Numbered from the stretch's first letter, positions 1-38,872 are shown. The stretch: DNA of 38,872 nucleotides from a virus (IMGVR_UViG_3300032323_001112:1-38872); one strand, 5' to 3'. Made by a program: numbers and translations. Notes: generated by a model from the sequence alone, not told the origin.

Positions 1-261
1 ATGAAAGAAATGTTTGAAGCTTCCGTTGACGGTGAAGCCTATGATATGGAACGTTGGGGACAATATTTCAAACCAGCAGGCATGGGTCAAGTTACAGGTG
101 ATCCTAACAAGCCCGCAGCCAGAGCTGCTGCTCCAGCTGACGACATTGACGACGAGCCAGCACCAGTTGCTGCTCCTAAGGCTACTACTTCAGCAGCCCC
201 AAGCGAAAATGCTAGCAAGGCACAAGACATCCTTGCCATGATTCGCAACCGTCAAAAATAA
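1..261 (+). CDS. 32: C-terminal end of probable ssDNA-binding protein gp32 (partial)
   Basis: The reading frame is open from the first base of the window, so the gene probably continues upstream. The 86 visible residues are a short conserved-looking segment (ERWGQYFKP) followed by a low-complexity Ala/Pro linker with an acidic patch (DDIDDEP, about residues 47-53) and a final short helix-like motif DILAMIRNRQ (76-85). A disordered acidic tail and a position just before uvsX fit the T4 single-stranded DNA-binding protein, whose tail recruits replication partners. No OB-fold is visible here, so the call rests on tail style and context. Another replication protein with a similar tail is possible. 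A perfect inverted repeat follows the stop codon. Confidence 0.5.
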   Translation: MKEMFEASVDGEAYDMERWGQYFKPAGMGQVTGDPNKPAARAAAPADDIDDEPAPVAAPKATTSAAPSENASKAQDILAMIRNRQK

Positions 262-275
262 TAACGATAAAGTAA

Positions 276-300
276 AGAGTGCGAGGCAATCTCGCACTCT
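276..300. terminator. Perfect 10-bp inverted repeat between gp32 and uvsX
   Basis: The arms AGAGTGCGAG (276-285) and CTCGCACTCT (291-300) are perfectly complementary around a 5-base loop. No T-tract follows on the + strand, so it may be an RNA stability or processing hairpin, or a weak terminator. It would separate the level of the abundant gp32 transcript from that of uvsX. Confidence 0.6.
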
Positions 301-318
301 CTTCACTACGGAGAATAT

Positions 319-1395
319 ATGTCGAAAGCATTTGATATTAGTAAGTTTAGAAAAAGTTTAACAAAAAGCATTGAAGGTCTAGGTGTAGGCTTTAATGATC
401 CCACTGACTGGGTTAGCACAGGCAACTATGCGCTTAACTATCTGATCAGCGGAGATTTTCATAAAGGCATTCCCCTAGGTAAGGTTACAGTATTTGCCGG
501 TGAATCTGGTGCAGGTAAAAGTTATATCTGTTCTGGTAACATGATCAAACATGCACAGGCTCAAGGGATCTATGTAGTTCTAGTTGACAGCGAAAACGCT
601 CTAGATCAAGCATGGTTAGAAGCATTGGGTGTAGACACCAGCGAAGATAAGTTATTGAAACTCAATATGGCTATGATCGATGATGTAGCAAAAACTATTG
701 TTGAGTTTATGAAAGAGTATCGTACTATGACCGAAGGCGATCGTCCTAAGGTTTTATTCGTGCTTGACTCATTGGGTATGTTGTTAACTCCAACCGACGT
801 TAACCAGTTTGAAGCAGGAGATCTCAAAGGTGATATGGGTAGAAAGCCAAAGGCACTTACAGCGTTGGTTCGTAACTGTGTTAATATGTTTGGTAGTTAC
901 AACGTCGGCTTGGTGGCTACTAATCACACATACGCTAGCCAAGACATGTTCGATCCTGACGACAAAATTTCAGGAGGACAAGGCTTCATTTACGCATCTT
1001 CTATCGTGGTTGCCATGAAGAAGCTGAAGTTAAAAGAGGACGAAGATGGTAATAAGATTTCAGAAGTCAAAGGTATTCGCGCTGCCTGTAAGATTATGAA
1101 AACACGTTACGCTAAGCCGTTTGAAAGCGTACAGGTTAAGATTCCTTATGAAACAGGTATGAATCCTTACAGCGGTCTAGTTGATCTCGCTGAAGGCAAA
1201 GGCATGTTAGTCAAGGACGGTAATAGACTTTCATATACTACCAATGACGGAGAAATCCTAAAGTTTTATAGGAAAGAGTGGGAGAGGAATGAAGCAGGTA
1301 GTTTAGATAAGCTGATGGAAGACATTTCTAAAAATGGCGAAAAATCACAATCTGAGATAACTACTGATGTCGAACCTCAACCGGAGAGCGCATAA
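319..1395 (+). CDS. uvsX: UvsX RecA-like recombinase
   Basis: T4-type RecA homologue that forms filaments on single-stranded DNA and drives strand exchange in recombination-dependent replication and repair. The 358 residues carry Walker A GESGAGKS (61-68), a SEN segment after VVLVD (about 91-93) where RecA proteins have the catalytic glutamate, Walker B VLFVLD (145-150), and an SGGQG segment typical of the DNA-binding loop region. The C-terminus is acidic and likely disordered. Length is close to T4 UvsX (about 390). The start is supported by CGGAG just upstream. The stop overlaps the next ATG by one base, so the downstream genes, including uvsY-like, are co-transcribed. Confidence 0.95.
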   Translation: MSKAFDISKFRKSLTKSIEGLGVGFNDPTDWVSTGNYALNYLISGDFHKGIPLGKVTVFAGESGAGKSYICSGNMIKHAQAQGIYVVLVDSENALDQAWLEALGVDTSEDKLLKLNMAMIDDVAKTIVEFMKEYRTMTEGDRPKVLFVLDSLGMLLTPTDVNQFEAGDLKGDMGRKPKALTALVRNCVNMFGSYNVGLVATNHTYASQDMFDPDDKISGGQGFIYASSIVVAMKKLKLKEDEDGNKISEVKGIRAACKIMKTRYAKPFESVQVKIPYETGMNPYSGLVDLAEGKGMLVKDGNRLSYTTNDGEILKFYRKEWERNEAGSLDKLMEDISKNGEKSQSEITTDVEPQPESA

Positions 1396-1634
1396 TGAAA
1401 GAAGACATAATCGCTGATATTTGGACTCTAGTCATCGAACATATTCCAGAAAAACATCGCAAGGATGTTGCCGCAGACTTTGTTAATACATTAATGGATC
1501 ATGGTATCAAAGAAAGTGTATTAGAAAGTTTACAAGGTGTAGATCCTTACCTTGATGATGCTATTGAATATGTTATCGATGATGAAGAAATCGAATATGA
1601 CGAAGAAGAATACGGCTACGATGACGAGGAATAA
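1395..1634 (+). CDS. Small acidic protein of the uvsX-uvsY operon
   Basis: I do not recognise this 79-residue protein. The N-terminal half looks helical (DIWTLVIEHIPEKHRKDV). The last 25 residues are almost all Asp, Glu and Tyr, ending in EEEYGYDDEE. The ATG shares a base with the uvsX stop and the gene ends directly against the GTG of the UvsY-like gene, so it is co-expressed with two recombination proteins. A strongly acidic tail in this setting could mimic DNA or contact the gp32/UvsX/UvsY machinery. That is inference only. Confidence 0.8.
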   Translation: MKEDIIADIWTLVIEHIPEKHRKDVAADFVNTLMDHGIKESVLESLQGVDPYLDDAIEYVIDDEEIEYDEEEYGYDDEE

Positions 1635-2090
1635 GTGAACTGGTACGATCGAGTTTCCAAAGATATTTCCTGTATACCAGATGCTGTAGCATATTATACA
1701 CAGGAACTTGACGCTGCAAAACTAGACACAAAAATCAGCGGACGACTTGAAAGAGTCTCTTCTGATATGCCTGGTATTGTTGAACAGAGATTCAATCAGC
1801 TTCAAGAAATCGAAGCGATACTCGAATATCTCAACATCGAACTTCGTAGACTTCGCAGTCAACATTTTCGCAAATATCTTGAAAACTATCAACGTAGCCT
1901 ATCCTCTAGAGACTGTGAAAAGTTTGTAGAAGGAGAGGCTGACGTTGTAGATTTTGAAAAGATCATTAACGATTTTGCCTTGCTTAGAAACAAATGGCTA
2001 GGCATTATCAAAGCATTAGATATTAAACAATGGCAGGTGGGTAATATTGTAAAACTTAGAACTGCCGGATTGGATGACGCAACGTTATGA
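1635..2090 (+). CDS. uvsY: UvsY-like recombination mediator
   Basis: Probable homologue of T4 UvsY, which loads UvsX onto gp32-coated single-stranded DNA. The 151 residues are predicted almost all-helical and rich in Arg, Lys and Glu. The segment around RLRSQHFRKYLENYQRSL (about 73-90) and the C-terminal LLRNKWLGIIKALDIKQW resemble the helical core of UvsY proteins (T4 UvsY has 137 residues). The gene starts with GTG, directly after the stop of the preceding gene. It ends overlapping the ATG of the sugar dehydrogenase by four bases. Family assignment comes from length, composition and its place next to uvsX rather than from a catalytic motif. Confidence 0.7.
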   Translation: MNWYDRVSKDISCIPDAVAYYTQELDAAKLDTKISGRLERVSSDMPGIVEQRFNQLQEIEAILEYLNIELRRLRSQHFRKYLENYQRSLSSRDCEKFVEGEADVVDFEKIINDFALLRNKWLGIIKALDIKQWQVGNIVKLRTAGLDDATL

Positions 2091-2860
2091 AAATAGGATT
2101 ATTTGGATTGGGGTATGTAGGAACTGCTGTGGCCCACACACATAGGAATCAAAATTTAATTATTAGAGATCCAAAGTTAGGAGATACATCAGCATCTTTA
2201 GAAGAAATTAAAAAATGCGATGCTATATATATTTGTGTTCCTACTCCGATGCTTGATAACGGCCATTGTGACGATTCGTATGTTAAATCAGTTCTTAAAG
2301 AATTAGATGATTATAAAAATGTCATTATATGTAAAAGTACAGTGCCTCCGGGTGTTTACTTAAGATTGCAAGATCAACATCCCAATCTAGTACACGCACC
2401 AGAGTTTCTTACAGCAGCCAACGCTACGGCTGATTATGAAAACTCAACTTGGGTATTGATCGGCGGAAATAAAAATCATTGCGAAAAAGCCGAAGAAGTT
2501 ATTAGATTAAGCACTATTAAGGCAACACTATATCATCATAGTGATATTGCTACAGCTAGTTTGTTTAAGTATATGGCCAACTCTTTTATGGCTACAAAAG
2601 TCACTTTTATGAATGATCTGTATCACCTTGCTCAGGCAGTTGGTGTAGATTGGAAAGAAATAAAAGAACTAGCAAAAAATGACTCTAGGCTAGGAACTAG
2701 CCATTGGGATGTTCCTGGGCCAGACGGTCAATACGGTTATGGTGGTGCTTGTTTTCCTAAAGATGTTTCTGCCATCGTTGAACATGGCCTCGATATAGGG
2801 ACTCCATTAAAGCTACTAGAATCTGTCAAAGAAATAAATTCTTTACACAGACTTAGATAA
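2087..2860 (+). CDS. UDP-glucose/GDP-mannose dehydrogenase family protein, C-terminally shortened
   Basis: NAD-dependent sugar-nucleotide dehydrogenase family, which oxidises the C6 hydroxyl of UDP-glucose, UDP-HexNAc or GDP-mannose to a carboxylate. Visible motifs are the Rossmann loop GLGYVG (7-12), CVPTP (50-54), STVPPG (84-89), PEFL (105-108), the central helix KYMANSFMATKVTFMND (161-177) and the catalytic cysteine loop GGACFPKD (219-226, Cys222). Family members are usually 390-450 residues. This one stops at 257, soon after the cysteine loop, so the C-terminal nucleotide-sugar binding domain is missing. Its ATG overlaps the UvsY-like stop, and its 3' end runs 18 bases into the convergent epimerase gene. 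Activity without the last domain is uncertain. Confidence 0.85.
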   Translation: MKIGLFGLGYVGTAVAHTHRNQNLIIRDPKLGDTSASLEEIKKCDAIYICVPTPMLDNGHCDDSYVKSVLKELDDYKNVIICKSTVPPGVYLRLQDQHPNLVHAPEFLTAANATADYENSTWVLIGGNKNHCEKAEEVIRLSTIKATLYHHSDIATASLFKYMANSFMATKVTFMNDLYHLAQAVGVDWKEIKELAKNDSRLGTSHWDVPGPDGQYGYGGACFPKDVSAIVEHGLDIGTPLKLLESVKEINSLHRLR

Positions 2861-3751
2861 GTTTTCTTTGATGTAATCTTCGATATTTTTTGTAGCTTCC
2901 CAACCAAATACTTCTTTAATTTTTGAGTTGTTAGCTAATGTAATATATGCTTCTGCTTTTCTAGGCTCGATCATTCTGATATTAGAGCTAATCATATTCG
3001 CTAATTCTAATACCGAATGATTTCTGCCTGTGCCGACATTAAAAACTTCTCCGTAATTATCGTGATTGTCGATGTTCATTGCTAACAGATTAGCTTGGAT
3101 AACATCCTCGACATGTGTAAAGTCTCTTCTTTGAGTTCCGTCTGGAACTATTGTAAGGGGTTCGTTGGCAAAATATTGTCTTAAAAATAAACCAACAACA
3201 GGTGCATATGGACCTTTTAGTGGTTCTCTCGGACCATACACATTAAAATATCTAAAAATAATAGTTTTTAATCCAAATAGTTTAGTATACATTGAACAAA
3301 GTTTTTCGCCAGACACCTTAGATACTGAATAGGGATTGAGACAATCATCTGGCATGTTTTCACTAAGTGGCGGATCATTTTTTAATCCGTATCCTGAAGA
3401 AGTTGAGCTATAGATAACTTTTTTAACTCCGGCTTCTCTTGAACATTGTAGTACAGTGCCAGTTCCGAGTGTATTAGTTTTAATAGTTAATAACGGATTT
3501 AACAGAGTAGGTTGTATTCTTGATTCAGCTGCACAATGAAAAACATAGTCTGTGTTTTCGTATAATTCTCTAGTATTTTCATAATCGGCAACATCTAACT
3601 TGTAGTATTTTGCATTTGGATTATAATAAAAAGATTCATGAACTTGGGAAGTTTCTGTATCTAAAACTATCACATCGTGTCCTTGATTAACAAGGTTATC
3701 GACAATATGTGAACCAATAAATCCCGCGCCGCCAGTTACTATAGACTTCAT
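2843..3751 (-). CDS. NAD-dependent nucleotide-sugar epimerase/dehydratase (extended SDR)
   Basis: Extended short-chain dehydrogenase acting on a nucleotide sugar, most like UDP-glucose 4-epimerase or UDP-glucuronate epimerase enzymes. The 302 residues begin with the NAD-binding motif GGAGFIG (7-13). The catalytic pair is YSVSK (Tyr141, Lys145), with a preceding Ser/Thr strand IYSSTSSGYG (113-122) and the substrate motif RYFNVYGPRE (167-176). The length is normal and all core residues are present. The gene is on the opposite strand to its neighbours and has its own upstream late-type box (GATAAATA) and an AAAGGAG ribosome site. It probably supplies an activated sugar to the neighbouring glycosyltransferases. 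The exact substrate cannot be read from the sequence. Confidence 0.88.
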   Translation of the reverse strand: MKSIVTGGAGFIGSHIVDNLVNQGHDVIVLDTETSQVHESFYYNPNAKYYKLDVADYENTRELYENTDYVFHCAAESRIQPTLLNPLLTIKTNTLGTGTVLQCSREAGVKKVIYSSTSSGYGLKNDPPLSENMPDDCLNPYSVSKVSGEKLCSMYTKLFGLKTIIFRYFNVYGPREPLKGPYAPVVGLFLRQYFANEPLTIVPDGTQRRDFTHVEDVIQANLLAMNIDNHDNYGEVFNVGTGRNHSVLELANMISSNIRMIEPRKAEAYITLANNSKIKEVFGWEATKNIEDYIKENLSKSV

Positions 3752-3767
3752 AAAAACTCCTTTATAA

Positions 3768-3775
3768 TATTTATC
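3768..3775 (-). promoter_or_regulatory. Late-type promoter box GATAAATA before the epimerase gene
   Basis: On the - strand this reads GATAAATA, 7 of 8 matches to the T4 late consensus TATAAATA. It lies about 17 bases upstream of the epimerase ATG at 3751. T4 late transcription uses this box with a phage sigma factor. Assignment is by motif and position only. Confidence 0.5.
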
Positions 3776-3817
3776 TAATTAACTGCTAGGTAAATAGAGA
3801 ATAACAAAAGGATTGAG

Positions 3818-4378
3818 ATGAATCATTTTTATCAAAATATTGAAGGTTTTATGGGGTATAAGAACACGGCTATGTTAGATATAGCTATTTCAAAAATGCC
3901 TTCTAGTTGCACGTGGGTGGAAGTTGGGGCATGGACTGGAAAATCTGTAGCATATACGGCAGTAGAACTTGTCAATCAAAATAAATTTGGAAAGTTTTAT
4001 GCTGTAGATACTTGGGACGGTGGTATTGAACTTCAAGAATATGAAATAGTTAAAAATAAAAGTCTTAAAGAAGTTTTTTTTAAAAATATCGAACCTTTAA
4101 AAAATATGATTCAAACTATTGAATCGTTAAGTTGGGATGCCGCAGACAAATTTGAAAACGAGTCTGTAGATTTTTGTTATTTAGACGCCGGCCATACATA
4201 CGAATGTGTTTCAAAGGATTTAGAATCTTGGTTTCCAAAAATAAAAACCGGTTCTTATTTTGGCGGTGATGATTATACAAAAGAATTTCCAGGACTACAA
4301 CGAGCTGTTGATGAGTTTTTTAAATCAAAAAATTTAAAAGTTGAAAAAATTGGAAGATGCTGGTTGATTCAAAAATGA
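3818..4378 (+). CDS. Class I SAM-dependent methyltransferase (Methyltransf_24-like)
   Basis: Probable S-adenosylmethionine-dependent methyltransferase of the small type found in polysaccharide clusters. Motif I is VEVGAWTGKS (34-43), the acidic end of the next strand is YAVDTWDGG (61-69), and motif IV-like YLDAGHTYE (121-129) is followed by a GGDDY turn (149-153). At 186 residues it is a complete minimal fold. An AAAGGATTGAG ribosome site precedes the ATG. The stop overlaps the next gene's ATG in an ATGA junction, so it is translated with the GT25-like gene and probably methylates a sugar of the same glycan. The substrate is unknown. Confidence 0.8.
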   Translation: MNHFYQNIEGFMGYKNTAMLDIAISKMPSSCTWVEVGAWTGKSVAYTAVELVNQNKFGKFYAVDTWDGGIELQEYEIVKNKSLKEVFFKNIEPLKNMIQTIESLSWDAADKFENESVDFCYLDAGHTYECVSKDLESWFPKIKTGSYFGGDDYTKEFPGLQRAVDEFFKSKNLKVEKIGRCWLIQK

Positions 4379-4959
4379 AACATCCTAAAACTTTTTGCAT
4401 AGGTTTAAAAAATCATTCTGTAAGTGAAAAACTTTTAAATCAATGTTTGATTTCAGCCGATCACTTTTCTTGGGATATTGAAACTTTCTGGGGAATAAAT
4501 GGAAAAGAAATCAACTTAGATACCTGGAGTAGTCTTGGCGTACTCCCCCCGCAGTCTAAAAAATTTCGTGAATCTTTAGGAATGCAAGGTTGTTTTCTAA
4601 GTCATTTTATACTGTGGGAAAAATGTTTTAGATTGCAAGAGCCTTTTATAGTTCTCGAACATGATGCAATAATATCTAGCCCATTAGAAGATTTTGACGA
4701 CAATGCCGATTTAATAAAGCTTCATAAACCGACTAGCAATATCAGATTTAATGACGACACAGGATATTGGAATTTTGGAACTCATGGATACTATATTAAA
4801 CCGGTTGGTGCAGAAAAACTGATTTCGTGGGTAAAACAAAATTACCCCTATAATCCAGATATTCTTATAGGAAGCCTTGTACTAAACTGGAAAAATCTAG
4901 ATAAAGATATTGTGTCTATTAATAAAGAAAATATTTCAACAACAACTAACTTATCATGA
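4375..4959 (+). CDS. Glycosyltransferase family 25-like (LPS-type)
   Basis: The 194-residue protein matches the GT25 family, which transfers galactose or glucose during lipopolysaccharide synthesis. It has the signature GCFLSHFILWEKC (72-84) followed by FIVLEHDAII (91-100), corresponding to the family's GCxLSHxxxW and VLEDD blocks. I start it at the ATG overlapping the methyltransferase stop (ATGA), rather than at an ATG six codons upstream inside that gene. It overlaps the following gene by four bases. The family consensus EDD reads EHD here (residues 95-97), a change at the presumed metal-binding site worth noting. Confidence 0.8.
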   Translation: MKHPKTFCIGLKNHSVSEKLLNQCLISADHFSWDIETFWGINGKEINLDTWSSLGVLPPQSKKFRESLGMQGCFLSHFILWEKCFRLQEPFIVLEHDAIISSPLEDFDDNADLIKLHKPTSNIRFNDDTGYWNFGTHGYYIKPVGAEKLISWVKQNYPYNPDILIGSLVLNWKNLDKDIVSINKENISTTTNLS

Positions 4960-5822
4960 AAATTATTGACGCATTTACATTTTTAAATGAAGTTGAGCTA
5001 GTTAAAGCTCGATTAGAATATCTTAATCCGTATGTTACAGATTTTGTTATTATAGAAAGCAACCAAACCTGGAGGCATCAAAAAAATGAACCTTTTTTTA
5101 AAACAATCATTCCTACGCTTCCTCAAGAAATTCAAAATAAGATTCATCATGTAGTCGCAGAATGGCCAGACGAGTGGTTAGAGGACGAAGATGGTGTTCA
5201 GGCTAAGTGGGTTGAAAACGGTACTAGAGAACACGCTCTATATGAAATTCAAAAATTTGCTAGCGCAGATGATTGGGTAATAATGAATGATCTGGATGAG
5301 TTTTGGGATCCGAAAAAATGGAACGAAGCTGTAGACTTATATAACGAACATGGTCAACTAGTCTGGGTACATAATAACAGAGTATGTTTTGTAGATTGGG
5401 AAACTAGAGGTTACAAAGAGTGGCCGGGATCAAAAATGGCAAAATTTAAAGATATTATTACCATGGCTGACTTTTATTGTAGTAAAAATAAAGCTCTTCG
5501 CGGTCTCGAAGAGGGTAGAAAAACAAAGTTTTTTCCAGTATACGGTGGATGGCATTTTTCAAAAATGGGAGACGAGGCTACTAAGGCTAAACTAATGGGG
5601 TCAATACGAGAGTGGAGAACATGGGAAACTAAAATAGGAATGACTGCTGATCAAGCTGCCAAAGAAATATTTAATGGCAAGGGTTGGGATAGTGTAACAA
5701 AGAAAAAGAAAATAGCCGCAGAACCAGTTGGGTTAAAAGGGTTAACTGAAGAAGTCACAACAATATTAAAAAAATACAGCATATTATGGAGTAATGGTAT
5801 GCCAACCCACAGAAGAAAATAG
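4956..5822 (+). CDS. Glycosyltransferase family 17-like
   Basis: This 288-residue protein resembles GT17 (beta-1,4-N-acetylglucosaminyltransferase-III type) proteins, which are scattered through bacterial and large-phage glycan clusters. The N-terminus IDAFTFLNEVELVKARLEYL (4-23) and VIIESNQTW (31-39) are typical of the family. The donor and metal site is probably MNDLDEFWDP (110-119), and a histidine-containing GGWHFS segment lies near residue 200. The ATG overlaps the previous stop by four bases. The 3' end is directly adjacent to the convergent FkbM gene. It probably adds one residue of a surface glycan. The acceptor is unknown. Confidence 0.82.
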   Translation: MKIIDAFTFLNEVELVKARLEYLNPYVTDFVIIESNQTWRHQKNEPFFKTIIPTLPQEIQNKIHHVVAEWPDEWLEDEDGVQAKWVENGTREHALYEIQKFASADDWVIMNDLDEFWDPKKWNEAVDLYNEHGQLVWVHNNRVCFVDWETRGYKEWPGSKMAKFKDIITMADFYCSKNKALRGLEEGRKTKFFPVYGGWHFSKMGDEATKAKLMGSIREWRTWETKIGMTADQAAKEIFNGKGWDSVTKKKKIAAEPVGLKGLTEEVTTILKKYSILWSNGMPTHRRK

Positions 5823-6416
5823 TTAGTTTTTATACCAGAGAAGATCAACACCTTGACTTAGAATACAATGATAACCTATCGAAGTCATATATTCCGAATA
5901 AGTTTTATCATTATAAAAATATAAATGATTATCCTCTAAACAGATATAAGATATTTTTTGTATTCCCCAATCGATACTTTTTAAAATTTCTAGTTCGGAT
6001 CCTTCAGTATCTAACTGTAAGTAATCTATGTGATTGGGTAAATCAAGACTATCCCAAGTTACAGTTTCTATCTCAATAACATGTGTATCTCTTTGATCGT
6101 ATCTTTCTTTATGTAGTTGACTATGAAAATCTGATAATCCGTTGCATGCCGGGTCGTCTTTAAATATAGTAAATTTAGATTTTTCATTTTTATTAGAAAC
6201 AGCAACATTTAAACATCTACACCTTCTATAGGAAATCAGTTCTTTGAAACTCTCCGGAGTTGGTTCGATACAAACCCCATTCCATCCCGCATTTTCTAAG
6301 ATATTTGTGCTATTCTTTTTGTGTCCGTTCCATGCTCCTAATTCTACATAGAATCCAGGTTTTCTATGCTTCCAAATAGCATCTAAAAATATCTGAGTCA
6401 TTCGCGGGTGCTTCAT
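5823..6416 (-). CDS. FkbM-family methyltransferase
   Basis: SAM-dependent O-methyltransferase of the FkbM type, common in O-antigen and capsule clusters where it caps sugars. Motif I is FYVELGAWNGHKKNST (22-37), EPTP (51-54) marks the acidic residue that binds the SAM ribose, and the family signature YLQLDTEGSELEILK (132-146) is present. At 197 residues it is the compact single-domain form. It is transcribed opposite to its neighbours from a shared intergenic region (6417-6466) that contains divergent late-type boxes. Methylation of a terminal sugar is the likely role. Confidence 0.88.
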   Translation of the reverse strand: MKHPRMTQIFLDAIWKHRKPGFYVELGAWNGHKKNSTNILENAGWNGVCIEPTPESFKELISYRRCRCLNVAVSNKNEKSKFTIFKDDPACNGLSDFHSQLHKERYDQRDTHVIEIETVTWDSLDLPNHIDYLQLDTEGSELEILKSIDWGIQKISYICLEDNHLYFYNDKTYSEYMTSIGYHCILSQGVDLLWYKN

Positions 6417-6433
6417 AAAATCTCCAATTTTTA

Positions 6434-6441
6434 TATTTATG
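6434..6441 (-). promoter_or_regulatory. Late-type promoter box CATAAATA for the FkbM gene
   Basis: On the - strand this reads CATAAATA (7 of 8 to the T4 late consensus), 17 bases upstream of the FkbM ATG at 6416. It forms a divergent pair with the box at 6455-6462. Confidence 0.5.
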
Positions 6442-6454
6442 CATTATATGCCCA

Positions 6455-6462
6455 GATAAATA
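6455..6462 (+). promoter_or_regulatory. Late-type promoter box GATAAATA for the 6467 glycosyltransferase
   Basis: GATAAATA (7 of 8 to TATAAATA) lies 4 bases before the ATG at 6467. Transcription would therefore start near or just past the ATG unless an internal start is used. It is the divergent partner of the box at 6434-6441. Confidence 0.45.
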
Positions 6463-6466
6463 TCCC

Positions 6467-7171
6467 ATGACATATCGTATAGCTTGGTCCGGGTTATCAG
6501 ATTTACAATACTGGAAAAACATTGCCCAATATTGCGTCCCTTCATGGAAAGATCTTCCAGGGGATAAATTTTTGATTACAGATTTTGACCTCATAGAAGG
6601 TGACATTAATATAATCAAATGGAACGAAGTTGCCGATGTGACTCAAGGATTTCCGGTAAAATTTTCAAAGAGTAATAAGCAAACAAACTTTTGGAGAAAA
6701 ATGAAATCTCAAGTTTGGGCTATTAAAAACTTAAAAGATTATGATTTTTTAATCTTATTAGATACAGATATAGAGACATATAATTTTAATCGTGAAGATT
6801 TTTTTAGTCTTATTAATCAGATCGATAAAGAAAATCCAGTATGGTCTATTGGCTCTTCTACTAACGGGATAGATGCCGGTTTTATTATTATTAATTTTAA
6901 AAATAAAGTTTTAATGGACTTAATAGATGAATATGAAAAATATTGGGAAGAAGGACATATTTTATCTCTTCCTAACGGTTACGACGGAGACGTAGTTCAA
7001 GATATGATAAAAACATATCAACCCTTATTGATTCCAAATATTAATACTGACTTTGGTCAATATTATTACAAAATAGGTTTGTATCATTGGGGCAGTAAAA
7101 TATCTAAACCAATACGTAGAAGCCTAATAAACAGTTCCGAATATATAAAAGAAAAAGTTAAAAATATATGA
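6467..7171 (+). CDS. DxD glycosyltransferase-like protein
   Basis: Probable GT-A-fold glycosyltransferase of 234 residues. The metal and nucleotide-sugar site is FLILLDTDIE (94-103, DTD at 99-101). It is clearly paralogous to the C-terminal half of the 487-residue protein at 8731. Shared blocks are AQ(x)3PSWK(x)LPG (here 20-32) and FW(+)K(x)3Q(x)WA (here 75-85), both in the same order before the DxD. The C-terminal HWGSKISKP may be the histidine-containing end of the active site. It is co-translated with the nucleotidyltransferase-cupin gene through a 4-base overlap. Base composition is very AT-rich. Confidence 0.75.
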   Translation: MTYRIAWSGLSDLQYWKNIAQYCVPSWKDLPGDKFLITDFDLIEGDINIIKWNEVADVTQGFPVKFSKSNKQTNFWRKMKSQVWAIKNLKDYDFLILLDTDIETYNFNREDFFSLINQIDKENPVWSIGSSTNGIDAGFIIINFKNKVLMDLIDEYEKYWEEGHILSLPNGYDGDVVQDMIKTYQPLLIPNINTDFGQYYYKIGLYHWGSKISKPIRRSLINSSEYIKEKVKNI

Positions 7172-7938
7172 AAAAAGTTGTCCTTGTCACTGGAGGGTTT
7201 GATCCTATTCACTCTGGGCATATTGCTTATTTTAAAGCAGCTAAAGAACTTGGCGATTCGTTGATCGTCGGTTTAAATTCTGACCAGTGGCTGCGTCGAA
7301 AGAAAGGCCAGGAGTTTATGCCTTGGGAAGAACGTGCAACTATTATCGACTCACTGCACACCGTCGACAGAGTCATTAACTTTGACGACAGCGACAATAG
7401 TGCTAAAGATGCCATTAAAAAAGTTAGAGCAATATATCCACAGGCTCAGATTATCTTTGCCAACGGCGGGGATCGAACAAAAGAAAATATCCCAGAGATG
7501 GATCTACTTCAAGAAATGCTTCACTTAGACTTTGTATTCGGAGTCGGCGGCGCACACAAAATGAACTCTAGTTCGTGGATCTTACAAGAATGGAAAGCTC
7601 CTAAAACAGAACGTCAATGGGGATACTATCGTGTATTGCATGAGAATGGTCGAGAAGTTAAACTAAAAGAACTTACAGTTGAACCTGGTAAAAGTCTAAG
7701 CATGCAACGACACAAGGATCGAGCAGAGCATTGGTTTGTAGCAGAAGGCACCGCCGCTGTTTATACTATAAATCGCAGTACTGATGCTGAACTGTTGGGA
7801 ACGTTCAATAAGTTTGACCATATACATATTAAAAGAACAGAATGGCACCAACTCTGTAACGAAACTGATCAACCTTTGAAGATCATCGAAATACAGTACG
7901 GTGAGAACTGCATAGAAGAAGACATTGAAAGACGATGA
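7168..7938 (+). CDS. HldE-type nucleotidyltransferase fused to mannose-6-phosphate-isomerase-type cupin
   Basis: Two enzyme-like domains in one 256-residue chain. Residues 1 to about 140 form a cytidylyltransferase-fold domain close to the nucleotidyltransferase half of HldE/RfaE: GGFDPIHSGH (9-18, the HxGH motif), a KKGQEFMPWEERATII block, an ANGGDRT turn, and MNSSSWIL as the C-terminal ISSxxI-like motif. Residues from about 148 resemble the cupin of type II phosphomannose isomerases: ERQWGYYRVL, KELTVEPGKSLSMQRHKDRAEHW and WHQLCN, with likely metal ligands in the HKDRAEHW segment. Such a chain could couple sugar-phosphate isomerisation to activation. It lies within a glycosyltransferase operon and overlaps both neighbours by four bases. 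Confidence 0.85.
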   Translation: MKKVVLVTGGFDPIHSGHIAYFKAAKELGDSLIVGLNSDQWLRRKKGQEFMPWEERATIIDSLHTVDRVINFDDSDNSAKDAIKKVRAIYPQAQIIFANGGDRTKENIPEMDLLQEMLHLDFVFGVGGAHKMNSSSWILQEWKAPKTERQWGYYRVLHENGREVKLKELTVEPGKSLSMQRHKDRAEHWFVAEGTAAVYTINRSTDAELLGTFNKFDHIHIKRTEWHQLCNETDQPLKIIEIQYGENCIEEDIERR

Positions 7939-8741
7939 ATAACTGGATATTTCTCAGCAAAGAAGCCAAAGACGAATATATCAATATGTTCGCTATCGGT
8001 AGCAAAGGTCGGGCGATCAACACTGACGACTTTACCTATGCTGATAGCGAAGACCCTATAGTACTTAGGGGAATTCTCAAGAAAAAAATCATGCAACGTT
8101 GTTGGCTTGACGGAAGAGATTTTTACTTCATGGATACAGGATATTTCGGAAATCATAGATATTTTTTAAATCCTATGGGATGGAAATATTGGCACCGCAT
8201 AGTAAAAAATGATCTGCAACACGGTAGAGAAATCATAAAAAGACCAGACGATCGTTGGCGCAGATTAGCTATAGAAATGCAGCCTAGAAAAAATCCAGGT
8301 CGCAAAATATTGATAGCCAAACCTGACGAGAAACCTATGAAATTCTATGATATGGATCTCGACACATGGTTAGAAGAAACTGTCAATACTATTAAACAAT
8401 ATACCGACAGGCCTATAGAGATAAGAGAAAGAACCAAGAGCAGAGTTGATAGGGTTATTACTAATACATTGGCAGAAGCATTAACTGACGATGTACACTG
8501 CCTGGTAACGTTTAACAGTAACTCTGCTACAGAGGCCGTGATGAACGGTGTGCCAGCATTTACATTATCACCTACACACGCAGCAATGCCAGTGACTGAA
8601 CAGGATTTAAGTAAAATAGAAAATCCTTTTTGGCCGGACGAAGAACTAAGATATCAATGGGCTTGCCACCTTGCCTACGGTCAATTTCATGTTAACGAAT
8701 TAAAAGATGGAACAGCTTGGAGAATTTTAAATGAACAATGA
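7935..8741 (+). CDS. GT-B-like capsule-type protein, paralogue 1 of 3
   Basis: One of three paralogues in this window (with 10191 and 14095). The 268-residue protein ends with a conserved block: VTFNSNSATEAVMNGVPAF, then DLSKIENPFW, then a tryptophan- and histidine-containing tail closing on NELKDGTAW. The pattern (Asn-Ser before a helix, Gly-Val/Ile-Pro after it) resembles the donor-sugar-binding end of capsule glycosyltransferases of the KpsS/LipB type. The N-terminal part contains YFLNPMGWKYWHR and a basic middle region. The family name is inference, since no standard catalytic motif is diagnostic. It overlaps the nucleotidyltransferase-cupin gene by four bases and the next gene by eleven. 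Confidence 0.65.
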   Translation: MNNWIFLSKEAKDEYINMFAIGSKGRAINTDDFTYADSEDPIVLRGILKKKIMQRCWLDGRDFYFMDTGYFGNHRYFLNPMGWKYWHRIVKNDLQHGREIIKRPDDRWRRLAIEMQPRKNPGRKILIAKPDEKPMKFYDMDLDTWLEETVNTIKQYTDRPIEIRERTKSRVDRVITNTLAEALTDDVHCLVTFNSNSATEAVMNGVPAFTLSPTHAAMPVTEQDLSKIENPFWPDEELRYQWACHLAYGQFHVNELKDGTAWRILNEQ

Positions 8742-10194
8742 TATTATCACAGTCTATGTAGGCTATGATTCGAGAGAAGAGATAGCTTATAAAGTCTGCG
8801 AATATTCTATCCTCAAACATACACCAGGCGCAGAAGTCAAACCTCTTAAACAACAGCTATTAAGAAGCGAAGATTTATACTGGAGATCAGCAGATCCCTT
8901 AAGTTCTACAGAATTTACTTTTACTAGATTTTTAGTACCTCATTTACAGAATCACGAAGGCTGGGCATTGTTCTGCGACTGTGATTTTGTCTGGGATGGA
9001 AATCTAGCAGAGTTGTTTGAACTGGCAGATCCTAGATATGCAGTCATGGTAGTCAAACATGATCATCAACCTCAGAACGATACAAAGATGGACGGCTGTA
9101 AACAAACTATCTATCCTAGAAAGAACTGGAGTAGCTGTGTTCTTTGGAACTGTTCCCATCCTAGTAATATTAAACTTACTCTAGCAGATATCAATGATAA
9201 ACCAGGTTCTTATCTACATAGATTCCAATGGTTAGAAGATCATGAAATAGGTGAACTACCAGCCAAATATAATTTTTTAGTCGGTTGGAACAGCGAAGAA
9301 AAAACTGGCAAGCCTATTGCTTATCATTGGACCGAAGGCGGTCCTTGGTTCCCTGAATACCGAGACTGTGATTATAAAGATGTATGGAATCAATATCTTT
9401 TAGATTATGCTACAGAAGTTGGTCGACATGTATCAACGGTAAACAGTCCTATAACATGGGTGACTAGTTTATCTAGAGAATATTATAACTATGCTGCTCA
9501 ACATACACTACCTTCATGGAAAAGTCTTCCCGGTGAAGTGGTCTTTGTTTGGGACGATAAGCCTGTAGATCTTGGTTTTGGTCGTGCGGTAAGTTTTTAT
9601 AAAGAGGTAGTAGGCGGCGACGATCCTTGGGTGTCCGAAGGCATGGGGGGAACTAAAGCCGATCGATTCTGGAAGAAAAGCCGAGCTCAGATATGGGCTG
9701 CTAGGAAATACAAGGGACTGGTTATTTGGATTGATGCTGATATCAGCGTACAAGAAGCCATGTCTAGAACCAAGGCCTTTGAACTACTTCATCCTGGAGA
9801 TAAAGTATGGGCTAGTTTAGATTGTGGTGTGGATTGGCCTCACGAGGATGATTGTCCTATTGATACCGGTATCGTTGCTTTCAATACAAAACACGAACAG
9901 TTTGACAAGTTTATTAGAGACTATTCATTAACTTGGTATAACGGGGATATCTACAAGATACCTCAACCTTACGACCATCATGCTGCTAACCTTGTGAGAG
10001 AAAAGTGGCCTATGCGTAGTCTAGTGCCGCATTTTAATCAGTGGGTAAATGTTCCTCAAGGCTATATCAGTAGATTAGCTATGGAAAATAGCTATATTAA
10101 AAAATATTTCTATCATCACCTAGGTATAGATAGAAAGGCCGAACTAAGTCTTGAAAACAAGGAACGTTCCGAAAAGAAAAAAGAGAAGAAATGA
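8731..10194 (+). CDS. Two-domain glycosyltransferase (two DxD domains in tandem)
   Basis: A 487-residue protein made of two glycosyltransferase-like halves. The N-terminal half begins ITVYVGYDSREEIAYKVCEY, typical of GT8-like transferases, with a DCDFVWDG metal site (about 85-92) and later YHWTEGGPWF. The C-terminal half, from about residue 237, is a full paralogue of the 6467 protein: AQHTLPSWKSLPG, FWKKSRAQIWAARK, then VIWIDADIS (DxD near 335), and it ends with a highly charged KEKK tail. Two catalytic units in one chain suggest that two consecutive sugars, or a disaccharide repeat, are added. It overlaps its neighbours by 11 and 4 bases and belongs to the 6467-11842 operon. Confidence 0.78.
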   Translation: MNNDIITVYVGYDSREEIAYKVCEYSILKHTPGAEVKPLKQQLLRSEDLYWRSADPLSSTEFTFTRFLVPHLQNHEGWALFCDCDFVWDGNLAELFELADPRYAVMVVKHDHQPQNDTKMDGCKQTIYPRKNWSSCVLWNCSHPSNIKLTLADINDKPGSYLHRFQWLEDHEIGELPAKYNFLVGWNSEEKTGKPIAYHWTEGGPWFPEYRDCDYKDVWNQYLLDYATEVGRHVSTVNSPITWVTSLSREYYNYAAQHTLPSWKSLPGEVVFVWDDKPVDLGFGRAVSFYKEVVGGDDPWVSEGMGGTKADRFWKKSRAQIWAARKYKGLVIWIDADISVQEAMSRTKAFELLHPGDKVWASLDCGVDWPHEDDCPIDTGIVAFNTKHEQFDKFIRDYSLTWYNGDIYKIPQPYDHHAANLVREKWPMRSLVPHFNQWVNVPQGYISRLAMENSYIKKYFYHHLGIDRKAELSLENKERSEKKKEKK

Positions 10195-11126
10195 AAATAG
10201 TTGCCTATACCGCAGTATTGCCTCCTAATAACAAAAACGTTGAGAAAGGCGAAATACTCTATAAGTTTGCACAAGGAGTTGCCAACGCTGGGGACAATGT
10301 TGTTGTACACGATGCTCCTACTTTAATCGATTCCGATGTAGCACTCAGTGTAGGTTGGGTACATGATAACAGTAAAAATACGCCGCATCTTACTTTTAGA
10401 AAAAAACTTATAGATCATCAACTGTCAAGAAATAAAAAGATTCTTCTCGCCGATTCCAATCTATTTTTATATAAAAATACTACTAATCCGTTACACTATC
10501 TAAGATACAGTTTTAACGGAGTATTTCCTAACACAGGAATCTACTGTGATAACATAGTTGATCCTAGCCGATGGACAAAGATTTCCAAAGATACTGGAAT
10601 CGTTCTCAAAGATTATAGAGCCACAGGTAATCATATTTTGCTTTGCCTTCAAAGAAACGGTGGCTGGTCTATGGGAGGATTTGATGTAGTTGAATGGGCA
10701 TCTAATGTCATCAAAGAGCTTAGAAAATACACAGACAGAGAGCTGGTTATCAGAGCGCATCCCGGCGACAAAGGCTCCCGAGATTATCTAAGTCCTAAAA
10801 ATCTAATGAAAAAAATAGGTATACTCAAGGGTGTAAGACTATCTAAACCGGAAACTAGCCTAGAAGAAGATTTAAAAAATTGTTGGGCAGTGGTGAATCA
10901 TAACAGCAGTCCTACAGTAGGGGCCGCCATTGAAGGCTATCCTGTATTTTTAACCGATCCTGCGAAAAGTCAAGTGAAAGATGTGGCTAACACTGATCTT
11001 TCTATGATAGAATCTCCGGTATTGTTTGACCGTCAATCTTGGATAGAAAGAATATCTATGTTCCATTGGAACTTCGATGAAATAGAAAATGGGCAGTGCT
11101 GGATGCATATGAGAAATTTTGTATGA
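10191..11126 (+). CDS. GT-B-like capsule-type protein, paralogue 2 of 3
   Basis: The 311-residue paralogue of the 7935 and 14095 proteins. It carries the same C-terminal blocks: VVNHNSSPTVGAAIEGYPVF, DLSMIESPVLFD, and HWNFDEIENGQCW at the end. A central segment HILLCLQRNGGWSMGG is followed by ELVIRAHPGD, where arginine and histidine before Pro-Gly resemble the phosphate-binding turn of capsule-type GT-B transferases. The ATG overlaps the preceding stop by four bases, and its own stop overlaps the next ATG (ATGA). It is likely a transferase for the same surface glycan. The donor is not deducible. Confidence 0.68.
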   Translation: MKIVAYTAVLPPNNKNVEKGEILYKFAQGVANAGDNVVVHDAPTLIDSDVALSVGWVHDNSKNTPHLTFRKKLIDHQLSRNKKILLADSNLFLYKNTTNPLHYLRYSFNGVFPNTGIYCDNIVDPSRWTKISKDTGIVLKDYRATGNHILLCLQRNGGWSMGGFDVVEWASNVIKELRKYTDRELVIRAHPGDKGSRDYLSPKNLMKKIGILKGVRLSKPETSLEEDLKNCWAVVNHNSSPTVGAAIEGYPVFLTDPAKSQVKDVANTDLSMIESPVLFDRQSWIERISMFHWNFDEIENGQCWMHMRNFV

Positions 11127-11842
11127 ACGTAGAAATTATTACAAGTTTTAACGAACACTATTACGATCTAATAGGCAAGGATTCCTTAGAATCTTTTTTA
11201 AACTACTGGCCTAAAGATTTTTCTATAACTTGTTATGTCGAAGAGTTTTCTTTAGAATATGATGATAGAGTTAAACAAATAAGTTTTGACCACTTAGATT
11301 CAGAATATATTCGTTTCCAACACACCAAGGGCATTGGCGGACAGGAAAGAAAGTTTTCAAAAAAAGCATTTAGTTTTATACATGCGATGTATAACTCCAA
11401 TGCTGATAGAATAATATGGTTAGATGCCGATGTTCTAACCTGTCAAGCTGTTCCTAAGGATCTAATATTATCGCTACTGCCTATCAATGTCCTGAGTACG
11501 CATATGGGAGTAACCTACGATACTATGAAAGATGGAACATCTGGAAGATGGTTCGTTCCGGAGACTGGATTTTTTGCTGTTAATACTAGACACGAAAAGT
11601 TCAACGACTTTAGAAAAGAATATCGTAGAAGATATGTTGAACACGATAGTTCGGATCTAAGAAGATTCTACGACAACGATGTCTACGGCTGGACTTTTGA
11701 AAGTTTAAACTGCGAAGGTTTAGACCTATGTAGGAACTTTACTAAACCTTATAAGACACCACTGAAACATACAGTGCTAGGACCGTATTTGGCCCACTAT
11801 AAGGCCAAACACAGCAAAGCAGATTATTCTAGCGAGCAGTAA
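11123..11842 (+). CDS. DxD glycosyltransferase-like protein
   Basis: A 239-residue protein that I start at the ATG overlapping the previous stop (ATGA) rather than nine codons upstream. Probable GT-A fold: N-terminal strand VEIITSFNEHYYDL, then SFLNYWP (24-30), and the metal site RIIWLDADVL (96-105, DAD 101-103). It is paralogous to the - strand neighbour at 11829, which has TFLQNWP and LFWMDADM at matching positions. The two genes are convergent and overlap by 14 bases. This is the end of the operon that starts at 6467. Confidence 0.72.
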   Translation: MNVEIITSFNEHYYDLIGKDSLESFLNYWPKDFSITCYVEEFSLEYDDRVKQISFDHLDSEYIRFQHTKGIGGQERKFSKKAFSFIHAMYNSNADRIIWLDADVLTCQAVPKDLILSLLPINVLSTHMGVTYDTMKDGTSGRWFVPETGFFAVNTRHEKFNDFRKEYRRRYVEHDSSDLRRFYDNDVYGWTFESLNCEGLDLCRNFTKPYKTPLKHTVLGPYLAHYKAKHSKADYSSEQ

Positions 11843-12647
11843 GCCAGTATTTTTCAGTTCGTGTTTTGAGTAAATCATTGCGATTACTCTTGCCGGTGTC
11901 TTTGCGAGCACCCTTGAGATGATCTAAGTAGGCACCCCATTCTGTGTTGATTAAAGGGTGGCCTTCACCTTTAATCATTCCCCGACACCAATCAATCCAC
12001 TGCCACTCCGGGTGCCGCTGTTTAACTTCTTTTCGCACTTCATCGAACACCCAACAGTCATTCCATTCTTGAAACTGAAATAGTCTACCACTGTCGTAGG
12101 CTCTTTGAAATTCAAATAAAAACTCTTGGGTATGAGGATTTCGCAAATCCATAAAATAAAGACCGCACTCGGTGAACTTTTTTTCTCTACCTAAGAATCC
12201 TAAGCCAAAGTTCCCAATCATCTTGTCCATAAAATGATGAGGAATGGGAGTATGGCATACCATATCAGCATCCATCCAAAATAGTACATCAGCATCTGTA
12301 TTACGAGCCGCATGACAGACAGAGTATATTTTATGACTAAACCTAATAGCATCCCATCTAAAACCCACGCCTGGTCGTTTGCCTTTGCGATCAGGCGGAC
12401 CAGTAGGGACTTCACCTCTGGCTTTAGGATCATCTTTCCAGCGAGCCTTAAATGCTACAAGGTCTGGAGATGCACTATGTAGATCTCTTACAACAAGATT
12501 GTCCGCTGACTCGCTGATAGTATGATCTTCGGGGTAGACATATAATGTGATATCCGAAGGCCAGTTCTGCAAGAATGTTTGAATCATTCGTTTGGCATAC
12601 TTGTCGTAGCCAGCTTTGTGAAATGTTGTAACTACAGCTTTTTTCAT
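11829..12647 (-). CDS. DxD glycosyltransferase-like protein
   Basis: A 272-residue probable GT-A-fold transferase. It shows KAVVTTFHKAGYDKYAKRM at the N-terminus, TFLQNWP (24-30), and VLFWMDADMV (121-130) as the donor and metal site, followed by a GLYFMDLRN strand. It is related to the convergent 11123 protein. The insert between TFLQNWP and the DxD is longer here and rich in Pro, Gly and Lys (about 75-95). Its ATG overlaps the stop of gmd, so the two are made together. That fits use of a GDP-mannose-derived sugar, but this is inference. Confidence 0.72.
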   Translation of the reverse strand: MKKAVVTTFHKAGYDKYAKRMIQTFLQNWPSDITLYVYPEDHTISESADNLVVRDLHSASPDLVAFKARWKDDPKARGEVPTGPPDRKGKRPGVGFRWDAIRFSHKIYSVCHAARNTDADVLFWMDADMVCHTPIPHHFMDKMIGNFGLGFLGREKKFTECGLYFMDLRNPHTQEFLFEFQRAYDSGRLFQFQEWNDCWVFDEVRKEVKQRHPEWQWIDWCRGMIKGEGHPLINTEWGAYLDHLKGARKDTGKSNRNDLLKTRTEKYWLTAR

Positions 12648-13657
12648 TTAGTTTGTAAAGTCCAATCGGTTTCTTGAGATCTACTATAGCGTTTGATATC
12701 AGCTTCTACCATCATTTTAACTAGATCGTCAAAGCTAGTACGTCTTTGCCATCCTAGTACAGTTTCTGCTTTTTTAGGATCTCCACAGAGGCTATGTAAT
12801 TCTGCAGGACGTTTGAATCTAGGATCACTCTTGACATACTGTTGCCAATCATCGATACCTGCATATTTAAAGGCACGCTCTAACAAATCTCCGATGGTAT
12901 ATTGTTGACCAGTGGCTACAACGTAGTCGCCTGGTTCGTCTTGTTGTAACATTAACCACATGGCTTCAACAAAGTCTCCGGCAAATCCCCAGTCACGTTT
13001 AGCATCTAGATTGCCTAGAGTGATACTGTCTGCAAGACCGCATTTGATCTTTGCAATGCCATCTGTGATCTTTCTTGTAACAAACTCTTTGCCACGGATA
13101 GGACTTTCATGATTGAATAAAATACCGTTGGATGCATGCAGACTATAACTTTCACGGAAGTTAACAGTGATCCAATAAGCGTAAAGTTTAGCCACACCGT
13201 AAGGACTTCTAGGCCAGAACGGTGTAGATTCGTCTTGTCGACCTCCAGATAGCTCAATACTGTTACCATACATCTCTGAAGTAGATGCTTGATAAAATTT
13301 AGTATCTGGATTATGTTGTTTGATAGCATTAAGAATGTTCAACGGCCCTACAGCATTTACTTCTGTGGTTAGTTTGTTGAGATCCCAACTAGCACCAACA
13401 AAACTCTGTGCTGCCAGATTATAAAACTCATTGGGTCTAATAGTTTTGATAAGGTGATTCATATTACCGTCGTCGGTAATATCTCCTGTGATCAACTCGA
13501 TATCGTTTTCAATACCTAGATATTTGATATTGTCTAGATTAGGATTTGAATATCTTTTTACTAGGCCGTATACTTTATAACCTTTTTCTAACAAAAGTTT
13601 TGCTAGATAAGGACCATCCTGTCCCGTCATTCCTGTAACAAATGCTGTTTTATTCAT
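12644..13657 (-). CDS. gmd: GDP-mannose 4,6-dehydratase
   Basis: Converts GDP-mannose to GDP-4-keto-6-deoxymannose, the entry to fucose, rhamnose, colitose and perosamine sugars. The 337 residues contain the NADP-binding motif GMTGQDG (9-15), LITGDITDDG (55-64), the NLAAQSFVGASW block (80-91), the active-site strand STSEMYG (125-131) with Thr126 and Glu128, and SPYGVAK (Tyr153, Lys157). NGILFNHESPIRGKEFVTRK is a family hallmark. The length is that of a complete enzyme. No fucose synthase or perosamine aminotransferase was recognised in the window, so the keto sugar must be finished by host enzymes, by genes outside the window or by an unrecognised protein here. Confidence 0.93.
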   Translation of the reverse strand: MNKTAFVTGMTGQDGPYLAKLLLEKGYKVYGLVKRYSNPNLDNIKYLGIENDIELITGDITDDGNMNHLIKTIRPNEFYNLAAQSFVGASWDLNKLTTEVNAVGPLNILNAIKQHNPDTKFYQASTSEMYGNSIELSGGRQDESTPFWPRSPYGVAKLYAYWITVNFRESYSLHASNGILFNHESPIRGKEFVTRKITDGIAKIKCGLADSITLGNLDAKRDWGFAGDFVEAMWLMLQQDEPGDYVVATGQQYTIGDLLERAFKYAGIDDWQQYVKSDPRFKRPAELHSLCGDPKKAETVLGWQRRTSFDDLVKMMVEADIKRYSRSQETDWTLQTK

Positions 13658-13658
13658 A

Positions 13659-14054
13659 TTAGTTTCTCACTTTCCATAGTTGCCAGCGTTTTCCTTGATC
13701 ATAAAGAATATAACCAAGAATCATCATTTCTTTCATCAGTAGTTCGCTTGGTAGTTCTCTGGACATTATCATAACATCGCATCTAGTCAATCTTAAAAAA
13801 GAAAGATTTTCTAATAAAAACTGATAGCCATTCTCGTCTACTTGTATCAATCTTATCTCGGGAAGATTAGTCATATCTGTACCCGATCTATAGATGATAT
13901 TTTTACTACGTAACAAAGAACTATCTACACCAAAGACAAAAACACTGTAAAACACCTTAGAGAAGCTTTCTAATAACTCTCGGTCTGGACCATAGATCAC
14001 AGCATTGCCGTTACTGCCAAACGTTTTTTTTAGTTTTTTAGAAAAGTCACTCAT
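13659..14054 (-). CDS. Hypothetical protein of the glycan island
   Basis: I do not recognise this 131-residue protein. It contains alternating hydrophobic strands (NAVIYGP, VFYSVFVFGVD, EIRLIQVD) and ends RWQLWKVRN. The order strand, VDEN, helix, then CDVMIMS resembles part of a Rossmann-type methyltransferase lacking its N-terminal glycine loop, but no SAM motif is convincing. It lies one base upstream of gmd on the same strand and is probably the first gene of that - strand unit. A weak late-like GGTAAATA lies upstream on the - strand (14078-14085). Confidence 0.7.
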   Translation of the reverse strand: MSDFSKKLKKTFGSNGNAVIYGPDRELLESFSKVFYSVFVFGVDSSLLRSKNIIYRSGTDMTNLPEIRLIQVDENGYQFLLENLSFLRLTRCDVMIMSRELPSELLMKEMMILGYILYDQGKRWQLWKVRN

Positions 14055-14094
14055 AAAGGCATTAAATACTCTGATAATATTTACCTTGCCAAAA

Positions 14095-14919
14095 ATGCGA
14101 ATAAAAATTTATACAGAATACGGTGCTCTAAACAGTCGTCCAGTCTTTGAGGCGTTGTCCAAGGGGTTGAAAAACTGCGGGCATACTGTCGTTGATTCGG
14201 GCGAGGATGTAGCTGTGATTTGGTCTGTACTCTGGTTAGGCAGGATGAAAGGCAATCAGCGTATCTACGAACTTTGCAAAAAAAGAAATATTCCAATATT
14301 AGTCGCAGAAGTTGGAAATCTAAAAAGAAACGAAACCTGGCGTTTGAGTATAGACAATATCAATGGGCTAGGAATCTTTGGCAATGATCAAGGCCTGGAT
14401 CCTAACAGAGCTAAAAAGTTAGGCATCTATCTTGAACAAGAAAAACATTCTAGAAAAAACCCGATACTTATTGCCTGCCAACATCAACATAGCCTACAAT
14501 GGAAAGATCTACCTCCGATGCAGGCTTGGGCCGCAGCAATGGTAAAACAAATACAAGAACGCAGCCAACGGCCGATTATTGTAAGACCTCATCCTAGAAA
14601 TATTTTTACTCTAAATGTTCCGGGAGTACATCTTCAAGTTCCTAATAAACTTAACAATACCTATGATGACTTTGACATAGACTACAACTACCATTGTGTG
14701 ATAAATCATAACAGTGGCCCGGCAGTTCAGGCAGCGATCAAAGGCATTCCTATTGTCTGTGATAAATCTAGTCTTGCTTTTCCTGTTAGCGAATCTATAG
14801 AAAATATCGAAAATCCTAAGTTCAAAGATCGTTCGGATTGGTTTTTAAAACTTTGCCATACCGAGTGGACTTTGGGCGAAATAGAAAGCGGTGAACCTAT
14901 AAAAAGACTTATCAAATAG
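14095..14919 (+). CDS. GT-B-like capsule-type protein, paralogue 3 of 3
   Basis: I place the start at the ATG at 14095 (product 274 residues, beginning MRIKIYTEYGALNSRP), because the 30 codons before it lie in the divergent gene and intergenic DNA. The protein shares with the 7935 and 10191 proteins the blocks CVINHNSGPAVQAAIKGIPIV, SIENIENPKFKDRSDW and a final TLGEIESGEP. PIIVRPHPRN supplies the Arg-His-Pro turn seen in paralogue 2. A histidine-rich ILIACQHQHSLQW lies in the middle. It is the last glycan gene before the replication block. Confidence 0.68.
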   Translation: MRIKIYTEYGALNSRPVFEALSKGLKNCGHTVVDSGEDVAVIWSVLWLGRMKGNQRIYELCKKRNIPILVAEVGNLKRNETWRLSIDNINGLGIFGNDQGLDPNRAKKLGIYLEQEKHSRKNPILIACQHQHSLQWKDLPPMQAWAAAMVKQIQERSQRPIIVRPHPRNIFTLNVPGVHLQVPNKLNNTYDDFDIDYNYHCVINHNSGPAVQAAIKGIPIVCDKSSLAFPVSESIENIENPKFKDRSDWFLKLCHTEWTLGEIESGEPIKRLIK

Positions 14920-14948
14920 TTGATTTTGTTTCGTTAATACGTTATAAT
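14920..14948 (+). promoter_or_regulatory. Sigma70-type promoter, start codon 7 nt past the -10 box
   Basis: -35 TTGATT (14920-14925), spacer of 17, -10 TATAAT (14943-14948), then 7 bases to the ATG at 14956. The predicted transcription start falls on or next to the ATG, and there is no ribosome site, so the mRNA is probably leaderless. It would drive the uvsW unit. Confidence 0.6.
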
Positions 14949-14955
14949 ATTAACT

Positions 14956-16134
14956 ATGTCAAATAGCGACTTCACCGATCAACTGTTTCTTGCCTTTGCC
15001 GCGATAGTGCTGTCGAAGAGTTCGGCTCTTCAGATAGAGGATCAAGCACCGGTTATAAACTTTCATTCTCTGTTGTCTAAAGGTCAACCGTTGACTGTGT
15101 CTCAATCTCAATATGTACTGCGCTTGCTGAGCAAATATAGAACATTGATTGAAAAACATCACATAGACACCGCCGCAATAGATAAACCGAAATGGAGTCA
15201 ACCTTTTCGAGTGATAGACACTAGTAAGAAAGTTTATATAGAAAAAAATGACAACGGAATTTTTATCTGCGTAAAACAACCTTTCAATCTAAAGGAAATC
15301 TTTGAAAAACAGTGTGTCAAAGAAAATGCTGACTGGAGAGATTCTGTTTGGAACGCAGAAGAAAAAGTAAGAAAGTATACCTTTCGGGCAGTTAATCCTA
15401 TATTGGTCAAAGATTTTGCAGATCAAAAAAAATACGAGCAGAGTCAAGATTTTATAGATCTAGTGGAAAATATAGAACAGATCTATGAAGATCAAGAAAA
15501 GTATATCGCCTGTTCAAGGGTAGTTGAGGAAAAAGTAGAGCTGGTTAACTATACTGAATCGGCCAGAGTTTATTTCGACGAGCATAAAATAAATTCAACT
15601 ATTGACGATCTGTTATTGGCCAAATCTCTAGGTTATCCTTGTGAAGAATCGGGTTCGACCACTGCTAGAAAAATCTGCGCAACACAGTCAAACTCTTTCT
15701 GGATCAAGGACCTACAAAAGTTTGTTGATCTTTGTTTTTCTATTAAAGGTCAAACGGTAATAGTTCTGACAAAAGAAAAATCCAAAGCATGGCTCAGTCA
15801 CTTGTTATCTGTAGTAGAAAGACGAGGCTATGAAAAATCCAAGGTAAAGATTGGATTTAGAGCCAATACCAGCGAAGATGCCGATTTTAATGACTGGATT
15901 CGAAACGAAGGCCTAGGCGGGGATCTCAGCAACGGAAAAATCTTAGTATTCAAGGATAAGGTTCCTAAATGGTTGATCGAAAAAGATATAGATGTTACAA
16001 TAGTAGCATCTGCAGGACCTTTTTTGCCAAGCAGTGCTATTTCCCAAACTTGGATCAATCAGCAGTCTTGTGTAGTATTTTTAGGCGACATTAAGCCTTC
16101 ATCAACAAAAGGACAAAAAATTGTCGAGCTGTAA
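14956..16134 (+). CDS. Unknown protein translationally linked to UvsW
   Basis: I do not recognise this 392-residue protein with certainty. Near the N-terminus is KGQPLTVSQSQYVLRLLSKYR (42-62), a pattern (Gly, Leu-Thr, Gln, then a helix ending Lys-Tyr-Arg) seen in several phage helicase- or primase-associated proteins. The second half has strands and turns resembling a superfamily 2 helicase (VIVLTKEKSKAWL, then TIVASAGPFLPSS and CVVFLGDIKP), but no Walker A or DExH box is visible. Its 3' end overlaps the uvsW TTG start by 14 bases, so the two are co-translated. A role as a partner or degenerate relative of a helicase is inference. Confidence 0.75.
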   Translation: MSNSDFTDQLFLAFAAIVLSKSSALQIEDQAPVINFHSLLSKGQPLTVSQSQYVLRLLSKYRTLIEKHHIDTAAIDKPKWSQPFRVIDTSKKVYIEKNDNGIFICVKQPFNLKEIFEKQCVKENADWRDSVWNAEEKVRKYTFRAVNPILVKDFADQKKYEQSQDFIDLVENIEQIYEDQEKYIACSRVVEEKVELVNYTESARVYFDEHKINSTIDDLLLAKSLGYPCEESGSTTARKICATQSNSFWIKDLQKFVDLCFSIKGQTVIVLTKEKSKAWLSHLLSVVERRGYEKSKVKIGFRANTSEDADFNDWIRNEGLGGDLSNGKILVFKDKVPKWLIEKDIDVTIVASAGPFLPSSAISQTWINQQSCVVFLGDIKPSSTKGQKIVEL

Positions 16135-17575
16135 ACTTATAATCAAGGACGAGGTTAACATTAAGTTAGAAAACCTTGCCATTGAAACTCGCAGAAAGAT
16201 CGCTAATAAACTAAAGTACGATCTTCCCTATGCTCGACATATGCCCGCTTATAAACTAGGTCGTTGGGATGGTACTGTTAGTTTCTTTGGTATTGGTGGT
16301 ACCGGTTATCTAGCACACTTAGATATTATATTGCCTATCATCGAAGGTGATGGCTACGATATCGAAGTTGAAGATCATCGTATGCATAGAAAGGTTACTT
16401 TTAATCCCATCGGCGAAGATTATTGGTCTAGTCAAGGCAAAACTTGGCCTAAGGGTCATCCACAAGCTGGAACTCCGATTGTGCTAAGAGATTATCAATA
16501 TGATGTTGTTAATAAATTTTTAGAAAACCCACAATCATTACAGGAGGTAGCTACAGGTGCTGGTAAAACTATTACTACTGCGACGTTATCGCATCTTTGT
16601 GAGATATATGGCCGTACGATGGTTATTGTTCCGAACAAATCGCTTGTTGTACAGACTGAAGAAGACTATAAAAATCTCGGACTAGATGTTGGAGTTTACT
16701 TCGGTGACAGAAAAGAACTAAACAGAACACACACTATCTGCACATGGCAAAGCCTTAATGTTCTAGATAAGAAAAGCTATGACGATGATACATTGACCTT
16801 GGCAGAGTTCTGCGAAGGTGTTAGTGCCATTATCATCGACGAAGTGCATCAGGCCAAAGCAGAAGTGTTGAAAAAACTGTTAACGCAGAACTTTAAAAAC
16901 TGTCCTATACGCTGGGGATTAACAGGAACAGTGCCCAAAGAACAATGGGAGTTTCAAGGCATCCTAGCCAGCATAGGTCCAGTGATCAATCGTGTCAGCG
17001 CCTACGACCTACAACAGAAAGAAGTATTGGCACAGTTGGATATTCAAATATTACAGACACAAGACATTCAGACATTCCGTAACTATCAAGAAGAATATAC
17101 TTGGTTAGTAACTGATGAAACTCGATTGAAATGGGTTGCCGATTACGTTAAGAAAGTAACCGAAACTGGTAACACACTAGTCTTAGTCAACAGGATTGAT
17201 ACCGGAAACAAGCTGTTGGCAAATATACCCGAAGCGGTTTTTATCTCCGGGGAAGTAAAACTCGACGATAGGAAAGAAGAATACGATGAAGTTAAAACTG
17301 CTAATGACAAGATTATTGTGGCGACTTACGGTGTGGCCGCTGTGGGTATTAATATTCCAAGGATTTTTAATCTGGTTCTTATTGAGCCCGGAAAGAGCTT
17401 TGTCCGCGTTATACAAAGCATTGGGCGAGGGATTAGAAAAGCAGAGGACAAAGACTTCGTCCAAATCTGGGACATAACCAGTACCTGCAAATACGCAAAG
17501 AGACATTTAACAGAACGTAAGAAATATTATAAGGAGGCCAAGTACCCCTTTACAGTTACCAAGGTGAACACATGA
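16121..17575 (+). CDS. uvsW: UvsW-like DNA/RNA helicase (SF2)
   Basis: T4 UvsW is a superfamily 2 helicase that unwinds R-loops and branched DNA. It switches replication from origin-dependent to recombination-dependent mode. The 484 residues have an N-terminal domain with the hallmark YKLGRWDGTVSFF (44-56), Walker A VATGAGKT (143-150), DEVH (240-243), motif III LTGT (267-270) and motif VI QSIGRGIRK (432-440). No ATG exists near the expected N-terminus. A TTG at 16121, inside the end of the preceding gene, gives a natural first residue, so translation is probably coupled and low. The stop overlaps the next ATG by four bases. Confidence 0.95.
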   Translation: MSSCKLIIKDEVNIKLENLAIETRRKIANKLKYDLPYARHMPAYKLGRWDGTVSFFGIGGTGYLAHLDIILPIIEGDGYDIEVEDHRMHRKVTFNPIGEDYWSSQGKTWPKGHPQAGTPIVLRDYQYDVVNKFLENPQSLQEVATGAGKTITTATLSHLCEIYGRTMVIVPNKSLVVQTEEDYKNLGLDVGVYFGDRKELNRTHTICTWQSLNVLDKKSYDDDTLTLAEFCEGVSAIIIDEVHQAKAEVLKKLLTQNFKNCPIRWGLTGTVPKEQWEFQGILASIGPVINRVSAYDLQQKEVLAQLDIQILQTQDIQTFRNYQEEYTWLVTDETRLKWVADYVKKVTETGNTLVLVNRIDTGNKLLANIPEAVFISGEVKLDDRKEEYDEVKTANDKIIVATYGVAAVGINIPRIFNLVLIEPGKSFVRVIQSIGRGIRKAEDKDFVQIWDITSTCKYAKRHLTERKKYYKEAKYPFTVTKVNT

Positions 17576-18078
17576 AAATTTTAACATTAAGTAATCGTCC
17601 ATTGGACCTAAATGAAATACCAGAAGAACTAGAAGAAGATGTAAGATTCTCCGTACTAGACAATAGTAATCCGCAAGATCCGGATTTCTTTTTTATGCCT
17701 TTGATCTTTTTAGAATCATTTAACAGCCCTGCTATTTTATTAAACATCGGAGGCAGAGAAGTACAGGCTCCGTTAGATTGGTGTATGGTAGTAGGCGACA
17801 AAGACTGCGGACTTGATCCTGAAGTTCTGCCATTGACATCAATCAACGAACGAGGGTTCGATGCTTTTGTATTCAATCCGATCAGCGGATTTAGATGCGA
17901 GTACATGCCCATCGAAATAGTAAACATCTATCAAGACGTTAGATGGTTCTTCCCTAAAATTAAAAACGGACAAATGTTAACAGTGCCGCTAGGTGAAGAA
18001 GAAGGCAGTCCTTGTGTATATTTTGTCAAAGAAGTTTCTCGTCAATGCGAGATCATTAATCTGTCAAAGTTAATCTAA
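17572..18078 (+). CDS. Hypothetical protein downstream of uvsW
   Basis: A 168-residue protein I cannot name. It is acidic at the start (NEIPEELEEDV) and has a hydrophobic centre (FFFMPLIFLESF, AILLNIGG), then a conserved-looking PLDWCMVVGDKDCGLDP with two cysteines, FNPISGFRCEYMPIE and a C-terminal strand. It overlaps the uvsW stop by four bases and shares a base with the next ATG, so it belongs to the replication operon. No catalytic signature, signal peptide or membrane segment is clear. Confidence 0.8.
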   Translation: MKILTLSNRPLDLNEIPEELEEDVRFSVLDNSNPQDPDFFFMPLIFLESFNSPAILLNIGGREVQAPLDWCMVVGDKDCGLDPEVLPLTSINERGFDAFVFNPISGFRCEYMPIEIVNIYQDVRWFFPKIKNGQMLTVPLGEEEGSPCVYFVKEVSRQCEIINLSKLI

Positions 18079-18320
18079 TGCCGTTAGATCAGTTAATGGA
18101 CTGGGAAACACCAGATCAAACATTTAAAAGACGCTGTATAGGGTGGGAACTTAAATACAGTTTAATACCCAGACGTTGTTTTTATACAGGTAAATGGCTA
18201 TGGCTCACCTTGGCATATCGAGGTGTTTCTATGTTAACTGGACCAGGAGAACCTATTTTTGATGTTAGATGGTGCGAACGTCAAGAATACTTATTTTTAA
18301 AAATTAAAGGAACAATATGA
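18078..18320 (+). CDS. Hypothetical small protein
   Basis: An 80-residue protein of unknown function, basic and rich in Trp, Tyr and Cys (RRCIGWELKYSLIPRRCFYTGKW). Three cysteines (CIGW, CFYTG, WCERQ) do not form an obvious zinc knuckle. The aromatic content suggests a compact beta fold. It is tightly packed between the previous gene (one-base overlap) and the cupin gene (four-base overlap), which supports it being real. Confidence 0.75.
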   Translation: MPLDQLMDWETPDQTFKRRCIGWELKYSLIPRRCFYTGKWLWLTLAYRGVSMLTGPGEPIFDVRWCERQEYLFLKIKGTI

Positions 18321-18661
18321 TTGCAGGAAAAGTTTGGGGACAGACGGAACTACTAGAAGCCAATGGAGTTCTAGAGTTTCACCGTATCGATATTACCAAA
18401 GGCGGAGTGTGTTCTAAACACAAACACAAATACAAGTGGAACGGATTCTTTGTTGAAAAAGGTGCGCTAGTTATTCGTGTATGGAAAAATAACTACGACC
18501 TAGTTGATGAAACTGTGTTAACAGATGGTATGTATACCAAAGTAGCACCCGGAGAATATCATCAGTTTGAAGCATTAGAAGACACTGTGGCCTTTGAACT
18601 TTACTGGGCTGAGTTTGATCACGAAGATATCGAAAGAGAAACAGTTGGTTTTTCTAAATAA
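18317..18661 (+). CDS. Single-domain cupin protein
   Basis: A 114-residue cupin, a small beta-barrel that usually binds a metal. The first motif is KHKHKYKWNGFFVEKGALVI (around residues 35-54), with histidines and a Glu-Lys-Gly turn. The second is YTKVAPGEYHQFEALED, where PGxxH holds the last ligand. The tail ELYWAEFDHEDIERETVG resembles the ends of mannose-6-phosphate-isomerase-like cupins, including the one fused at 7168. An AAAGGAAC ribosome site precedes the ATG. It may be an isomerase or epimerase for nucleotide sugars, or a binding protein. Its place among replication genes is odd. Confidence 0.8.
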   Translation: MIAGKVWGQTELLEANGVLEFHRIDITKGGVCSKHKHKYKWNGFFVEKGALVIRVWKNNYDLVDETVLTDGMYTKVAPGEYHQFEALEDTVAFELYWAEFDHEDIERETVGFSK

Positions 18662-18673
18662 AACAGTTATAAT
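18645..18673 (+). promoter_or_regulatory. Sigma70-type promoter directly before the gp62-like gene
   Basis: -35 TTGGTT (18645-18650, inside the cupin gene), spacer of 17, perfect -10 TATAAT (18668-18673), then 5 bases to the ATG at 18679. No ribosome site is present, so a leaderless or nearly leaderless mRNA is predicted. The -35 is a weak match; the -10 is exact. Confidence 0.5.
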
Positions 18674-18678
18674 AAACT

Positions 18679-19173
18679 ATGGCAGACGATTTTAAACTTG
18701 GCGACATACTGACAGCTATCGACTTTGATGGCAAAGAGGTTTGGGATGAACTCACCGATGCTCAAAAAAAGAGTGTGGTGTTCTTTACATTGAATAGGTA
18801 CATCAGTAATGTTGTTCCTAGTACCAAGCCCTATCAGAAAGGAAGAAATCCTAGTTTAGAAGAAGTTGAAGATTTTGTTTTGAATACCAATGAGATTTTT
18901 AATAAAAATCTTTTTCATATCATGAGCAAACATCCTAAACTAACTTGGTTGTCTGCCTGTAGCTGTAACTACAATGGCACACTGTTTAATCACGAGTGGA
19001 TCGCTCTTAAAAAAGAAAAAGATAAGAAACTAGATTTTTTAGCAGAACTTTTTCCTAACATGAAAAAGTCTGATTTAGAAACACTATCATCTATAACCAC
19101 TGACAAAGAAATCAAACAATACTGTGAAGCACTTGGTTGGGATAAAAAGCAGATCAATGCAATTAAACTATAA
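18679..19173 (+). CDS. 62: Sliding-clamp loader subunit gp62-like
   Basis: Probable small subunit of the T4-type clamp loader, which works with gp44 to place the gp45 clamp on DNA. The 164 residues include FFTLNRYISNV (about 31-41), an NTNEIFNKNLF stretch, PKLTWLSACS (about 87-96), and a C-terminal block LAELFPNMKKSDLETLSSI followed by KEIKQYCEALGWDKKQI. This order matches gp62 proteins of marine T4-like phages as I know them. T4 gp62 itself is slightly longer (187) and very divergent. No gp44 or gp45 gene lies in the window. A TATAAT box sits five bases before the ATG. Confidence 0.65.
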   Translation: MADDFKLGDILTAIDFDGKEVWDELTDAQKKSVVFFTLNRYISNVVPSTKPYQKGRNPSLEEVEDFVLNTNEIFNKNLFHIMSKHPKLTWLSACSCNYNGTLFNHEWIALKKEKDKKLDFLAELFPNMKKSDLETLSSITTDKEIKQYCEALGWDKKQINAIKL

Positions 19174-19840
19174 ATGTGAATACTGTCAAAAGGGTTTTGC
19201 CAAAGAAAAAACCTTGGTGGTACACATTTGTGAACAAAAACGCAGACATCTAGGTAAAACTGAAAAACATGTTCAGGCAGGTCTCCTGACCTATCAACGG
19301 TTTTATGATATCACGCAAAAAGGAAAGACAACGAAATCATTTGACGATTTTGCTTCAAGTCCCTACTATACAGCCTTTGTCAAGTTCGGAAGTTTTCTTG
19401 TAAACACCGCACCAATCTATCCAGAGAGATTCATCGACTTTGTGATCAAGAGTGGTGTAAAACTAGATCATTGGTGCAGAGACGAACTCTACGATACCTA
19501 TATCCTCGAGATGATTAAAATAGAACCTGCCGAAGGTGCTATACAACGATCGATAAAATCAATGATGGATTGGGGTGATGCTAATAGTGCTGCCTGGGAA
19601 CACTATTTTGAGTATGTGAACTTAAATAGAGCTGTGCATGATATCAAGGAAGGTTTGATCAGTCCATGGCTATTGCTTAATACCAAAGCTGGTGTTAAAA
19701 TGTTACAAAAGTTTAATGACGAACAGTTAGACATTGTAGGACCGTTTATTGACCCAGGATTCTGGAAAAAGAGATTCCGAGCCCTGCCTGCAGATTTTGA
19801 ATTAGTTAAAGATATCATTAAGGAAGCAAGGATTCTATAA
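19157..19840 (+). CDS. Conserved T4-like phage protein with N-terminal zinc finger
   Basis: I start this at the internal ATG at 19157 (227 residues), which puts a zinc finger at the very N-terminus: Cys7, Cys10, His23 and Cys25 in CEYCQKGFAKEKTLVVHICE. The rest is helical with the block SSPYYTAFVKFGSFLVNTAPIYPERF and, further on, WCRDELYDTYI. Proteins with this architecture occur in cyanophages as conserved hypotheticals, to my knowledge without known function. The start overlaps the gp62 stop by 17 bases. A DNA- or polymerase-binding role in replication is inference from the finger and the context. Confidence 0.8.
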   Translation: MQLNYKCEYCQKGFAKEKTLVVHICEQKRRHLGKTEKHVQAGLLTYQRFYDITQKGKTTKSFDDFASSPYYTAFVKFGSFLVNTAPIYPERFIDFVIKSGVKLDHWCRDELYDTYILEMIKIEPAEGAIQRSIKSMMDWGDANSAAWEHYFEYVNLNRAVHDIKEGLISPWLLLNTKAGVKMLQKFNDEQLDIVGPFIDPGFWKKRFRALPADFELVKDIIKEARIL

Positions 19841-20076
19841 TGCCGAAAAGACCGAAGATAGAAGAAGTGATGCAAGAAGAAGAACTAAAAGATAACGAAG
19901 AATTTATTTCCAGAGATGATATAGATATTGAAGTTATGTCTGCCAACGAGGACGAGGGTTGTGCTGTGTATGTCAAGTTTACAGGATTTGATGACGAAGA
20001 AGACGCAGAAGATTACGCTCAGTTCTTGATTGAAACATTGCCATTGTTACTTTTTGAAACTACTAGATTACAATAA
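19840..20076 (+). CDS. Small acidic hypothetical protein
   Basis: A 78-residue acidic protein with a charged N-terminal helix (IEEVMQEEELKDNEEF) followed by a possible beta-alpha-beta unit (DIDIEVMSA, AVYVKFTGF, DAEDYAQFLIETL). The last part resembles an RRM- or ferredoxin-like half-fold, but no function can be assigned. It shares one base with each neighbour, so it is translated with the zinc-finger protein and the DnaE-like protein. Confidence 0.75.
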   Translation: MPKRPKIEEVMQEEELKDNEEFISRDDIDIEVMSANEDEGCAVYVKFTGFDDEEDAEDYAQFLIETLPLLLFETTRLQ

Positions 20077-20654
20077 TGCCAGATATCGATATAGACTTTG
20101 TTGACAGAGATCAAGCATTAAAATTGTTTGATCATGTCGCGGCCAGTCGATTAGAAAACAACAAGATAGTCAAACACAACACTGGTGTCTATCTGCATGA
20201 TGTTCCTGTAGATCCGTTTACTGGATTGTGTGAGATAGATTATGAGTCTGCAGAAAATCTAGGATTCTTTAAAATAGATTTTTTAAATGCAGGAGTATAC
20301 AAAGGTATCAGAGATGAGGGTCATCTCATACATCTTATGAATACGGAGCCATTATGGGATCTTCTAGAACAGGACGAATTCGTAGACTTGCTCTTTCACG
20401 TAAACGGGCATGGTTCTATCTTACGACAAATGAAACCGACAACAGTGGAACAGCTGGCAGCGATACTGGCAATGATTCGGCCAGCCAAACGTTACCTGAT
20501 TGGCAAAGAATGGTCGACGATCTTGAAAGAGGTTTGGCAAAAACCAGAAAGTGACGAATATTATTTTAAGAAGAGTCATGCCACTGCCTATGCTGTGGCT
20601 ATCGTCGTACAGATGAATTTAATCTGTGAACAAATAAGCTATGGATTTTCATAA
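20076..20654 (+). CDS. Miniature DNA polymerase III alpha (DnaE)-like protein
   Basis: A 192-residue protein that keeps, in order, the core motifs of bacterial replicative polymerase DnaE. PDIDIDF (2-8) carries the two catalytic aspartates. KHNTGVYLHDVPVDP resembles the KHAxGVV segment. GFFKIDFLN (63-71, Asp68) matches the third-aspartate strand. LFHVNGHGSILRQMKPTTVEQL and AMIRPAK (107-138) match the LFQxES...LKPTxxEDL...RPG region. YYFKKSHATAYA (162-173) matches FNKSHSAAY. DnaE proteins are about 1,100 residues; here the PHP, most of the fingers, the OB and the tau-binding parts are absent. Polymerase activity is doubtful. A decoy, regulator or small nucleotidyl enzyme is possible. Confidence 0.85.
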   Translation: MPDIDIDFVDRDQALKLFDHVAASRLENNKIVKHNTGVYLHDVPVDPFTGLCEIDYESAENLGFFKIDFLNAGVYKGIRDEGHLIHLMNTEPLWDLLEQDEFVDLLFHVNGHGSILRQMKPTTVEQLAAILAMIRPAKRYLIGKEWSTILKEVWQKPESDEYYFKKSHATAYAVAIVVQMNLICEQISYGFS

Positions 20655-21151
20655 TGGCAAAAGTTAGAAATAAGCTACCAATGACTGTGTCTTGGAAAGG
20701 AAATGATCGAAGAGAAGAATACCTTGACCATCTAATAAAAAAGAATGATTGGAAAGTTGGTGTAGAGGTCGGAGTTCGATTCGGAAGAACTCTTTTTCAT
20801 CTGTTAGAAAATAATCCTTCTTTAAAAATGTATGCTGTTGATATCGATATAAAACAGTTTTATAATAAAGACATCGAACGTCTCTACAAAGATAGATTAA
20901 TAGTGTTAGAAGGTAACAGTTCCGAACTGGCTGAAAAAATAAAAGAATCTGTAGATTTTGTTTTTATCGATGCAGCTCACTCTAAAAAAGCAGTGATAAA
21001 AGATATTAACGCATATATGCCGTTGGTTAAAACCGTAGAAGGTTTATTAGGGCATGATATTGATTATCCATCTATACAAGAAGCTCTAGCTGAACTTAAG
21101 ATAAATGTAGATATTTGTCCAGATAATGTCTGGCAAAGAAAAACTAGCTAA
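20654..21151 (+). CDS. Class I SAM-dependent methyltransferase-like protein
   Basis: A 165-residue compact methyltransferase fold. Motif I is GVEVGVRFGRT (36-46), the ribose-binding acid is YAVDID (60-65), and FVFIDAAHSKKAV (102-114) is the motif IV strand typical of Methyltransf_24/CmcI-like enzymes. It lacks extra domains, and the C-terminus is short. Its ATG shares a base with the DnaE-like stop, so it is part of the replication operon rather than the glycan island. It overlaps the convergent 21144 gene by eight bases. The substrate is unknown. Confidence 0.78.
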   Translation: MAKVRNKLPMTVSWKGNDRREEYLDHLIKKNDWKVGVEVGVRFGRTLFHLLENNPSLKMYAVDIDIKQFYNKDIERLYKDRLIVLEGNSSELAEKIKESVDFVFIDAAHSKKAVIKDINAYMPLVKTVEGLLGHDIDYPSIQEALAELKINVDICPDNVWQRKTS

Positions 21152-21515
21152 CTTTTCTAACTAGGGTTATAGATTTTCTTTTTACTCTTTTGGTTAGAAT
21201 ATCATTAAGAGATATACAAGGGCCTAATGTTATTTTTACGTCTTTTGTACTGAAGTTTTTAATAGCGTATCTATAAACTATTATTTCCCTAGATAAGAAA
21301 ATATTGATAGGAATTTGGCGGTTACTTTCCCACCACCAGGCTTCTCCTAGCTCTAGGAATCTAGTTTTTTCCTCTTCTGTCTTAATCGCTGAATAGTCGT
21401 AAAAACTAGTGATCTGTGCATCCTGGTTGATAATGATGCCTACGTATTCTTGATCGACGTGATTTAGTACACTAATAAAAGGGAAGTTTTGTTGTAAATT
21501 ATCTGAAATCCGCAT
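21144..21515 (-). CDS. Conserved T4-like phage hypothetical protein
   Basis: I choose the ATG at 21515, giving 123 residues that begin MRISDNLQQNFPFISVL. An ATG ten codons upstream coincides with the start of the divergent gene. Recognisable blocks are YVGIIINQDAQITSFYDY, LELGEAWWWESNRQIPINIFL and a basic C-terminus LTKRVKRKSITLVRKVS. I recall similar proteins as conserved hypotheticals in marine T4-like phages. No enzyme motif is visible. It is the only - strand gene within the replication core and lies divergent to a virion protein gene. Confidence 0.72.
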   Translation of the reverse strand: MRISDNLQQNFPFISVLNHVDQEYVGIIINQDAQITSFYDYSAIKTEEEKTRFLELGEAWWWESNRQIPINIFLSREIIVYRYAIKNFSTKDVKITLGPCISLNDILTKRVKRKSITLVRKVS

Positions 21516-21517
21516 AA

Positions 21518-21525
21518 TATAAATA
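21518..21525 (+). promoter_or_regulatory. Late promoter TATAAATA before the structural gene
   Basis: Perfect 8 of 8 match to the T4 late consensus, 18 bases before the ATG at 21544. It predicts late expression of the 357-residue virion-type protein, independent of the early and middle genes around it. Confidence 0.75.
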
Positions 21526-21543
21526 CTTGTAGGACAAACGCCC

Positions 21544-22617
21544 ATGCAACTTAATCCAGTTTATTTATATCCAAATAAAGTCAATGTGTATTTAAATTTA
21601 TCTTCTGCTTGGCAGATAGAGAGGTATCGTAACGTGTATAATAGAACCCTTAAACTATATAGAGGTGGTGATAATCGAATAGATTTTCAAGTGAAAAACT
21701 CCGATCAAAAAGCCATCGAAATAACAGGCTATCAACCTGTATTTGTGCTGGTTAATCAGAAGGAAGAACAGATCCTAAAAAAAGATGCTGTGATACAGAA
21801 CGCCACAAGCGGCCGAGCATACATAGTGTTAAGTGAATCTGATCTATGGAATATCGACAAGGGATTCTACAAATACGCATTAACATTAGAAGCTAGAACT
21901 ACCAGCGGTACTGGTTACATAGTAACAGAAAAGAAACCTACTTATATTGACTCTCAATACGGCATTTCTGCTCCGGTGGAAATATTTGGCGACATATCCG
22001 GTGAACCTGTATCTAGCGTTGAAGTTGATATATTCAAAGAAACTAGACCGTCGTCTGTGGGCGAAGAAGAACCAACATTCTTTACCAGCAGTCTAATCGA
22101 TGCTGAATATCACACAAGAAAAGCAGCAGCAGTTCATACCTTTGCATTTTATATGACTAACTATTCAGGTGAAATCAAAATCGAAGCTAGTCTAAGCGAT
22201 GGTGGTAATCCTGGAGTTTGGACCGAACTTAACAGCTTCCAAGTGTCCGATCGTAGCGAACCATTTTATCACAATGTCGAAGGCAAATACAAATGGTTTA
22301 GAATCAAACATTTGCCCAACCAAATAAATTCTATCGCAGACTTTACTATACAGCAAACTATATTGGGTTACTATCTAGTAGACATCAATGAAGCAGGATC
22401 TGGATACTCAATCGGTGATACATTGACTATTGCCGGAAATCTAATAGGTGGCGAAACACCCACTAACGATGTAGTCATTACTGTAGAAACTGTAGATACA
22501 TCTGGAAGAATTTTGAGTATCAGCCATTCTGGTGTTTCTTATAATGGTGTTCGTACCTATGTACTACCTGGCGAACTTTCCAACCAAGGAACATTTGACA
22601 AAGTACTCTACAGATAG
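21544..22617 (+). CDS. Probable virion structural protein
   Basis: A 357-residue beta-rich protein that looks like a phage structural component. The N-terminal part (YRGGDNRIDFQVKN, ITGYQPVFVLVN) resembles the baseplate or upper-tail-fibre N-domain type that carries a polymer-like strand pattern. The region GSGYSIGDTLTIAGN (about 283-297) is a motif repeated in many phage tail and neck proteins (G-x-GYxxGDTLTI). A perfect late promoter lies upstream. It sits alone between replication genes, as single structural genes do in T4-like marine phages. The exact virion location cannot be told. Confidence 0.75.
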   Translation: MQLNPVYLYPNKVNVYLNLSSAWQIERYRNVYNRTLKLYRGGDNRIDFQVKNSDQKAIEITGYQPVFVLVNQKEEQILKKDAVIQNATSGRAYIVLSESDLWNIDKGFYKYALTLEARTTSGTGYIVTEKKPTYIDSQYGISAPVEIFGDISGEPVSSVEVDIFKETRPSSVGEEEPTFFTSSLIDAEYHTRKAAAVHTFAFYMTNYSGEIKIEASLSDGGNPGVWTELNSFQVSDRSEPFYHNVEGKYKWFRIKHLPNQINSIADFTIQQTILGYYLVDINEAGSGYSIGDTLTIAGNLIGGETPTNDVVITVETVDTSGRILSISHSGVSYNGVRTYVLPGELSNQGTFDKVLYR

Positions 22618-22623
22618 TATAAT
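22595..22623 (+). promoter_or_regulatory. Perfect consensus sigma70 promoter for the primase gene
   Basis: -35 TTGACA (22595-22600, inside the structural gene), spacer of exactly 17, -10 TATAAT (22618-22623, directly after the preceding stop codon), then 6 bases to the primase ATG at 22630. All 12 box positions match. There is no ribosome site, so the mRNA is predicted to start at or very near the ATG. Confidence 0.8.
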
Positions 22624-22629
22624 ATATCT

Positions 22630-23649
22630 ATGACACCTGTCGTAGATATTTTTAGATCAATACTACCTGCAAAAGCAAAACATAGTCCCAGTGGCTGGAC
22701 TAGTTTTAATGCTCCTTGCTGCCACCATCGCGGACATAAGCCTGATACAAGAAAACGTGCCGGTGTTAGATTTGACGGCAATGGTATAGTCTATAACTGT
22801 TTCAACTGCAAGTTCACCACGGGATGGCAACCAGGCTCTCCGTTTGGTGAAAAGATGAAAAATCTATGCAAGTGGTTAGGTGCTTCAGATGATGCTATCA
22901 AAGAACTTATATTCGAAGCATTGAAAAGCGAAGGCGAAGATTATCAACCTCAACAGATCTTTGTCACTAACTTTACAGAAAAAGATTTACCAGAAGGTGC
23001 ATTACCGTTAGCCGAATGGCTTGATGCTAGCCTTAATGTTGACGAAGAACAACAGTTAATAAAAGCCGTAGAATATGTTGTTAATAGAGGGTTTGATCCT
23101 CTAAGTAAAAACTTTTATTGGAGCCCTGTAGCAGGATACTCTGATAGAGTCATTCTTCCTTATTACTATCAGAGAAAAATCGTAGGTAGCACAGCAAGAA
23201 AAGTCACCGACGGAAAACCAAAGTATATTTCGGATCAACATCCGCATTTTGTCTACAATCTAGACGATCAACCTGACGAAAGAAAATATATTCTAGTCAC
23301 AGAAGGTCAGTTTGATGCATTGTCTATCGGTGGAGTTGGTCTCCTCACAAACGATATTTCAGAGCAACATTCCAGACTAATTAATAATATTGGTAAAGAA
23401 GTTATAGTAATACCCGATCAAGACAAACCTGGACTAGCTGTCATAGATCGAGCTGTTGAGTTAGGGTGGAGTGTGGCTTTTCCAAACTGGGATCCAGAGA
23501 TCAAAGATTGTGCTGAAGCAGTTAGAAAATATGGCAAACTATTTGTCATTGTTGATATACTAAAGACCGCAGAAAAGAATCCAATCAAGATCGAAATGGC
23601 AAAAAGATCCATGATCCAGAAGTTAAAACTCGGAGAAAAAAATGTTTAG
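22630..23649 (+). CDS. 61: DNA primase gp61
   Basis: T4-type primase that makes RNA primers for lagging-strand synthesis with the gp41 helicase. The 339 residues have an N-terminal zinc-binding region with CCHHRGH (30-36) and YNCFNCKF (55-62), a linker, and a TOPRIM-type catalytic core: ILVTEGQFDAL (221-231, Glu225) and VIPDQDKPG (260-268, DQD 263-265). The length matches T4 gp61 (342). It is preceded by a perfect sigma70 promoter with the ATG six bases past the -10 box. The stop overlaps the start of a 38-codon gene. Confidence 0.93.
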   Translation: MTPVVDIFRSILPAKAKHSPSGWTSFNAPCCHHRGHKPDTRKRAGVRFDGNGIVYNCFNCKFTTGWQPGSPFGEKMKNLCKWLGASDDAIKELIFEALKSEGEDYQPQQIFVTNFTEKDLPEGALPLAEWLDASLNVDEEQQLIKAVEYVVNRGFDPLSKNFYWSPVAGYSDRVILPYYYQRKIVGSTARKVTDGKPKYISDQHPHFVYNLDDQPDERKYILVTEGQFDALSIGGVGLLTNDISEQHSRLINNIGKEVIVIPDQDKPGLAVIDRAVELGWSVAFPNWDPEIKDCAEAVRKYGKLFVIVDILKTAEKNPIKIEMAKRSMIQKLKLGEKNV

Positions 23650-23758
23650 AAAGATTTTAGATATTCTATCTTGGCCTGTAAGAAAATACAAAGAACGCCA
23701 GGCCTGGAAAAAACGATTAGCAGAACTTAGAAAAAGAGATCCTTTTATTTACAAATGA
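23642..23758 (+). CDS. 38-residue basic protein between primase and carbamoyltransferase
   Basis: A very short gene: the ATG overlaps the primase stop by eight bases and the TGA overlaps the next ATG by four. The product begins MFRKILDILSWPVRKYKERQ, is strongly basic and helical, and ends LRKRDPFIYK. I recall similar micro-proteins ending in RDPFIYK from cyanophages, so it is probably a genuine conserved gene. An amphipathic N-terminal helix followed by a coiled, charged tail suggests membrane-surface or protein binding. Function is unknown. Confidence 0.75.
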   Translation: MFRKILDILSWPVRKYKERQAWKKRLAELRKRDPFIYK

Positions 23759-24735
23759 TAACCTGGGGAATCAACGCTCTTAACCATGATGCTAGTATAG
23801 CGGTCATTAAAGATCGCAGTCTAGTGTTTTGGCACAGGTCTAGTGAATACACTGGTATCAAAGGCGACGACAAACTCTGTAGTTCTTTGATCAGAGATGC
23901 GTTACATGCATCAGGCGGCCACGGACCTTCTGATATAGTATGGTATGAAAGACCTTGGATTAAAAAAACAAGACAGCTTAGAGCCGGACAGTATCATTGG
24001 GCATTTAATCTAAGTGATATTCCTAAAATATACTTAAGAAAGTTTAATTTAAAATATCCTAAACTACATTATGTTCCTCATCATCTAAGTCATGCGGCTG
24101 CTGGCTTCTTAACATCACCTTACGACGAAGCCACAGTGGTAGTTTTAGACGCTATAGGCGAGTGGGAGTCAGCAACGATATGGCATGCCAAAGGAACTGA
24201 CTTTACTAAACTTTGGAGTAGAAGTTATCCCACTAGTTTGGGGATATTTTATTCTGCATTCACTGATTTAATAGGATATAAACCTCTAGGCGAAGAACAT
24301 CTGTTACAACAGCTCAGTGATCAGGGTGATCCTCGAAGATTTTACAGAGATGTGAGATCATATTGGCGAAATCGTTGGTATCTTCGAACCAATCTGCATA
24401 AAGGTGTGCGAGATTGGCCTCATGGTTTTGACATTTCTGAAGAAGATAAAAAAGATATCGCTTCTGCGGTGCAAATGGTCTTTGAAGAACAGGCTGAACA
24501 CGTTATGTCAGTGGCTAGAGCACTGTCTCATAGTAGAAATCTTGTTTATATGGGAGGCTGTGCTATGAACAGCAAGTATAACGAGAGAATGATCCACGGA
24601 TGGGATGATGTTTGGAGCTTACCGGTTCCTGGAGATAGCGCCAGCGCCATTGGTGCAGCACTGTATCATGAAAAATTAAGAATAAAATGGAATCAAGAGC
24701 TGCCTAGACACATAAAGGTTGGCAATGTTAGATAA
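23755..24735 (+). CDS. Carbamoyltransferase (NodU/CmcH family), N-terminal domain only
   Basis: Matches the N-terminal domain of NodU/TobZ-type carbamoyltransferases, the ATP- and metal-binding part that makes carbamoyl-adenylate. Motifs are GINALNHDAS (5-14), VPHHLSHAAAGF (107-118) with the metal-binding histidines, VVVLDAIGEWES (128-139), and MGGCAMNSKYN near residue 267. Full enzymes are about 550-600 residues. This 326-residue form ends after the Kae1-like domain and lacks the C-terminal YrdC-like part. It may carbamoylate with a partner or have another role. It is overlapped at both ends by neighbours of the replication operon. Confidence 0.85.
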   Translation: MITWGINALNHDASIAVIKDRSLVFWHRSSEYTGIKGDDKLCSSLIRDALHASGGHGPSDIVWYERPWIKKTRQLRAGQYHWAFNLSDIPKIYLRKFNLKYPKLHYVPHHLSHAAAGFLTSPYDEATVVVLDAIGEWESATIWHAKGTDFTKLWSRSYPTSLGIFYSAFTDLIGYKPLGEEHLLQQLSDQGDPRRFYRDVRSYWRNRWYLRTNLHKGVRDWPHGFDISEEDKKDIASAVQMVFEEQAEHVMSVARALSHSRNLVYMGGCAMNSKYNERMIHGWDDVWSLPVPGDSASAIGAALYHEKLRIKWNQELPRHIKVGNVR

Positions 24736-25336
24736 AAAATACACATGTAAATCAAATGATAAGTGGATCATTGATACCGTTTATCCAAACTATGAAGATT
24801 TTTATAATCTGTTAGACGGTGTCAAAGAAGAGGAGTATTCGCAAGGCACGACTGCCCACAATACAAGACAATATCCGATTTGGATCCATAAAAATCGCAT
24901 GATTAACAATGTCTATTATCAATATCACAAAGATCACAAAACAAATCCACTGTGGGAACCTGTGGTTGAAAAAATGTTTGACTGGCTGGGTCCTAAATTA
25001 TTAGAACACGAAGTAAGAGATGAGTTACAACCGGTAATCTGCTGGTATGTGGACTACGATACCGACGGGTGGCAAGAACTACACTTTCATAGTTCAAACA
25101 CTGTGACCCAGATCATCTACCTAGACGACAACTATTTGCTCAATGAAGAATCTGTTCCCAAAGATCGAGCCAACGGTTCTCTATATGCCTTGCTTTCTGT
25201 AGAAGAAAGAGTGTATAATAGTTTTATGCCTAAGAAAGGTAGAACTATTATAATGAGCGGTGATATACCACATGGCGTATATCCTAATAAGAGTTTACCG
25301 AGACGGGCCATGGTAATAGATTATATAATAAAATGA
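24725..25336 (+). CDS. 2-oxoglutarate/Fe(II)-dependent oxygenase-like protein
   Basis: A 203-residue protein (start at the ATG at 24725, inside the previous gene) resembling the 2OG-FeII_Oxy_5 group found in many marine phages. The putative metal site is ELHFHSSNTVTQIIYL (118-133; His120, His122), with the distal histidine in SGDIPHGVYPN (178-188, His183) and the 2OG-binding arginine at RRAMVIDY (193-200). In place of the common HxD the first motif reads HxH, as is usual in this subfamily. A hydroxylase acting on a protein, nucleotide or glycan is likely. The target is unknown. It ends overlapping gp41 by four bases. Confidence 0.75.
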   Translation: MLDKKYTCKSNDKWIIDTVYPNYEDFYNLLDGVKEEEYSQGTTAHNTRQYPIWIHKNRMINNVYYQYHKDHKTNPLWEPVVEKMFDWLGPKLLEHEVRDELQPVICWYVDYDTDGWQELHFHSSNTVTQIIYLDDNYLLNEESVPKDRANGSLYALLSVEERVYNSFMPKKGRTIIMSGDIPHGVYPNKSLPRRAMVIDYIIK

Positions 25337-26760
25337 AAAATTACGACTACGACATGCAAAAACTGTATCTAGAGGTCATGCTCTCTGATGCAGAAACGTT
25401 TGTGAGATGCCAAGGTATCTTCGATCATTCATTGTTTGACAGAAAACTACAAGAAGCTGCCAACTTCATCTATGAGTATTCGGAAAAATACTCGGTGATG
25501 CCAGAATATGAGATCGTTAATACATCTTGCAAGACAGAACTTAAGGCGCCAGGCGATCTCAAAGAAGGTCACTTAGATTGGTTCCTTGATGAGTTCGAAC
25601 AGTTTACCAGACACAAGGCTCTAGAACGTGCGATCATCAGTTCAGCGGATCTATTAGAAAAGAATGACTATGGATCAGTAGAAGTTTTGATCAAAGAGGC
25701 GGTACAGATTGGTCTCAGCAAGGACATGGGCACTGACTATTGGAGTGATCCAAGAGGTCGATTGATGGGACTCAAAGACAAAAACGGTCAGATCTCTACA
25801 GGATGGCCGGGACTGGATAGAAAATTGTTCGGAGGTATGAACAGAGGCGAGTTAAACATCTTTGCTGGCGGATCAGGTGCAGGTAAATCCTTGTTCTTGG
25901 CCAATCTAGGTGTGAACTGGGCCACGCAGGGATTGAATGTTATCTATCTAACACTGGAACTTTCAGAGGCATTGGTAGCTATGCGTGTGGATTCTATGGT
26001 CACTGGTGTTAGTACTAAAGAAATATTTAAGGATCTTGACGAAATCGAAATGAAGGTCAAGATGGTGGGTAAAAAAGCTGGTGCTATACAGATCAAATAC
26101 ATGCCATCAGGTAAGAACTGTAACGATCTCAGAGCTTATCTCAAAGAATATGAAATCAAGACCGGCAAAAAGGTCGACGTACTTTTAGTCGACTACTTGG
26201 ATCTGTTAATGCCTATTAGTAAACGTATCAGTCCAGCAGACTTGTTCATCAAAGACAAGTATGTATCCGAAGAATTGAGAAATTTAGCAGTAGAGAAGAA
26301 GTGTCTGTTAGTGACTGCTTCACAGTTGAACCGAGGAGCAGTAGAAGAAGTAGAATTTGACCATAGTCACATCAGTGGTGGTCTTTCAAAGATTCAAACT
26401 GCTGACAACGTGTTTGGTATTTTCACTAGTCGTGCCATGCGTGAGCGTGGACGCTATCAAATTCAGTTGATGAAGACACGTTCTTCATCGGGTGTAGGCA
26501 TGAAAGTAGATCTTGAGTTCAATCTCGAAACATTGAGAATCTCAGATTTGCCTGAAGACGAGCAAGAAAGCACAAATGGTGCTAGTCGTGGTGCTAGCAG
26601 CATTATTGAAAGCATTAAAAATCGTCAGACTATGCAAAAAACTGATGACGAACCAGATCCAGGTCAAGGATCTTCGCTGGGCAGAGTACGTGGTACCGTA
26701 CAGAGCACTAAACTGCGAGAAATTTTAAACAGTATGGGCTCAGACGATGAGGACGTATAA
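25333..26760 (+). CDS. 41: Replicative DNA helicase gp41 (DnaB-like)
   Basis: Hexameric 5'-3' helicase that unwinds the fork and couples to the primase. The 475 residues have a small helical N-domain, then the RecA-like motor: Walker A GGSGAGKS (179-186), the ELSE motif (209-212), Walker B VDVLLVDYLDLL (281-292), TASQLNRGA (328-336) and a basic IQLMKTRSSSGVG arm (377-389). The C-terminal tail contains SSIIESIKNRQ (422-432) and an acidic end, GSDDEDV. The length matches T4 gp41 (475). It is the last clear replication enzyme of the operon and overlaps the next small gene by 14 bases. Confidence 0.95.
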   Translation: MKNYDYDMQKLYLEVMLSDAETFVRCQGIFDHSLFDRKLQEAANFIYEYSEKYSVMPEYEIVNTSCKTELKAPGDLKEGHLDWFLDEFEQFTRHKALERAIISSADLLEKNDYGSVEVLIKEAVQIGLSKDMGTDYWSDPRGRLMGLKDKNGQISTGWPGLDRKLFGGMNRGELNIFAGGSGAGKSLFLANLGVNWATQGLNVIYLTLELSEALVAMRVDSMVTGVSTKEIFKDLDEIEMKVKMVGKKAGAIQIKYMPSGKNCNDLRAYLKEYEIKTGKKVDVLLVDYLDLLMPISKRISPADLFIKDKYVSEELRNLAVEKKCLLVTASQLNRGAVEEVEFDHSHISGGLSKIQTADNVFGIFTSRAMRERGRYQIQLMKTRSSSGVGMKVDLEFNLETLRISDLPEDEQESTNGASRGASSIIESIKNRQTMQKTDDEPDPGQGSSLGRVRGTVQSTKLREILNSMGSDDEDV

Positions 26761-26998
26761 GTTTACCATTGCAAAATTCTTTCCAGCAGAGTTAGATAGT
26801 ACTGGTGCCATTGACATAGACTGGCCCAGTGTACATAGACAGGCAGGACTTGATCATGTACAATGGATTCGAAATCAGGACCCTACTGATTGTCAGCTGA
26901 TTTTAGAACGTAAACCCAACGATTCTTACGCCTACGTAGTTGCAGAAATATACACTGAAAAGTTAGCCACTGTCTACACTATGATGTGGGCTAAATAA
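26747..26998 (+). CDS. Hypothetical small protein after gp41
   Basis: An 83-residue protein with the pattern of a small beta-alpha fold (RTYKFTIAKFFPAEL, DWPSVHRQAGLDHVQWIRNQ, then CQLILERK and VAEIYTEKLATVYTMMW). Its ATG lies within the last codons of gp41, indicating translational coupling with the helicase. No known motif. A helicase accessory or loader-like function cannot be excluded, but nothing in the sequence shows it. Confidence 0.72.
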   Translation: MRTYKFTIAKFFPAELDSTGAIDIDWPSVHRQAGLDHVQWIRNQDPTDCQLILERKPNDSYAYVVAEIYTEKLATVYTMMWAK

Positions 26999-27002
26999 TA
27001 GA

Positions 27003-27713
27003 ATGCGTCTACGTGAACTTCAAGAACAGCAAGAAATAGTCACAGTCAATCGTCGACTCAATCCTAAGATTTGGGAAGACGATCGTCTCAATCCCGAAGT
27101 AGTATCAAAACTCAAAGATATAGCTCGGGCCTTCCAAGATTTTGTGGGCATAGACCTAGATGTCATTGACTACACGATCACAGGGTCTAATGCAAACTAC
27201 ACCTGGACTGAGTACAGTGATTTGGATCTACATCTTATCATACCTGGTACACCGTCAGAAGAGCAACGAGAGCTATTTTCAGCCAAAAAATCACTGTGGG
27301 CTGAACAGCATACTATCACTATCAAAGGTCTGCCTGTAGAGTGTTATGTACAAGGCGAAAACGAACCACATCACTCCACTGGTGTTTATAGCTTGATCAA
27401 ACAGCAGTGGTTAGTGGAACCTAAAAAAGTCAAACCCAAGGTCGATGATGCTGCGGTAGAGGCAAAAAAAGACTCAATTATGCGTGACATCGAATCAGCT
27501 ATGTTGAGCAAGGATCTTGAAAAACTCAGAGTGGTCAAAGACAAGATCACTAAGATGCGCAAGGCCGGACTAGAGCGTGCCGGCGAATGGTCAGTGGAAA
27601 ACCTAGTGTTCAAAATTCTCAGAAATTTAGGCCTCATCGACCAAATTACTGAAAAAATCCGTGAGCTGGAAGATCAGGAACTCAGCCTCGAACAACAGCA
27701 ACAACTTCAATAA
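27003..27713 (+). CDS. Minimal nucleotidyltransferase-like protein
   Basis: A 236-residue protein with the polymerase-beta-type nucleotidyltransferase signature GSNANYTWTEYSDLDLHL (61-78): Gly-Ser followed by the D-x-D pair Asp73 and Asp75. A later strand, GLPVECYVQ, would supply the third acidic residue. The C-terminal third (about 145-236) is a highly charged helical tail ending in polyglutamine. Family members transfer NMP to proteins, RNA or antibiotics. In phages their targets are mostly unknown. It begins four bases after the previous stop without a clear ribosome site. It converges with the SGNH gene, separated by one base. Confidence 0.8.
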   Translation: MRLRELQEQQEIVTVNRRLNPKIWEDDRLNPEVVSKLKDIARAFQDFVGIDLDVIDYTITGSNANYTWTEYSDLDLHLIIPGTPSEEQRELFSAKKSLWAEQHTITIKGLPVECYVQGENEPHHSTGVYSLIKQQWLVEPKKVKPKVDDAAVEAKKDSIMRDIESAMLSKDLEKLRVVKDKITKMRKAGLERAGEWSVENLVFKILRNLGLIDQITEKIRELEDQELSLEQQQQLQ

Positions 27714-27714
27714 A

Positions 27715-28593
27715 TTATTTTTCAGAGTCCGACGGATATACTTTTTCTGATAGGCGTTTTTTCTTAAGCCAAGGCAGTATAGGACGGTTATTTTCATGTT
27801 CTCTGCGCTGCCACATTTCGTCTACGATGTGAGCACAAAGTTCACGTTCCACAAATTCTCGATCATCCAGAGTATCTGATTTGAGTATGCCTCTGATGAA
27901 ACCTTCTTTGAGATCTAGCTGAGTGTCTGTGACCAAGGCATTGGCCATTCTAGGTGCTAAAATTGCATGATTACTCAAGATCATGTGATTGTAGCGACCA
28001 TCCAACCCGTACCAATAACTACCGTTGTGATCCTCTTCGGGATCTTCGAACTCCCAATACTGTATGTCATCAAAGAGATTACCTCGAGCCCAGTTTAGTT
28101 CTGGGTAATTTTTAGTTTCTCCCTCTTCTTGACGGAAACATTTGATCATCAAAGGTCTGCGTAGACCGCGGCTCTTGACCTGATAGGCTAACCAACCCAT
28201 GCGTTGAATCATTAACTGCGTATCTAATTCAGGACGCTGTATGTAGCGTAGAAACCCTTCGATAGCACGTTCTTGTTCTTTGGTGATCCACTGATCTAGG
28301 TCAATGATACTGACATTGGTCATCTGTGGAATGTCTTCTAGGAACCAAAATCTCGAGGGGTGTGTGAGGCAGATCACTAGATAGTCATCGGGCGAACTCT
28401 GCGGCATATAGTTCTGTAGTTGTTTCCAAGCCCAGTCCTGGGCTGAGCCCATCATAGAACCGTTTTTAACTTCTATGTCCTGACCTGTCAATGCTGTGAT
28501 GTGCTGACCCAATGTACGAGTCCAGGTTTGAGCGGGATCTGTGTCCCCAGTGGGTATAGAGAAGCTGTCGCCTAAAATGATTAATCTTTGCAT
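27715..28593 (-). CDS. SGNH/GDSL hydrolase-like protein
   Basis: A 292-residue protein beginning with strand LIILGDSFSIPTGD, where GDSFS (8-12) gives the nucleophile Ser of SGNH hydrolases. EVKNGSMMGSAQDW is the block II glycine region, and VICLTHPSRFWF follows as block III. The final Asp/His pair may lie in GRYNHMILSNHAIL. Such enzymes often remove acetyl groups from polysaccharides. It ends in a basic/acidic tail. It is on the - strand, divergent from the 28634 gene. It is related in fold, but not closely in sequence, to the 29824 protein. Confidence 0.78.
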   Translation of the reverse strand: MQRLIILGDSFSIPTGDTDPAQTWTRTLGQHITALTGQDIEVKNGSMMGSAQDWAWKQLQNYMPQSSPDDYLVICLTHPSRFWFLEDIPQMTNVSIIDLDQWITKEQERAIEGFLRYIQRPELDTQLMIQRMGWLAYQVKSRGLRRPLMIKCFRQEEGETKNYPELNWARGNLFDDIQYWEFEDPEEDHNGSYWYGLDGRYNHMILSNHAILAPRMANALVTDTQLDLKEGFIRGILKSDTLDDREFVERELCAHIVDEMWQRREHENNRPILPWLKKKRLSEKVYPSDSEK

Positions 28594-28620
28594 ACTCTTA
28601 GTTATCTTTTAGCCTAAGTC

Positions 28621-28628
28621 TATAAATA
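28621..28628 (+). promoter_or_regulatory. Late promoter TATAAATA for the 28634 gene
   Basis: A perfect match to the T4 late consensus, 5 bases before the ATG at 28634. This is unusually close, so the transcript would start around or inside the first codons unless a downstream start is used. Confidence 0.6.
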
Positions 28629-28633
28629 AAATT

Positions 28634-29074
28634 ATGACCACTGAAGCTGTGTTTAGAGATTTAGTGCGTGATCATCAACAGCGCACTGGATTTGAAATGC
28701 CCCTGCTGTTAGAGCAGTATGTCGTGGAGCTCTTAGCCTCCAGGCTTGATCGTGTTGATGTTATTCCCCAGCCATCTTTTGCCGAACACTATCTCACACT
28801 GTGCCAACGGCCCCGTGCTGATCAGCTGAAAGATTTTGGAGATTCTGCACTGTTCTTTTGTAGTCTAATGCCTGACTATGGTCAGCGCAGAGGACTGAGC
28901 ATGGACTACTATGCTACTCTGGGCATAACTACCTACTACAGTCTAGGGGATATGATCAAGGATCCTAGGTTCACACAGTTGGGCAACTGGTTTTATCATC
29001 TGCAGAAGTTCCTAAACTCTGCGATAAGACCTGATCAAAGATTAGAGTTATTTAAGTTTGACTACCTGGCTTGA
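28634..29074 (+). CDS. Conserved hypothetical protein of a bacterial-type family
   Basis: A 146-residue helical protein. The pattern FRDLVRDHQQRTG, LLEQYVVELLASRL, then LKDFGDSALFFCSLMPDYGQRRGLSMDYYATLG resembles a conserved bacterial hypothetical family (GDxxLFxxGFFP...vDxDYYxxxG) of unknown function. Finding it in a phage suggests capture from a bacterium. The late box lies just upstream. Its 3' end overlaps the convergent 29052 gene by 23 bases. Confidence 0.72.
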   Translation: MTTEAVFRDLVRDHQQRTGFEMPLLLEQYVVELLASRLDRVDVIPQPSFAEHYLTLCQRPRADQLKDFGDSALFFCSLMPDYGQRRGLSMDYYATLGITTYYSLGDMIKDPRFTQLGNWFYHLQKFLNSAIRPDQRLELFKFDYLA

Positions 29075-29261
29075 AGCCCACGGTATAGAGCTTGACTTCC
29101 GCGATCCAAGTTTCACGTCTACGATCACTGACTTGTTGAGCAAAACTCTGTGCAACATGCATGGCTTCTTCGCGATCAGTGATAACTCCACCATCTAGAA
29201 ACTGCTGCTGTATACGCTGCGATGTATTGACGTTTTTCGCCATGATTTTATAGGCCTGCAT
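29052..29261 (-). CDS. Small hypothetical protein
   Basis: A 69-residue protein, polar and helical (NTSQRIQQQFLDGG, TDREEAMHVAQSFAQQVSDRRR) with a final strand WIAEVKLYTVGF. The start is supported by a strong AAGGAG ribosome site 9 bases upstream and by a late-type GATAAATA further upstream. No known family. Confidence 0.68.
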   Translation of the reverse strand: MQAYKIMAKNVNTSQRIQQQFLDGGVITDREEAMHVAQSFAQQVSDRRRETWIAEVKLYTVGFKPGSQT

Positions 29262-29281
29262 ATCACTTTCTCCTTACCCAA

Positions 29282-29289
29282 TATTTATC
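29282..29289 (-). promoter_or_regulatory. Late-type box GATAAATA for the 29052 gene
   Basis: On the - strand this reads GATAAATA (7 of 8 to the T4 late consensus), 20 bases before the ATG at 29261, with AAGGAG between. It is divergent with the box at 29293-29300. Confidence 0.55.
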
Positions 29290-29292
29290 ACC

Positions 29293-29300
29293 TATAAATA
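29293..29300 (+). promoter_or_regulatory. Late promoter TATAAATA for the 29306 oxygenase gene
   Basis: A perfect T4 late consensus, 5 bases before the ATG at 29306. Together with the divergent box at 29282-29289 it makes a 19-bp bidirectional late promoter. Confidence 0.6.
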
Positions 29301-29305
29301 AACCC

Positions 29306-29824
29306 ATGCAGATACATATCTTTGATCAAGCACTGACTCGTGCAGAAAATAGCCAATATTTGGCCTGGTGCCGCCGCAAGCCCTGGCGTTGGGGTGAAAG
29401 CGACTATCAAGGCGGTCCACCTGCAGGCGTGATATCAGATTTGGAAGATTCAGAAGATCGAACTCTGTTTATCGAACGAGCACAGAAGCTCTGTGATCGC
29501 CTAGCAGGGCTTCCTGTAAATCGCACCTACATCAACATGTACATGCCCGGTGAACGACCACACTGGCACAGAGACGGTGCAGTATGGACTGTGCTGTACT
29601 ATGTCACAGACGAACGCGAACCACAATGGGGCGGTCAGACAGAATTCCTAGATCACACCACCATGGAAATCCGAGGCATACTGCCCCAACCTGGACGCAT
29701 GATAGTGTTCAATGGTGATCTCTTACATCGTGCCACTGCTTATCCGCACAGAGAGCGTTTTACCATAGCTGTCAAGTTCGATCGTAGCCTTGTGCAAAAA
29801 GGACCACCGCCCAAGGACAGCTAA
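29306..29824 (+). CDS. 2OG-Fe(II) oxygenase (prolyl-4-hydroxylase/AlkB-like fold)
   Basis: A 172-residue single-domain 2-oxoglutarate-dependent dioxygenase with a complete metal triad: HWHRDGAVWTVLYYV (86-100; His88, Asp90), GGQTEF (109-114), and GDLLHRATAYPHRERFTIAVKF (137-158; His141), with the 2OG arginine at Arg149 or Arg151. The architecture matches prolyl-4-hydroxylase-like 2OG-FeII_Oxy_3 proteins common in marine T4-like phages, for which DNA, protein or tail hydroxylation roles have been suggested. A late promoter lies upstream. The stop shares a base with the next ATG. Confidence 0.88.
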   Translation: MQIHIFDQALTRAENSQYLAWCRRKPWRWGESDYQGGPPAGVISDLEDSEDRTLFIERAQKLCDRLAGLPVNRTYINMYMPGERPHWHRDGAVWTVLYYVTDEREPQWGGQTEFLDHTTMEIRGILPQPGRMIVFNGDLLHRATAYPHRERFTIAVKFDRSLVQKGPPPKDS

Positions 29825-30687
29825 TGGCCAGTCTGCACACATTTGGCTGTAGCATCACACAGGGCTTTGCCCTACCGGACGTGGTCAAAACCCTGTGCAA
29901 CGATCAAGGCCAGCCTTTGACCAATAAGCAGGTAGAAGATTCGGGCACACACTGGTCGGAAATACATCTATACCAACCCAGTCGCTATGCTTGGCCACAG
30001 CAGCTAGCTGATCGACTGGCTCTTCCTGTACATAACTATGCACGTCGTGGAGCCTGTTTTCAGCAGATCGCTCGCCAGTGTGCAGTAGAAGCTGGAAACA
30101 TCCGTCCCGAAGACACAGTGATCGTGATGTGGACCTATCTCAGCAGATTGAGTCTACAGTGGCCCACTAGAACTTCAGTGCCCTTTGCCAACATAGCAGA
30201 ACCCACTCGTGGCTGGCGTACCATGATCCTAGGGTTCAACAACTTCTTTGGTCTTAGACCCTCAAAAAACAGCACGGACAGCACAGAACTAAACATACAG
30301 CAGTACATACACGATTCTACACAGTATACCTATCTAGATCCCTTGGGCATCTATAACAGATACTATAATAACCTGACTCTGCAACAAATGACTGCGGGAT
30401 TCCTGGCTAACACAGGTGCTCGTGTCATACATTTATCTGTGGAGCCTGAATCTGCTCTAGATCAGCTAGAACTGGCTAGACAGGATCTTGATCCGTCACT
30501 GAAGGAATACGAAGAAATCCCCCATCCCAACACATGGTATAAGATCGCTGTAGATCACGACAGCTGCCGTGTTATCCTAGATCCCACCATTCCCCTAGCG
30601 GAAAACGACATGCACCCGTCAATGGAGCATCACAGGCGTTTTGCTGATCACATCTACGATCGGTATTTTGCGGGGAGCGATTCTTAA
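29824..30687 (+). CDS. SGNH-type hydrolase-like protein
   Basis: A 287-residue protein with the SGNH arrangement. The N-terminal nucleophile block is LHTFGCSITQGFALP (Ser10), where GCSIT replaces the usual GDSIT. NYARRGACFQQIAR is the block II-like Gly/Asn region, VIVMWTYLSRLS is the third block, and the C-terminal catalytic dyad is ENDMHPSMEHH (Asp262, His264). It may deacylate or de-acetylate a surface glycan or act on virion sugars. It is co-expressed with the 2OG oxygenase and is the last + strand gene, followed by two terminator-like hairpins. Confidence 0.78.
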   Translation: MASLHTFGCSITQGFALPDVVKTLCNDQGQPLTNKQVEDSGTHWSEIHLYQPSRYAWPQQLADRLALPVHNYARRGACFQQIARQCAVEAGNIRPEDTVIVMWTYLSRLSLQWPTRTSVPFANIAEPTRGWRTMILGFNNFFGLRPSKNSTDSTELNIQQYIHDSTQYTYLDPLGIYNRYYNNLTLQQMTAGFLANTGARVIHLSVEPESALDQLELARQDLDPSLKEYEEIPHPNTWYKIAVDHDSCRVILDPTIPLAENDMHPSMEHHRRFADHIYDRYFAGSDS

Positions 30688-30690
30688 ATA

Positions 30691-30713
30691 GCGCGAAGCG
30701 CCGCGCGATTTTT
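30691..30713 (+). terminator. Intrinsic terminator 1 (GC-only stem)
   Basis: The stem GCGCG (30691-30695) pairs with CGCGC (30702-30706), followed within two bases by five T (30709-30713). An alternative stem GCGC-GAA-GCGC (30691-30701) uses the same DNA. It lies four bases after the 29824 gene's stop. Confidence 0.65.
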
Positions 30714-30721
30714 GAGAGAGT

Positions 30722-30762
30722 GTAACGAGCTGCGAAGCAGCAAGCGGTTACGCAGATTTTTT
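30722..30762 (+). terminator. Intrinsic terminator 2 (GAA-loop hairpin)
   Basis: Outer arms GTAAC (30722-30726) and GTTAC (30747-30751) enclose an inner hairpin GCTGC-GAA-GCAGC (30729-30741). Six T follow at 30757-30762. It backs up terminator 1 and insulates the + strand genes from the convergent - strand region. The rest of 30763-30824 shows no gene. Confidence 0.65.
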
Positions 30763-30824
30763 CAGTGAGTTATCAGAGTAGTTTATTGTGGCCTGCGATC
30801 TCTGATCTAGCCTGCTCAATGACC

Positions 30825-31397
30825 TCAGCGGGAAGGTTTTACTGTATAGTTAAATGTGATGACGTAACGCTGTTCATGCTGATCTGGCGTAGTACTAGAA
30901 TGCCAATGCTGTCCATCAAAGTCAAACCATAGATTAGCAGTGGGAGTCTGTGTATGTCTTACTGTATAGGATTCTGGAATAGACTCTGCGCCTAGTACAG
31001 CACGTTCATTGAATACCACAGTGTCACCCGATGCTGATCTAGGATACCAAATACCCGTACGATGCTTAACTGACTGATCGATATGTGGCTTATGCTGTAT
31101 AGCCCGAGGTGTGCGTGTAATGAGTCCTAGCCTTACTCTAAGCACTGACTCTAACTCTTGCCCTTGTGCATCTAGAGCTGCGAACAGTATATGCAGGCTG
31201 GGTTCCCAAAGTGGAGAAATACCTTCGTTATTGGCGAATATTAAGTGACTGAAAGATCCCGCATATTCACCACTGTCTCTAGTGTCCGCAGTCCATGGTA
31301 GATAATACCAGTGGATTTCTGGTGCGGTAAAACGCTGACTAGCGTAGCTAAAATGATTGGGATTTAATAGGTTTTCTATGGTGATGATATCGTTCAT
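30825..31397 (-). CDS. 2OG-Fe(II) oxygenase-like protein
   Basis: I start at the ATG at 31397 (190 residues), since the frame upstream offers only a TTG and non-coding-looking DNA. The metal triad is HKPHIDQSVKHRTG (102-115; His105, Asp107) with the distal site FDGQHWHSSTTPDQHEQRYVI (160-180; His164 or His166, Arg177). The N-terminal part carries the ENLLNPNHF lead-in common in phage oxygenases, then HWYYLPW. It is a third member of this fold in the window. No clear ribosome site is seen. It converges with the + strand genes across the terminators. Confidence 0.78.
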   Translation of the reverse strand: MNDIITIENLLNPNHFSYASQRFTAPEIHWYYLPWTADTRDSGEYAGSFSHLIFANNEGISPLWEPSLHILFAALDAQGQELESVLRVRLGLITRTPRAIQHKPHIDQSVKHRTGIWYPRSASGDTVVFNERAVLGAESIPESYTVRHTQTPTANLWFDFDGQHWHSSTTPDQHEQRYVITFNYTVKPSR

Positions 31398-31516
31398 ACA
31401 GTATGTAGCCCAAATGGGTCCTGTGGGCTTAAAAATTTGGCCGCGCAAAAATTTAAGAATGCGAAAATCCTTTCAGGGTGGTGATTTGCTACCCCTGGCA
31501 TAGGCTATAGCTAAGT

Positions 31517-31540
31517 TAGCGCACACTTACATATGCGCTA
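31517..31540. repeat. 7-bp inverted repeat in the 31398-31565 gap
   Basis: The arms TAGCGCA (31517-31523) and TGCGCTA (31534-31540) are perfectly complementary around a 10-base loop. No T-tract follows on either strand. The 168-base gap between the oxygenase and the lipoprotein gene shows no convincing gene. The hairpin may end or stabilise the - strand transcript coming from 31566. Confidence 0.4.
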
Positions 31541-31565
31541 CCGGCCACCACCCACCACCATGACC

Positions 31566-31772
31566 TCAACACCTCGTCGACCTTCCCTGCCTCTTCGCCT
31601 CATCAGGCAGTAGGTGTCCACCACAGACCCGAGCCGCTTCTTGATCCCAGTTTGGTATCTGTTCGAACAAGGCTCGACCGGGCGGAGGATCCCAGGGTGT
31701 GCGCTGTGCTGCGCAGCCCGTGAGTAACAGTAGGCTAGCTGCGACCGATGCTAGCAATAACAGCTTTAACAT
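31566..31772 (-). CDS. Small lipoprotein, candidate outer-membrane spanin (Rz1-like)
   Basis: A 68-residue protein with a clear lipoprotein signal: a basic start (MLKL), a hydrophobic core and the lipobox LLTGC (Cys20), giving a mature peptide of 49 residues. After the cysteine comes a proline-rich stretch, TPWDPPPGR. Short, proline-containing lipoproteins of this size are typical of o-spanins, which fuse outer and inner membranes at lysis. Against this, the upstream overlapping gene is not membrane-anchored, so the usual i-spanin partner is missing here. It could instead be an exclusion-type lipoprotein. It is the last gene of the - strand unit starting near 32377. Confidence 0.7.
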   Translation of the reverse strand: MLKLLLLASVAASLLLLTGCAAQRTPWDPPPGRALFEQIPNWDQEAARVCGGHLLPDEAKRQGRSTRC

Positions 31773-31962
31773 CTTCCGTGATCTCCATATGTTGATCCAT
31801 CACTGCTGCGATCATAAGCTGATGTATCACTACAGCATCCTGCTTGTATGCCTGTGGCAGGTTCTGTATCAGCTTGTCTACGTCCTGCTGCGACTCACAG
31901 CTCCAGATCATATCAGCGATCTGATACTGCTGCTTTGATAGTCCGTGTAGCTCAATGCTCAT
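31735..31962 (-). CDS. Small hypothetical protein
   Basis: A 75-residue helical, soluble protein (LSKQQYQIADMIWSC, VDKLIQNLPQAYKQDAVVIHQLMIAAV). I recall similar short proteins with a QxxIxDMxW motif in marine T4-like phages, function unknown. It overlaps the upstream membrane protein gene by four bases and the lipoprotein gene by 38, so all three are translated from one message. Confidence 0.72.
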   Translation of the reverse strand: MSIELHGLSKQQYQIADMIWSCESQQDVDKLIQNLPQAYKQDAVVIHQLMIAAVMDQHMEITEDVKAVIASIGRS

Positions 31963-32183
31963 CCTAGTTCCTTAAGCTTCTTTAATGAGTTGCGGCTTTC
32001 CAGCTTGGCCAGCTCTACATCATATACGAACTTGACTGCATAGCATAAGAACACCACTGACCATGCTATGCCTACTGTGGCTAGACCAAAGTAGTTGATG
32101 GCTACAGTATTGACCACGCCCACTGCTATGGCACTGCCTAAGAACACTGCTACTCTCAGTGCTGCCATTTGTTTAATAGTCAT
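31959..32183 (-). CDS. Small membrane protein (two helices)
   Basis: A 74-residue protein with two predicted transmembrane helices (about 8-28 and 33-53) followed by a basic, charged C-terminal tail (LESRNSLKKLKELG). Size and topology would suit a pinholin, antiholin or a host-envelope modifier, but no family could be recognised. It overlaps the upstream gene by 11 bases and the downstream gene by four. Confidence 0.75.
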   Translation of the reverse strand: MTIKQMAALRVAVFLGSAIAVGVVNTVAINYFGLATVGIAWSVVFLCYAVKFVYDVELAKLESRNSLKKLKELG

Positions 32184-32352
32184 TGCCGCTCTCCCTCTGT
32201 GCCATCAGTGTACCGCAATACATGATGCCCAAGCCTGTGACTGCCACTGCTAGACTGGTCAACAGGTCTGCATCGGTCACGCTGTTCTCTACGCCGCCTA
32301 CACCAAATGCTGTGGTTACCAAGCCCGTAAAGATCATAAATGCTGTTTTCAT
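32173..32352 (-). CDS. Small membrane protein
   Basis: A 59-residue product if started at the ATG at 32352, which has TAGGAG upstream. The 30 codons before it overlap the promoter region and are not expected to be translated. The two hydrophobic segments (FMIFTGLVTTAFGVGGV and LLTSLAVAVTGLGIMYCGTL) look membrane-spanning, with a polar ESGNDY end. First gene of the unit expressed from the promoter at 32384-32414. Confidence 0.72.
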   Translation of the reverse strand: MKTAFMIFTGLVTTAFGVGGVENSVTDADLLTSLAVAVTGLGIMYCGTLMAQRESGNDY

Positions 32353-32383
32353 CGCTGCTCCTAGTTGTTTAATGTATGTGTGT

Positions 32384-32414
32384 ATTATAGCACTGTTGTG
32401 CCCGTGTGTCAACC
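32384..32414 (-). promoter_or_regulatory. Early sigma70 promoter P1
   Basis: Read on the - strand: GGTTGACA, 17-bp spacer, TATAAT (32384-32389). The spacer half next to the -10 (GGCACAACAGTGC) is identical to that of P2, pointing to duplication. It drives the 32352-31566 gene set. Confidence 0.85.
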
Positions 32415-32639
32415 AAAATGACGCACTAGCCCTGTGACGCAAAGGGCGATGGCCACTGCGTTAATGGTCATCTGCGGGTAGTTCTTCACACGCACGGTCC
32501 ACGTGAAAAAGCATATGGCACCTAACAGTCCCATCAGCTGCACAATTGCTGTGTGCTGAGGGAACAGGTTCATCGCTGCATACATGGCCAAGATGAACGC
32601 TGTGCCCATCCATTGAATCGTGTTGTTTAATGTGTTCAT
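32409..32639 (-). CDS. Small membrane protein with leaderless-type start
   Basis: A 76-residue product starting at the ATG at 32639, beginning MNTLNNTIQWMGTAFILAMY. There are two or three hydrophobic helices with a conserved-looking FFTWTVRVKNYPQ turn, somewhat like a small transporter fragment or PnuC-type half. The ATG lies only six bases from a perfect TATAAT, and there is no ribosome site, so the mRNA probably begins at the ATG. An internal Met at codon 11 is the alternative start. The stop TGA lies inside the -35 box of P1. Confidence 0.68.
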   Translation of the reverse strand: MNTLNNTIQWMGTAFILAMYAAMNLFPQHTAIVQLMGLLGAICFFTWTVRVKNYPQMTINAVAIALCVTGLVRHFG

Positions 32640-32645
32640 GTGTGT

Positions 32646-32676
32646 ATTATAGCACTGTTGTGCCAAACTGTCAACC
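32646..32676 (-). promoter_or_regulatory. Early sigma70 promoter P2
   Basis: GGTTGACA, 17-bp spacer, TATAAT (32646-32651). The start codon at 32639 lies six bases past the -10, so transcription is predicted to begin on the ATG. Confidence 0.85.
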
Positions 32677-32781
32677 AAAAATCAAGGTGCCCAGAGCTGC
32701 TGTGCCGATCAACAAGAACTGTGCGATGCCCGTCCAGAACATGAACCAAGTAACAGCGACGATCCCGATCAGCTTCAGCAT
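32671..32781 (-). CDS. 36-residue membrane micro-protein
   Basis: A very short gene with a good ribosome site (AAAGGAG, 6 bases before the ATG). The product begins MLKLIGIVAVTWFMFWTGIA and continues as an almost wholly hydrophobic helix to the end (LGTLIFG), a single membrane anchor. Its stop codon TGA lies within the -35 box (TTGACA) of P2. Promoter P3 is 31 bases upstream. Function unknown. Such peptides in phage early regions may alter membrane enzymes. Confidence 0.72.
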   Translation of the reverse strand: MLKLIGIVAVTWFMFWTGIAQFLLIGTAALGTLIFG

Positions 32782-32811
32782 TTCCAGCTCCTTTTGTTTA
32801 ACTATGACTCT

Positions 32812-32842
32812 AGTATATGATCAATGATCCAATCTGTCAACC
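32812..32842 (-). promoter_or_regulatory. Early sigma70 promoter P3
   Basis: GGTTGACA, 17-bp spacer, TATACT (32812-32817). Followed by a leader with AAAGGAG and the ATG at 32781. Confidence 0.85.
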
Positions 32843-33067
32843 ATTTTTGTTGTTGCAGAATTGCCACATCTTTAGCTCAGCGCCACGCAGGCCCAGCAGG
32901 ACTCCCTCGAAGTCCCGGTAGGAGCAGCAGCCTGCCACGTTCGGATACACTGTGTAGCCATAGACCTCAAGGTCCTTCTTGGCTCTGGTAACAGCAGCCT
33001 TGGCGGGCCCTGGCTTACGATAGTACTTGACTAGGTCACCGTTCTCGCTGTAGGTAACCCAACCCAT
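32837..33067 (-). CDS. Small hypothetical protein
   Basis: A 76-residue product started at the ATG at 33067, which overlaps the upstream stop by one base (TAATG) behind AGAGGTGG. It begins MGWVTYSENGDLVKYYRKPG, then has a basic helix (AKAAVTRAKKDL) and a CCSYRDFEGVLLG segment. No known domain. Its stop TGA lies inside the -35 box of P3, the third such case in a row. Confidence 0.72.
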   Translation of the reverse strand: MGWVTYSENGDLVKYYRKPGPAKAAVTRAKKDLEVYGYTVYPNVAGCCSYRDFEGVLLGLRGAELKMWQFCNNKNG

Positions 33068-33306
33068 TAGGCCACCTCTTTGAAGATCTTGTAGTTGTGA
33101 CGGCTCAACACACGGATAGCCTGCTGTATCTCTTGGGCATTCTTCTCTTCCCAATCCAGCATCTCACGAGCACCCTTGATGGTGTCTTCCTCGTAGCTTT
33201 TGCCACTGAAGAAGTGAGTGTAGACGTAGCACTTGAGGCCCTCGTCATTGAGAGTCATCTGTATCGTGCCGATACCCTTGTAGCTCTGGATTTCGCCTTG
33301 TTTCAT
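33067..33306 (-). CDS. Small hypothetical protein
   Basis: A 79-residue product (start at the ATG at 33306 with AAAGGGAGCGA upstream). It alternates short strands and helices (IGTIQMTLNDEGLKCYVYTHFF, IKGAREMLDWEEKNAQEIQQAI) and ends YKIFKEVA. Not recognised. The gene is the first of a two-gene unit driven by P4. Confidence 0.75.
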   Translation of the reverse strand: MKQGEIQSYKGIGTIQMTLNDEGLKCYVYTHFFSGKSYEEDTIKGAREMLDWEEKNAQEIQQAIRVLSRHNYKIFKEVA

Positions 33307-33336
33307 TGTCGCTCCCTTTTGTGTTACTATGTGTTG

Positions 33337-33367
33337 ATTATACGATCTTTTGGATAACCCGTCAACC
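33337..33367 (-). promoter_or_regulatory. Early sigma70 promoter P4
   Basis: GGTTGACG, 17-bp spacer, TATAAT (33337-33342). One -35 mismatch (G for the last A). Drives the genes at 33306 and 33067. Confidence 0.82.
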
Positions 33368-33380
33368 ACTAGGGTTTCTG

Positions 33381-33764
33381 TTAGCCGTGGCTTTTCTGCA
33401 ACAGATCCTTGCCTTGGTCTACGATCATGCGTATGCCTTTGAAACGTCGGGCGATACCATTGACTAGATCATCCGGGTCTGTGCCCTGACCTAGGAACTC
33501 GTCTGTGTCCGACTTATAGGCATAGATCTGGCCGCCGTGCTGTTCGATCTTGATGTGTATGGTTTCTCGGATGCCCAATTCACGGTCTTCTTCTGAGCGA
33601 TCGTCTGGAACATCGATTCCATTATCTCGAGCCACCTCTCTCAGCTGCTGTTCTGTGATCTTGAGATCTCTCATGATCCTGCGAAAGCTCAAGAGATGGA
33701 TGATTTCGGAGACTTTGTAACCGATGACAAAGCCCAGGGCTAGTAGTACGATGATGTCTATCAT
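33381..33764 (-). CDS. Membrane-anchored small protein
   Basis: A 127-residue protein with a single N-terminal membrane helix (IDIIVLLALGFVIGYKVSEII, with no charged residue in its first 15 positions) and a soluble charged domain after it (RSEEDRELGIRETIHIKIEQHGG, then YAYKSDTDEFLGQG). The domain has strand-helix alternation and may face the cytoplasm. I recall related N-anchored proteins in marine T4-like phages without known function. Third gene of the unit driven by P5. Confidence 0.75.
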   Translation of the reverse strand: MIDIIVLLALGFVIGYKVSEIIHLLSFRRIMRDLKITEQQLREVARDNGIDVPDDRSEEDRELGIRETIHIKIEQHGGQIYAYKSDTDEFLGQGTDPDDLVNGIARRFKGIRMIVDQGKDLLQKSHG

Positions 33765-33772
33765 AATTGTAA

Positions 33773-33994
33773 TTATTCCGCGATTTGATGATCCTTGACC
33801 ATACGGTACAAGGGATCTACGATCTCTATGTGTTCCAGCTCGAAATCACTGGTGGCCCAATCCACCCACTCTTCTGTGAACACTTCCACTTCACCGTTCT
33901 GCAGTTGCTCACGTGCCTGTTCCTCGGTTTCGCATTCGACCACGTAGATCTCTGATACGATGGCGTTGCGCCAAAAGGTAAACTTCTTAGTCAC
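33773..33994 (-). CDS. Small acidic hypothetical protein
   Basis: A 73-residue acidic protein with a strand-helix-strand start (FTFWRNAIVSEIYVVECETEEQAREQL) and an acidic Trp-containing middle (VFTEEWVDWATSDFELEH). The pattern of a strand, an ECETEEQA helix and another strand resembles small phage proteins of the DpnD/PcfM type, but this is not certain. It overlaps the upstream gene by eight bases. Confidence 0.72.
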   Translation of the reverse strand: MTKKFTFWRNAIVSEIYVVECETEEQAREQLQNGEVEVFTEEWVDWATSDFELEHIEIVDPLYRMVKDHQIAE

Positions 33995-34325
33995 AGGCCA
34001 CTGCCTCCAAGGTCAACTGCTTCACAGGGTAAGCGATGCGACCATCATACTCTAGCTGACTCTTCTCAAAGTCAGTGAGGTAGTCATCAGCTTCCACAGA
34101 CCACGTAAGGATGTATTCTTCGTAGTAGTCGCTGACTTCTTCGATCTGACCACGCAGTGCCATGACCAACTCACCGATGTGCTCGGCATTGGGCAACACT
34201 GATCCCAACTGGTAGGCGTAGTCGTTGCCGCCTTTGAACTTCCAATACTGAGGGCACTCGCCTGTGCCGTCCCAATCATGGGCACCGTAGTTTTCACGGA
34301 CTTGCGTTGTGATCATTAGCTTCAT
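33987..34325 (-). CDS. Conserved phage/bacterial hypothetical protein
   Basis: A 112-residue protein starting MKLMITTQVRENYGAHDWDG. This N-terminal block, followed by CPQYWKFKGG, is one I recognise as recurrent in phages and some bacteria, always as unknown. The remainder is acidic (EEVSDYYEEYIL, VEADDYLTDFEKSQLEYDG). The start is supported by TAAGGAGCGA and the P5 promoter. First gene of a three-gene unit. Confidence 0.78.
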   Translation of the reverse strand: MKLMITTQVRENYGAHDWDGTGECPQYWKFKGGNDYAYQLGSVLPNAEHIGELVMALRGQIEEVSDYYEEYILTWSVEADDYLTDFEKSQLEYDGRIAYPVKQLTLEAVACD

Positions 34326-34357
34326 AAGTGTCGCTCCTTATCGTTTACTATACCTAT

Positions 34358-34388
34358 AGTATAGCTCCAAAATGCTGATGTGTCAACC
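34358..34388 (-). promoter_or_regulatory. Early sigma70 promoter P5
   Basis: GGTTGACA, 17-bp spacer, TATACT (34358-34363). It lies directly behind the terminator at 34389-34418, so one unit ends and the next begins within 60 bases. Confidence 0.85.
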
Positions 34389-34418
34389 AAAAAAAAGGTG
34401 TGGCTTTTGGGCCACACC
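34389..34418 (-). terminator. Intrinsic terminator of the 34451 gene
   Basis: On the - strand, GGTGTGGC and GCCACACC (34411-34418 and 34397-34404) form a perfect 8-bp stem with a 6-base loop, followed by eight T (34396-34389). A textbook Rho-independent terminator, abutting promoter P5. Confidence 0.9.
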
Positions 34419-34450
34419 CTAAGGTCACCGCGACCGGGAGCGAATCGGTC

Positions 34451-34756
34451 TTACTCGGCGGTAACAGCTTGAGTGGTATTCCCACTCACAGCGGCCTGCT
34501 TCCCAGCAGGATTCTTTTTCTGCAGATCCTTGATCGCAGCCAATACAGCAGGTTTGCCTGCGCCATAGTTAGTTTCCACGAGATGCTGCGCGATCTCTGC
34601 CTTGGTCATTTCACGTGGGAGATCGATGAGCTCGATGTCTGTGTGACCGTTCTTGATCAGGATCTTTACGCGAGCTGCATCGTTAGCGAAACGAACCTTG
34701 GTCTTACCGTTTTGTGTCGAAATACCTGCGACTGCGAATTTCTTATCTGTAGCCAT
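34451..34756 (-). CDS. Conserved T4-like phage small protein
   Basis: A 101-residue protein starting MATDKKFAVAGISTQNGKTK, followed by VRFANDAARVKILIKNGHTD and a helix LPREMTKAEIAQHLVE. I recall the KFAVAGxST...KVRFAND pattern from conserved hypotheticals of marine T4-like phages. The C-terminus is a Lys/Ala/Thr-rich tail. It is monocistronic, with its own leader of about 60 bases, an AGAGG site and a strong terminator, so it may be made in quantity early. Confidence 0.78.
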   Translation of the reverse strand: MATDKKFAVAGISTQNGKTKVRFANDAARVKILIKNGHTDIELIDLPREMTKAEIAQHLVETNYGAGKPAVLAAIKDLQKKNPAGKQAAVSGNTTQAVTAE

Positions 34757-34820
34757 TTTATTTGCCTCTTAAGTTAAAAAAACATTTGCCTTTGTGTCTG
34801 CCGTTATTGGCATTATCATT

Positions 34821-34852
34821 ATATTAACACCAATCAACGTACTCTGTCAACC
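34821..34852 (-). promoter_or_regulatory. Early sigma70 promoter P6 (weaker -10)
   Basis: GGTTGACA as in the others, but the best -10 is TAATAT (34821-34826) at 18 bp. An exact TATAAT (34818-34823) would need a 21-bp spacer. It is the only member of the twelve with irregular spacing. It serves the gene at 34756. Confidence 0.6.
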
Positions 34853-34854
34853 AA

Positions 34855-35034
34855 TCATTTTACCAAAATAGTCTGTATCGATACAGCCTCCTTTTCATCT
34901 AGAGCTTGGATGAATTCATCATCGTAGACCAGATCCTGCATGGCCAGATCGATCAGCTCTTCTACTCTGTCGAGATCTGGCTCTCCAGCACCCTGGCACT
35001 CAACAACAAACTGAAAGTTATAGATTCTCGGCAT
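34855..35034 (-). CDS. 59-residue acidic protein
   Basis: A short gene whose ATG at 35034 lies 17 bases inside the end of the upstream gene. The product begins MPRIYNFQFVVECQGAGEPD and continues as an acidic helix pair (LDRVEELIDLAMQDLVYDDEFIQALDE), ending ILVK. Not recognised. Translational coupling with two upstream genes is likely. Confidence 0.68.
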   Translation of the reverse strand: MPRIYNFQFVVECQGAGEPDLDRVEELIDLAMQDLVYDDEFIQALDEKEAVSIQTILVK

Positions 35035-35311
35035 TGTCCCAAAACTCTTTCTTCAATGTAAACATGGTGTAGGCTTCGTCTTTCAAGTATATACTACTCT
35101 TCTCTGAATCCCAAGCCCATTTTGGCTGAGCACCGTCGAAGTAGTTAGCTCTGGCTAGGTTCTGTTCTGCACTAGGCCCAAACTGCGACCATAGCCAGTT
35201 GCGGACTCGGATCCATTGCCGAGTCCTATAGTCCTGGCTACCGTAGAACTCAACCCTATGACTAAAATAGCCATAGCCGTTGTAGTTGCGGTTGAGTTTG
35301 ACTACATTCAC
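35018..35311 (-). CDS. Small hypothetical protein with GTG start
   Basis: I start it at the GTG at 35311, which overlaps the upstream stop in a GTGA junction and has GGAG 12 bases before it. A TTG 15 codons upstream is the alternative. The product is about 97 residues: NRNYNGYGYFSHRVEFYGSQ, RVRNWLWSQFGPSAEQNL, then KWAWDSEKSSIYLKDEAYTMFTL. Rich in Trp and Tyr. Function unknown. It appears tied in translation to the api92-like protein before it. Confidence 0.68.
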   Translation of the reverse strand: MNVVKLNRNYNGYGYFSHRVEFYGSQDYRTRQWIRVRNWLWSQFGPSAEQNLARANYFDGAQPKWAWDSEKSSIYLKDEAYTMFTLKKEFWDNAENL

Positions 35312-35928
35312 AGCGTCTTCAACTCCGAGGTTTTCTCTACTCCGTCTTTGACCCAAGCAGTGAGCTCTTCTTCTTCCATGGCTTGATATTCACGGATGCA
35401 TTCAGAGATACCAAAGCATTCATCTAGATCTGGGTGCTCACTCTCGATCTCATCGGCACTCATGCCTTCTAGATTGATTTCTTCATCACAGCCATCTTTA
35501 TAGACGCCAGCAAAGCACATGCCTGATTCATAATACATCGCTTCAACACGGAAGCCTAGAGCCTCTAACTTAGCATAAGCCCCAGTTGGAGGTGCCCATG
35601 CACTGTCGAAACTTGTGTGTAGCATCCGGCCTTCTGGGTGGATGTCGCTGGCACCTTGCTCGCCTACATCCCATTTGGTTCCCCACTCGCCCACGCAGTA
35701 GTCATACCAGTTGCCATAGCCGTAGACTTCTAGATTGCGTTGTGTGTCTGCTTCCAGTTTAGCCTGCTCTACGGGATCACCTACGCTTCCCGCAACGATC
35801 ATAAGATCTTTAGGCACTGGACAGAATTCATTCAAGAACTCTCCACGCTCGAGTGCATCGTAGGCACGCTTGATCATTGCAGGATCATCATGTTCTAAGA
35901 CTAGATTGTTATTGCACCAATTCGGCAT
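35308..35928 (-). CDS. Api92/DUF1281-like ferredoxin-fold protein
   Basis: A 206-residue protein with the hallmark start MPNWCNNNLVL and the central YCVGEWGTKWDVGEQG block, typical of the Api92-like family (DUF1281) found in many phages and plasmids, function unknown. FDSAWAPPTGAYAKL (about 107-121) is another family feature. The C-terminal part is acidic. A strong TTAAGGAGCGA site precedes the ATG and overlaps the stop of the micro-membrane gene, so both come from promoter P7. Confidence 0.82.
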   Translation of the reverse strand: MPNWCNNNLVLEHDDPAMIKRAYDALERGEFLNEFCPVPKDLMIVAGSVGDPVEQAKLEADTQRNLEVYGYGNWYDYCVGEWGTKWDVGEQGASDIHPEGRMLHTSFDSAWAPPTGAYAKLEALGFRVEAMYYESGMCFAGVYKDGCDEEINLEGMSADEIESEHPDLDECFGISECIREYQAMEEEELTAWVKDGVEKTSELKTL

Positions 35929-35937
35929 ATTCGCTCC

Positions 35938-36048
35938 TTAAAGGTTAATCAAACCATCGATGAACACAGCCATCGCCAACACTAGGATACCAACTTGGAC
36001 TGCACGAAGCAGAATGTAAGTAATCAAATCAGCAATACTGTTGTTCAT
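35938..36048 (-). CDS. 36-residue membrane micro-protein with leaderless-type start
   Basis: A short gene whose ATG lies only five bases past a perfect TATAAT (P7) with no ribosome site. The product begins MNNSIADLITYILLRAVQVG and continues as a hydrophobic helix (ILVLAMAVFIDGLINL), a single-span membrane peptide. The TAA stop overlaps the ribosome site of the following api92-like gene. Leaderless translation is predicted. Confidence 0.68.
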   Translation of the reverse strand: MNNSIADLITYILLRAVQVGILVLAMAVFIDGLINL

Positions 36049-36053
36049 AATGT

Positions 36054-36084
36054 ATTATACAATCAACGACTCAAAATGTCAACC
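36054..36084 (-). promoter_or_regulatory. Early sigma70 promoter P7
   Basis: GGTTGACA, 17-bp spacer, TATAAT (36054-36059). The -35 and most of the spacer lie inside the 36063 gene, and the ATG of the next gene is five bases past the -10. Confidence 0.85.
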
Positions 36085-36263
36085 AAACGATTCACTTCCA
36101 TCCGATCGTTGACCTTTTCCACAAACTCTTCTTCGAGCTTGTCTGCAGATTTAGTAAAGATCTGCCCAATGGTCCGCTCGATCTTGATGCGTTCCACCAG
36201 CGTCCTAGGTTCTTCCAGAGCCTTCATAGCTCGTTGGATGTATTCGAACTCTTGTGGGGTCAT
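36063..36263 (-). CDS. Small helical protein
   Basis: A 66-residue charged, helical protein (MTPQEFEYIQRAMKALEEPR, then RIKIERTIGQIFTKSADKLEEEFVEKV). The last codons (encoding NRLVDILSR) run through the -35 element of P7, where GGTTGAC encodes Val-Asp. It overlaps the upstream gene by four bases. Function unknown. A coiled-coil or DNA-binding helix pair is possible. Confidence 0.7.
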   Translation of the reverse strand: MTPQEFEYIQRAMKALEEPRTLVERIKIERTIGQIFTKSADKLEEEFVEKVNDRMEVNRLVDILSR

Positions 36264-36478
36264 ACCGCATCCTTAACTTCTTCGACTGTGACCAAGTAGC
36301 CTACACCGTTGATCTCTAGGTTGATGGTCTTTTTGGTTGACCGGAAGGCACCCTGTTCATCTAGGTCCCAGTTGATCTTACCAACACCTTCAATCTGGAC
36401 CGGTTCACGATAGTCCATCATGGACGCCATAAGTGCTTTCTTAATACGATCAGCAATAAAATCACAGTATCTTAACAT
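36260..36478 (-). CDS. Small hypothetical protein
   Basis: A 72-residue protein with an N-terminal helix (LRYCDFIADRIKKALMAS), then beta strands (VQIEGVGKINWDLDEQG, INLEINGVGYLVTVEEV). The start has AAGGAGAGCGA upstream and is the first gene of the P8 unit. Unrecognised. Confidence 0.72.
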   Translation of the reverse strand: MLRYCDFIADRIKKALMASMMDYREPVQIEGVGKINWDLDEQGAFRSTKKTINLEINGVGYLVTVEEVKDAV

Positions 36479-36503
36479 TGTTCGCTCTCCTTAGTATGTG
36501 TAT

Positions 36504-36534
36504 ATTATAACACCACTAAGCCAATCTGTCAACC
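36504..36534 (-). promoter_or_regulatory. Early sigma70 promoter P8
   Basis: GGTTGACA, 17-bp spacer, TATAAT (36504-36509). The spacer begins GATTGG, shared with P3 and P12. It drives the genes at 36478 and 36263. Confidence 0.85.
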
Positions 36535-36542
36535 AAAATGTC

Positions 36543-36560
36543 TGTGGCTTTTATGCCACA
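36543..36560 (-). terminator. Hairpin with TGTGGC/GCCACA stem at the end of the 36551 gene
   Basis: A 6-bp perfect stem with a 6-base loop overlaps the stop codon of the 36551 gene. Only four T follow at a distance, so it is a weak terminator or an RNA-end hairpin. The stem sequence recurs at 34397-34418 and 38541-38556. Confidence 0.5.
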
Positions 36561-36664
36561 AAGCCCCAGTAGGCAATCAGCACTACAGCATAGATGGCCA
36601 AGGCAGGCAGGATCTGATCAAACATATCGCGCCACACCCATGATATATATTCTTGCTCGTTCAT
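36551..36664 (-). CDS. 37-residue membrane micro-protein
   Basis: A short gene overlapping the SWIM protein's stop by four bases. The product begins MNEQEYISWVWRDMFDQILP and then forms one hydrophobic helix (ALAIYAVVLIAYWGFVA), an N-in or N-out single-span peptide. One of several such peptides in this early region. Function unknown. Confidence 0.7.
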   Translation of the reverse strand: MNEQEYISWVWRDMFDQILPALAIYAVVLIAYWGFVA

Positions 36665-37002
36665 ACGATCTCCTTTGTGTGTTTACAGTTGCCACGGAAA
36701 GTGAATCCAGGGCAAGTACAGGTCTTAGCCTCGGTATCCACGAAGTAGCTGTTGCCCTTGGACCCCTTAACCTCCACAATTAAATTCTCTGAATTAATTG
36801 CCGGGGTCTCGAATGGGTTAGGCTCCAGCTTCTCAAACTTACGACCCCTGCGATCGATCTTGATCTTTCCTGACAGCACACGGATCTCTGCAGTGCCCCA
36901 AGGGCGGTAAGCAACGATCTTATCACCATCTAGCAGGTAGTCGTGATTGGGAGTGCGGTAGCTCACACCAGTCCACTCAGTGACTTCACGCAAGGCTTCC
37001 AT
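36661..37002 (-). CDS. Small protein with C-terminal SWIM-type zinc finger
   Basis: A 113-residue protein. The C-terminus carries a SWIM finger, CTCPGFTFRGNCKH (CxC...CxH), a zinc-binding motif used for DNA or protein contacts in SWI2/SNF2, plant and bacterial proteins. The N-terminal two thirds is a beta-rich domain containing RTPNHDYLLDGDKIVAYRP and IKIDRRGRKFEKLEP. The start overlaps the upstream stop (TAATG). As an early-region protein it may bind DNA or host proteins. That is inference. Confidence 0.82.
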   Translation of the reverse strand: MEALREVTEWTGVSYRTPNHDYLLDGDKIVAYRPWGTAEIRVLSGKIKIDRRGRKFEKLEPNPFETPAINSENLIVEVKGSKGNSYFVDTEAKTCTCPGFTFRGNCKHTKEIV

Positions 37003-37271
37003 TAACGGTAGTCCTTCTTGTCGCCATAGCGTTCGTTGTATTCGTAGCCAGCGTAGTATTCCTTGATCTCGTCTATGCTCAACCCTTGGTCAACACGCGG
37101 ACCTGAATCGCCACCAACACCACCATAGTGCGGACCACGTGGACGACCGTAGTAGGAATCGGCACTGCCTCGATCATAGAGGCTACCATGATTCTTGCGG
37201 ATGAACTGCCAACCACGCAGTGCTCGCACCACCTGCTTCTGCTCGTCCTCGGTCATGATATGTAGATACAT
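37002..37271 (-). CDS. Small Gly/Tyr/Arg-rich protein
   Basis: I start it at the ATG at 37271 (89 residues), which has an AATAAGGAGCGA site. The 43 codons upstream cross promoter P9 and are not expected to be translated. The N-terminus MYLHIMTEDEQKQVVRALRG is helical. The middle is low-complexity (DRGSADSYYGRPRGPHYGGV), resembling disordered RNA- or protein-binding segments, and the C-terminus is acidic and aromatic. Function unknown. Confidence 0.72.
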   Translation of the reverse strand: MYLHIMTEDEQKQVVRALRGWQFIRKNHGSLYDRGSADSYYGRPRGPHYGGVGGDSGPRVDQGLSIDEIKEYYAGYEYNERYGDKKDYR

Positions 37272-37301
37272 CTTTCGCTCCTTATTTCTTACTATGCTTC
37301 T

Positions 37302-37332
37302 ATTATAGCGCCAGTCGTCCAAAGTGTCAACC
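37302..37332 (-). promoter_or_regulatory. Early sigma70 promoter P9
   Basis: GGTTGACA, 17-bp spacer, TATAAT (37302-37307). It drives the 37271-36551 unit (three genes). Confidence 0.85.
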
Positions 37333-37335
37333 AAA

Positions 37336-37656
37336 TTAACGAGGAATACGAACCACAATGCCCTGTGGCGTAGAAACAACATCATAGCCCTTGCTCTCAA
37401 GAATGCTCACAGCCTCTTTGGCCAAGCTCTTATCCCGCTTGATGGCACCTTCGATCTTCACCGCGATAAACTTCTTACGATAGTTGATGTAGCTCCCAGC
37501 GTAGGCGAATGCTGTGTCCAACAAGTCCAGGGCTCTCTGTGCCAGGCACTGCTGTTCCCTAGTGTAGGTGCATGCCATTTCACGATTGCGGAAGTAGGCG
37601 TTTAGAGCAGCCCCGCGCTTGTTATCGTCTGCATCTCTGTAGTTTAATGCTTTCAT
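37336..37656 (-). CDS. Small hypothetical protein
   Basis: A 106-residue product if the second of two adjacent ATGs (37656) is used. AAGGAGCG then stands five bases upstream, as in the neighbouring genes, while the first ATG (37659) would be too close. The protein starts MKALNYRDADDNKRGAALNA and contains a helical core (REQQCLAQRALDLLDTAFAYAG), IAVKIEGAIKRDKSLAKEAV and a final strand GIVVRIPR. Unrecognised. It is the only gene of the P10 unit. Confidence 0.74.
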   Translation of the reverse strand: MKALNYRDADDNKRGAALNAYFRNREMACTYTREQQCLAQRALDLLDTAFAYAGSYINYRKKFIAVKIEGAIKRDKSLAKEAVSILESKGYDVVSTPQGIVVRIPR

Positions 37657-37685
37657 CATCGCTCCTTGTTATTCACTATACCTCT

Positions 37686-37716
37686 AGTATAGCGCCGATC
37701 ATCCAAATGGTCAACC
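37686..37716 (-). promoter_or_regulatory. Early sigma70 promoter P10
   Basis: GGTTGACC, 17-bp spacer, TATACT (37686-37691). One mismatch at the last -35 base. It abuts the terminator at 37720-37739, repeating the terminator-promoter pairing seen at P5. Confidence 0.82.
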
Positions 37717-37719
37717 AAT

Positions 37720-37739
37720 AAAAAAGGCCCTTTCGGGCC
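37720..37739 (-). terminator. Intrinsic terminator of the 37745 gene
   Basis: On the - strand, GGCCC-GAAA-GGGCC (37739-37726) is followed by six T (37725-37720). A strong Rho-independent terminator with a stable GAAA loop, beginning five bases after the stop of the 37745 gene. Confidence 0.9.
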
Positions 37740-37744
37740 CAGGG

Positions 37745-38092
37745 TTAATCCAAACGTGATCCACTGTAGGCTTCGAATCCGTATCGCTTGAACACCGCCG
37801 CCGCAGCATCGGCACCAGCTTCGAGGGTGTCGATGTTCTGGCAACCGAAACCGCTGGGGTTATACAGTTGCAGCCCGCCTGAGTAGCTAGGACGGATTCC
37901 GCACTCTTTCAGTGCTCGGCCGATCTTGGTGTTGCCCTTGATCTTGTAGATGTTGACCCAGGCAAAGCCACAGGCGAAACGATCCTGGCCACCCAAGACT
38001 TCACGGAAGTACTTCTCGGCAGCAGCATACGCAGCAGTCTTGGCTTCATTGACGATTGCAGGAATCTGCTCGGGGGTAACGGTAACAGTCAT
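37745..38092 (-). CDS. Conserved phage hypothetical protein
   Basis: A 115-residue protein of a family I recognise from many phages of Gram-negative bacteria, function unknown. The hallmarks are DRFACGFAWVNIYKIKGNTK (about 37-56) followed by YNPSG and a C-terminal AAAVFKRYGFEAYSGSRLD. The N-terminal helix is alanine-rich. The start has TTAGGAGCGA upstream. It forms a monocistronic unit with P11 and a strong terminator. Confidence 0.82.
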   Translation of the reverse strand: MTVTVTPEQIPAIVNEAKTAAYAAAEKYFREVLGGQDRFACGFAWVNIYKIKGNTKIGRALKECGIRPSYSGGLQLYNPSGFGCQNIDTLEAGADAAAAVFKRYGFEAYSGSRLD

Positions 38093-38123
38093 AGTTCGCT
38101 CCTAAGTTGTTTACAGTTTTAAT

Positions 38124-38154
38124 AGTATAGCACCGATCTGCGGCACTGTCAACC
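38124..38154 (-). promoter_or_regulatory. Early sigma70 promoter P11
   Basis: GGTTGACA, 17-bp spacer, TATACT (38124-38129). It stands three bases after the stop of the 38158 gene. Confidence 0.85.
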
Positions 38155-38157
38155 GAT

Positions 38158-38331
38158 TTACGAGTTCATCGTATCGTAGGGACTAAAACTTTCTTCTCCC
38201 AACGACTCAGATTCCATCCAACCGTAGACGATCTCTACGGGGCACTCCAAGATCGCAGCGATCATCTTAGGACTGTGACCATCGATGTACAGTTGCTCGA
38301 TGTCATATGCAAGTTCGCTCATCGTGCTCAT
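38158..38331 (-). CDS. 57-residue protein with helix-turn-helix-like segment
   Basis: A short gene whose ATG overlaps the upstream stop (ATGA). The product begins MSTMSELAYDIEQLYIDGHS, followed by PKMIAAILECPVEIVYGWM. The spacing of IEQLYIDG, PKMIAAIL and VEIVYGWM is that of a helix-turn-helix (sigma region 4-like). The C-terminal tail is acidic. It could be a small DNA-binding regulator of the early region. No experimental relative is known to me. Confidence 0.7.
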   Translation of the reverse strand: MSTMSELAYDIEQLYIDGHSPKMIAAILECPVEIVYGWMESESLGEESFSPYDTMNS

Positions 38332-38453
38332 TTCACGGTCTCTTTCATGACTTCTTGGGTTTTACCTACGGCCTTGTCAACGGCTGATGCAACACCAGAC
38401 ACACCAACAGTGGCTACGAACATACCTGCAATGAATGCTAAAAGTAGTTTCAT
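38328..38453 (-). CDS. 41-residue exported or membrane-anchored micro-protein
   Basis: A short gene with an AAAGGAGCG site and overlaps of four bases with both neighbours. The product starts MKLLLAFIAGMFVATVGVSG, which reads as a signal peptide or anchor with an ASA site near residue 24, followed by a charged helix (VDKAVGKTQEVMKETVK). I recall similar MKxLLAFxxGMFVATVG peptides in cyanophages. A periplasmic or envelope role is likely. Confidence 0.72.
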   Translation of the reverse strand: MKLLLAFIAGMFVATVGVSGVASAVDKAVGKTQEVMKETVK

Positions 38454-38659
38454 TTTACCGCTCCTTTCGTTGTTTCAGTATCTATATTGTACGATCGAAC
38501 ATCCAATCTGTCAACCTCTATGTGCGTAGCAGCGGGGTCAGTGGCTAAAAAGCCACACCCCCTGGCACTCTTGTATAGGTGGGCGCAGAATTGGCTCGCG
38601 ACTGATTCATCTGCTTTAAGGTTGTAGCCTAGGACTGCCAACAACCACCCGTAGAACAT
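38450..38659 (-). CDS. Small protein whose 3' half contains promoter P12
   Basis: A 69-residue protein. The ATG shares a base with the upstream stop (TAATG) and its stop overlaps the next ATG (ATGA), so the frame is respected at both ends. It begins MFYGWLLAVLGYNLKADESV, with a short hydrophobic start, two Cys-containing segments (FCAHLYKSARGCGF) and a polar tail. The last third is encoded by the P12 promoter and the ribosome site of the next gene, so these bases serve two functions. It is unrecognised, and it remains possible that only the promoter matters here. Confidence 0.6.
   Translation of the reverse strand: MFYGWLLAVLGYNLKADESVASQFCAHLYKSARGCGFLATDPAATHIEVDRLDVRSYNIDTETTKGAVK
38486..38516 (-). 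promoter_or_regulatory. Early sigma70 promoter P12
   Basis: GGTTGACA, 17-bp spacer, TACAAT (38486-38491). It lies wholly inside the coding region of the 38450 gene and drives the genes at 38453 and 38331. Confidence 0.75.
38534..38561. repeat. Hairpin with GTGGCT/AGCCAC stem inside the 38450 gene
   Basis: The arms GTGGCT (38541-38546) and AGCCAC (38551-38556) pair around AAAA, extended by GGGGT (38534-38538) and ACCCC (38557-38561) with a two-base bulge. No T-tract on the - strand, so termination is doubtful. It sits just upstream of P12. Confidence 0.5.
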
Positions 38660-38872
38660 TAAGCCGTCTCCGTTTCCTTCTCATAGATCACAGTCTGACC
38701 AAAGGGTGCTTCTGCAGATGTATTGCCCTTGACGATGAACAGGGTATCGCAGTAGTCTGAGTCACCCCAACTACCGCAGGGATAGCCGTCTGTGAACATG
38801 ATGAACTTACGAGGTTGAAGACCCTGCTCTTTCATGAACTCGAAGTTCACGGCAAAGTCTGTGCCACCACCA
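38659..38872 (-). CDS. C-terminal end of a VWA-domain protein (partial)
   Basis: The frame is open to the window edge, so the 5' part of the gene lies beyond it. The visible 70 residues begin GGGTDFAVNFEFMKEQGLQP, with a GGGTD element like the second metal-site motif of von Willebrand factor A domains, then KFIMFTDGYPCGSWGD (the FTDG strand) and a final FGQTVIY strand. This matches phage and bacterial VWA-like (DUF2201/CobT-type) proteins, which often work with MoxR-type ATPases. No ATPase is visible here. Its stop shares a base with the next ATG. Confidence 0.78.
   Translation of the reverse strand, partial: GGGTDFAVNFEFMKEQGLQPRKFIMFTDGYPCGSWGDSDYCDTLFIVKGNTSAEAPFGQTVIYEKETETA

Follow-up and report, generated by a model that had tools for sequence, protein, structure and literature searches.

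A dense run of promoters on the minus strand of an uncultured phage genome was recognized as, very probably, a host-sigma70 early-promoter array of a T4-like phage, to which a clade-specific signal has been added. Promoter arrays are a known phage strategy; the new elements are the class-specific signal and a systematic class of genes predicted to be leaderless.

Genome context

The analysed sequence, hereafter the window, is the complete 38,872-base IMG/VR virus record IMGVR_UViG_3300032323_001112. T4-type replication genes are encoded on its plus strand (UvsX at 319, a UvsW-type helicase at 16121, gp61 primase at 22630, and gp41 helicase at 25333). Small genes form a block at about 31-38.8 kb on the minus strand; almost all of them belong to no recognisable family, and family searches assigned a function to almost none of the small genes of the array. 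The closest cultured gp41 is that of Pseudomonas phage PA5oct with 52% identity, and thus the cultured relatives are distant. The primase-gp41 order is common to the window, PA5oct, Atu_ph07, Phosso, SCTP-2, and XaC1 (the primase annotation is missing in some). The window phage is an uncultured T4-like giant-phage relative, related to PA5oct. A host search in GTDB contigs returned 66 single matches, many in Clostridia, and no arrays, so that no host was assigned.

Structure of the promoter array

The window contains 15 copies of GGTTGAC against 3.7 expected, and 12 of the 15 are on the minus strand between 32408 and 38516. The pattern GGTTGAC-N18-TAYAMT has 11 exact matches, all on the minus strand between 32384 and 38516 and none elsewhere in the window; no match was found in 100 shuffles or with the reversed pattern. 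Exactly 17 bases separate TTGACN from the -10 box in all 11. The twelfth site (34821..34852) is TTGACA-18-TAATAT, with TG before the -10 and a score of 10/12. The remaining three GGTTGAC, at 15083, at 15197, and on the plus strand at 36335, lack a -10. The first-pass annotation, which had listed twelve minus-strand sites, eleven of them with 17-base spacing and one (P6) irregular, and had called for a scan against random expectation, is borne out in these respects. It had also pointed to TTGGA in several spacers; TTGG is present at that position in 6 of the 11 exact sites. The extended -10 TGn is partial (T in 45-60% at -15, G in 31-48% at -14), with TG flagged at 5 of the 12 window sites. Only a mild A/T preference is seen at about -38 to -42 and background composition further out; no strong UP element is evident.

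Nine of the 12 sites are followed by an A/C-rich leader of 25-32 nt with a strong Shine-Dalgarno sequence of the AAGGAG/AGGAGC type and then ATG, as expected from the earlier description of a AAGGAGCGA leader at most sites. The sites at 32676 and 36084 lack a Shine-Dalgarno leader and look leaderless, with ATG 6 and 5 nt past the -10, respectively, and the site at 34852 has a long leader.

The features below are all on the minus strand. P1 (38486..38516; GGTTGACA-17-TACAAT) precedes, with a Shine-Dalgarno leader, an ORF starting at 38453. P2 (38124..38154; TATACT) has the leader TTAGGAGCGA and the gene 37745-38092. P3 (37686..37716; GGTTGACC, TATACT), upstream of the gene 37336-37659, lies directly 3' of an intrinsic terminator (GGGCCCGAAAGGGCC-T6, 37725..37740) whose tail adjoins it. 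P4 (37302..37332) and P5 (36504..36534) have the leaders ATAAGGAGCGA and AAGGAGAGCGA and the genes 37002-37271 and 36260-36478, respectively, and a terminator-like hairpin (36541..36562) is placed immediately 5' of P5. The ATG 5 nt past the -10 of the promoter at 36054..36084 opens a hydrophobic ORF of 36 aa, predicted to be leaderless (from 36048 to about 35938), followed by a Shine-Dalgarno-led gene (35308-35928). The gene of the irregular P6 is 34451-34756. The next promoter (34358..34388; TATACT), with the leader ATAAGGAGCGA and the gene 33987-34325, is preceded by an intrinsic terminator with a 10-bp stem (34395..34420), the T run of which continues into GGTTGACA. A promoter with TTGACG and a CCAA-type spacer (33337..33367) has the leader AAAGGGAGCGA and the gene 33067-33306. 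At 32812..32842 (leader AAAAGGAGCT), GGTTGA also encodes the final Gly and the stop codon of the ORF that ends at 32837. The promoter at 32646..32676, with ATG exactly 6 nt past TATAAT, heads a predicted leaderless cassette; the stop codon of its small membrane-protein gene (MNTLNNTIQW..., 32409..32639) is inside the -35 of the last promoter (32384..32414; leader ACTAGGAGCAGCG, gene 32173-32352).

Some array promoters therefore sit right after a terminator or across the stop codon of the preceding gene. Terminator-like hairpins are found directly 5' of three of them, with the T run entering the promoter; the hairpin count over the whole region does not exceed that of shuffles, and thus only the placement is notable. 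At about 17-19% of GG sites, the preceding ORF terminates at the TGA within TTGAC, which indicates a packing in which genes and promoters overlap. An inverted repeat GTTGCA..TGCAAC, 5' of some sites, was rejected as a signal; the window copy encodes the C-terminus (...MWQFCNNKNG) of the same ORF, which ends at 32837.

Recurrence in related phages

In seven related uncultured records, 7-18 sites apiece are grouped within 4-15 kb beside the replication genes; examples are 15 of 15 sites in about 13 kb of 199 kb, and 17 of 17 in about 13 kb of 116 kb. The promoter with an AGGAGCG leader was found in at least 120 IMG/VR stretches. Good -35 and -10 boxes are present in 371 of 487 non-redundant leader-anchored sites, for which a promoter was not required for selection and a part of which come from loci chosen by motif, and the spacer is 17 in 356 of those 371. 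Among cultured phages, GG promoters number four in PA5oct (dispersed), three in S-PM2, one each in Atu_ph07 and KVP40, and none in SCTP-2, Phosso, or T4. The array was not found in cultured PA5oct, Atu_ph07, SCTP-2, or T4. The comparison with related phages, which had been proposed as a check on the specificity of GG, indicates that it is clade-specific and not general.

Class-specific signal of the array promoters

To avoid circularity, the loci for analysis of GG were fetched by similarity to the gp41 helicase protein only. In these loci, GG is upstream of 115 of 163 array-strand promoters (71%), 8 of 66 opposite-strand promoters (12%), and 43 of 1519 TTGAC without a -10 (2.8%). After an 80% redundancy filter, the counts are 94 of 140 on the array strand and 8 of 47 on the opposite strand (Fisher p 2e-9), where redundancy was judged from site identity and not from a tree, and p-values therefore overstate independence. 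The GG is, at the sequence level, real and class-specific, and the view that it exceeds the needs of sigma70 holds. Because GG is rare at opposite-strand promoters, the view that it marks sigma70 promoters of these phages in general was rejected. A by-product of coding overlap (Gly-stop, GGT TGA) was also rejected, as GG is seen in 68% of sites without and 85% with stop overlap. The G at -36, present at 130 of the 163 array-strand sites in the gp41-picked loci, is conserved in several T4-like early promoters (PMC1524935), and the novel part of GG is the G at -37.

Array promoters also carry TTGG at -39, -27, and -19 and CCAA at -23 as fixed positions. TTGG(-27) was observed in 117 of 429 sites against 29.5 in column-shuffled sequences, and in none of 64 opposite-strand sites; CCAA(-23) was observed 42 times against 13.9. 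The two never co-occur (11.5 expected, p 1e-6). The sequence ANANACATA across the predicted start is likewise conserved among array promoters. These comparisons of sequences show GG at -37/-36, the TTGG/CCAA blocks, and ANANACATA to be marks of the array promoters that are missing from the other sigma70-type promoters of these phages, and they are taken as a discrete class signal. A spacer hairpin with a fixed axis was rejected, since covariation is not consistent. Variable-axis spacer stems are more frequent than by chance.

The class signal would set the array promoters apart through tuned contacts of RNA polymerase or through a site for a phage regulator, and the choice between polymerase and phage factor as its reader is near even. 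There is almost an even chance that GG and the spacer blocks act without a dedicated factor and only adjust the contacts of host RNA polymerase or the shape of the DNA (an extended -35 specific to the host, a curved spacer). Such tuning would agree with the G at -36 kept in T4-like early promoters (PMC1524935), with the T/A tracts alternating through the spacer, and with the partial TGn, but the opposite-strand promoters, presumably served by the same polymerase, have none of these marks.

An operator of a phage-encoded regulator that recognises this promoter class alone, for example in early shut-off, is a plausible reading of GG with TTGG/CCAA, if one that falls somewhat short of an even chance; the promoters would otherwise be ordinary sigma70 promoters. 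The 4-bp blocks behave as fixed-position units, TTGG(-27) and CCAA(-23) being mutually exclusive, and they are absent from opposite-strand promoters with equally good -35 and -10. The starts of TTGA/TTGG/TTGR follow an 8-bp register (0, 8, 16), although the upstream TTGG falls outside it. GG and TTGG(-27) are associated in the unbiased loci (p 1e-5), whereas the association is absent in the larger, selection-biased Shine-Dalgarno-led set (p 0.69), and no candidate regulator was identified. The binding-site role once suggested for GG is possible, and it is strengthened by the TTGG/CCAA elements.

Predicted leaderless genes

Spacings between the -10 and ATG fall into two modes: of 692 sites, 127 place the ATG exactly 6 nt past the box and 19 place it 7 nt past, few have it at 8-18 nt, and a second mode covers 23-34 nt. 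As the -10 box spans -12 to -7, an ATG 6 nt on has its A at +1. In the unbiased loci, ATG is at 6 or 7 nt in 47 of 66 opposite-strand promoters versus 22 of 163 array-strand promoters, and only 2 of the 66 opposite-strand promoters have a Shine-Dalgarno sequence. These genes therefore show the arrangement by which leaderless genes are recognized, a -10-like box about 10 bp 5' of a start codon with no Shine-Dalgarno sequence. The families of this type include the primase (56 loci), the small membrane protein (17 loci; 32409-32639 in the window), and a family of 105-115 aa (13 loci), besides many singletons.

In the window, the pattern of -10, 6 nt, and ATG occurs at 22595 and 32674 (expected 0.01). 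The former is a non-GG promoter of the opposite-strand class (TTGACA-17-TATAAT, 22595..22623, plus strand), 6 nt 5' of the ATG of the predicted leaderless gp61-type primase gene (22630..23649), and the same arrangement is seen in the 56 primase loci. Among 99 T4-late-type boxes TATAAATA of the clade, 20 are followed by ATG at 5 nt, while the other offsets mostly have 1-4 boxes (9 at 42). This pattern includes two predicted leaderless genes on the plus strand of the window, 28634-29074 (box and ATG at 28621..28636) and 29306-29824 (29293..29308). In PA5oct, the ATG of the annotated exonuclease (at 158242) is 7 nt past the -10, gp262 (144985) is likewise placed after a late box, and the primase fits if its start is the GTG 6 nt past the -10.

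The clade thus seems to start many genes on predicted leaderless messages. In a minority of array cassettes, ATG takes the place of ATA at the predicted +1, and the start would be leaderless. Lambda and the Thermus phage phiYS40 provide known examples of leaderless phage mRNAs (PMC3160421, PMC3594737), and no report of them in this phage group was found in the open-access literature.

It is unlikely that the ATG at 6 nt is a by-product of the conserved +1 ATA, with the real starts further downstream and nothing leaderless. Leadered cassettes do read ATA at +1, and some cases (MDNKERAMK-type) have an internal Shine-Dalgarno sequence and ATG downstream. However, 103 of the 127 ATGs at 6 nt open at least 21 codons, and the N-termini read from them are conserved. 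The opposite strand combines a weak ATA consensus with the high frequency of ATG at 6 or 7 nt and the scarcity of Shine-Dalgarno sequences given above. A stop codon closely precedes the start of the window primase, and no other start is nearer.

Origin of the array

Repeated copying of a single promoter-leader-gene cassette is very unlikely. CACAACAGTGCTATAATACACACAT is common to the sites at 32414 and 32676, and spacer identity exceeds 70% in 9.5% of adjacent pairs versus 2-3% otherwise. However, the proteins encoded downstream show no paralogy (best self-match E 0.015), the paralogous genes or homologous flanks of a duplicated gene cassette were not found, and spacer likeness is 0.40 within a genome and 0.39 between genomes. 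The non-paralogous proteins and the diversity of spacers within a genome indicate that selection keeps the consensus, with occasional local duplication (32414/32676). In the first-pass interpretation, the dense run of strong host-type promoters ahead of small phage genes and the GG beyond sigma70 need are supported, and the single copied cassette is not.

Comparison with known systems

Near-consensus sigma70 -35 and -10 boxes with about 17 bp spacing and the conserved G at -36 agree with T4-type early promoters, which as consensus promoters compete for the host polymerase on entry (PMC2988021). T4's own GTTTAC at -36 to -31 is not found, the array having GTTGAC; early promoters of RB49, RB43, and Aeh1 prefer G at -33 and are TTGAC-like (PMC1524935). 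As in T4, RB49, RB43, RB69, 44RR, and Aeh1, many strong host-type promoters on a T4-like genome serve small genes that are mostly non-essential and whose function is unknown, and as in T4-type early promoters (Pe), the consensus reaches beyond -35 and -10, with G at -36 conserved in several. Unlike T4, the array has TTGACA rather than GTTTAC as the -35, an extra G at -37, fixed TTGG/CCAA blocks in the spacer, a conserved start region ANANACATA, no evident strong UP element, and sites packed in a single 10-15 kb block. AsiA, MotA, and RegB were found neither in the window nor in the seven relatives and PA5oct (mostly fragments), with a positive T4 control. The T4 switch therefore cannot be carried over, no AsiA/MotA/RegB programme having been found in these records.

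PA5oct (Arenbergviridae) shares the primase-gp41 order, and its exonuclease and, if begun at the GTG, its primase start 6-7 nt past a consensus -10; it differs in having only the four dispersed GG promoters and no array. As with the middle and late mRNAs of phiYS40 and with lambda cI, the start codon is the first base of the mRNA, here by prediction and in many genes rather than one. Unlike phiYS40 of Thermus, the T4-like PA5oct-related clade mixes predicted leaderless genes, namely opposite-strand replication genes, late-box genes, and a minority of array genes, with early genes led by Shine-Dalgarno sequences. In the anti-defence early genes of archaeal viruses, likewise, many small and diverse genes share a single conserved signal in the promoter region; those promoters are of the TATA/BRE type (PMC11065993), and the window genes have no known anti-defence function.

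Implications for phage gene expression

Unmodified host RNA polymerase would use the array promoters upon DNA entry. As every small gene or gene pair has a promoter to itself and a short, strong leader, a fast, parallel, and independent burst of small proteins would result, and many short, strong mRNAs at once may take over or disarm the host.

A programme of two codes can be put forward tentatively. Early genes would be marked by GG and a TTGG/CCAA element read by a phage factor and would have Shine-Dalgarno leaders, while replication and late genes would be expressed from sigma70-type and T4-late-type promoters as leaderless mRNAs with AUG first. If this were true, the 5' end of an mRNA would tell the ribosome the phase of the message.

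The array is a sequence tag for early genes in uncultured T4-like phages, among which genes for host takeover and anti-defence would be expected, and its class-specific TTGG/CCAA marks point towards a regulator that can be tested for. With its sharply defined leaderless class, this T4-like group would be a tractable system for a little-understood route of translation, for example with PA5oct on Pseudomonas aeruginosa PAO1.

Predicted Leaderless Genes

In the window and in L009-L168, loci of related uncultured phages, ATG occurs in sharp excess at exactly 6 (7) nt past consensus sigma70-type -10 boxes. Genes with this arrangement, which in the window spans 22595-22630 and 32637-32676, are predicted to be leaderless, with the start codon at the predicted first base of the mRNA and no Shine-Dalgarno leader. 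The primase is the foremost predicted leaderless gene (56 loci). The T4-late-type box TATAAATA is followed by ATG 5 nt downstream at 20 boxes in the clade, including 28621-28636 and 29293-29308 of the window, and these late genes are likewise predicted to be leaderless.

Gene Order and Promoter Spacers

A large insert (window 2087-14919) separates uvsX and uvsW. It contains sugar-nucleotide, glycosyltransferase-like and methyltransferase-like genes; the epimerase was called by PHROGs, and the other gene types were read from translations.

Inverted repeats of variable sequence, some with a TTCG loop, were observed in the -35/-10 spacers of GG-class promoters, in which GG precedes the TTGAC of the -35 (e.g., L164:12665, L113:590, and L096:7038). 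Spacer stems of at least 5 bp were found at 33 of 429 GG-class sites, versus 9.2 when bases were shuffled within alignment columns. At 72 of 415 GG sites, including window 32837-32842 and 32409-32414, the preceding ORF ends in Gly-stop, its TGA lying within the -35 GGTTGAC.

An additional promoter type, with the palindromic spacer GTAAATATTTTAC and the leader AAGGAGT, is seen around 13 kb in loci fetched by gp41 helicase similarity (L009:13098 -, L012:13759 -, L018:13756 -, L091:5975 +, and L139:5066 +).

The primase promoter spacer includes a conserved near-palindrome, TACTATATAGATAGTA (window 22598-22622; L010:7875, L023:8937), which is a possible operator. In the Pseudomonas phage PA5oct (NC_071039, 145855-145890), the annotated primase start is a GTG immediately adjoining the -10 box; the GTG 6 nt beyond it fits the leaderless pattern of the clade better.
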